A DNA stretch of 35,184 bases, taken from positions 1 through 35,184 of the forward strand of contig QZKW01000078.1 in assembly GCA_003599885.1 (NCBI GenBank), given 5' to 3'. The notes beneath the pieces are model-generated. The model did not search any database. It had not been told where the DNA came from and saw only the letters and a program-made list of their open reading frames with translations. This document shows positions 1 through 35,184 of this stretch, in pieces. The DNA is from Desulfobacteraceae bacterium (GTDB lineage: Bacteria; Desulfobacterota; Desulfobacteria; Desulfobacterales; Desulfosalsimonadaceae). How positions within the stretch are numbered: the first letter of the stretch is position 1; each line of letters begins with the position of its first letter. Both the position numbers and the translations under genes were made by a program.

Positions 1-80
1 CGAGGAACCGAATGCGGGAAAACCGCACGTTCGGGACTGTGCGGGGGGCGCCGGGTAACCGGCGTTCCTACCGCAGAAGA
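1..80 (+). other. 3' end of a group II intron (domain V and VI), partial and possibly decayed
   Basis: Positions 9-34 fold like group II intron domain V. CCGAA (8-12) pairs with TTCGG (30-34), TGCGG (13-17) pairs with CCGCA (23-27), a GAAA-type loop closes the hairpin, and a two-base CG bulge sits at 28-29. A domain VI-like stem follows at 49-64 (CGCCGG/CCGGCG with a GTAA loop), then a CCTAC run at 67-71 that would hold the branch adenosine. The 5' part and any reverse transcriptase lie outside the window. The bases at the foot of domain V (GGAACC paired with GGGAC) depart from the usual GAGCC/GGTTC, so the catalytic AGC triad appears to be AAC. This suggests a degenerate copy. The intron boundary near 75-80 is approximate. 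Confidence 0.65.
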
Positions 81-130
81 AAAGTAACAAAAGAACCCAA
101 CCCGCGATGCGGAAAGCCCCCCGGGCCTGA

Positions 131-270
131 CGGTTTCCGTGGCGTGGGTAAAAACTCGCTTTATATAATGGGTTGCCGGGATCGGTTTCGCCGATCCTGT
201 TTATCGTCACCGGCAGATTTGTTGATTGCTATCCCCTCAAACAGTTTGCCCCCGTGATCCACGGAAACCG
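131..270. repeat. 12-bp perfect inverted repeat flanking about 116 bp
   Basis: CGGTTTCCGTGG at 131-142 is matched exactly by its reverse complement CCACGGAAACCG at 259-270. The enclosed DNA has no convincing gene. It contains a separate small hairpin at 179-197. The repeat could be the ends of a small non-autonomous element, a folded RNA, or chance. No flanking target duplication was recognised. Confidence 0.35.
179..204 (+). terminator. terminator-like hairpin
   Basis: GGATCGG (179-185) pairs with CCGATCC (191-197) around a five-base loop and is followed by TGTTTAT. It lies about 100 bp downstream of the intron end and could stop transcription coming from the left. The T-tract is weak. Confidence 0.35.
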
Positions 271-579
271 AAGGAGCAGGGCCGCATCGCAACGGGCAAA
301 AAACCATTTGAAATAGTAAGTTCTTTTTTTCCATATACTGGCAAGACAAATAAGATTGGGATATTCTTAAAATTCAGAAAAATGACTTTCATTGTTAAAG
401 ATGGCGGCTTCTCCTTTGTAAGGAAAATCCTACAAAAAAATCAGCCAAAATCTGCTATTTTAAATTTTAATTTTTCAGTAAATTATCACAACGGAAAAGT
501 TAAGCTCACATTTAAAAGATTCAATCGAGTCAGCAGGTATCAAAAGATGCTCTTAAAAAGCAGAATGCATGGAAAAAAA

Positions 580-723
580 ATGAGTGCCGGAGCCCAAGAC
601 AGTCAAAATGTCGGCCAAATGAAATCAGGGGGCTTAACCATTGATCATGTCATTATATTCATTGTGGTCATCGTTCTATCCATCACGATCTTCAATACGT
701 ATTTCTCAGTGAGCCCTCATTAA
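580..723 (+). CDS. possible small single-pass membrane protein (47 aa)
   Basis: The reading frame from the ATG at 580 encodes a polar N-terminus followed by one strongly hydrophobic stretch (IDHVIIFIVVIVLSITIF) and a short tail, compatible with one transmembrane helix. A GGA lies six bases upstream as a weak ribosome binding site. The frame is open much further upstream (from 226), but that part is AT-rich, has no recognisable domain and is probably non-coding. The next ATG upstream (565) is also possible. No family is recognised. The surroundings are decayed DNA, so this may be a fragment or a chance frame. Confidence 0.25.
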   Translation: MSAGAQDSQNVGQMKSGGLTIDHVIIFIVVIVLSITIFNTYFSVSPH

Positions 724-1120
724 AGAACAAACAAACTTCGCATTGATATCGTGATTGACAGGGGCAAAATTATTCCTGACCGGTTGGATAAAGTCATCGT
801 CAATGAACTGATGAATTTTCCAGAAATCGATTATGATGTGTTCGCAGACCTTCTTTTCAAACTGGCCGGGCAGGCTGTTGAAAAATTTAAGGCCTATCTT
901 GATGAAGAACCGATGATCAATGTGGTGCAGTATCACAAAAAAGAAATCGGGCAATACATTCTGTATAAACTTGATTCAAAAACAGAAAAGGATTTCGCCA
1001 GATATTCTGGAACATGACAAGGCGATGCTGAAATGGCTGCGTCCGGCCGCCAACCAGTTCCATATTTACTGGAAACGAAAAGTCAGGAGAGATTCCAAAC
1101 CGTCCTTTATCGAACTCAAG
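724..1120 (+). pseudogene. decayed C-terminal fragment of a type III restriction endonuclease subunit (Res)
   Basis: The frame from 724 reads like the C-terminal part of type III restriction Res subunits (for example FADLLFKLAGQAVEKF and the following YLDEEPMINVVQY). After about 972 (ILYKL) the text jumps straight to the FDSxxExxFA segment, which lies further downstream in intact Res proteins as I remember them, so an internal deletion is inferred. An extra T at 1003 then shifts the frame. Dropping it continues as ILEHDK and KWLRPAANQFHIYW, the conserved region before the C-terminal nuclease-like PDF motif. A further shift near 1090 leaves only a blurred KPSFIEL where EPDFIVE is expected. No helicase part and no Mod methyltransferase are present. 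This is a dead remnant. Confidence 0.7.
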
Positions 1121-1202
1121 GCTTCTCCTATAACGTCCCGAAAATGGTTCCCCGGAACTTCAATGCTGATTACTCCCGGCGCGAGCTATCCTGGTAAATA
1201 TA

Positions 1203-1236
1203 AAGCCGCCTTGGAAACGAATTCCCAAGGCGGCTT
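1203..1236 (-). terminator. Rho-independent-type terminator of the porin gene
   Basis: A perfect 12-bp stem (AAGCCGCCTTGG at 1203-1214 against CCAAGGCGGCTT at 1225-1236) with a 10-base loop lies 22 bases beyond the porin stop. On the minus strand the stem is followed by TTTATATTT, a modest T-tract. Confidence 0.75.
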
Positions 1237-1258
1237 CAGTTCTCAATTTATGATGAAA

Positions 1259-2377
1259 TTAAAACTTATATGTCATATCAACGTGATAGGTTTTGGCATC
1301 CTGATCGAGGTCCCGCTCAATCGGTTCATACAGGTAAGCGGTGGTGCCCACGGAGCAATGTTTGGTCAGGGCATAGCTCAACCCGACTTTAAACCCTTTG
1401 ACATCCGTTGAATTCAGGGAACCGCCGAAATCGCTGTCCTTCATGCCCTGCTGGACCGAGTCCGCTCCGATTTCTGCATATGCCAGGCCGAATTTCACCT
1501 TGTTGACTTTGGTGTCCAGACCCAGGACCCAGCCCAGATTTTCTTCTTCCGGATCCAGGTCGCCGCCCTGAATACTCTGGCCTTCTTCGCCGCTGGCGCC
1601 CACGTTGTAGAAAATCTGTGCGTAGGGGGAAAATTTGGCGAAATCGGTTTCAATGCTGCCGCCGGTATAAAAATCAATGATTTCATAATTATAATCGCTG
1701 TCCAGGCCAAGTGCTTCATAATCAATATAGTCATCCACCTGATGGTAATTGTAAAACGCCAGGGCGGCCGTGACCATATCCATTTTCACGCCTGCCTGGA
1801 TGGCTTCCATTTGCGAGATGTCCTTGTCCGCGTATCTCACCTGGTACCAGCCGGTGGTAACAAAAAAGGGTTCGAAATCCGCTGTTCCGGAGAACCCGGC
1901 CGGCCGCAGGTCACTGTCCCACAGGGCCCATGAGGTTTCATAAGGATTTTTGTGCTGGCCTGCCAGAACCTTGAATTTGTCCATCTTGTGTTCCGCATAG
2001 GCGTAATCCAGACGGATATCGCCGGTTTCAAATATCTGTTCTTCAGACCAGGTGTCGTTGGTGGATGTGCCGTCCAGTCCGCCAGTGGCCAGACCAGCAG
2101 CGATTTTCCAGTTTTCGTCGGGGTTGTTCCATTTCATGCCCATCAGAAACTTGGTGCGCAGGCGATCGGTGGCGTCTTCATCCGGCACGTCTTTTTCCGC
2201 ATATTCATATCGCAGACGAAGTTCGCCGTTGATTTCCAGGCTCTTTAAAAAGTCACTGGCATAGACCGGTGCTGGCGTCTTTTCTTCTTCTGCTGCCAGT
2301 GCGGACAATGGCAGGCATACAGCCATGCCAAGCAGAAAGATCATGGATGCTAAACCGTTTTTTACCTTTTGTTTCAT
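1259..2377 (-). CDS. outer-membrane porin-like beta-barrel protein
   Basis: This 372-residue protein starts with a typical signal peptide (MKQK, a hydrophobic core, then LSALAA before EEEK). It continues as alternating short amphipathic strands rich in Tyr, Asp and Gly (LRLRYEYAE, IRLDYAYAEHK, KFGLAYAEIG) and ends in MTYKF. A terminal aromatic residue is the usual signal for outer-membrane barrel assembly. The start at 2377 is chosen over the longer frame (to 2641) because AAGGAG precedes this ATG and the signal peptide begins there. It probably forms a general or anion-type diffusion pore. The exact porin family and substrate are not identified. It is transcribed alone, divergently from the PHP-glycosyltransferase gene, with its own terminator. 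Confidence 0.85.
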   Translation of the reverse strand: MKQKVKNGLASMIFLLGMAVCLPLSALAAEEEKTPAPVYASDFLKSLEINGELRLRYEYAEKDVPDEDATDRLRTKFLMGMKWNNPDENWKIAAGLATGGLDGTSTNDTWSEEQIFETGDIRLDYAYAEHKMDKFKVLAGQHKNPYETSWALWDSDLRPAGFSGTADFEPFFVTTGWYQVRYADKDISQMEAIQAGVKMDMVTAALAFYNYHQVDDYIDYEALGLDSDYNYEIIDFYTGGSIETDFAKFSPYAQIFYNVGASGEEGQSIQGGDLDPEEENLGWVLGLDTKVNKVKFGLAYAEIGADSVQQGMKDSDFGGSLNSTDVKGFKVGLSYALTKHCSVGTTAYLYEPIERDLDQDAKTYHVDMTYKF

Positions 2378-2432
2378 TTTTTTCTCCTTAGGTTGATGAT
2401 AAATAAAAAAATCGATGGTGTTTTGATTTTTC

Positions 2433-2479
2433 ACATTTAACGTCGCAAGCGCTTTCGCTAAATGTGTTGACGTTAATGT
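2433..2479. promoter_or_regulatory. dyad element in the porin upstream region, candidate operator
   Basis: ACATTTAACGTC (2433-2444) is matched in inverted orientation by GACGTTAATGT (2469-2479), with one T missing. The spacer contains the palindrome AAGCGCTT and a second inverted TAAATGT arm. It lies 56-102 bp upstream of the porin start, where a regulator of porin transcription could bind. The rest of the 411-bp gap between the divergent genes (2378-2788) shows no gene. No promoter hexamers could be assigned with confidence. Confidence 0.4.
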
Positions 2480-2788
2480 AGGAGGGTTATGTGAATTAAA
2501 TATGTCAGTTGTGTGAAGAAAAATTGAAATCTGTGTTACAAAACGGTGACACTGTGACTGATGCGTATGAGAAAACGGATATTTCATTTGATGGATGTTG
2601 CGTAACGAAAAATATATATACTTAAAAACCCCCACCTTCAAAGCTTGTCACCATTCCGTCATCCAATCTTTTCCATTAAATCACATAATCGCCATACTCC
2701 CGAAAAACTTCTCCCTTATTATTCGTACAACCGGTTCCTTATAAAAGGTCCGGCATCGAATAATCTACTATAAAAAGGAGAAAATTTT

Positions 2789-5278
2789 ATGACCAATTCA
2801 GGAATGCGGGTGGATCTGCACGTTCATTCCAAATCATCCACGCGGCCATCCCAGTGGATCTTGCAGAAAATCGACTGCCCGGAGAGTTTTACATCCCATC
2901 GCAAACTCTATGACATCGCCAAATCGAGAGGCATGGATCTCGTGACCATCACGGACCACAACAATATCGACGGGTGCCTGGAGATCGCCCACTTGCCGGA
3001 CACGTTCATCAGTGAAGAAATCACCGCCTATTTTCCGGAAAACGGGTGCAAGCTGCATGTGCTGGCCCATGATATTAATGAGGCCCAGCATCTGGAAATC
3101 AATTATCTTCGGGAAAACGTCTATGACCTGACGTCGTATCTAAACCAGGAAGCCATATTCCACGTGCTGGCCCACCCCTTGTTTGACTTAAACCACAAGC
3201 TCACCCTGGATTATTTTGAAAAAATGCTGCTGTTGTTTCAAAATTTTGAAATCAACGGTTCCAGGGACGGGTTTCAGAACCAGATTTTAGAGGCGGTTTT
3301 GAAGAATTTGACGCCAGGAGACATGGGGTTACTTGCGGATAAACATCAGATTTTTCCGGAGGGCAGGTGTTGGGAAAAAAACCTGACGGGTGGTTCCGAC
3401 GACCATTCATCGCTCAATATTGCCCGTATGCATACGTTTGTTCCCGATGCGGCCACAAAAGAAGCATTTTTTAAAGGCATCGCCGATGGCCGAGGGTTTG
3501 TGAAGGGCAAGCCTGCCACCCCCAAAACCATGGCCCATAATCTCTATGGCATCGCGTATCAGTTTTATAAATCAAAATTCAAGCTCGACAAATATGTACA
3601 TCAACACACGCTTTTCCAGTTTGTGGACTGCGCATTGACATGCCCGGAGGATGAACGGGGAATTCTGACCCGGCTTCAGGATTATTTGATCGCCAGAAAA
3701 CCTGCGCTGCCTTTTTTAAAATCCGGCTCAGATGATCTGATGGGGCTGATTCAAAAAAAAGCCGGTGAAGCCATCCGTCAGAACACTAATTATCAAAAGA
3801 TGTTCAAAGAAACAAAGGCACATTCCTGGAGAAAAGAAGAGGATTGGTATCGTTTTGTGGGAGAGGTTTCCGAACAGGTAATGAAAACCTTTGCGGATAC
3901 CACTCTTGACAGTCTGGCAAAGGCCCGGTTTTTCAACCTGTTTCAGACCATCGGGTCCGCTGGGTCTGTGTATACCTTGCTGATGCCGTATTTTGTAGCT
4001 TTCCGGTTGTTCACCAAAGACCGTGCGTTCGCTGTGTCCTGCAAAAAACATTTTATCGGTGAAGACGTTCAGCCCGGAGAAAAAAACGGCCATATCGCCA
4101 TTTTCACCGATACCCTGAATGAAACCAACGGGGTAGCCCTGACGCTCCGCATGCAGTTGAAAATTGCCAAAAGCTCCGGAAAACGTCTTTCTGTCATCAC
4201 CTGTGCGCCGGACAGTGAAGTAGAAGGGGCAAACAATTTTACGCCCATCGGCACATTTGAAATTCCGGAATATACCGGCATCAAATTGCATTATCCGCCG
4301 GTGTTGAAAATGCTGGAACATTGCTATGAAAATAATTACACCCATATTCAGACTTCCACACCCGGTCCGGTGGGCCTGGCAGGACTTGCCATCGCCCGGA
4401 TTCTCGACATCCCGGTGGTAGGAACCTATCATACGTCGTTTCCGCAATATGTGGCGGAGCTGACCGGTGATCCGTCCATGGAAGTCATGGCCTGGAAATT
4501 CATGATCTGGTTCTATAATCAAATGGATATCGTGTATGTACCGTCCAATGCCACGGGCGTGGAACTGGCGGAAAAAGGGATTATCCGCTCAAAAATCCGG
4601 CTCTACCCCAGAGGCGTTGATACCCAGCGATTTCATCCGTCTCACCGGAACGGATTCTGGAAAGATCGTTACCAGATCCCGGAAAAGAGCGTGAAATTAC
4701 TTTACGTGGGAAGGATTTCAAAAGAGAAGAACCTGGATGTTCTGGTCCGGGCATTTCAAAAGCTTAACTTGCTGAAACCCAATCTCCATCTGATCGTCGT
4801 TGGAGACGGACCATACCGTAAAGATATGGAATGGGATCTGCAACACACCCGCACCCTATTCACCGGGTCTCTGGAAGGAGACGATCTGGCCAGCGCTTAC
4901 GCGTCAAGCGACCTGTTTGTTTTCCCGTCCGGCACAGACACTTTCGGCAATGTGGTGCTGGAGGCTCAGGCTTCCGGACTGCCGGTGATTGTCACTGACA
5001 AGGGGGGACCCCAGGAAAACCTCATTAGTGGAGAAACCGGACTTATTGTCCAGGTCGGAAGTGACGAAGCCATTGTAGATGCGGTTCTGGAAATCGGGTT
5101 CACACCCTACCTTTTGGCTCGAATGAAAAAAAATGCCAGAAGGTATATGGAAAACCGGTCCTTTGAAGCGGCGTTTGACCGGAGCTGGAAGATGTATCAA
5201 TCGGAACCCTTTACGGGAACGACTGTTGAATCTTTCGGAGACGGGCAGGAAGCCCAGACGTTCCGGTTCGCGTCTTGA
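2789..5278 (+). CDS. PHP-domain metallophosphoesterase fused to a family 4 glycosyltransferase
   Basis: This 829-residue two-domain protein starts at 2789 with GGAG seven bases upstream. The N-terminal ~260 residues are a PHP domain with its metal-binding motifs in order: DLHVHS (9-14), TITDHNN, HVLAHP and GGSDDHSS. From about residue 430 comes a GT-B glycosyltransferase of the GT4 type, with FTDTLNETNGV, the YHTSFP acceptor-side motif, VGRISKEKN, VVGDGP and FPSGTDTFGNVVLEA. The first acid of the EX7E motif is Asp here. The GT domain should transfer a sugar from a nucleotide sugar to a lipid or glycan. The PHP domain could hydrolyse a phosphoester, perhaps a sugar-lipid phosphate. It stands alone but faces an envelope-glycan operon, so an envelope role is inferred. 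Confidence 0.88.
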   Translation: MTNSGMRVDLHVHSKSSTRPSQWILQKIDCPESFTSHRKLYDIAKSRGMDLVTITDHNNIDGCLEIAHLPDTFISEEITAYFPENGCKLHVLAHDINEAQHLEINYLRENVYDLTSYLNQEAIFHVLAHPLFDLNHKLTLDYFEKMLLLFQNFEINGSRDGFQNQILEAVLKNLTPGDMGLLADKHQIFPEGRCWEKNLTGGSDDHSSLNIARMHTFVPDAATKEAFFKGIADGRGFVKGKPATPKTMAHNLYGIAYQFYKSKFKLDKYVHQHTLFQFVDCALTCPEDERGILTRLQDYLIARKPALPFLKSGSDDLMGLIQKKAGEAIRQNTNYQKMFKETKAHSWRKEEDWYRFVGEVSEQVMKTFADTTLDSLAKARFFNLFQTIGSAGSVYTLLMPYFVAFRLFTKDRAFAVSCKKHFIGEDVQPGEKNGHIAIFTDTLNETNGVALTLRMQLKIAKSSGKRLSVITCAPDSEVEGANNFTPIGTFEIPEYTGIKLHYPPVLKMLEHCYENNYTHIQTSTPGPVGLAGLAIARILDIPVVGTYHTSFPQYVAELTGDPSMEVMAWKFMIWFYNQMDIVYVPSNATGVELAEKGIIRSKIRLYPRGVDTQRFHPSHRNGFWKDRYQIPEKSVKLLYVGRISKEKNLDVLVRAFQKLNLLKPNLHLIVVGDGPYRKDMEWDLQHTRTLFTGSLEGDDLASAYASSDLFVFPSGTDTFGNVVLEAQASGLPVIVTDKGGPQENLISGETGLIVQVGSDEAIVDAVLEIGFTPYLLARMKKNARRYMENRSFEAAFDRSWKMYQSEPFTGTTVESFGDGQEAQTFRFAS

Positions 5279-5284
5279 CGGTTT

Positions 5285-5343
5285 TATGACCTGGTATTTT
5301 CCGGGTCATGGGATTATTGCAGTGGAGACATGTGTCTCCACTG
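5285..5343. terminator. two hairpins between convergent genes
   Basis: CAGTGGAGACA (5320-5330) and TGTCTCCACTG (5333-5343) form an 11-bp perfect stem. Just before it, GACCTGG and CCGGGTC (about 5288-5307) form a weaker stem with one mismatch. Both lie between the end of the PHP-glycosyltransferase gene (+) and the end of the GtrB-like gene (-), where a bidirectional stop is expected. Neither has a strong T-tract. Confidence 0.5.
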
Positions 5344-5380
5344 AAAAATGGATTCCAATCTATTCAACTCGTTTTATCCA

Positions 5381-6367
5381 TTATTCCGCCATTTGTGGCT
5401 TCTCAATCCGGCTTTCTCCTGAGCGAGGCTGGGAAAACGTTTCGGAGATGATATAGCGCGGCCGGCCTTTTACCTCCTCATAAATACGGGCAAGATAGTG
5501 CCCGATGATACCGAGGCTGCTGAGCGTCAGGCTGCCAAAAATCAGCAGCAATAAAATTACGGTTGTAAATCCGCTGACAGCTTTTCCGGAGAACTTCATG
5601 TATAAGGTTTGCAACCCCAAAAATACCGCAAAAATAAAAAAACCCAATCCTGTGATCGTCGAAAGATGCAGTGGTGCCGACGAAAATGCGGTTACCGAAT
5701 TCAGCGCAAGCCGTATTAATCCCAACAGGGACCATCGGGAACCGCCGCTGATGCGGATAGGAACATCAAAATCTATCTGTGCTCGCGGGAATCCCACCCA
5801 ATTGATCATTCCCCGGTAAAATAAACTGCGCTCTTTCATTCCGAGCCAGGCTTCAACGACTTGGCGGTCGAGCAGCTTAAAGTCTGACATGCCATCAAGC
5901 TTAACCCCGGAAAATATGCGAAAAACCGTATAAAAAATTCTGGCTCCAAATCGGTTCAAAGGGGATTCGATACCGCGTTCCCGCTTTACCGCCTCGATAA
6001 CCTTCGCTTGACCTGAGCGCCAGATATTCACCATTTCAGGGATCAGCTCGGGCGGGTGCTGCAAATCACCATCCATGGTGATAGCCGCTTGTGCATGCGT
6101 ATGTTCCAAACCTGCGCAAAGTGCACATTCCTTACCGAAGTTTCGGCTAAGGCGGATGCCCGTTATTTTTGGATAATACCGGCTCTGATCCGTAATCGTC
6201 AGCCAGGTTTCGTCGGTGGAGCCGTCATCCACCAGGATCACCCGATAATCCTTGCATACCGACTCGACGAATGGAATCAGGGTCTTCAGAAAATTTGGCA
6301 GGTTGGCGGCTTCTCCATAGAGAGGAACCACTATCGCTAACTCTGGAGAAGATTTCAGCTCAGTCAT
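5381..6367 (-). CDS. GtrB/DPM1-like family 2 glycosyltransferase with C-terminal membrane anchor
   Basis: This 328-residue protein opens with the GT2 fold: AIVVPLYGEAANL, ILVDDGSTDET, a region with MDGDLQHPPELIP (DXD-type metal site) and the KLLDRQVVEA acceptor segment. Two hydrophobic helices near residues 230-300 and a short basic tail complete the GtrB/ArnC-like architecture. Members load a sugar from UDP or GDP onto undecaprenyl phosphate at the inner face of the membrane. It is the last gene of a five-gene operon. Its ATG lies inside the end of the preceding gene (8-bp overlap), so translation is coupled. The lipid-linked sugar would feed the GT-C enzymes encoded upstream. The sugar is unknown. 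Confidence 0.88.
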   Translation of the reverse strand: MTELKSSPELAIVVPLYGEAANLPNFLKTLIPFVESVCKDYRVILVDDGSTDETWLTITDQSRYYPKITGIRLSRNFGKECALCAGLEHTHAQAAITMDGDLQHPPELIPEMVNIWRSGQAKVIEAVKRERGIESPLNRFGARIFYTVFRIFSGVKLDGMSDFKLLDRQVVEAWLGMKERSLFYRGMINWVGFPRAQIDFDVPIRISGGSRWSLLGLIRLALNSVTAFSSAPLHLSTITGLGFFIFAVFLGLQTLYMKFSGKAVSGFTTVILLLLIFGSLTLSSLGIIGHYLARIYEEVKGRPRYIISETFSQPRSGESRIEKPQMAE

Positions 6368-8204
6368 GGCCTAAAATCCGCTGAGTAATATCAGTGTTCA
6401 AAGCTATATTTAAACGAAGGTTTTCCATAGTCGAGATTCCCTGTTTGGCGTTTTCTAATAGGTCTACTTCTATGACCTTGAATTTTTCATTTTCAAAAAC
6501 CACAGCCCGGCTATTGGATCTCGCGAGCAGAAGATCATTAAGCTGTTTGTCCGCAAGTAGGGTTTTAACATAGGTTCCGATTGGCTCAATCACAGTTGCC
6601 TGCTTTACAAAATCTGCTTCATAGCGGCTTTTTCGAACAAGGATATGGGTGATGTTATAACTTTTACAGATACGCAAGAGCTCCTTTTGATCGCTGGTAT
6701 AAAGCATCCGCAAAATATCCTGGAGGCCGAGGACGGTTTCACGCCATATTTCAATGTTCCAGGGCTGCATCGTTTCATAACCATACGTAGCGGCCCGGCC
6801 GGCCCAGTATGGCAGATCATCCGCATCATATGGGTGGGCGGCAAAACGCACATTAACCGGCAAGCGCTTTGCGAATGCATAAAGGTCCTCGTTAGGAGTG
6901 CGGGTAATGGTCATGCCACGGTTTGATATGATCCCGTCACCGGCAAAAATCCAAACCGAGGAAATGCAGACAATGGCCATCAGATTCCGCAGGGCGGCGA
7001 TCCGCCATCCGTTCTTGTTAGCGCCAATAAGGCCAGCGCTGCAAACGACCAACATGATTGAGGCCATGGGCAGTCCGAACGTCAGGCCTCGTTCCGGAGA
7101 ATAAAGATGAAAGGCAAAGACCCGTGCGATGCAGTAAACGAAAATGGACCCTAAAAGAAAGGCCAAGGGCATCAAGGGCGCCGGTGCCAGCCGCAAGAGC
7201 GGAATCATGGTGATGAGAGCAATCATTAAAAGCCCGGAGGTGGAGCCAAGCTCGCGATAGGCTGCCTGGAAAACCGGAAGCGGGGAAGTTCCGACAGACT
7301 CAAAGAATGGCAAAATCAGCATTTTGACAGCATGGTTTGCTGCATCCGGGAATGGCAGAACCTCTAAGCGCGCGGTAAAAGCCGGTTCATTCTTTGCTTC
7401 TTCAAGGGTATGCATCCTCCCTTGCATTTGCAGGGTAGTCGGAAGGATCAGGAGAAAACATGCAGCCACGATAAGCGCGTAACGTTTGAGCTGCTGTCCA
7501 AGTTTGTACAAAATCCGGGGGGAGTCAATTTCTGTGAGGCAGTAAATCCCTTCAGCGGCGAGGATCAGCAGCATCGCGGAGGGATACAACAACGCCGATA
7601 GAGAGGCGGCAACCAAGCGTGTGCGATAACTATTCACCAGCGCACCGGCAGTCCATAAGGCGAAAAGGGGGAAAGCAAAAGCGCGCGGCAATCCGCCGGC
7701 GATGCGATCAATTATAAAAGAGGTATGAAACATGAAAAAAATGAGCAAAGCGGCAGGCGCCAGTCCCCGACGGGAGCGCAGCACCAGGCATCCTGAGTAG
7801 AAAATTATCAAAAAACACAGGGCCTGGATAACTTTCGATGCATAATACAGTCCGAATACAGGGACCGTGAGAATATACAATAATCGGCAAAGGGGCGTCA
7901 TGAACATCATCATGCTATTGGCGATGGGATCGTCGGCAAGCGCACCCTCAGGGCCATAACGATGAAAAGGAAAAAGCGTTGTCCGGGCGTCATCGTTTTG
8001 GAAGTCGGGATTAAGCAGTAATTGCGTGTGATTGGTAATCCATATGCCAAAGTACAAGCATAATAGCGCCAAAAGCACAATGACAGTAAGCCAGTGCAGC
8101 GGGTGGCGGGGAATCCGGGTTTTGACCGGGGGGAAAAAATCTTTATCCGGACCCGGCAGCCATGATTGAAACAGGGCCTTTCCCGTGGTCAAGAAACGGG
8201 TCAA
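6360..8204 (-). CDS. large polytopic membrane protein, GT-C glycosyltransferase-like
   Basis: This 614-residue protein has about a dozen hydrophobic segments between residues 35 and 420, followed by a soluble C-terminal part. The first loop carries NPDFQNDDARTTLFPFHRYGPEG. An acidic first periplasmic loop is typical of GT-C enzymes that take sugars from polyprenyl phosphate carriers, but no signature is strong enough to name a family. The C-terminal region has short alpha/beta text (ITHILVRKSRYEADF). The start at 8204 is TTG, overlapping the preceding stop as TTGA, so it depends on coupling. A start slightly inside is possible. The position between two lipid-sugar synthases supports a role in glycan assembly on the periplasmic side. 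Confidence 0.65.
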   Translation of the reverse strand: MTRFLTTGKALFQSWLPGPDKDFFPPVKTRIPRHPLHWLTVIVLLALLCLYFGIWITNHTQLLLNPDFQNDDARTTLFPFHRYGPEGALADDPIANSMMMFMTPLCRLLYILTVPVFGLYYASKVIQALCFLIIFYSGCLVLRSRRGLAPAALLIFFMFHTSFIIDRIAGGLPRAFAFPLFALWTAGALVNSYRTRLVAASLSALLYPSAMLLILAAEGIYCLTEIDSPRILYKLGQQLKRYALIVAACFLLILPTTLQMQGRMHTLEEAKNEPAFTARLEVLPFPDAANHAVKMLILPFFESVGTSPLPVFQAAYRELGSTSGLLMIALITMIPLLRLAPAPLMPLAFLLGSIFVYCIARVFAFHLYSPERGLTFGLPMASIMLVVCSAGLIGANKNGWRIAALRNLMAIVCISSVWIFAGDGIISNRGMTITRTPNEDLYAFAKRLPVNVRFAAHPYDADDLPYWAGRAATYGYETMQPWNIEIWRETVLGLQDILRMLYTSDQKELLRICKSYNITHILVRKSRYEADFVKQATVIEPIGTYVKTLLADKQLNDLLLARSNSRAVVFENEKFKVIEVDLLENAKQGISTMENLRLNIALNTDITQRILGHD

Positions 8205-8896
8205 GATAGGAGTCCCGGCATTTGCTGGTTAAAAGCACAGCGTTGCTCATTGCAGATGCGGCGGTATAAATATATCCCCAATATGCCAGAGATAATGAAG
8301 AGTACAACCCCTAAACCGATTCGAAAGCTTGGATTGAGGTTCATGCCGCTTCCAACCAATGCGAATATGGCTGTCTGTGGTACATAACCCAGGGCAGACC
8401 CAAGCAGGAAAGGGATGACCTGAACATTGGACACGCCGGCGGCCAGATTGGTGATGAGGTTGTTGCCGGCCGGCAGCAGGCGAATCAGGAGGGTTGTGCT
8501 GAATGTATTCTTGTAAAGAAATTCATTGATACGGCGGATACGATCTCCATGGCGGGCTCCAAGGACACCCCGGCCGAGCCAGCGGGCGTAATAAAAAGAA
8601 ACGATACACCCACCGGCTGTCGATAAAACGCCAATGAAAACGCCGGGAATAAGACCAAAGGCATAGCCCGCGAGAAAACTGATTGCCTGCCGGGGGATAC
8701 CGACGGCTGTGGCAAGAATGCCGACGCCGAGAAAAAAGATTTCTCCGCTGATCCCTTTGCTGCGGATTTCACTGTCGATCCATGCTTTGTTCAGGATGGA
8801 ATCCAACTCGGCCGCTTTGATAATATAGGCGATGATAATGAAAGTGCTGATCAGGAGCAGCCCCTTCAGAAAGATACGATAATTTGCATACGTCAT
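8201..8896 (-). CDS. TVP38/TMEM64 (DedA-like) family membrane protein
   Basis: This 231-residue protein has hydrophobic helices and the family core GIPRQAISFLAGYAFG (around residues 66-81), then FYYARWLGRG and a late RLLPAGNNLITNLAAGVS motif. This is the pattern of the SNARE-associated/VTT domain. Family members sit in the inner membrane, and several act as undecaprenyl-phosphate or phospholipid translocases. In an operon of polyprenyl-phosphate-dependent glycosyltransferases, recycling of the lipid carrier is a plausible job, by inference only. The ATG at 8896 has only a weak GGGG upstream. The gene lies 29 bp after its upstream neighbour, and its stop overlaps the start of the next gene by 4 bp. 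Confidence 0.85.
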   Translation of the reverse strand: MTYANYRIFLKGLLLISTFIIIAYIIKAAELDSILNKAWIDSEIRSKGISGEIFFLGVGILATAVGIPRQAISFLAGYAFGLIPGVFIGVLSTAGGCIVSFYYARWLGRGVLGARHGDRIRRINEFLYKNTFSTTLLIRLLPAGNNLITNLAAGVSNVQVIPFLLGSALGYVPQTAIFALVGSGMNLNPSFRIGLGVVLFIISGILGIYLYRRICNEQRCAFNQQMPGLLS

Positions 8897-8925
8897 GATT
8901 CAACCCCGTCATAAAAAATGGAATT

Positions 8926-9657
8926 TCAAAAGACTTTATTTATCTGTGGACATTTGGCTCTTTTTAGCAGCCATCTGACGCCAAACAGATCGATAATTCC
9001 CACCCAGAGCCGATTATTCAGCCCGTATTTGCTTGTTCCGTGTTTGCGCGGCCTGTGGTGGACTTCGATGGAGTTCACCTGCCCGCCGGCGCGAAGCACC
9101 AATGCCGGTAAAAAGCGGTGCATGTGATCGAAATACGGCAAGTCCATAAATGCTTCACGTTTAAAGAGTTTCAGGCCACAGCCGGTATCCGGTGTTTTGT
9201 CTTTCAGCAAACGGCTGCGAATGCCATTGGCTATTTTTGAGGAAATCCGCTTCAGCCAGTTGTCATGCCGTTTTTTCCGCCACCCTGCGATCATCCACAG
9301 GTCAGGCGGGCAATCCGGGGCCTGCACAACGGCCATCATTTTAACAATATCTCCAGGATCATTCTGGCCATCGCCATCCAGGGTTGCAATCCAAGGCGCC
9401 CTGGCAGCTTTAACGCCGGAGCGTATTGCCGTGCTCTGGCCGCAACTGGTCTCATGGTGCAACACACGCAAACATGGAAATCTTGAAAGCGCTTCCTTCA
9501 GAATGGCAGATGTGTTGTCCGTACTGCCGTCATCGATAAAAATCATTTCATATTGCGTATTCTCAGCAAGCGATGCATGAATCTCTTCCATTAGCGGGAT
9601 GATGTTTTCCTGCTCGTTTTTTACGGGTACAACGACAGATAAGTTCAATAAATCCAT
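8926..9657 (-). CDS. DPM1-like family 2 glycosyltransferase
   Basis: This 243-residue GT2 enzyme has SVVVPVKNEQENI at the N-terminus, IFIDDGSTDNT, TLDGDGQNDPGDI (the DXD metal site region), GCGLKLFKREAF and a C-terminal HHRPRKHGTSKYGL motif. These are all typical of polyprenol-phosphate mannose or glucose synthases. Unlike the GtrB-like paralogue in the same operon it has no paired membrane helices, although the C-terminal LWVGIIDLFGVRWL is amphipathic. It is expected to transfer a hexose onto undecaprenyl phosphate at the cytoplasmic face. The ATG at 9657 has AAGG about 11 bases upstream. It lies 17 bp after the GT39-like gene, which points to one transcript. Confidence 0.9.
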   Translation of the reverse strand: MDLLNLSVVVPVKNEQENIIPLMEEIHASLAENTQYEMIFIDDGSTDNTSAILKEALSRFPCLRVLHHETSCGQSTAIRSGVKAARAPWIATLDGDGQNDPGDIVKMMAVVQAPDCPPDLWMIAGWRKKRHDNWLKRISSKIANGIRSRLLKDKTPDTGCGLKLFKREAFMDLPYFDHMHRFLPALVLRAGGQVNSIEVHHRPRKHGTSKYGLNNRLWVGIIDLFGVRWLLKRAKCPQINKVF

Positions 9658-9674
9658 ATATTTTTACCTTAAAA

Positions 9675-11207
9675 TTAATTAACTTCTTTAACCAGTTCCC
9701 ACAAAGCTTCCGGCTTATGAATTAAATTCATGGTGTACTTTTTTTTAAGTCCCTCCAGAAGTTCCCATGCGGGATTTAATACAAATATCCGGTCGAAGCC
9801 GGAGGGGATTTCAGGAAAAGAATTATAATTGAGAAGCAGCAGTTCCACATGGTCATCAAGATGATAACTCATTGATAATACTTCGCCTGGATTAATATCG
9901 CCCATCATGCTGATTAATAGGGGCTTATCCGAAGCATTGATGATCGCTGCGGCATCCCCATTCATCTCGCTCTGATATTTGTTCCACCATTTGTCTGAAG
10001 AAACGATCATGACCTGAGAAAAAAGGCCGCCGGCAATCAAAAGCACCGCTAAAAAGCGCATCAACGGGGCCTGTGGGGACCGGTATTTAATTCCACTGCC
10101 AATCATGTATGCGACGCACAGCTCAATTGACAATAAAGGAGGGAACAGGTATCGGATCAAAAATGAACGCATCCCCCCACCCAAAATATCCGGTAATATG
10201 ACAATTCCTCCTGTAATGGTTAACAACAGCACCGGAAGCAGCCAAACCCTTCGGGGGTTCCTGCGCACCAGTATGATGAGCGAAAAAATCACAAGAGCAG
10301 CGCTTATCGGAATCAGATATGCACTGCCAGGGAAATCAATAAAAAGCCGGTTGATACTGAGCAGCCAGTTATGGGCCAGCGTCAATTTGGGTAGTGGATG
10401 TTTCATCCAGCCTGTTTTTTGCAGAACGTCCTGCCGTGAATAGATCAATAATACGAACCACGGGATGAACGCCGTTATGCCGAGGGCTACTGAACAGGCA
10501 AATGCTTTTATCCGTTCCTGCTGGATTTGCGCCCGCATCAGGATCAGATAGACAATGTGGGTAATAACCGCGAACGCGAACATGATATGGGTATAGAAAC
10601 CAAGTATAATGGTGAGCGTGTATGCATACCAGGAGCGTGACGTATGGGTGCGCAGGCCGCGCAAGAAGAAAGCGCACGACAGCGCCGTTAGCGTTGTCCA
10701 TAGACCATACTGGCGCGCCTCCTGCGAATACAGCAAATGCAACGGCGAAACCGCCGCTATCGCCACGGCTGTCCATGATACCCAGGGATCATCGAACAAT
10801 TCGCGCATCAGTAGATACACCGCAGGCAGAAGTAAAATGCCGAATAGGACAGACAGACTTCGCAATGCAAACACCGGATCAACAAACATTCCCGACCAAA
10901 GCCGCCCGACCAGGTAATATAAAGGGGGATGCTCAGGACGGCTTACCAGTGCTTTTATCGTATCTGTAATACCCAAATCAGGATTAGGATATTGGTAAGC
11001 TCGCACTTCTTTGATCGTATGTATTTTGTTGTCAAAAATATCAGTGTAATATTGACTGCTTGTGTGGCCAAATACCCGAAGGGAAGTATACGCTTCATCA
11101 TGCCAGTAAATCTTTCCATTCAGATTGGTAAAGCGCAGACCAGTGCTGACAGCCACCAGGATAAAAAGAAGGATGAATCCATAATTAAAATAACGGTATT
11201 TAGGCAC
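9675..11207 (-). CDS. ArnT/PMT-like (GT39) membrane glycosyltransferase
   Basis: This 510-residue protein has an N-terminal membrane helix followed by YWHDEAYTSLR (around residues 34-44), the acidic DE motif in the first periplasmic loop of GT39/ArnT-type GT-C enzymes. LVSRPEHPPLYYLVGRLW and SPLHLLYSQEARQYGLW follow, then roughly ten more helices and a soluble C-terminal domain. It should take a sugar from a polyprenyl-phosphate donor, as made by the two GT2 proteins of this operon, and add it to lipid, glycan or protein outside the inner membrane. The reading frame begins with GTG at 11207. No strong ribosome binding site is visible. It is the first gene of the operon, with 167 bp of non-coding DNA upstream. 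Confidence 0.85.
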   Translation of the reverse strand: MPKYRYFNYGFILLFILVAVSTGLRFTNLNGKIYWHDEAYTSLRVFGHTSSQYYTDIFDNKIHTIKEVRAYQYPNPDLGITDTIKALVSRPEHPPLYYLVGRLWSGMFVDPVFALRSLSVLFGILLLPAVYLLMRELFDDPWVSWTAVAIAAVSPLHLLYSQEARQYGLWTTLTALSCAFFLRGLRTHTSRSWYAYTLTIILGFYTHIMFAFAVITHIVYLILMRAQIQQERIKAFACSVALGITAFIPWFVLLIYSRQDVLQKTGWMKHPLPKLTLAHNWLLSINRLFIDFPGSAYLIPISAALVIFSLIILVRRNPRRVWLLPVLLLTITGGIVILPDILGGGMRSFLIRYLFPPLLSIELCVAYMIGSGIKYRSPQAPLMRFLAVLLIAGGLFSQVMIVSSDKWWNKYQSEMNGDAAAIINASDKPLLISMMGDINPGEVLSMSYHLDDHVELLLLNYNSFPEIPSGFDRIFVLNPAWELLEGLKKKYTMNLIHKPEALWELVKEVN

Positions 11208-11374
11208 AGCTTTGTCCGGTTAGGTTATTGCATGGCAAATTATTGGCATGGAATGATTTTTACTGATATATGCCTGACTGATGTTACAGGAATATTACGG
11301 TTCAATTACTTTTTCGCATCCGGCTGTTGCATGAAATCCGGAGTTTTGGGTTAACCGAGGGGGGAGGCCTTTTG

Positions 11375-12034
11375 CTATGCACTATAAAGTTTCAGCTCCG
11401 GATACAGCTTTTTGGCGCAAGGCGGGCAAATCCCGTGGCTGAACTGGGCTTCCGAGTGCTCTGAAATATAATGCTCGATCTGGTTCCAATATCCCTTGTC
11501 GTCCCGGATTTTCTTGCAGACGGAACAGATGGGAAGTAACCCTTGCAGTGTTTTGATCTGTCCTAATGCCTCCTTCAGTTGACGATTTGCGGCCTCTAAT
11601 TCCAGGGTGTTTTGCCGCTGTTCATCATTCAAGGCGATGAGCAACCTGCGAATGGACACGGTGCCCAGCAGGGCCTTGTCCCTGGTAACGATAATATGGT
11701 CGTAAATTTTTTTCGTCTCCCTTTTCATGGCCACATCAGCCGCCTGGGACAGATTCTCGGTGTGGTCGATGATCATCGGCGACCTGTCCATAATTTTTCC
11801 CACCGAACGGTTATAATACACCGAAAACCCATACCGCTGGCTTAAAACGCGGTCCAGATGCATGCTCATGACGAGTCCCACCGGTTCTGGGCCGTTCAAA
11901 ACCACAACCGCACTTACGGGATCATCGGATTTCAGGATTTCAAAAAGTCTGGATATGGGGGTTTCAGGCGTTGTGGTGTGAGAAAATGTGGCGATACTGC
12001 CGATGGTTATTTGGTTGTTGTTTTCTTCAAACAT
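11375..12034 (-). CDS. CBS-pair protein with coiled coil and C-terminal Cys4 motif
   Basis: The protein (219 residues from the chosen start) carries a CBS pair of the type found in GGDEF proteins (VSAVVVLNGPEPVGLVM, VGKIMDRSPMIIDHTENLSQAADVAM, YDHIIVTRDKALLGTVSIRRLL). A coiled-coil helix (NDEQRQNTLELEAANRQLKEAL) follows, then a C-terminal segment with two CxxC pairs (CSVCKKIRDDKGYW and CPPCAKKL) that may bind zinc. This Cys segment also ends some receiver and GGDEF proteins. The open frame extends to a TTG at 12118, but that part lies inside the terminator of the arsC gene. The ATG at 12034 is therefore preferred, with GAGG 11 bases upstream. No enzymatic domain is present, so it is probably an adaptor or nucleotide sensor. 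Its CBS part resembles that of the EAL-GGDEF protein further along. Confidence 0.7.
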   Translation of the reverse strand: MFEENNNQITIGSIATFSHTTTPETPISRLFEILKSDDPVSAVVVLNGPEPVGLVMSMHLDRVLSQRYGFSVYYNRSVGKIMDRSPMIIDHTENLSQAADVAMKRETKKIYDHIIVTRDKALLGTVSIRRLLIALNDEQRQNTLELEAANRQLKEALGQIKTLQGLLPICSVCKKIRDDKGYWNQIEHYISEHSEAQFSHGICPPCAKKLYPELKLYSA

Positions 12035-12084
12035 TGTTTTAACAGCCTCATGCACGGCTTTTTGACCATAAATATGAAAACCAG

Positions 12085-12149
12085 AAAAAAACCGGCGAAA
12101 ATGCATGACATACGACAATAGGGAAGTATATTTGCATTTTTCGCCGGTT
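12085..12149 (-). terminator. Rho-independent terminator after the arsC end of the GAK cluster
   Basis: On the minus strand a 16-17-base arm (12133-12149, containing AACCGGCGAAAAATGCA) pairs with TGCATTTTCGCCGGTT (12090-12105), followed directly by a run of six or more T. The 27-base loop is longer than usual. It lies 37 bp downstream of the arsC stop and covers the upstream part of the frame of the CBS/Cys4 gene, whose translation should begin downstream of it. Confidence 0.7.
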
Positions 12150-12185
12150 GAAAAAGCAGTTAGAAGTTATTTTAGGGACCGAATA

Positions 12186-12647
12186 CTATGAATTTGAACT
12201 GGCTTCTTCTATGCTTTGAACCTCAATTCCTTCTTCCTTCAGCCATTCACAAATTTTCCGGTCGATCTGGTCTCTGACTTTGCGGCAGAAAGCCAGTATC
12301 TCATCCCTTGAACCGACAGCCGCGGCCGGATCTTCAAAAGGCCAGAACACCCGTTGGGCCGCTGAAAAAATATGCGGGCACTGTTTATCAGCATCCGCAC
12401 AGACGATAAACACTTTTTCAAAATGCACCTTGCCGAGAAAGGTTTCCACTCCCTTGGGCCTGGCGTTTGTGAGATCCATGCCGATTTCCTTCATCACCTC
12501 AGCCACAGGAGGAAAAACGGCCTCTTTAGGATTTGCGCCCGCACTGTAGACCTCGAAATGGGAACCCGCGCGTTTCCGCAAAATGAATTCTCCCATCTGG
12601 CTGCGGGCCGTATTGCCGGTACAGAGAAATAAAATTTTTCTGGTCAT
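12186..12647 (-). CDS. arsC: thioredoxin-coupled arsenate reductase / low-molecular-weight phosphatase family
   Basis: This 153-residue protein has the CX5R phosphate loop of low-molecular-weight tyrosine phosphatases (CTGNTARS, Cys9 to Arg15) and WPFEDP with the catalytic aspartate near residue 106. Cys83 and Cys90 (VCADADKQC) match the redox cysteine pair of thioredoxin-dependent arsenate reductases, so reduction of arsenate to arsenite is the likely reaction. A GGAG lies shortly before the ATG at 12647. It sits 27 bp after the amphi-Trp gene, as the last gene of the GAK cassette and ahead of a strong terminator. No arsenite pump or ArsR regulator is in the window, so its presence may reflect phosphate uptake (arsenate entry) or a phosphatase role. 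Confidence 0.85.
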   Translation of the reverse strand: MTRKILFLCTGNTARSQMGEFILRKRAGSHFEVYSAGANPKEAVFPPVAEVMKEIGMDLTNARPKGVETFLGKVHFEKVFIVCADADKQCPHIFSAAQRVFWPFEDPAAAVGSRDEILAFCRKVRDQIDRKICEWLKEEGIEVQSIEEASSNS

Positions 12648-12674
12648 GGTGCGCTCCTATGTTTGTACGATATG

Positions 12675-13064
12675 CTATTGATCGTTTTTTTCGTCTTCAT
12701 CCTCATCTTCACTCTCATCTGTTCCTTCTTCATCTGATTCTGAATCCTGCGTTTCATCATCGGTTTCATCTTCATCCGGTTCAGGAATTACTGGCTCTTC
12801 AGAGGAAATGCGGAGTCCCGGGGTTGCGGGCAGCGCTTCTGCTTCCTGCTTCCAGGAAAGTTCAAGAGACAGTTCGCCCTTTTCTTTTTTGGTTTTGATG
12901 GATAGATCCATTTTCACCATACCCGGCATGTCAAATGATACAAACTGGTCTTCCCGTTCAATAACGACTTTTCCCTGACGGATGCTGTCCCCTAAATTTT
13001 CCAGATAACTAACCAAATCTTCTCTTTTCATACGTTCCTGATGTCTGATTCTGCCTTCTTTCAT
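12675..13064 (-). CDS. amphi-Trp domain protein with acidic tail
   Basis: This 129-residue protein has an amphi-Trp-like domain in its first ~75 residues: a helix (REDLVSYLENLGDSIRQGKV), then amphipathic strands (VIEREDQFVSFDMP, KMDLSIKTKKEKGELSLELSWKQ) ending in the characteristic Trp. The rest is almost entirely Asp, Glu and Ser and is probably disordered. The function of the domain is unknown, but it recurs next to GAK-type genes. The ATG at 13064 has a strong AAGGAGGA. It is cotranscribed between the CofD-like gene and arsC. A second, shorter amphi-Trp protein is encoded at 18052-18327 in the same cluster, so the two may pair. Confidence 0.75.
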   Translation of the reverse strand: MKEGRIRHQERMKREDLVSYLENLGDSIRQGKVVIEREDQFVSFDMPGMVKMDLSIKTKKEKGELSLELSWKQEAEALPATPGLRISSEEPVIPEPDEDETDDETQDSESDEEGTDESEDEDEDEKNDQ

Positions 13065-13116
13065 GGTCTCTTCCTCCTTGATGGTGGTTATATATTATGA
13101 CCGATGCCGGCTGCCG

Positions 13117-14334
13117 TCAGTTGAATGACAGCAGCAGCGCCAAAAGCTGCTGTGCGTCGACCAGGGGGGAACTTTGTGACGTGACCAGGGGATAATCAAT
13201 CAACCGGACGCCCATTTGGTTGATTTTTTTTTCATCGATTGTCCCCGGATAAGCGTCATATTCCCTGTCAACCACAACAAAATTAAGTACATCTTGATTT
13301 TTAATTTCAGCAGAGTTGTCTTTTCTAAGGTGATGGAGCAGTATTTCAACCTGATCCGCGAGATCGCACCCCAGCGTTTCCGGATCAGGCGTTGTGTTCG
13401 GAATGTAAATTTTCGGACAGGTTACACGGCTGATGGCCGTTCCGACGCCTCTGGGCAGCAGATTGGCGATGATGCTGGAATAGAAACTGCCCATGGGATA
13501 GCAGATCAGCTCCGCCTGGCTGATCAGGCCGGTCATTTTTTCCCGGATGGTTACTTCAGATGGCTGAGGGTCGGACTCGCTTTCCGAAAGATAGATCCCG
13601 ACAATGGGATGGGAGATTTTTTTGGTTTCCTTACCGGTGATTCTGTGCTGTCCCGCGACCAGTTCACCGGTTTTGAGAACGGCGACCAGGTGATGGTTTT
13701 TATTCACAGTAGGCCTCACGATGCCCCGGACCTCGACCAGTTTGGAAAAAAGATAAATCACTGGATCAAGCGAACGTCTGCTGGTTAAATAACCGGCGGT
13801 CAAAATCAGGTTCCCGATGCTCGCCCCCTGAAGATCAAAGGATTTCGGCATGAGTTCAATAAATTTATACAGATAATTCCGGATAATTTTGCGCATGGGG
13901 TCCGGTATTTCAGCGACCAGGGGATGTTTTCCGGCAGCCAGATCGTTTAACTCATCCAAAAGGAGGGGCTGTTTTTCCTTCTGGGGAAGACGGTATGAAA
14001 ACAATGTGTAAATTTCCGGATTTCCTTTGAAAGTCTGGTCTGCCAGGGCCATGAGCCGGTTCCGGATATCCCCCACCGCGGGCATGTGGAATGCTTTTCG
14101 GATTTTTGCCGAACTGCCGCCGGAATCAAACGGGGTGATGATGTGGATGGAATTATGGGTATACTGAATCAACAGCTTGCTGGTTTCCCGAAGCGCTGAT
14201 CCGCCGCTGAAAAAAAGGATTCTGGGTCCCAAATCCGGGGCATTCGCAAACCTTGCGAGTTTGACGGGATCAGGCAACCTGACCGATTTGGCGATTTCCA
14301 TCTCAACGATTTTGTTTTTGACGGGATTTTTCAT
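13117..14334 (-). CDS. CofD/YvcK-like protein of the GAK system
   Basis: This 405-residue protein has the conserved glycine motifs of the CofD/YvcK (UPF0052) fold: FFSGGSALRE (41-50), PFDSGGSSAKIRKAF (68-82) and PAVGDIRNRL (85-94), then a later ICYPMGSFYSSIIANLLPRG. CofD transfers a lactyl or phosphoenolpyruvyl phosphate group to Fo to make F420. YvcK relatives bind UDP-sugars and regulate envelope metabolism. The shared fold suggests nucleotide or phosphodiester chemistry, but the substrate is unknown. The length and partner genes fit the 'GAK system CofD-like' group. It starts 12 bp after the kinase gene, with only a weak ribosome binding site, so coupling is likely. No F420 genes are seen. 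Confidence 0.8.
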   Translation of the reverse strand: MKNPVKNKIVEMEIAKSVRLPDPVKLARFANAPDLGPRILFFSGGSALRETSKLLIQYTHNSIHIITPFDSGGSSAKIRKAFHMPAVGDIRNRLMALADQTFKGNPEIYTLFSYRLPQKEKQPLLLDELNDLAAGKHPLVAEIPDPMRKIIRNYLYKFIELMPKSFDLQGASIGNLILTAGYLTSRRSLDPVIYLFSKLVEVRGIVRPTVNKNHHLVAVLKTGELVAGQHRITGKETKKISHPIVGIYLSESESDPQPSEVTIREKMTGLISQAELICYPMGSFYSSIIANLLPRGVGTAISRVTCPKIYIPNTTPDPETLGCDLADQVEILLHHLRKDNSAEIKNQDVLNFVVVDREYDAYPGTIDEKKINQMGVRLIDYPLVTSQSSPLVDAQQLLALLLSFN

Positions 14335-14346
14335 GCTGATTCGTGA

Positions 14347-15456
14347 TCATTCCTTGTTCTCTTTGCCTGCTCCGGTCAAATATTCCCTGCAAAAATGAGC
14401 CGCCTGATCAAAGTCGGCACCGCCGGTGATTTCAAAAACATCGCACCTGGAAAGGATATCGATATAATCTTCAAACGACGGCGATGAGATTTTCCGGCCA
14501 TTCTTCGCATGGTAAAACAGTCCTGTTTCTTTCATAAACGCCGGCAGCAGATCCATACGTTCCGTGATGTTAATTTGATTAAATTTGGCTTTGCCGCCGC
14601 CCTGCTTCCAGTTTAAAATGACCAGGGCATTCATGATCGAATGCAATATGAATCTTCCTTTTCCATAATATTTATGGATGAGGGCGTCGTATTTATGTTC
14701 CAGCATCCAGAGTTCATTGGGTGTCAGTTTTTGATAGATTTGCCTCTGATTTTCCGGAATGATCGCTTCAACGTCCTTATTGTTGAGAATGGTGCCGGGA
14801 TTGATCCGGGGATGTTTCGCAACGCCGTACATATTGATTTTTTCCCCCCACGCCTGCACAATCAACCGGTCATTGCTCGCAAAATCGGCGCCGAGACCCA
14901 GAATCCTGAGCGCAAGAGTGGATTTTCCCATTCCTGAAAAACCCGCCAGGGCAATCCCTCGGCCATTCAATGAAACGCCGGCAGCATGGCCCAGCACGCC
15001 CCCCTGGTTCAGCCGCCATTCGATATATCGGTTATTAATGAAATTAATGACCTGGTTATCATTTTCTATGCACGGGCCAACGGCCAGGTTGTCTCCATTG
15101 CCGAAAATAAACACCATACCCGTCAGACGTTTGCGGACCACACGGCCGCCCTCGATCTCCGCGAATTCCTCTTTGATTTTGTGTTTGCCGGGATCAGGCT
15201 GTTTTTCCGTCAGATCAAGGCAAAGGGACAGCGCCGGCGCTTCATGGGCAGTCACCACGATATCGGGATTCCGTGCATCAATGACAAACGAGCTGAAATA
15301 ATTTCTGAGTTTTTCATCCAACTGTTTTTCATTGGTTTCAATCAGAAACACGCAGTCATCAAAACGCAAAAACAATTCCAGGCCTGTTTTGAATTCCTGG
15401 CGCACGGAAGAGGTCAGGAGATTTCTTGTACTTCTGTCGATGGTTTCAATTTGCAT
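14347..15456 (-). CDS. HprK-related kinase (GAK system kinase B-like)
   Basis: This 369-residue protein has a Walker A loop, GFSGMGKST, at 172-180 followed by LRILGLGADFASNDRLIV. That is the arrangement of HPr kinase/phosphorylase (P-loop, then the acidic/Asp-Arg strand). The ~150 residues before it are poorly conserved. The C-terminal half contains ADFDQAAHFCREYL, and a WMLEHKYD stretch lies between. True HprK phosphorylates Ser46 of HPr. No HPr is encoded here, so the target is probably another cluster product such as an amphi-Trp protein, by inference. AAGGAC precedes the ATG at 15456, which overlaps the end of the ATP-grasp gene by 11 bp. Confidence 0.82.
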   Translation of the reverse strand: MQIETIDRSTRNLLTSSVRQEFKTGLELFLRFDDCVFLIETNEKQLDEKLRNYFSSFVIDARNPDIVVTAHEAPALSLCLDLTEKQPDPGKHKIKEEFAEIEGGRVVRKRLTGMVFIFGNGDNLAVGPCIENDNQVINFINNRYIEWRLNQGGVLGHAAGVSLNGRGIALAGFSGMGKSTLALRILGLGADFASNDRLIVQAWGEKINMYGVAKHPRINPGTILNNKDVEAIIPENQRQIYQKLTPNELWMLEHKYDALIHKYYGKGRFILHSIMNALVILNWKQGGGKAKFNQINITERMDLLPAFMKETGLFYHAKNGRKISSPSFEDYIDILSRCDVFEITGGADFDQAAHFCREYLTGAGKENKE

Positions 15457-16327
15457 TGCTTGTCCTTTTTAAAACATATTCAACCAGTAGTTTCGCCGGA
15501 TCGATTCCCCGGGATTCAAGAATTCCCCGGAAACCACCGAAAGCCGAGACTTCAAATACAAACGGACCTTCCGGGGTAATCGCAATATCGACGCAGGTGA
15601 AATCAAGCCCGAACAAGTCCTGGGCTTTTTTCGCCAGCGCGATGATTTCAGGGGACGGATCAAACGACGCATATTTGCCCCCGGAATGGATGGTGGTATT
15701 CCAGGAATTTTTTTCTTTGCACCGGGCGTAGGTTGTCAGGTATTCACCTCCCAGAAACACGATGCCCAGATCCTGGTTTTCGATATGGATTTTTTTTTGT
15801 ATATAAAGGATGGAATTTTCCTTTTTAAAGTCCAGCAGCGCCTGTCCCGCTCCCGGCCCCCTGTTGACCACCACCATTCCTCTTGCCTTTGAGGTGAACA
15901 AGGGTTTTAAAATCGCTTGTTCGTAACTATCAACAGCAATCAGGGCCTGGTCCAGATTCTCGGTAATGGTGGTGGGCGGCATGGGGATGCCCGCAGCTTT
16001 CAGGGTAACGGTGCAGCTCAGACGGTTCAGCACCCGGATGATCCGAAGGGGGGATGAATAGATTTTTACGCCGCGTATTTCCAGAAAACGCAGCATCTCA
16101 AGCCGGTCCAGCAGGTCCGGGGAATACCGGGCCCCGATCTTTTTCACGATCAGGGCATCAAAAGTGGAAAGATCCGAATCCTGAAACCAGAGAGAGCCGG
16201 TCGCAAGGTCCAGCCGGACCTGGTTCATTTCAACCAGAAGACGTCGGCCCGTCATTTCAGCGGCGGCATCCGCCAGCTTTTCAGAGGACCAGCCGTCTTT
16301 GGTGCCGATTACCGCAATTTTCCGCAT
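15446..16327 (-). CDS. RimK-like ATP-grasp enzyme of the GAK system
   Basis: This 293-residue protein has the ATP-grasp layout: an N-terminal Rossmann-like part (KIAVIGTKDGWSSEKLA), SSPLRIIRVLNRLSCTVTLKAAGIPMPPT (91-119), the ATP-binding ILKPLFTSKARGM (139-151), and a C-terminal metal-binding stretch LDFTCVDIAITPEGPFVFEV (241-260). The usual Asn after the metal-binding Glu (EVN) is Ser here (EVS). ATP-grasp enzymes activate a carboxylate as an acyl phosphate and join it to an amine or thiol. RimK relatives add amino acids to proteins or cofactors. AAAGGAC lies before the ATG at 16327. There is a 70-bp gap from the PhoU-kinase gene. Confidence 0.82.
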   Translation of the reverse strand: MRKIAVIGTKDGWSSEKLADAAAEMTGRRLLVEMNQVRLDLATGSLWFQDSDLSTFDALIVKKIGARYSPDLLDRLEMLRFLEIRGVKIYSSPLRIIRVLNRLSCTVTLKAAGIPMPPTTITENLDQALIAVDSYEQAILKPLFTSKARGMVVVNRGPGAGQALLDFKKENSILYIQKKIHIENQDLGIVFLGGEYLTTYARCKEKNSWNTTIHSGGKYASFDPSPEIIALAKKAQDLFGLDFTCVDIAITPEGPFVFEVSAFGGFRGILESRGIDPAKLLVEYVLKRTSNAN

Positions 16328-16397
16328 GGTATGTCCTTTGTTTTATATATAGAAACGGTTATAATTTAAGTATAATCAATCTATTGAACAAGGTTGT

Positions 16398-18047
16398 TCA
16401 GAAAAAAAAGATGTTTGCCGGCAGTTGAAAATCCGTCCAGGGGCGGCCCTGATGCGCTAAAATTTTTTCCATCAAGAAGTGGGACCGAAGCAGCATTTCC
16501 TTGGAAAAAGCGGTGTTGAATTCAAACCGCGTGGATGTGAAAAACGAACGGGCCAGGGCAAAAGCCATCCGGATGTCAAATGTTCCATCATTATGGCGGC
16601 GCGCAAAATTTCTGGCGAACAGATAAATGTTTTCAATCACATGGTTCAGACGTTCCCTGAGACCCGCATCGAATACCGGCATCCGGAAATTGGAAATCAG
16701 AAAAACCGATACGTCCTTTACATAATCGAAATCCTTGGACCGGTAGAGATCAATAAAATGAATTTTCTGGTTGGAATGATCATAGAGTATGTTGTTGACG
16801 TTGAAATCCCCGTGAATCAGAACCGAGAAGGGCGCCTGGATACAGGATTCGATGATCCCGCATTGTTTTAATAATGCTTCAGTCGAATCAATTTTTTTAT
16901 CCCCAAGCTGTTGCTTCAGGCGGAACGCGCCGGCATGAACCCGCTGGACATCCTCCTTCCGGTCCATAATTTCCTGAATATAATTGGTGTCTGCAGGAAC
17001 AGGGGAGAGGGTGGTTTCCCAGATTTCCATCAAGGTCTGCTGAAGGACAAACAGGGCGTTGTCGAGATAAGGCAGGTCGGATGTCAGGGCCATCTCGTCC
17101 AGGGTGCAGCCGGGGAGGTATTCCACCAGCAGGGAAGCGTTTTCGCCTTCCTCGTGATATCCGTAAACTTTGGCCACAAGGTCTGGAAACAACTGGTTCC
17201 ACCGCTCCAGACTGTCTTTTTCCGCGGATATCTTACGGATAACCCCCTCCTTGAAAATGCTGCCGTATACATCAATCGCATTGTCATTGTTTTCTTTCTG
17301 GCCGACACGCCCGATCCGGCACCCTGACCGGGTTCCCCATATAGACTGGAAATCAATTTCACTGATGGTTTCCTTGATGCCGGATTTGGAAAGCGTGGTC
17401 TCAAGGGCCTGAAACTGCTCGATTTTGATTTTTTCTCCGATAATGCAGAAGATAAGGGCCTCCCCGATATTGAGCAGGGAATCTCCGATACGTTCGATAT
17501 ACCTGAAAATAAATAAAATGGTGATGAGTTCCGGAATGTGAAGGCCTTTCTTGATCTCAAACATGAGCCGGTCGAAATTGGTTTTATACATCTGGTCCAG
17601 AACGAATTCCGTTTTGCAGATAATCAGCGCACCAGTCAGGTTTCCGTCTCCCAGCACCGGAAGAATTTTTGACAGGGCCTTCAGGATCTCCGTCATCATG
17701 GCGTCATAATCATAATTTTGCAGCATCCGGTAGTTTTCCAGATAGCTCATCTGGCGGACGATATTGACGCAAAAATCGGCAATACGTTCCAGGTTGACGG
17801 AGATGGTCTGGATGGAACGGATCCGGTTAATGTCTTTTTTCTGAAGGGATTTTTCTGAATGAATAATGGAAAAGCACTTGTTTTCAATAATGGTTTTGAG
17901 GTTGTCGATGTAATCGTCTTTGGTGATGATGCTCTCGTATAGCTTGCGGGACGGCTGGTTGATGAAATTGACCGTGGAACGGGTCTGATTTTCAACCTCC
18001 ATGGCGATAAATTTTAAATTTTCTTCCAGACCTTCAAATGTAAGCAT
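16398..18047 (-). CDS. PhoU domain fused to an aminoglycoside-phosphotransferase-like kinase
   Basis: This 549-residue protein has two regions. Residues 1 to about 215 are helical with PhoU-type text in two repeats (IRSIQTISVNLERIADFCVNIVRQM and LFIFRYIERIGDSLLNIGEAL). PhoU proteins link phosphate transport (PstSCAB) to histidine-kinase signalling. Residues ~250-520 form an APH-like kinase: LLVEYLPGC at the hinge, LIHGDFNVNNILYD (catalytic Asp and metal Asn, near 412) and HFIDLYRSKD (metal Asp). The fusion suggests a small-molecule kinase or protein kinase governed by phosphate status. It starts only 4 bp after the second amphi-Trp gene with no clear ribosome binding site, so translation is coupled. 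It may be the phosphate-sensing part of the GAK cassette. Confidence 0.85.
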   Translation of the reverse strand: MLTFEGLEENLKFIAMEVENQTRSTVNFINQPSRKLYESIITKDDYIDNLKTIIENKCFSIIHSEKSLQKKDINRIRSIQTISVNLERIADFCVNIVRQMSYLENYRMLQNYDYDAMMTEILKALSKILPVLGDGNLTGALIICKTEFVLDQMYKTNFDRLMFEIKKGLHIPELITILFIFRYIERIGDSLLNIGEALIFCIIGEKIKIEQFQALETTLSKSGIKETISEIDFQSIWGTRSGCRIGRVGQKENNDNAIDVYGSIFKEGVIRKISAEKDSLERWNQLFPDLVAKVYGYHEEGENASLLVEYLPGCTLDEMALTSDLPYLDNALFVLQQTLMEIWETTLSPVPADTNYIQEIMDRKEDVQRVHAGAFRLKQQLGDKKIDSTEALLKQCGIIESCIQAPFSVLIHGDFNVNNILYDHSNQKIHFIDLYRSKDFDYVKDVSVFLISNFRMPVFDAGLRERLNHVIENIYLFARNFARRHNDGTFDIRMAFALARSFFTSTRFEFNTAFSKEMLLRSHFLMEKILAHQGRPWTDFQLPANIFFF

Positions 18048-18051
18048 ATTG

Positions 18052-18327
18052 TTATGAACTGATTTTAATTGTTTTATCGGGAGCTTTGAGTTCTATTTTC
18101 GGATCTTTCCAGGATATCTTGATGCCGAGCTCGTTTTTCACGCCGTCTTTTTTTTTGGCCTTCACGCTGAACCGGACCAGGGCATCGGGATGAAGAATGA
18201 TCTCGTCATTTTCCGAAGACAGAACAATTTTCTTTTTTGCAAATCCCTCCAGAAGGGATTGCAGAAAGGACTGAATGCTGGTGTTGTCCTGAAATGAGTC
18301 AAATTCGAATTTTTGATCGCCGCTCAT
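18052..18327 (-). CDS. small amphi-Trp domain protein
   Basis: This 91-residue protein is essentially one amphi-Trp-like domain. A helix (SIQSFLQSLLEGFAKKKIVLSS) is followed by strands (EIILHPDALVRFSVKAKKKDG, NELGIKISWKDPKIEL) with the marker Trp in SWK. Unlike its paralogue at 12675-13064 it has no acidic tail. An AAGGAG lies eight bases before the ATG at 18327. It immediately precedes the PhoU-kinase gene (4-bp gap). The function of the domain is not known. The size and position suit a small carrier or substrate protein for the cluster's kinase and ATP-grasp enzymes, which is inference. Confidence 0.75.
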   Translation of the reverse strand: MSGDQKFEFDSFQDNTSIQSFLQSLLEGFAKKKIVLSSENDEIILHPDALVRFSVKAKKKDGVKNELGIKISWKDPKIELKAPDKTIKISS

Positions 18328-18396
18328 CGTGTCTCCTTATAATATTATGGTCATATTCTTATTGCTCATCATTCATCAGTCATCATTTCTTTCCTA

Positions 18397-19557
18397 TTAT
18401 CCCAGAAGCCGGTTCCGGTATTCCAGGATGACCCCGGCCTTATCAATGTTTCCGCAAATTAGCTGTTTGCAGACACTGAAATCATTCCAGGCCGGTTGCA
18501 GACCAATTTCCCGGCCTGCTTTCGCCGGGTCCTGAATCCCGGGCGGCTTGATCTTTTCCGACATATGGGTGTCGTCCCCCATGAAAATCAGCAGTTGTTT
18601 CTGGCCGGGACGCCTGTTTTTATTGTTTTCATTTAAAACCGATATAAGAAATTCCGTGTATCTTCTGGATTGGGGATTCCATACTTCATATCCATCCACA
18701 TCATAGTTCGCCAGCAGGATGGGCCAGAACTGCTCTGGATGGGGGATGACGATGCCGGCATTCAGTGATCTGGCTTCCTCAATCACTTCAGCGGTTTCGT
18801 AAAAATACTGGTTTGAGAAATGGCTCTTTACGATCTGTTTAATGGCGGTCAGGTATAGCTGGGCGCGGTTGATCAGGCGGTCCCCGTATACCGGACGGTA
18901 TTCATCGAAAAAATTCCGGATCAGTTTGTTTTTCAGGGCGTCTTCCGGAATATCTCCTGCATGACGGTCCAAAAGGGTTTTTATTTTTTTGACAATAATT
19001 TGAACGAAGTGAACCATACTCTGGCCGGAACCTGTGTCTTCGGCCGCCTTGCTGATCCATTCTTCATTCGGCGAGGTAATGGCATGGATATAGTCAAATA
19101 ATTGGGAAGACCGGTATTTGAATGTATGCCGGAGCATGGATTTAAATACATCCGCATGGGCAAGGTTTTCGTTTTTAAAATGAATAAGCAGTTGAACCTT
19201 CTGGTTAAATCCGCTGGAATAACAATCCACCTCCACGCCGGAGAATTCATTGCAGCTCATAAGGACATTGTGCTGGGTCGGAATCAGCAGCGACTCACAG
19301 GCTCTGGGAAACATTTCGGAAACCCGGCGCAGAATCAATTCCAGGGGAACGGATTCCGGATGCCAGTGAATCCCCAGAAGGGATTTTTCAAGAGGGTAGG
19401 TGGCTGATGGAGATGTGATCCTTTCCTGCTGCTCCGGGTTTAATTCAATGCTGGTGATTCTTGAAAAAATCGCCTCATCGTCTTCAGTGACTTCTTCGGG
19501 GATATTTTCCGGCGCTTTTGAGCCGCCAATTAAATTATTGTTTTCAATCAAATGCAT
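18397..19557 (-). CDS. PHP-like metal-dependent hydrolase, first gene of the GAK-type cassette
   Basis: This protein (386 residues from the ATG at 19557) contains His- and Asp-rich motifs arranged as in PHP/metallohydrolase proteins: LLGIHWHPESVPLELI near residue 60, GIVIPHPEQFWPILLANY, GYEVWNPQSRRYTEF and LIFMGDDTHMSEKIKPPG. The first two-thirds contain a long helical insertion. I did not recognise a closer family. The reaction is likely phosphoester or amide hydrolysis. The open frame extends three codons to a TTG, but the ATG with AAGG ten bases upstream is preferred. It begins the run of eight minus-strand genes that ends with arsC, with a 69-bp gap to the next. Confidence 0.6.
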   Translation of the reverse strand: MHLIENNNLIGGSKAPENIPEEVTEDDEAIFSRITSIELNPEQQERITSPSATYPLEKSLLGIHWHPESVPLELILRRVSEMFPRACESLLIPTQHNVLMSCNEFSGVEVDCYSSGFNQKVQLLIHFKNENLAHADVFKSMLRHTFKYRSSQLFDYIHAITSPNEEWISKAAEDTGSGQSMVHFVQIIVKKIKTLLDRHAGDIPEDALKNKLIRNFFDEYRPVYGDRLINRAQLYLTAIKQIVKSHFSNQYFYETAEVIEEARSLNAGIVIPHPEQFWPILLANYDVDGYEVWNPQSRRYTEFLISVLNENNKNRRPGQKQLLIFMGDDTHMSEKIKPPGIQDPAKAGREIGLQPAWNDFSVCKQLICGNIDKAGVILEYRNRLLG

Positions 19558-19729
19558 ATGTGCCAAGCCTTTTTTCGGGATGTGAAACGGGTGTTAGCCC
19601 TGTAAACTCAGAATGATTCCTGAAAAAATATGACATTATTAAGGAGCACATTCATGACGATTATGTGACATTTTTGTGAATTCATTTGAACTGCCCGAAT
19701 GAATGATAAAATGTTCATTGTCATGATTA

Positions 19730-21574
19730 TCATTGCTGGCGAGTGTCGATATAATACCGGCTCCCCGGCAGGGTCTTGACCTTTTTTTTGACTTCCGACG
19801 CAACGGAAACCAGGTGGCCATATGATTCAAAGCGCCGATTTTCAGAGGTCACCACGGCGATGGAAACCGACAGCAAGGGAAACTGTTCGGTCTGTCCGCT
19901 CCGGTTCCGGCTAATGTAATAACCCTGACCGATGGTTACCGGGTCATGCAATTCCCGTATGCCCCGGTCAAAGTTGCTGATAATGCTGTCGCACAGACAT
20001 TCCACCTCCCCGGCCCTGCATACCGCCACAAAATCATCTCCCCCCACATGGCCCACAAAACCGCCGGTTTCGTCCCACCGTGCCACGGCATCTTTGATCA
20101 GGCCGGCCAGAAACCGGATGGCCTGGTCGCCTTTAAAAAAACCGAAATTGTCGTTGAAGGGTTTAAAATGGTCCAGGTCGATATACAATACGGCGAAAAT
20201 CCGGTTCTGGTTCAGGTGGCGGACGATCTGTTCCTCAATGAGGTTGTTGCCCGGCAGGCCGGTAAGGGGGTTGGCCTGCATGGCGAGCTGGATTTTCTGT
20301 TCGGTGATGCCGTGAAGGAGCTGGTGGATTTCCACAATCCCGGCATAAGCCCCGTTTTTTACGACGATTACCGCATCGTAAACCTCTTTTTGACTGCGTT
20401 TTAAAACCGTGCGCGCCACTTCCTCAAGCGGCGTATTCGATTCAAAAACCAATGCCCTTTCCATAATTCTCTGAACCGGCTTGTTGGAAAACAATGCATA
20501 TCCGTTGGGCTGCCCGAGCTTGTAATACATGGTGTTCTTTTGAATAATGCCCACCGGCCGGTTTCCTTCCACCACCGGCAGGGCGGATATCTTTTCCTCA
20601 CCGCTAAAATTCTCCATAACTGACTTCAGAATGCTTGAGACATCAATGGGCCGGGCAGGATTCATCAGTCCGCCGATTGCATTGGCGCGGAGGCTTGTCT
20701 CCACCGGGTCCGACATTTCCCGGACTTTCTTTTCGATCCACGATTGGACGGCCGGTGCACACGCCTGAAGCGTCTCGGAAGGCCGACACAGATAAAAGCC
20801 CTGGGCCAGATCGATTTTCATGTTCATTACCGTATCCAGTTCATCGGCGGATTCGATGCCTTCGGCAACCACAAGGGAACTCATTTTCCGGCAAAAAGAT
20901 ACAATGGCGTCCACAAGCATTTGTTTTTTGGTGCTTTTGTGGATGTCGGTGATTAAAAACCGGTCAATTTTGATGATGTTCGGCTGTATCTGTGACAGCA
21001 GTTTCAGCCGGGTAAACCCCGCACCCAAATCATCCAGGGCGATTTTAAAGCCTTTCCGGCGGAAAAACTCCACGGTTTCCACAAGCCTGTCGTAGTCCTG
21101 AATATAAAACCGTTCCGTTAATTCAATAATGACCCGGTCCCGCATGCGGATCAATTCTTCATACAGATACGGGATATGGGTATGGGGATCGGCCATCATC
21201 AATACAGAGGGACAGACATTCAACGCCACAGGGCATTCGGGATTAAACTTCCCCATCGCCTCTAACGCCCTTTCACGGCAGCATTTTTCAAGAGAGGCGG
21301 TCAGATTGTGTTTACGCGCGCTCTGAAAAAGCGCTTCAATATTTTCAAAGCGGGTGTCCCCTTTGATTCGGCATAATGCTTCATAAGCGTATACCTTTCC
21401 GGTCATCAGATCGATAATCGGTTGGAACACGGTGGTTAAGCGGTCATTTTCGATGATATCGATCAATTCATCCCGGAGCTGGTCAAAGGAAGAAACGGGA
21501 CGGAAGTGAATGACTGGATTCTGATGGTGGCCTGTTATTTGCGGTGAGACGGGTGATTGCGGAAGTATCGTCAT
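19730..21574 (-). CDS. EAL-CBS-GGDEF cyclic-di-GMP signalling protein
   Basis: This 614-residue protein has three parts. EAL domain (about 30-290): YAYEALCRI, VALNVCPS, IIELTERF, ALDDLGAGF, IKIDRFLI and VVAEGIES are all present, so the metal-binding residues of an active c-di-GMP phosphodiesterase appear intact. CBS pair (about 310-440). C-terminal GGDEF domain (about 450-605): VLYIDLDHFKPFND and HVGGDDFVAVC, where the signature reads GGDDF instead of GGDEF, so cyclase activity is uncertain. There is no membrane segment. AAGGAG precedes the ATG at 21574. It lies upstream of the PHP-like gene with a 172-bp gap and may have its own promoter, divergent from the Cache-HAMP gene. The CBS pair probably senses adenine nucleotides. 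Confidence 0.92.
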   Translation of the reverse strand: MTILPQSPVSPQITGHHQNPVIHFRPVSSFDQLRDELIDIIENDRLTTVFQPIIDLMTGKVYAYEALCRIKGDTRFENIEALFQSARKHNLTASLEKCCRERALEAMGKFNPECPVALNVCPSVLMMADPHTHIPYLYEELIRMRDRVIIELTERFYIQDYDRLVETVEFFRRKGFKIALDDLGAGFTRLKLLSQIQPNIIKIDRFLITDIHKSTKKQMLVDAIVSFCRKMSSLVVAEGIESADELDTVMNMKIDLAQGFYLCRPSETLQACAPAVQSWIEKKVREMSDPVETSLRANAIGGLMNPARPIDVSSILKSVMENFSGEEKISALPVVEGNRPVGIIQKNTMYYKLGQPNGYALFSNKPVQRIMERALVFESNTPLEEVARTVLKRSQKEVYDAVIVVKNGAYAGIVEIHQLLHGITEQKIQLAMQANPLTGLPGNNLIEEQIVRHLNQNRIFAVLYIDLDHFKPFNDNFGFFKGDQAIRFLAGLIKDAVARWDETGGFVGHVGGDDFVAVCRAGEVECLCDSIISNFDRGIRELHDPVTIGQGYYISRNRSGQTEQFPLLSVSIAVVTSENRRFESYGHLVSVASEVKKKVKTLPGSRYYIDTRQQ

Positions 21575-21823
21575 GTGCTTCTCCTTTTATATATCAATGG
21601 GGTTTTATAGCCTGTGCATTAATACAAAAAGAATATGACGGATTCGATGCAACTGCATTAAAAAGAGGTGAAGATTAATGTAATCTATTTTCCACCCATT
21701 GTTCACCCAAACGTCAAACAAAGCGCCTATAGTCCTTTCATCGTTCCTGCAACATCATATGGATATAAATATTTTTCATCCATTTATTTTTATAATGTCC
21801 GAACACTTTGAACAGGAGGAACT

Positions 21824-22762
21824 ATGAACATCAGCAGGCAGATCAACATCATTATTGTCATCAGCATGGGGGCTTTTTTAGTCGTCAGCATTATGCTGTC
21901 CATGCATTCCCTTAACAGTCTGAAAAACACCGAGATTTCCAAAATGCGGGAAACCTTGTTGACGGAGAGAAAGAACAAACTCAGCGATGTGGTTCAGAAT
22001 GCGTATTCAGTGATGGAAACCGCCAATTTTTATGAGCCCGCCCAGAAGGCCATCGCCAATATGCGGTTTGGCGAAAACAAACAGAATTATTTTTTTATTG
22101 TGGATTATTCCGGAACGTTCTGGGTCAATCCCGCCCAACCGGATCTGGTCGGCAAAACCGGTATGATCCTGAAAGATGCAAAGGGTGACAGTTATATTCA
22201 GCGTATCATCACCGATGCGAACGTCCAGGGCGAAGGGTTCATTCAATATGATGACGTAAAACCAGGAGCCACGCATCCTTCTGCAAAACTGGTCCACTTC
22301 AAACAGTTTAAAAACTGGGAATGGGTGATATGCGCTGGTGAATACATTGACGATATTGACGGCATTGTCGCGGGCAATGCTCAGGAACTTGATGCGGCAA
22401 TGCGGGGACAGGTCATCCAGATCTCTATTTTCGGGATCCTGGCAATGATCGTGACCGTTATTTTCAGCAGCATGTTTTTTACCAAAAAGCTGGTGCTGCC
22501 GATTCGCCAGTTGATTGAAGCTGTGGAAAAAATCACCAGCGGGGATTTTGGAGGGGTCATTAATATAAAAGCCAGCCAGGAAATCAACCGTCTGGCTGAA
22601 GCGCTGATGCAGATGCAAAACAGTTTTATCGTGGCTTACCGGCGGTTAAAAACACTGACCATAGAAGCCAATAGCAAGCAGATGGATGATGACCAGATGA
22701 TGGATGACATCTTTGATGAGTCCCCTGGAAAAACGAGATTCGCTGTGAAAAGCGCGATTTAG
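21824..22762 (+). CDS. single-Cache HAMP membrane sensor lacking an output domain
   Basis: This 312-residue protein has an N-terminal membrane helix (about 7-30), a periplasmic single-Cache domain (about 35-185; MRFGENKQNYFFIVDYSGTFWVNP and FKNWEWVICAGEYIDDIDG are typical), a second membrane helix (about 190-215; VIQISIFGILAMIVTVIFSSM) and a HAMP domain (LPIRQLIEAVEKITSGDFGG). After HAMP come only about 70 residues ending in a Met/Asp-rich tail. There is no methyl-accepting, kinase or GGDEF domain. It could signal to the divergent EAL-CBS-GGDEF protein, which lacks its own sensor. AGGAGG lies before the ATG at 21824. The PstS-like gene follows after 40 bp, probably on the same transcript. Confidence 0.85.
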   Translation: MNISRQINIIIVISMGAFLVVSIMLSMHSLNSLKNTEISKMRETLLTERKNKLSDVVQNAYSVMETANFYEPAQKAIANMRFGENKQNYFFIVDYSGTFWVNPAQPDLVGKTGMILKDAKGDSYIQRIITDANVQGEGFIQYDDVKPGATHPSAKLVHFKQFKNWEWVICAGEYIDDIDGIVAGNAQELDAAMRGQVIQISIFGILAMIVTVIFSSMFFTKKLVLPIRQLIEAVEKITSGDFGGVINIKASQEINRLAEALMQMQNSFIVAYRRLKTLTIEANSKQMDDDQMMDDIFDESPGKTRFAVKSAI

Positions 22763-22802
22763 CGCATAATAAAAATAATTTTTTAAAAGGAGGAAGTTGA
22801 GA

Positions 22803-23912
22803 ATGAAAAGGTTTGTTTATTTGAAACGCAGGTTAATGATTGTGCCCATGGGATTGCTTATGGCAATGCTCATGGTGTCTGTTCCGGCACTCGCCGCAGA
22901 AATTCTGGTTACCGGGTCCACAACGGTCCAACCCATTGCTGAGAAAGTCGCCAAGGCATACATGGAATCCCATCGGGGTACGACAGTCAGCGTTTCCGGC
23001 GGCGGTTCAGGAAACGGCATCAAAGCCATTATCGACGGCACTGCAGATATCGGAAATGCCTCGCGGTTTATTAAAGATCAGGAACTCGCCATGGCATGTG
23101 GCAAAGGGGTTTATCCTGTCCCTTTCCGCATCGCCTATGATTGTATTATCCCGGTGGTTCATCCGGGAAACCCTGTAAAAAATCTGACCATCGAACAACT
23201 GAAAGATATTTATCTCGGGAAAATCTCTAACTGGTCGGCGGTCGGTGGCAGCGATCAGCCCATCCTGCTTATTTCCAGGGATACGTCTTCCGGAACTTAC
23301 GAGGTGTGGGAAGATAAGGTCATGAAAAAAGAAGACGTTTCTCCAGGAGTGCAACTGGAGGATTCAAATGAGTCGGTAATAAAGGCGGTCGCGTCCGAAA
23401 AAGGGGCCATCGGATACATCGGCCTCGGGTATCTTGAAAATTCGGTAAAATCCGTGAGCGTCAATACCATCAAAGGCTCGGAAACCACGACCTTAAACGG
23501 CACCTATCCCATCAGCCGTCCCCTGTTCATGTTTACAAAAGGCTGGCCGTCCGGTGAATTGCTGGATTTCCTGAACTATGTGCTGGACCCCGCAAAGGGA
23601 CAGAAGCTTGTCAAATCGTCGGGTTTTGTGGCGTTAACCAGCGCCGGGGCATCCCCGCAAATGCCGGCTCCCGAAATCCAGGCGGGTGGAATCGATGATG
23701 CGCCATTTGAGTCTCCGTCCAGCATCCGGACCGCCCAGTTGTATTTGAATGCGCTGACTTATGACGCCGGGCCGGTGGACGGTATCAAAGGGCAAAAAAC
23801 CATCAACGCCGTCATGGCCTTTCAGAATGCCTGCGGTCTGCCGGTGGATGGACAGATATCCGGTCAATTGATGGACGTGTTGTCAGACCGGTACCGGAAA
23901 TTGAAAAAGTAA
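22803..23912 (+). CDS. PstS-like phosphate-binding protein with C-terminal peptidoglycan-binding domain
   Basis: This 369-residue exported protein has a signal peptide (MKRF to about VPALAAE). The PstS-type ligand-binding fold follows: TGSTTVQPIAEKVAKAY, VSGGGSGNGIKAIIDGTADIGNASR, NLTIEQLKDIYLGKISNWSAVGG and RDTSSGTYEVWED, all phosphate-contact motifs of the family. After about residue 300 comes a PG_binding_1 domain (IRTAQLYLNALTYDAGPVDGIKGQKTINAVMAFQNACGLPVDG). The protein should bind phosphate in the periplasm while attached to the cell wall. The ATG at 22803 follows AAGGAGG by nine bases. A TTG two codons earlier is less likely. No PstCAB permease follows, so it may act as a sensor or scavenger with the adjacent Cache-HAMP protein. 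Confidence 0.88.
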   Translation: MKRFVYLKRRLMIVPMGLLMAMLMVSVPALAAEILVTGSTTVQPIAEKVAKAYMESHRGTTVSVSGGGSGNGIKAIIDGTADIGNASRFIKDQELAMACGKGVYPVPFRIAYDCIIPVVHPGNPVKNLTIEQLKDIYLGKISNWSAVGGSDQPILLISRDTSSGTYEVWEDKVMKKEDVSPGVQLEDSNESVIKAVASEKGAIGYIGLGYLENSVKSVSVNTIKGSETTTLNGTYPISRPLFMFTKGWPSGELLDFLNYVLDPAKGQKLVKSSGFVALTSAGASPQMPAPEIQAGGIDDAPFESPSSIRTAQLYLNALTYDAGPVDGIKGQKTINAVMAFQNACGLPVDGQISGQLMDVLSDRYRKLKK

Positions 23913-23939
23913 CATTAAATCAAATAGTCAGATACAATC

Positions 23940-23974
23940 GGTCAGGCGGAGGCCCATGTGGCATCTGCCTGACC
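23940..23974 (+). terminator. hairpin after the PstS-like gene
   Basis: GGTCAGGCGGA (23940-23950) pairs with TCTGCCTGACC (23964-23974), 11 bp with one G-T pair, 28 bases after the stop codon. No T-tract follows, so termination would be weak or factor-dependent. Confidence 0.5.
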
Positions 23975-24856
23975 GCAAACCCTGTGCATGGGTTGTCATT
24001 TTGCCAGGCGTTCCAAAATCCCGGATTATTCCTTGAATCAGACAGTCCTCAGTTTTCAATATCGACAACCGCAAGCACTATCCACAAGTATGGTCTGTGG
24101 CTACTCCCAATGTGGATTGAGTTTCTTCCTAATTTTTGGAGATCAATAGAAAATTGAGATGGGAAAGAAACTATATATTGTGGTGGGCCAATTTCTTCGG
24201 TGTTCCGAATCGATATTGGAGTGTTCACATGGAGAGCCGGTTTTATCATTGAGCACTGTTGGTTTATTCTGCCTCCGGATAATATTCTCTTATCACAGGT
24301 TTTTGGAAATCTGGTATGCGCGGTAGAAATCACAACTTTTGAGCATCCCCTTTGCCCCAATATATTTATGCTAAATTTTAAATAATCTGAACCGTTACGT
24401 AAAGTTATCGATATTGTTTATAATGAAAAATTTCGCATTATTGTCGTTTTTAGCCACGAATTCTTCTATCGCTGACTGTCCTTCGAATTTCTTAGTCACA
24501 CAATATCATAAAATTGATGTTTGAGCTGACAAGGGCTCATAAAAATGTCATGATGCAGATAAAGATTAATAGTGTTAGTAAAATTTAAACATACTGACCC
24601 GATATTTTCTATTCTACTGTCTGATCATGAATATCTTGGTTATTTTAAGTCAGCTGCATGACAGACTCATCACGGGTATATCCATGAAACATAAGAATTA
24701 TACCTTTGAAATTAATCATAAATAAGATATATCCCTAAATAGCACCATGGCTTTAAGAACTATGCTAAGGGAGAAAAAGATAAAACCAAAGAAATTATTG
24801 TGATAAACCAGTCAAAAGAGCATATACCATTATAATCTATCAGGAATAGTCTATCG
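23975..24856. other. AT-rich intergenic region without a supportable gene
   Basis: About 880 bp hold no convincing gene. The longest frame (24049-24360, minus, 103 codons) opens at a TTG without a ribosome binding site and matches no family I know. Its C-terminal part reads like ordinary protein, so a decayed gene is possible. Stop codons are frequent in the rest. The right end must contain the promoter of the histidine kinase gene, but no clear -35/-10 pair was chosen. Confidence 0.5.
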
Positions 24857-27427
24857 ATGAGCGGGATCACCCTCATTTGGTCAATCAATGCCGGAATCTG
24901 TCTTGCTCTGGCAGGCCTGCAACTGCTTGTCTGGTTGCGGGCCCGCAACGCCTGGGCGAATCTTCTTTTTTCAATAGGAGCAGTTGCAGCGGCGGCCTGC
25001 GCTGTTGGCGAACAGGCCCTGATGCACGCCCAATCACCTGCACAATATGGGAAAATATTGTTCTGGATGCATTTACCGGCAGGCGTAATGGTGGTAACAG
25101 TTGTCTGGTTCATCCATTTTTATCTAAAGACGGGTCGAAAATGGCTGGCATGGCTGATTACCGGAATTCGGGCGCTCGTGCTGATGCTAAACTTTCTGAT
25201 GCCTTGCAACCTCACTTTCCAGAAGATATCCAATCTGCGACAGATGTCTTTCCTGAACGAGACGGTTTCTGTTCCAATCGGCGTGATGAATCCCTGGAGA
25301 CGATTGATCCTTGTGGGCGTTGTCTTATTTCTTGTGTATGTCCTGGATGCGACCATTGCGGGATGGAAGCAGGGCAACAGAAGGCGGTCAATTGTAATAG
25401 GCGGAGCAACATTGTTGGCAATTTTTATGGCGGCGGTTTCATCCAACCTGATGGTCCGGGGAATCCTGCCTGGACCTTTGGCCAGCATGTCGTTTCTGTT
25501 GCTTGTATTTGCGATGGCATTTGAACTCAGCTTAGACTTGATACAAGCAGGTCAAATGTCCCAGGAGCTGAAAAAAAATCAGGAGCGCATGAGTCTGGTA
25601 GCCCGTTCGGCGAATCTGGGTCTTTGGGAATGGGATTTCGACCGGGATGAGATCTGGGCCAACGAGGTGAGTCGTGCGCGTTTTGGCGTGGAGGCATCGG
25701 AACGAATTAACTTTGACCGCCTCCTTCAATCGATTCATCCCGACGATCGCGACGCAATCCGGCAGGCGGCTCGAAACACCCTTGAGAATGGCGAGGAACT
25801 CCAGTTGGAATACCGTATCGTCCAGCAAGACGGGACAGAGCGATGGTTGGCGACTACCGGGCAGGTGGAGCTGGACTTGCACAAAAAACCTCTCTTCTTA
25901 CGCGGTGTGACCATGGATATCACCGAGCGTAAACTTTCGGAGGAAGCCCTGCGGAAGAGTGAACAGCTTGCGCGAATATTGCTGAATGCAACCAGCAACC
26001 TGACGCACCTTATCCGGGCGGATGGAATCATCATCGATCTCAATGATGCAATGGCGAATGCACTGGGTGGTTCTCGGGAGGAGTTGATTGGCACCAATGT
26101 CTTTGATCTATTCCCAGAGGAGTTGAGAGAGAGAAGAAAGGCGTTGTTGAGACGCGTTGCGGCAGAGGAGAAAATGCTGAGAGTCGAGGATGCCGGCCGT
26201 GGCAGAATCTACGATTCTGAAATCTATCCGATGAAGTCCACCGAGGGCGAACAAGACCAATTTGTCATATTTGCTTATGACATCACCGAGCGTAAAAAGA
26301 TCGAAACCAGGTTAAAAGAGGAAGAAACACGGCTCAAGGAAGCCCAGCGTATAGCCCATATCGGAAACTGGGAACTCGATTTACAGACGAACGTCCTTAC
26401 CTGGTCCGATGAAATTTCCCGGATATTTGAAATTGACAAGGAGCATTTCGGAGCATCGTTTGAAGCGTTTCTGGCTGCTGTCCACCCCGATGATCGTGAC
26501 GCGGTAAATAAAGCATACAAAAGATCCCTGGAAATTCGCAAACCCTACAATATCATGCACCGGCTTCTTATGCCAGACGGCCGGATCAAGTATGTTCAGG
26601 AACGATGTGAGACGTATTTCAATCCCGAGGGAAAACCGGTTCGTTCTGTCGGGACAGTGCAGGATATAACAGAGCGAGTATCTGTGCAGAACGAGAGAAG
26701 AGAGTTGCGGCATGAACTGGCACATTTAAACCGAATCATGCTCATGAACGAGCTTGCCACCTCTCTGGCGCACGAGATCAACCAGCCTCTGGGAGCAATA
26801 ATGAACAATGTCGCTGCCGCCAAAAGAATATGCTCACGGTCCGAAAAAGGAACCGGAGAGGTCGTGGAAATCCTGGAAGATGTTATCCGTGATGCAAACC
26901 GCGCCGGTCAGATTGTTCTTAAAATTCGTGGGATTGTGAAAAAAGAGGACCCCAGGCGTGAATTCGAGATACTGAATATGAATGTCAAGGTTGATGATGC
27001 CATTCACTTATTGCAGAACACTCTAAAAATTAATCAGGTAAACGTTCATCTGGACAAGCAGCAGGATCTTTTGCCGGTCAGAGGGGACCGGGTCCGTCTG
27101 GAACAGGTCATTATAAATCTTGTGAACAATGCCATCGAGGCCATGAATGAAAACCTTGAGAAATATCTGACAATCCATACAGCTATGCATTCTTCTGAGA
27201 TGATCATTGTCAGTGTCACCAATTCAGGCCCCGGAATCGATGCAGAGACCAGGAGAAAATTATTTGAGCCGTTTTTTTCCACGAAAAAAAGCGGCCTGGG
27301 GATGGGACTTCGTATCTGTCAGTCGATCATTGAAGAACATGGCGGCCGGATCTGGCTGGAAGACCCCACGGAAGATGGCACAACCTTTTCGTTTACCTTA
27401 AAAGTGCATCAGGAAGATGCCGCATGA
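24857..27427 (+). CDS. membrane multi-PAS sensor histidine kinase (FixL-like)
   Basis: This 856-residue protein begins with about seven membrane helices (residues 1-225), as in the histidine-kinase N-terminal 7TM region. Three PAS/PAC modules follow: NLGLWEWDFDRDEIW to RGVTMDITERK, ARILLNATSNLTHLIRADG to AYDITERKK, and IAHIGNWELDLQTNVL to VGTVQDITERV. The kinase core has ELATSLAHEINQPLGAIMNN with the phosphoacceptor His639, the N box VNNAIEAMNE, GPGIDAETRRKLFEPFF and GLGMGLRICQSIIEEHGG. The HEINQPLGA H-box is that of FixL-type kinases. The start ATG has only a weak AGGA. The stop overlaps the next start (ATGA), so kinase and regulator are cotranslated. The signal sensed is unknown. No haem-binding PAS motif was verified. 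Confidence 0.92.
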   Translation: MSGITLIWSINAGICLALAGLQLLVWLRARNAWANLLFSIGAVAAAACAVGEQALMHAQSPAQYGKILFWMHLPAGVMVVTVVWFIHFYLKTGRKWLAWLITGIRALVLMLNFLMPCNLTFQKISNLRQMSFLNETVSVPIGVMNPWRRLILVGVVLFLVYVLDATIAGWKQGNRRRSIVIGGATLLAIFMAAVSSNLMVRGILPGPLASMSFLLLVFAMAFELSLDLIQAGQMSQELKKNQERMSLVARSANLGLWEWDFDRDEIWANEVSRARFGVEASERINFDRLLQSIHPDDRDAIRQAARNTLENGEELQLEYRIVQQDGTERWLATTGQVELDLHKKPLFLRGVTMDITERKLSEEALRKSEQLARILLNATSNLTHLIRADGIIIDLNDAMANALGGSREELIGTNVFDLFPEELRERRKALLRRVAAEEKMLRVEDAGRGRIYDSEIYPMKSTEGEQDQFVIFAYDITERKKIETRLKEEETRLKEAQRIAHIGNWELDLQTNVLTWSDEISRIFEIDKEHFGASFEAFLAAVHPDDRDAVNKAYKRSLEIRKPYNIMHRLLMPDGRIKYVQERCETYFNPEGKPVRSVGTVQDITERVSVQNERRELRHELAHLNRIMLMNELATSLAHEINQPLGAIMNNVAAAKRICSRSEKGTGEVVEILEDVIRDANRAGQIVLKIRGIVKKEDPRREFEILNMNVKVDDAIHLLQNTLKINQVNVHLDKQQDLLPVRGDRVRLEQVIINLVNNAIEAMNENLEKYLTIHTAMHSSEMIIVSVTNSGPGIDAETRRKLFEPFFSTKKSGLGMGLRICQSIIEEHGGRIWLEDPTEDGTTFSFTLKVHQEDAA

Positions 27428-28044
27428 GTTCGCAGTCAGAGACAGTCTATATCGTTGAAGATGATGCGTCGTTCAGGAAAAGTTTGCAGCGCCTGATCCG
27501 TTCTTTAGGCTTTGAATCCGTCGCATTTGAATCCGCGAATTCTTTTTTGCAGGCCGACATCTGCTATCCCGGATGCGTTTTGCTGGATGTAAAGCTTCCT
27601 GATATCGATGGCCTTATTGTTCAAAAGTTGCTGACAGAAAAAGGCTGTCTTCTGCCTGTTATTTTCATGACCGGTCATGGCGACATCCCCATGAGCGTTT
27701 CGGCCATGAAAGAAGGGGCCGTTGATTTCCTGCCCAAGCCCTTTGGAGAAGAGGACCTGCTTTGCGCCATCAATACGGCAATTGATCGCAATATCAGCGA
27801 TGTTCAACTGCAAAATGAAAAAAAAGAGAGCAACGCATTAATCGAAACGCTGACGCCCCGGGAAAAGGAAGTCCTGACCTGGATTATCACCGGCAAACTC
27901 AATAAACAGATTGCCTGCGAAATTGGAACAACCGAGAAAACCATCAAAGTTCACCGCAGCCGCGTCTTTCAGAAGACCCGGGTGTCATCCGTTGCAGAGC
28001 TTGTCCGTTTAGCAGAAAAGGTCAATATCTCTCCGGCAAGTTAA
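27424..28044 (+). CDS. FixJ-like response regulator with LuxR-type HTH
   Basis: This 206-residue protein has an N-terminal receiver (acidic pair EDD at 12-14, phosphoacceptor Asp55 in LLDVKLPD, a Thr in FMTGHGD, Lys in PKPFGEEDLL), a linker helix and a C-terminal LuxR/NarL-type helix-turn-helix (LTPREKEVLTWIITGKLNKQIACEIGTTEKTIKVHRSRV). This is the FixJ layout. It should be phosphorylated by the histidine kinase whose gene overlaps its start by 4 bp, and should act as a transcription factor. The targets are not known. The downstream receiver gene and the hydrolase island to the right are candidates by position only. Confidence 0.93.
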   Translation: MSSQSETVYIVEDDASFRKSLQRLIRSLGFESVAFESANSFLQADICYPGCVLLDVKLPDIDGLIVQKLLTEKGCLLPVIFMTGHGDIPMSVSAMKEGAVDFLPKPFGEEDLLCAINTAIDRNISDVQLQNEKKESNALIETLTPREKEVLTWIITGKLNKQIACEIGTTEKTIKVHRSRVFQKTRVSSVAELVRLAEKVNISPAS

Positions 28045-28286
28045 TCCTCAATTTTCAACCCCCTATTTTTAAAACAAAATTTTTCGAAAAAATCCTTCTT
28101 TACATTATCTCATTCCGAAATAAGCACCCTTGAAAACAGTTTTCTTTGATTTCACCAGGCATTCATCAGGACTCTGGCGTGTTGGCCTAAGGTCCAATAG
28201 ACAAGGCGCTTTTTCTGTCGGATATTACAATGATGCGAAAAAGGATAATACCGTGCGCATTAATAGATTCTTAAGGAAAATTTTAA

Positions 28287-28646
28287 ATGCATATTTTTAT
28301 AGTCGATGATGACCGGTCTTTCGGGAGATCCCTTGCGCGGCTATTGAACCTCAATGGGTATTTTGCGCATTATTTTGAGACGGCCCAATCTTTCATCGAT
28401 TCCGTAGCGTCAGACCAGAAGGGCATTGTGATTGTTGATATCCATATGCCCGAATGCAACGGGTTTTCATTAATGAATATGATGCATGAAATGCACTATA
28501 TCATGCCTGTGATCGTGGTCACGGGTCAGACCCAGGCAGATACCCGGGACATTTCTTTTCAGCAGGGGGCAATCGGTTTTTTGCAAAAACCGTTCAATGA
28601 ACAGTCGATACTGGATCTGATAGAATCGGCCGGAAAGATGGAGTGA
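28287..28646 (+). CDS. stand-alone receiver-domain response regulator
   Basis: This 119-residue protein is a single receiver domain: acidic cluster DDD at 7-9, phosphoacceptor Asp51 in IVDIHMPE, Thr in VVTGQTQ and Lys in LQKPFNEQ. It has no DNA-binding or enzymatic domain, and its length equals one receiver. It resembles the FixJ receiver next door and may compete for or relay phosphate in the same pathway. AAGGAAA lies before the ATG at 28287. The 242-bp gap upstream is AT-rich and contains an imperfect dyad at about 28183-28198 (TTGG and CCAA arms), a possible regulator site. Confidence 0.88.
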   Translation: MHIFIVDDDRSFGRSLARLLNLNGYFAHYFETAQSFIDSVASDQKGIVIVDIHMPECNGFSLMNMMHEMHYIMPVIVVTGQTQADTRDISFQQGAIGFLQKPFNEQSILDLIESAGKME

Positions 28647-28753
28647 GGATAATCAAAAAATGGCAGCCCATCCGTCTGAAAAATCGTGAACCCGTTGCCG
28701 ACGCCGACCGAAAACATGAACAGTCAACCAGTGAATGTACACTTGCTTTTTAA

Positions 28754-29431
28754 CACAGTACTCAAACCTATGCAGCACTGATGAAAAATGATCTAGGTCG
28801 GTCGGTTGTGGTTGAATTTCCTTATCGAAAAGCGTGGATGAATCACTGGTTGGCCATTCCTCACATGACCATTGCGAGTGATGCCATGGCCGGTGTTGGT
28901 GAAGATGGTAAATTGCTGCCATGGGATGCGGATTGGTCGGAATACCGTGGTCATCCGCGTACGTCTGGATCGCGCGGAACTTGTTTTAGAATGGGGCGTG
29001 AACAGGGTATTCCACTGATGTTTACGATTGCACAGGCAAGTTACTGGCCAGCCAAACACTTAGGTGATTCAGGCCTTGAATCCATGAAAGAACGTGGTCG
29101 CCTGCAAAAAGGGAAAGTTGCCGATATTACCATTTTTGATCCTAAAACGATTACAGATAATTCAGGATTTAAAGTCGGTCAGCACGGTATTTCATCAACA
29201 GGTATCCCTTATGTTATTGTTAACGGCACGATTGTGGTGAAGGACAGCAAGGTGCTTCGCGTGAAACCAGGTCAGGAAATTCGCTTTCCAGTCGAACCCA
29301 AAGGCAAATTTAAGCCGATCGAAGTGGGCGGCTGGCTGAACAAACACACGATTGGTCTAAACCCTGATCTGCTTGAGCACCTGCATGATGACACTGGTAT
29401 GGGTGTGATTCTTGACGGCGACAAAAAATAA
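28754..29431 (+). pseudogene. N-terminally truncated N-acyl-D-amino-acid deacylase-like amidohydrolase
   Basis: The frame matches the C-terminal half of the complete deacylase at 32195-33850. WMNHWLAIPHMTIASDAM corresponds to VDWLKMPGVAIGSDGM, YRGHPRTSGSRGTCFRMGREQGIPLM to NTHPRTSGSFGAVLRLSRENNIPLM, and RLQKGKVADITIFDP to RMQEGMVADITIFDP. The frame is open from a stop at 28751. The first ATG is at 28781 and has no ribosome binding site. The N-terminal HxH metal site and signal peptide are missing, so it cannot be an active enzyme by itself. It retains an extra C-terminal tail (HLHDDTGMGVILDGDKK) that the full copy lacks, so it came from a different paralogue, not a recent duplication. It begins the hydrolase island. 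Confidence 0.75.
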
Positions 29432-29525
29432 CTTTGCATTCAGTCATGGTTCATTAATGGAAAACAGGATGAAAAAGATAGTCAGGCTCAAATTAGATAA
29501 ACGCACTATTCAAAGGAGAAGACCC

Positions 29526-30521
29526 ATGAAACGAAACATCGCACTATTTTTTATTGTAATGGTCTCGTCATTTTTTGCAGTTCAACCGGCATTTGCTAAG
29601 GAACACAATGTTAAAGATGTTTCTCAGAAGATTGAGAAACTTGCGGAGGGCCTGGTTGGCCGCATTGGTGTGGCTGCACAGGAAATTGGCGGCGACCAGG
29701 TCATAGCGGTCAATGGTGATGAGACCTTCGCCATGGCCAGCACCTACAAGGTGGCGATCGCCACGACTGTGCTGGATCGCGTGGACAAGGGGGAACTCAG
29801 TCTCGACCAACTGGTCGAAGTCCCGCAAGACATGTATGTCACCGGCGTAATTGCGCTTGCCGAGACATTCCCGCACCCCGGGGTCAAGCTATCAGTGGCG
29901 AACCTGATAGAGGTGATGATCACGGATAGCGACAACACGGCGACCGACGTCTGCATGGGGCTGGCAGGCGGAGCAGCGGCGGTGACCAAGAACCTGCGCA
30001 GGCTCGGGATTACCGATTTCAGGGTCGATCGGACTACCCGAGAGATTCTCATGGATTTCTACGGCTTGTCGGGGGCCACGCCAGAAATTGTCGCTGAGGG
30101 CATCAAAAACAACCCGGCACTGGTGATGGCCCAGGTTGATCCCAATCCGGACTTCGAGGCGGATCCCCGCGACCACGCAACGCCCCTTGCGATGCTGAAA
30201 CTCCTGCTTGCCATCGACGGTGGCACGGCGATGAGCGCCGAGAGCAGCAAGTTCCTGCTGGGAGTCATGTCGCGCACGCGCACCGGCGCTGGCCGTATCA
30301 AGGGGTTGTTGCCGAAGGGAGCGTCCGTAGCGCACAAGACCGGAACCGCAGGCGGAATTGCCAACGACGTCGGTTATGTCACGCTCCCCGACGGTCGGCG
30401 GTTTGCTATCGCCGTGTTCACGAACAGCAGCAAGACATCCGTGGCGGACAGAGATCGAGCCATTGCGGAAGTTAGCCGGACTTTATACGACTTTTATTAT
30501 TTAACGGCACAAGACAAATAA
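29526..30521 (+). CDS. bla: class A beta-lactamase-like serine hydrolase
   Basis: This 331-residue exported protein has a signal peptide (MKRN, hydrophobic core, PAFAKE). The class A motifs are in order: STYK (Ser72 to Lys75), SDN (135-137) and KTGT (271-274). Aligning without gaps from SDN, the residue at the position of the usual general base Glu166 is Thr171, with Glu173 two residues later. The stretch up to the RD that closes the omega loop (215-216) is about 32 residues longer than in TEM-type enzymes. It may hydrolyse beta-lactams with altered mechanism or be a related peptidase or esterase. AAAGGAG precedes the ATG at 29526. Codons are GC-rich compared with the dipeptidase gene that follows by 48 bp, which suggests separate origins. 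Confidence 0.82.
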   Translation: MKRNIALFFIVMVSSFFAVQPAFAKEHNVKDVSQKIEKLAEGLVGRIGVAAQEIGGDQVIAVNGDETFAMASTYKVAIATTVLDRVDKGELSLDQLVEVPQDMYVTGVIALAETFPHPGVKLSVANLIEVMITDSDNTATDVCMGLAGGAAAVTKNLRRLGITDFRVDRTTREILMDFYGLSGATPEIVAEGIKNNPALVMAQVDPNPDFEADPRDHATPLAMLKLLLAIDGGTAMSAESSKFLLGVMSRTRTGAGRIKGLLPKGASVAHKTGTAGGIANDVGYVTLPDGRRFAIAVFTNSSKTSVADRDRAIAEVSRTLYDFYYLTAQDK

Positions 30522-30527
30522 TCTTTG
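30483..30527 (+). repeat. repeat copy 1: 3' end of the beta-lactamase gene
   Basis: These 45 bp, covering the last codons and stop of the beta-lactamase gene, recur at 32010-32054 with two mismatches (43 of 45 identical by eye). The second copy forms the 3' end of a tiny reading frame interpreted as a deleted beta-lactamase gene. Confidence 0.85.
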
Positions 30528-30569
30528 ACTATACCCTGATATTAACCAAATTATAAAGGAGATTAAATC

Positions 30570-31952
30570 ATGACTAAAGACACGCTCCCTGGGATTGACT
30601 CAGATAAAATTGTAAAAAACACAGGTTCAATTGACTTGGTTGGAAAGGAGAAGAACGATTCAATTTTCTCTCCAGAGGTGACAGGCCTGAGCCGCCGGAC
30701 GATGCTCAAGGCAGCGATGGGAACTATAGTCGGAGGGGCCGCAGCAATGCTACTCTCGCCCGGCATATCACGTGCCGCCGATGTGGTTCCCAACGCTGCG
30801 CAGGGGGGGAATCCGTACGCAACTAAAGACAATCCGCGTGCGACTAAATATAATCCATATGCAACTGGCACGGATTATTCCAAAATACCACAACGTTTAC
30901 ACAAATACCCTGCTTCTGATCGAGCGAAGAAGATCGTACAAGACTCTTTGAGCATAGATACACTCTTTTCCGGTACGTGGCCAGAGCAGTGGTCATCTCC
31001 TGAAGCCCCTGAGTTTCATGACGAGATGGATCGTTGTATTGCTGGAGGCATGAAGATCATGGCTGCATGCCCCTCAGCTGATGCATTAAACACCTCTTCT
31101 GCAGTAGCGATGAAGGCTTTGCAATTCTATCTAAAGAAGATCAACGAACGCCCTGACAAATACAAGATTGTCCGTACAACCAAAGATATTGATGATGCAA
31201 TCAAGGAAAAGAAACTAGGATTGTATTTTACGCATCAGGGTACAGGACTTTTTGAAGGTGATGTCGATAATGTCGCAATTTGGCGTCAACTCGGTTATGG
31301 ATACTGTTTATTGGCTTACAATCAGCGAAATCCTGTGGGAGACGGCTGTTTTGTAAAAGAGAATGGTGGGCTTACTGCTTATGGAAAGACATTGATTGAT
31401 GCCTACAACCGTTACGGTATGCTCGTAGATGTGAGCCATACGGGTGAGCGTACATCACTAGATGCCATTGAGCATAGTAGTCAACCGGTCATATCATCCC
31501 ACTCAGTAGCCATGGCGATAGCAAACTATCCTCGTAGTTTATATGATTCGGTTATCAAAGCGATCGCCAAGAGCGGTGGGGTCTGTTCCATCAATATGGT
31601 TGGTGCTTTTGTTGATACCTCCAATCCTGATATTGTGACGACTGACATGCTTTTCAAACATATCGATTATATGGCTAACCTTGTTGGTATTGACCATGTT
31701 GGTTTCGGTTCTGATTATATCCCGGACATCACCTTCACTGCTGATGGAATGAAAACACCCGCTGGCCAAGCAATTTTCCCTGATGGTGGCTATACCACCA
31801 AAACGGCGTACAAAGGATTCCCAACACCTTCTTCTTATCAGATCCTCCCAGCATTATTAGACAAGATGCTTGAGAAGGGATACTCCGTAAAAGATTGTCA
31901 AAAATTCATCGGTGGCAATATGTACCGTGTCATGAAGCAGGTCTGGATATAG
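30570..31952 (+). CDS. Tat-exported M19 (renal-type) dipeptidase, divergent
   Basis: This 460-residue protein has a twin-arginine signal (SRRTMLK at 41-47, then a hydrophobic stretch ending ISRAAD) after an unusually long 40-residue leader. From ~120 it resembles membrane dipeptidases (M19): VDVSHTGERTSLDAIEHS, PVISSHS and IDHVGFGSDY carry the His and Asp ligands of the second half. In the first half the usual HxD zinc motif reads SID (128-130), and the bridging Glu segment reads FTHQGTGL. The dinuclear zinc site may therefore be altered. M19 enzymes cleave dipeptides, often with a D residue, and some open carbapenems. AAAGGAG precedes the ATG at 30570. The gene is less GC-rich than the beta-lactamase gene. 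The mature N-terminus has three short NPxAT repeats. Confidence 0.85.
   Translation: MTKDTLPGIDSDKIVKNTGSIDLVGKEKNDSIFSPEVTGLSRRTMLKAAMGTIVGGAAAMLLSPGISRAADVVPNAAQGGNPYATKDNPRATKYNPYATGTDYSKIPQRLHKYPASDRAKKIVQDSLSIDTLFSGTWPEQWSSPEAPEFHDEMDRCIAGGMKIMAACPSADALNTSSAVAMKALQFYLKKINERPDKYKIVRTTKDIDDAIKEKKLGLYFTHQGTGLFEGDVDNVAIWRQLGYGYCLLAYNQRNPVGDGCFVKENGGLTAYGKTLIDAYNRYGMLVDVSHTGERTSLDAIEHSSQPVISSHSVAMAIANYPRSLYDSVIKAIAKSGGVCSINMVGAFVDTSNPDIVTTDMLFKHIDYMANLVGIDHVGFGSDYIPDITFTADGMKTPAGQAIFPDGGYTTKTAYKGFPTPSSYQILPALLDKMLEKGYSVKDCQKFIGGNMYRVMKQVWI
30810..30872 (+). repeat. 21-bp tandem repeat (3 units) inside the dipeptidase gene
   Basis: Three imperfect 21-bp units (30810-30830, 30831-30851, 30852-30872) encode NPYATKD, NPRATKY and NPYATGT, just after the Tat signal. 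They probably form a flexible linker in the exported protein and could vary in number between strains. Confidence 0.75.
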
Positions 31953-31973
31953 CTACATGAAGGGAGAACTTAA

Positions 31974-32048
31974 ATGAAGAGATGGCGAGTATTATTTAGC
32001 TTGCTGGCATTATACGACTTTTATTATTTAACGTCACAAGACAAATAA
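31974..32048 (+). pseudogene. collapsed beta-lactamase gene: signal-peptide start joined to last codons
   Basis: A GGGAG ribosome binding site precedes an ATG at 31974 that opens a 24-residue frame. MKRWRVLFSLLA looks like the start of a signal peptide and continues directly into LYDFYYLTSQDK. The second half equals the C-terminus of the intact beta-lactamase (LYDFYYLTAQDK) apart from one residue. The simplest reading is a second beta-lactamase gene that lost its whole enzyme-coding part by an in-frame deletion while keeping its ribosome binding site, start and stop. The 3' 45 bp (32010-32054) match 30483-30527 at 43 positions. A real micropeptide cannot be excluded. Confidence 0.75.
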
Positions 32049-32051
32049 CCT

Positions 32052-32106
32052 TTGTCATGCCTGACAATAAGGATTGGTTGTGACAGCTTTTTGTCACACC
32101 AATCCT
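32052..32106 (+). terminator. paired hairpins upstream of the deacylase gene
   Basis: TTGTCA/TGACAA (32052-32067) forms a small hairpin. A larger one pairs AGGATTGGTTGTGAC (32070-32084) with GTCACACCAATCCT (32093-32106), with a single bulged base and a loop containing TTTTT. No T-tract follows. It may terminate, attenuate, or protect the upstream transcript end. Confidence 0.55.
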
Positions 32107-32194
32107 CTGTTCAATTGGTTGTAGCGGACGGCGTTTCGTGCCGCGGCAAAGCTGCTGGCTGGGGAATAATGTAACAAATAAAGGAGGAATCGAA

Positions 32195-33850
32195 ATGAAG
32201 AGATTGAAAGTAGTTTTGGGCTTGATAGTACTCAGCCTGATGATGATCATGCCGGCCATGGCGGCCGATTACGATCTGGTCATCAACAACGGCCGGGTTA
32301 TGGACCCGGAAACCAAGTATGACGCCGTAGCCAATGTCGGCATCAAGAACGGCAAAATCGCCGTCATCACCAATAAGACGATTAGTGGCAAGGAGACCAT
32401 CGACGCCAAAGGGCTGGTGGTGGCGCCGGGATTTATTGATGGTCATCAACATTGTATTGAGCCCTATCAATACCGGTTGATGCTCCGCGACGGTCGGACG
32501 ACGCTTCTGGACACAGAGATCGGCGCTCACGGCCCGAAGCTCGACGAGTGGTACAAACGACGAGAAGGAAAAGCACCGGTGAATTTTGGTGTGGCGGTTG
32601 CTCACGAATTTGCGCGGGCAGAGGTCTTGGACGGCTTTACCGATTGGAAACATTTATACACTCCCGACGCGGAGAAAACCCGCTCCACAAGGGTCATGAT
32701 AGACGGCAAAGAAACCATTAAGGAGGGTTGGTCAAAGACCCGGCCCAATCTGGAGCAGGGAAACCAGATCCTTTCCCTGCTTGACGAAGGCTTAGCGCAG
32801 GGAGGCCTTGGCATTGGTACTACCGTTGGCTACATGCGCGCGGGGGTCTCGGCCCGCGAGATATTTGAACTGCAAAAGCTGGGCGGGCTATACGACCGCT
32901 TTATCGCCATGCATTTCCGCTATACGCCCGGTGATGATACCACCGAAGTCAACGGTATTCAGGAGATGCTGGCCAATGCGGCGGCATTAGGGACACCGGC
33001 CATCGCTTCCCATTTCAATAATCCGGGATACAACATGGTGCATGAGCTTATGGTGCGGATGCGGGAACGGGGTTACAACGTCTGGGGCGAAATCTATCCA
33101 TACGCTGCAGGTTCTACGGCTTTGAATGCCGTGTTTCTCGAACCCGAAATGTGGGTAAAGACCCTGGGCAACAAATACGAAGACACGGTTCAGGATGTTG
33201 CGACCGGCGAATTCTACACCCAGAAATCCCGCGAGGAAATGATCAAAAAAGAACCCGCACGTCTCGTGCTTGTCTACAAGAACCCTGAATCGGCGGTCGT
33301 GGACTGGCTTAAAATGCCCGGCGTGGCTATTGGTAGCGACGGCATGCCAATGATCCCAAGCGATAACCTGACCTGGGATACTCCCTTCGAAGATCTGCCT
33401 AATACCCACCCGCGTACTTCCGGGTCTTTTGGTGCCGTGCTTCGCCTGTCAAGGGAAAACAATATTCCGCTGATGCAGGCCGTATCCATGACCAGTTACA
33501 ATTATGCAAAGCCGCTGGGAGAGATGGGTTTGAAGTCCATGCAGGTTCGTGGCCGCATGCAAGAAGGTATGGTGGCCGATATCACCATTTTTGATCCTGA
33601 CACCGTCAGGGACAATTCGACCTACGCAAACGGTAGACTTCCGTCCTCGGGAATTCTTCATGTACTTGTCAATGGCGTCATCGTCATGAAAGATCAGGAA
33701 CCACTGAAAGGCGTGAACCCTGGACAGCCGATCCGCTTCGAACCCGTTGAGAGTAAGTTCAAACCGCTCACCAAAGAGGGGTGGACCCAGACCTTCTATG
33801 CCTCCCCTGTCGATTTCGGCGGTGGGATTCCTTGTTGTGACTTTCATTGA
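32195..33850 (+). CDS. periplasmic N-acyl-D-amino-acid deacylase-like amidohydrolase
   Basis: This 551-residue protein has a signal peptide (MKRLKVVLG, hydrophobic core, PAMAADYD), then the amidohydrolase layout: an N-terminal beta-sandwich strand pair (VINNGRVMDPETKYDAVANVGI), the metal motif PGFIDGHQHC (His84, His86), LLDTEIGAHGPKLDEWY, SHFNNPG, IGSDGMPM with the catalytic Asp, and the closing VADITIFDP. In D-aminoacylases a Cys supplies a metal ligand after the HxH. Here TEIG stands at the similar place, as in the N-acyl-D-glutamate deacylase-like branch. It should release D-amino acids from N-acylated forms, here in the periplasm. AAAGGAGG precedes the ATG at 32195. The longer frame to 32138 lacks a ribosome binding site. 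A truncated paralogue lies at 28754-29431. Confidence 0.87.
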   Translation: MKRLKVVLGLIVLSLMMIMPAMAADYDLVINNGRVMDPETKYDAVANVGIKNGKIAVITNKTISGKETIDAKGLVVAPGFIDGHQHCIEPYQYRLMLRDGRTTLLDTEIGAHGPKLDEWYKRREGKAPVNFGVAVAHEFARAEVLDGFTDWKHLYTPDAEKTRSTRVMIDGKETIKEGWSKTRPNLEQGNQILSLLDEGLAQGGLGIGTTVGYMRAGVSAREIFELQKLGGLYDRFIAMHFRYTPGDDTTEVNGIQEMLANAAALGTPAIASHFNNPGYNMVHELMVRMRERGYNVWGEIYPYAAGSTALNAVFLEPEMWVKTLGNKYEDTVQDVATGEFYTQKSREEMIKKEPARLVLVYKNPESAVVDWLKMPGVAIGSDGMPMIPSDNLTWDTPFEDLPNTHPRTSGSFGAVLRLSRENNIPLMQAVSMTSYNYAKPLGEMGLKSMQVRGRMQEGMVADITIFDPDTVRDNSTYANGRLPSSGILHVLVNGVIVMKDQEPLKGVNPGQPIRFEPVESKFKPLTKEGWTQTFYASPVDFGGGIPCCDFH

Positions 33851-33945
33851 TGCTGCAATCGGAAAATCGGTGCACCGGACCTATATCCTGACATCCATGG
33901 GCATTAAGATCGGCATTTGAAACCATGTATTGTGTGATACTGCCG

Positions 33946-33993
33946 TTTGCCGGTTCTCGCAAATTGAGGCCGGCAAATGGTATAAAATTTTTT
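33946..33993 (+). terminator. terminator-like hairpin after the deacylase gene
   Basis: TTTGCCGG (33946-33953) pairs with CCGGCAAA (33970-33977). A run of six T follows at 33988-33993, ten bases beyond the stem, so the T-tract is displaced. It separates the deacylase gene from the barrel-protein gene. Confidence 0.5.
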
Positions 33994-34067
33994 CCTGTCA
34001 TAAACTGCAGCGATAATGAAAGACTTGAATATATAAATAAATTCACTTTAATCAGAAAGGAAAAAAA

Positions 34068-35024
34068 ATGAAAAAGTTAAATTACTTGTTTGTCGGTATC
34101 CTGCTTGGACTGATGTTGATCGGGCCGGCCGGAGCGCAGGACGCCAGCAGTGCTCAACCCGTGGAGGAGCCATTACCGCGCGGGGTACTTAGTGGTGCCT
34201 CCGTACCCGAAGTCACCGAAGCACAACAAGGCAAATCCGCCGATGAAATAGCAAAAGAACTGGCCAATCCCAACAACTCCCTCGCGAGCCTGACATTTAA
34301 GAACCAGTTCAGGTGGTACACGGGCGATCTGCCGAACGCCGACGATCAAAGCAATTATACCTTCTTGTTTCAGCCTGTTTTTCCATTTTCTCTGACGCCT
34401 CCGTCAGATACCTCCAAGGCCACTTTTTTTTTACGGCCTGCGTTCCCCATTCTGGTTAAGCAGCCCGTGTTCGATCTTCAGAAATTTGACTTTGACGACG
34501 TCACTGCTTTAGGGGATATCGGCTTCGACGTGGGTTATGGTGTCACCGAAGCGAGCGGTTTTCTGTGGGCGTTCGGCATGGTGGGTACATTGCCCACGGC
34601 CACCGACAGTGATGTTGCCGGCAAACAACTGCGCCTCGGCCCCGAAACTTTAATCGCCAAATTCGAAAAATGGGGTATCTGGGGATTCTTCCCAAGCCAT
34701 CAGTGGGATGTTACCGGTTGGGGAGATGGCGGCTACTACAGCAATTCCCAGCTTCAGCTATTCCTCGTATCCCTGCCGGGCGGCGGATGGTCCATTGGCA
34801 CCAAGCCGATCTTAAATTACGATTGGAAAGCCGAGGACTGGACTGTTCCGCTGAATCTGTCAATCAGTAAAACACTCATGATCGGAAAAATGCCCCTGAA
34901 ATTAGCATTAGATATGAACTATTATGTTGAACAGCCTGACCCGTTCGGACCGGATTGGATGGTCGGATTCGAAATCACCCCGGTTGTTCCCAATATCTTT
35001 GATAGCATGATCCGGGGGTTGTAA
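34068..35024 (+). CDS. outer-membrane beta-barrel protein (transporter/MetA-pathway-like)
   Basis: This 318-residue protein has a signal peptide (MKKLNYLFVGILLGLMLIGPAGAQ), a short helical linker (KSADEIAKELANPNNS) and then alternating strands typical of small outer-membrane barrels (FKNQFRWYTGDLP, NYTFLFQPVFPFSL, GDIGFDVGYGVTEASGF, QLQLFLVSLPGGGWSIGTKPILNYDW). Such proteins are often annotated as transporters or phenol-degradation-associated channels. The actual cargo is unknown. It does not end in an aromatic residue (the end is IRGL), which is unusual for a barrel. AGAAAGGA precedes the ATG at 34068. It closes an island of exported hydrolases and could admit their substrates or release products. 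Confidence 0.75.
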   Translation: MKKLNYLFVGILLGLMLIGPAGAQDASSAQPVEEPLPRGVLSGASVPEVTEAQQGKSADEIAKELANPNNSLASLTFKNQFRWYTGDLPNADDQSNYTFLFQPVFPFSLTPPSDTSKATFFLRPAFPILVKQPVFDLQKFDFDDVTALGDIGFDVGYGVTEASGFLWAFGMVGTLPTATDSDVAGKQLRLGPETLIAKFEKWGIWGFFPSHQWDVTGWGDGGYYSNSQLQLFLVSLPGGGWSIGTKPILNYDWKAEDWTVPLNLSISKTLMIGKMPLKLALDMNYYVEQPDPFGPDWMVGFEITPVVPNIFDSMIRGL

Positions 35025-35100
35025 ACTGGCAGACGCGATCCATTTTCTTGAAAGGTTATACCAAATGAAAAAAAGCATATTTACTTGGAAATGACAACCT

Positions 35101-35141
35101 AAAATTGACCCCCTGCGATAACCCAATTTTGACCCCCCTGC
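35101..35141. mobile_element. direct repeats resembling the end of an IS21-type element, partial
   Basis: AAAATTGACCCCCTGC (35101-35116) and CAATTTTGACCCCCCTGC (35124-35141) are near-direct repeats of a TTGACCCCC motif. Such arrays of short repeats are found at the ends of IS21-family elements, where the IstA transposase binds. The element itself would lie to the right of the window. No transposase reading frame is visible, and the exact terminus is not identified. Confidence 0.45.
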
Positions 35142-35184
35142 AATTAAGTTAAAAAGCCTCTATTCGCTTAAACCATTTCTGATT

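Follow-up and report, generated by a model that had tools for sequence, protein, structure and literature searches.

The window, by which we mean the whole analysed stretch of 35,184 nucleotides from a Desulfobacteraceae bacterium, carries what its sequences identify as a typical copy of the widespread, unexplained and predicted "GAK system". We propose, tentatively and with somewhat less than even confidence, that this is one conserved system lying downstream of Pst/PhoU import, which most likely synthesises a phosphorylated organic compound in the cytoplasm, as a reserve or buffer, and is also able to degrade it. Eight minus-strand open reading frames occupy positions 12186-19566 with intergenic gaps of -11 to +70 nt, and the close-packed set described in the original prediction is thus present in full. 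Its naming as GAK is equally secure, with matches to TIGR04356, TIGR04355, TIGR04357 and TIGR04354 (two proteins) far over the NCBIfam cut-offs; domain calls throughout are Pfam and NCBIfam profile matches judged against the model cut-offs. With the GAK system of NCBIfam (TIGR04354-TIGR04358), which is predicted and has no assigned function, the cassette shares the ATP-grasp, HprK-B, CofD-like and amphi-Trp genes and a recurrent order. The genes for a PhoU-kinase fusion and a PHP-type protein carry no GAK name, yet both are core genes in the present survey. Among the papers searched, none about the GAK families was found under their family names or model numbers, and the main text of PMC12389409 contains neither XXXCH nor GAK.

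How far does such a gene set depart from chance? At 59 loci whose ATP-grasp gene lies more than 5 kb inside the available DNA, the PhoU-kinase, HprK and amphi-Trp 1 genes are each present at 56 and the PHP gene at 51; for the three loci that lack the PhoU-kinase, this gene is found at a second locus of the same genome, so that the set is split but complete. In a survey of 395 Desulfobacterota genomes, the ATP-grasp and HprK-B cut-offs are each passed by 24, and 23 genomes pass both. The same order recurs in Desulfobacterota, Zixibacteria and Eisenbacteria, and the gene set is therefore far from chance. Single-ORF fusions join HprK to CofD in one locus (L134) and ATP-grasp to HprK in another (L046). 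A comparison of gene neighbourhoods had been set beforehand as a possible refutation of the original prediction, and the co-occurrence that it reveals is nearly complete. The idea that unrelated genes are packed together by chance is already refuted by the conserved order, the split forms and the fusions, and we consider it barely credible. What stands of the earlier reading is thus the GAK identity and the phosphate link; what falls is its view of the PhoU module as an addition of the window's version, since the PhoU-kinase belongs to the core. The unusual feature of this version is the absence of the XXXCH protein (TIGR04358), for which the window's own genome gives no match in a search that is positive in 42 of the 395 genomes; elsewhere the protein is usual, though not universal (39 of 59 loci). 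Counting against the proposal, solitary CofD-like genes occur at 8 loci that have at least 8 kb of sequence on both sides. Seventeen plasmid records match the CofD-like protein, with a GAK CofD-like annotation on 4 among the 10 matches listed, and a plasmid search with amphi-Trp 1 gave no match but is insensitive, because two of the CofD-matching plasmids hold annotated amphi-Trp genes. Pattern scans of viral contigs revealed no ATP-grasp or CofD-like relative.

The evidence bearing on function comes first from the upstream neighbours. At 8 of 85 distinct loci the cassette has pst/phoU genes on its own strand no more than 1 kb upstream, and each of these eight has a PstS, PstA, PstB or PhoU gene over its NCBIfam cut-off; the other 77 have no pst/phoU gene within 1 kb. 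Within the same distance there are none upstream on the other strand (0/85) and none downstream on either strand (0/84). In a genome of the same genus as the window's (G333), pstS and a pair of pst permease genes immediately precede the cassette (L053), and in a genome that probably belongs to Desulfovibrio gigas the cassette lies directly behind pstB-phoU. Two gammaproteobacterial loci (L135 and L146) have PstS, PstC/A, PhoU, phosphatase and NUDIX genes, together with a Na/Pi cotransporter gene in L146. Because the cassette is found directly behind phosphate-import genes in several lineages, its context points to a role in phosphate handling or storage; the adjacency could also reflect co-regulation only. 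A Pho box scan, which used an E. coli consensus and had weak pstS controls, gave p<0.05 at 2 of 66 cassette starts (window included), fewer than expected by chance. Given the same-strand upstream pst/phoU genes and the place of the PhoU-kinase in the core, the phosphate connection is stronger than could have been known when it was first suggested, and for the GAK families, which are named but lack an assigned function, it opens a first functional direction that can be tested.

The PhoU-kinase itself (549 residues, 16398..18047, minus strand) joins two PhoU repeats (PF01895, 75.9 bits against a cut-off of 23.5) to an APH/EcKL-type kinase, for which the APH (29.5 bits) and EcKL (30.1 bits) Pfam models are both over their cut-offs. 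Its PDB matches are PhoU 4q25 (E 8e-22) and APH 4feu (E 1e-4), and the HGDxNxxN motif is present in 95 of 100 PhoU-kinases. The two repeats are shared with known PhoU, but the cassette protein differs in its fused kinase domain and scores only 92.4 bits on the phoU_full model TIGR02135, below the cut-off of 130.25. We infer a scheme in which the PhoU half would sense phosphate or Pst status and gate the attached kinase. Assembly of the reserve compound would involve this kinase as well as HprK-B, the ATP-grasp enzyme and the nucleotide-handling protein of the YvcK/CofD type. By sequence, a step of amino-acid ligation seems as likely, because the ATP-grasp enzyme is nearest to glutamate ligases and not to phosphotransferases.

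Release of phosphate from the reserve would fall to the product of the first cassette gene (18397..19566, minus strand; a TTG start, its exact position uncertain). Searches of Pfam and NCBIfam at E <= 0.1 and of PDB sequences gave no match, and the earlier call of a PHP-like hydrolase, although below Pfam detection, is backed by metal-ligand motifs and by the modelled fold, which make the protein a predicted PHP phosphoesterase. The HxH/QHN/E/H/HP/D.H residues are conserved, with H67, H69, H99, E112, H129, H276, D332 and H334 invariant in 23 aligned sequences, and the metal-ligand motifs are present in 82 to 86 of 87 cassette PHP-type proteins. At E <= 0.001, Foldseek matches the AlphaFold2 model (pLDDT 88.8) only to PHP phosphoesterases, namely 3e0f, 3o0f and RNase AM 9etk, with E about 3e-5 and probability 1.00 but a TM by query of only 0.35-0.39; the resemblance is to RNase AM and BAD_1165. 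Histidine phosphatases and a metallophosphoesterase take the place of the PHP protein at four gamma- and alphaproteobacterial loci, three of which also have NUDIX genes, and there they could free the phosphate instead.

Three of the enzymes, the ATP-grasp, HprK-B and CofD-like proteins, show family-wide changes in their active sites. RimK, a glutamate ligase, has an E-x-N metal-binding motif. The cassette ATP-grasp (15446..16327, minus strand; TIGR04356, 444.7 against 300 bits) is RimK/MptN-like, sharing a full-length profile match with the RimK/MptN/LysX ligases, and its profile, in which two non-GAK rows are included, matches the RimK family in the PDB at E about 1e-34; it scores 152.9 bits on the MptN model, below the cut-off of 350. 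In place of E-x-N, however, E-V-S is found in 104 of 104 GAK ATP-grasps and EVN in none, whereas both non-GAK rows of the alignment have EVN. HprK-related kinase B (14347..15456, minus strand; TIGR04355, 498.6 against 200 bits) has in common with HPr kinase/phosphorylase the P-loop, the histidine before it and the DR region, but the ADDR sequence of the latter is replaced by SNDR or TNDR in 96 of 100 proteins, with loss of the DD pair. Its matches to HPrK/P structures 2qmh and 1jb1 (E 1e-5) are confined to the P-loop region, and it scores 21.5 bits on TIGR00679, where 240 are required.

The third of these proteins, the GAK CofD-like protein (13117..14334, minus strand; TIGR04357, 547.3 against 340 bits), shares the fold family PF01933 with YvcK/GlmR and CofD, and the DDGGSS-type stretches of YvcK-like structures align with its FDSGGSS region. 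It reaches 127.5 bits on the YvcK model TIGR01826, short of the cut-off of 196. The five PDB matches at E <= 0.01 are 2hzb and 2q7x, both labelled UPF0052, the unnamed 2ppv and 2p0y, and 2o2z, which is a GlmR (PMC10128056); those to 2ppv, 2o2z and 2hzb have E values of 3e-34 to 6e-32. An identity as CofD 2-phospholactate transferase was considered and rejected, as NCBIfam gives only the YvcK model besides the GAK model and the PDB neighbours are UPF0052/GlmR proteins. These structural neighbours would suit a quite different role, in which a YvcK/GlmR-like and an HprK-like protein would balance sugar-nucleotide flux against phosphate in the control of envelope precursors, by analogy with GlmR and UDP-GlcNAc. 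Listeria GlmR makes UDP-GlcNAc (PMC10128056), and a gene for a glycosyltransferase that weakly matches PHP recurs near 14 loci (two being copies of one). The inactive GlmR, as described in section 9 of that paper, has D40A, D41A and N198A mutated together, and of the Asp pair D40/D41 the GAK proteins keep the first but have Ser for the second in 133 of 140. We consider envelope control improbable. Taken across the three families, the substitutions predict chemistry unlike that of RimK, HPr kinase or GlmR.

For the proposed phosphate reserve, the amphi-Trp and XXXCH proteins would serve as scaffold, carrier or granule-surface proteins. Amphi-Trp 1 (91 residues, 18052..18327, minus strand; TIGR04354, 67.3 against 31 bits) is predicted to form one helix and four strands (pLDDT 84.9), and this model matches no PDB fold at E <= 0.001; the best PDB profile matches of amphi-Trp are designed Ig-like proteins, which we do not take as homologues. 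Amphi-Trp 2 (129 residues, 12675..13064, minus strand; 64.4 against 31 bits) has in the window an acidic tail of 58 residues with a net charge of -24. HprK and RimK belong to protein-modifying families, and the RimK match of the ATP-grasp, the near-constant presence of amphi-Trp 1 and this acidic tail would all suit a PhoU-controlled relay, in which amphi-Trp (and XXXCH) proteins are phosphorylated by the HprK-type enzyme and extended with amino acids by the RimK-type enzyme so as to regulate something else, much as the earlier reading supposed in making the amphi-Trp proteins substrates of kinase and ligase. The C-terminal tails vary, however, being acidic, K/P/A-rich or short; among 61 amphi-Trp 2 tails, 21 are clearly acidic, 7 clearly basic and the rest neutral or short. 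They are too variable to be one shared ligase target, and the idea that a RimK-type enzyme acts on an acidic C-terminal tail was rejected as a family-wide rule. Nine Desulfonatrono- loci, moreover, have the ATP-grasp with no adjacent HprK (judged at the locus only); an amphi-Trp gene is present at eight of the nine, and the remaining locus is truncated. APH-type kinases such as that fused to PhoU act mostly on small molecules. Such a relay is thus possible but rather unlikely.

A carrier role is suggested by another comparison. LysW carries a molecule that is built by the ATP-grasp LysX and a kinase, and the lysine-biosynthesis ATP-grasps 1uc8, 1uc9 and 5k2m are among the closest structures to the cassette ATP-grasp. 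By analogy, a small molecule other than a phosphate store might be built on amphi-Trp, the cassette likewise placing small conserved proteins beside an ATP-grasp and kinases. No typical biosynthetic partner was noticed, however, among the representatives of the annotated neighbour clusters, and such a pathway leaves the pst/phoU linkage unexplained; we think it doubtful.

If the cassette does serve a phosphate reserve, what might be stored? Hensgens et al. are said to have described glucose pentakis(diphosphate) in Desulfovibrio gigas in 1996. Published work describes phosphorus granules in D. gigas (PMC5134017, PMC9239181) and also in D. alaskensis G20, in which they are gone under phosphate limitation (PMC5193443), and these granules pose a storage question that the GAK genes could address. 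Polyphosphate systems (PPK1/PPK2 and CHAD phosins) offer a possible functional analogy as a phosphate store, and three gammaproteobacterial loci do have a CHAD gene next to them, checked with Pfam at two of the three. No PPK1, PPK2 or CHAD was found, however, in 22 of the 24 GAK-positive Desulfobacterota, the two least complete (G042 and G193) having been left out, and canonical polyphosphate is therefore an unlikely substrate in this group. The absence does not single out GAK, because nearly all of 34 GAK-negative genomes also lack these genes (PPK1 in one, CHAD in that same one, PPK2 in none). PPK1 is likewise absent from the probable D. gigas genome and 14 further Desulfovibrionaceae. The GAK genes thus become candidates for phosphate storage in sulfate reducers that have neither PPK1 nor PPK2. 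In the most specific form of our proposal, which we consider unlikely as it stands, GAK would be a PPK-independent storage system responsible for making and packaging the phosphorus granules found in sulfate reducers (in D. gigas, glucose pentakis(diphosphate)), with the amphi-Trp and XXXCH proteins as granule proteins. The presence of GAK in the probable D. gigas genome is weak support on its own, because the CofD-like gene occurs in 217 of the 288 genomes from that family.

Finally, two genes at the margins of the cassette deserve comment. The last, a low-molecular-weight phosphatase or thioredoxin-type ArsC-like gene (12186..12647, minus strand; PF01451, 56.3 bits), has the CX5R and C-x6-C motifs but scores 99.6 bits on the arsC equivalog TIGR02691, below the cut-off of 174.3. 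Its family occurs within the sequenced stretch of 12 loci, the window counted; an ArsC-like gene is thus present as first described, but as an accessory and only occasional neighbour. The PstS-like gene noted on the opposite strand is real: at 22797..23912 (plus strand), 3.2 kb upstream of the cassette with two genes between, it encodes a PstS-family phosphate-binding protein (TIGR02136, 271.2 against 206.6 bits) with a C-terminal peptidoglycan-binding domain (PF01471).

The cassette in the window consists of eight close-packed minus-strand ORFs, running from 19566 to 12186. The first encodes a 389-residue PHP-type protein with no match in Pfam or NCBIfam, and the other seven, assigned from these databases, encode in order of transcription an amphi-Trp protein (AT1), a PhoU-kinase fusion, an ATP-grasp protein, an HprK-related kinase, a CofD-like protein, a second amphi-Trp protein (AT2) and a low-molecular-weight (LMW) phosphatase/ArsC-like protein. 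The window proteins score far over the cut-offs of the NCBIfam GAK models, and the set is a typical GAK cassette.

Is the PhoU module an addition peculiar to this version, as the original prediction supposed? Gene content was scored with profiles made from the cassette in 108 distinct loci, the duplicates L071 and L129 and the non-GAK ATP-grasp loci L047 and L048 having been dropped; ATP-grasp is present in 85, and in 59 of these it is separated from either end of the available DNA by more than 5 kb. Among these 59, AT1, the PhoU-kinase and HprK are each found in 56, the CofD-like gene in 57 (a count that is too high, because many loci were located through it), PHP in 51, and AT2 and the XXXCH protein in 39 each. 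The three loci lacking the PhoU-kinase come from one genus with a split cassette, in which a second locus carries XXXCH, PHP, AT1, the PhoU-kinase and a second HprK (three of three genomes). The PhoU-kinase is therefore not special to this copy, being as constant as the GAK-named genes. The commonest order, XXXCH, PHP, AT1, PhoU-kinase, ATP-grasp, HprK, CofD-like and AT2, occurs in 17 of the 59, and that of the window, without XXXCH, in seven, counting the window itself. At locus level, HprK is missing from nine loci of Desulfonatronospira, Desulfonatronovibrio and Desulfonatronum, three of them within the 59. Fused ORFs join HprK to the CofD-like protein in L134 and ATP-grasp to HprK in L046, which starts at a contig edge, and ArsC-like proteins are encoded in the stretches of 12 loci.

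For the link to phosphate transport, 46 stretches, mostly from Desulfovibrionaceae and hand-picked across genera, were added; both stretches of genome G629 were left out, the seven profiles matching no cassette protein there besides the CofD-like one, and removal of seven duplicates gave 95 loci with both PhoU-kinase and ATP-grasp. Of the 85 loci with 1 kb or more of flanking sequence, 8 have a pst or phoU gene no further than 1 kb upstream on the strand of the cassette, compared with none of 85 upstream on the opposite strand and none of 84 downstream on either strand. With a 3-kb limit the counts are 7 of 78 and 0 of 78 upstream, on the same and opposite strands, and 0 of 75 and 1 of 75 (L045) downstream. 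Distances to the cassette range from -31 to 852 nt, and in all eight loci at least one such gene passes its NCBIfam cut-off: PstB in L078, L095, L115, L182, L210 and L217, PstS in L053 and PstA in L070. In L078 a single strand encodes, in this order, PstS, two permeases, PstB, PhoU, XXXCH, PHP, AT1, PhoU-kinase, ATP-grasp, HprK and CofD-like proteins, and L053 comes from G333, which is of the same genus as the window. The only such gene near the cassette of the window is of the PstS family and lies on the opposite strand. A hand count from the PhoU search gave 46 PhoU genes outside cassettes in the 24 GAK-positive genomes, of which three (in G089, G130 and G333) lie within 11 kb of ATP-grasp, a limit chosen after the data were seen; gene number and genome size predict about 0.25. 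We conclude that the GAK cassette, as judged from its gene neighbourhoods, appears to be a single system tied to phosphate import.

The ATP-grasp and HprK-B cut-offs are each passed in 24 of 395 Desulfobacterota genomes, and both in 23; in G078 HprK-B is present and ATP-grasp is cut by a contig end, and G118 has ATP-grasp over the cut-off but nothing that matches HprK-B. When named genome contigs were scanned using the alignment of CofD-like proteins, at least 573 relatives turned up among the candidates examined; the best 80 were taken further, among them sequences from Desulfobacterota, Gammaproteobacteria, Zixibacteria, Eisenbacteria and a myxobacterium. A variant cassette is found on two alphaproteobacterial plasmids, and an Alloyangia and a Catenovulum plasmid carry the CofD-like gene without the rest. 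At locus level this gene stands alone in eight loci with at least 8 kb on both sides (L123, L128, L136, L139, L140, L141, L148 and L151), and it exceeds the cut-off in 217 of 288 Desulfovibrionaceae genomes; these sets over-represent relatives of the window and give no measure of prevalence.

The conserved metal-ligand motifs and predicted structure of the 389-residue protein mark it as a PHP-type phosphoesterase. At E ≤ 0.001 Foldseek matched the model to BAD_1165 (two entries) and RNase AM and to nothing else, with low TM-scores (0.35-0.39 of the query); about residues 132-248 of the model form a long, largely helical segment, and a profile search of PDB sequences gave no match. PHP is missing from the gammaproteobacterial loci L135 and L146 and the plasmid variants L149 and L150, where Pfam searches of representatives found a metallophosphoesterase and histidine phosphatases in its place; NUDIX genes accompany L135, L146 and L150.

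Active-site motifs were counted in ORFs called by the cassette profiles, fragments included, after the same exclusions as above. RimK-like enzymes have E-x-N where the cassette ATP-grasp has E-V-S (104 of 104, with EVN in none); both non-GAK ATP-grasp relatives in alignment A3 have EVN. SNDR or TNDR stands in place of the ADDR of HPrK/P in 96 of 100 HprK-B sequences, and FDSGGSS is found in 133 of 140 CofD-like proteins, compared with DDGGSS in Bacillus halodurans YvcK. Joint mutation of that Asp pair and N198 in Listeria GlmR causes a roughly 100-fold loss of uridyltransferase activity (PMC10128056). The motif changes in the cassette ATP-grasp, HprK-B and CofD-like proteins suggest altered chemistry or a partly non-catalytic role. 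The HGDxNxxN motif of the PhoU-kinase is kept in 95 of 100.

The modelled amphi-Trp fold, of one helix and four strands, matched no PDB entry at E ≤ 0.001. AT2 tails are mostly long (n = 61, median 68 residues, at least 30 in 48) and range from acidic to K/P/A-rich, the latter resembling the granule proteins AlgP and PhaF in composition only (PMC9239181).

In L182, from genome G591, which we infer to be D. gigas, one strand encodes, in this order, PstB, PhoU, XXXCH, PHP, AT1, PhoU-kinase, ATP-grasp, HprK and CofD-like proteins, PstB and PhoU passing their NCBIfam cut-offs. The granule material of D. gigas was reportedly identified by Hensgens et al. in 1996 as glucose pentakis(diphosphate), not inorganic polyphosphate. 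Its large phosphorus granules are termed polyphosphate, after Jones and Chambers 1975, in passages of two later papers (PMC5134017, PMC9239181). D. alaskensis G20 has electron-dense phosphorus-containing granules, gone under phosphate limitation, which the authors call polyphosphate; the terms ppk and polyphosphate kinase are absent from the main text (PMC5193443). PPK1 was not found in G591 or 14 other Desulfovibrionaceae (one, G592, 87% complete), nor PPK1, PPK2 or CHAD in 22 GAK-positive Desulfobacterota, the control searches giving matches; 34 GAK-negative genomes are almost equally bare, with PPK1 and CHAD in G014 alone and PPK2 in none. The role that we tentatively favour for the cassette is a PPK-independent phosphate reserve or buffer; that it makes the D. 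gigas granules themselves is a bolder and rather improbable proposal.

Several further features were seen. The XXXCH protein (TIGR04358), with an amphi-Trp-like N-terminus and an XXXCH C-terminus, is encoded upstream of PHP or downstream of CofD (L045, L049, L054, L078 and others) and also in genomes under the ATP-grasp cut-off; it had no match in the window's genome, compared with 39 of the 59 loci. That genome has a third amphi-Trp-like stretch (L041, G000:C61), interrupted by an in-frame TAA, and L076 has four tandem amphi-Trp genes (1823-3207) downstream of the CofD-like gene. The cassettes L042 and L043 lack a CofD-like gene in the stretch examined; in G297, the source of L043, such a gene is present in a second cassette, L067. 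NUDIX and CHAD-type proteins occur in the gammaproteobacterial variants L135, L146 and L107; the first two of these additionally encode a metallophosphoesterase, a PhoU protein (in L146 fused to an LMW phosphatase), one protein of His-phosphatase-NUDIX type and two more of His-phosphatase type. By annotation, the surroundings of the lone CofD-like gene on the Alloyangia plasmid (L148) include genes for NUDIX and Ugp-type transporter proteins, a PhoX phosphatase and an inositol monophosphatase. In the window, CBS-domain proteins are encoded on both sides of the cassette, EAL-CBS-GGDEF upstream (19730-21574, minus strand) and CBS downstream (11375-12118, minus strand). The plus strand encodes a Beta-lactamase2-family protein (PF13354; 29412-30518) and, at 2789-5275, a Glycosyltransferase-4 protein whose N-terminus weakly matches PHP; 14 loci have it close to the cassette, two being copies of one locus.
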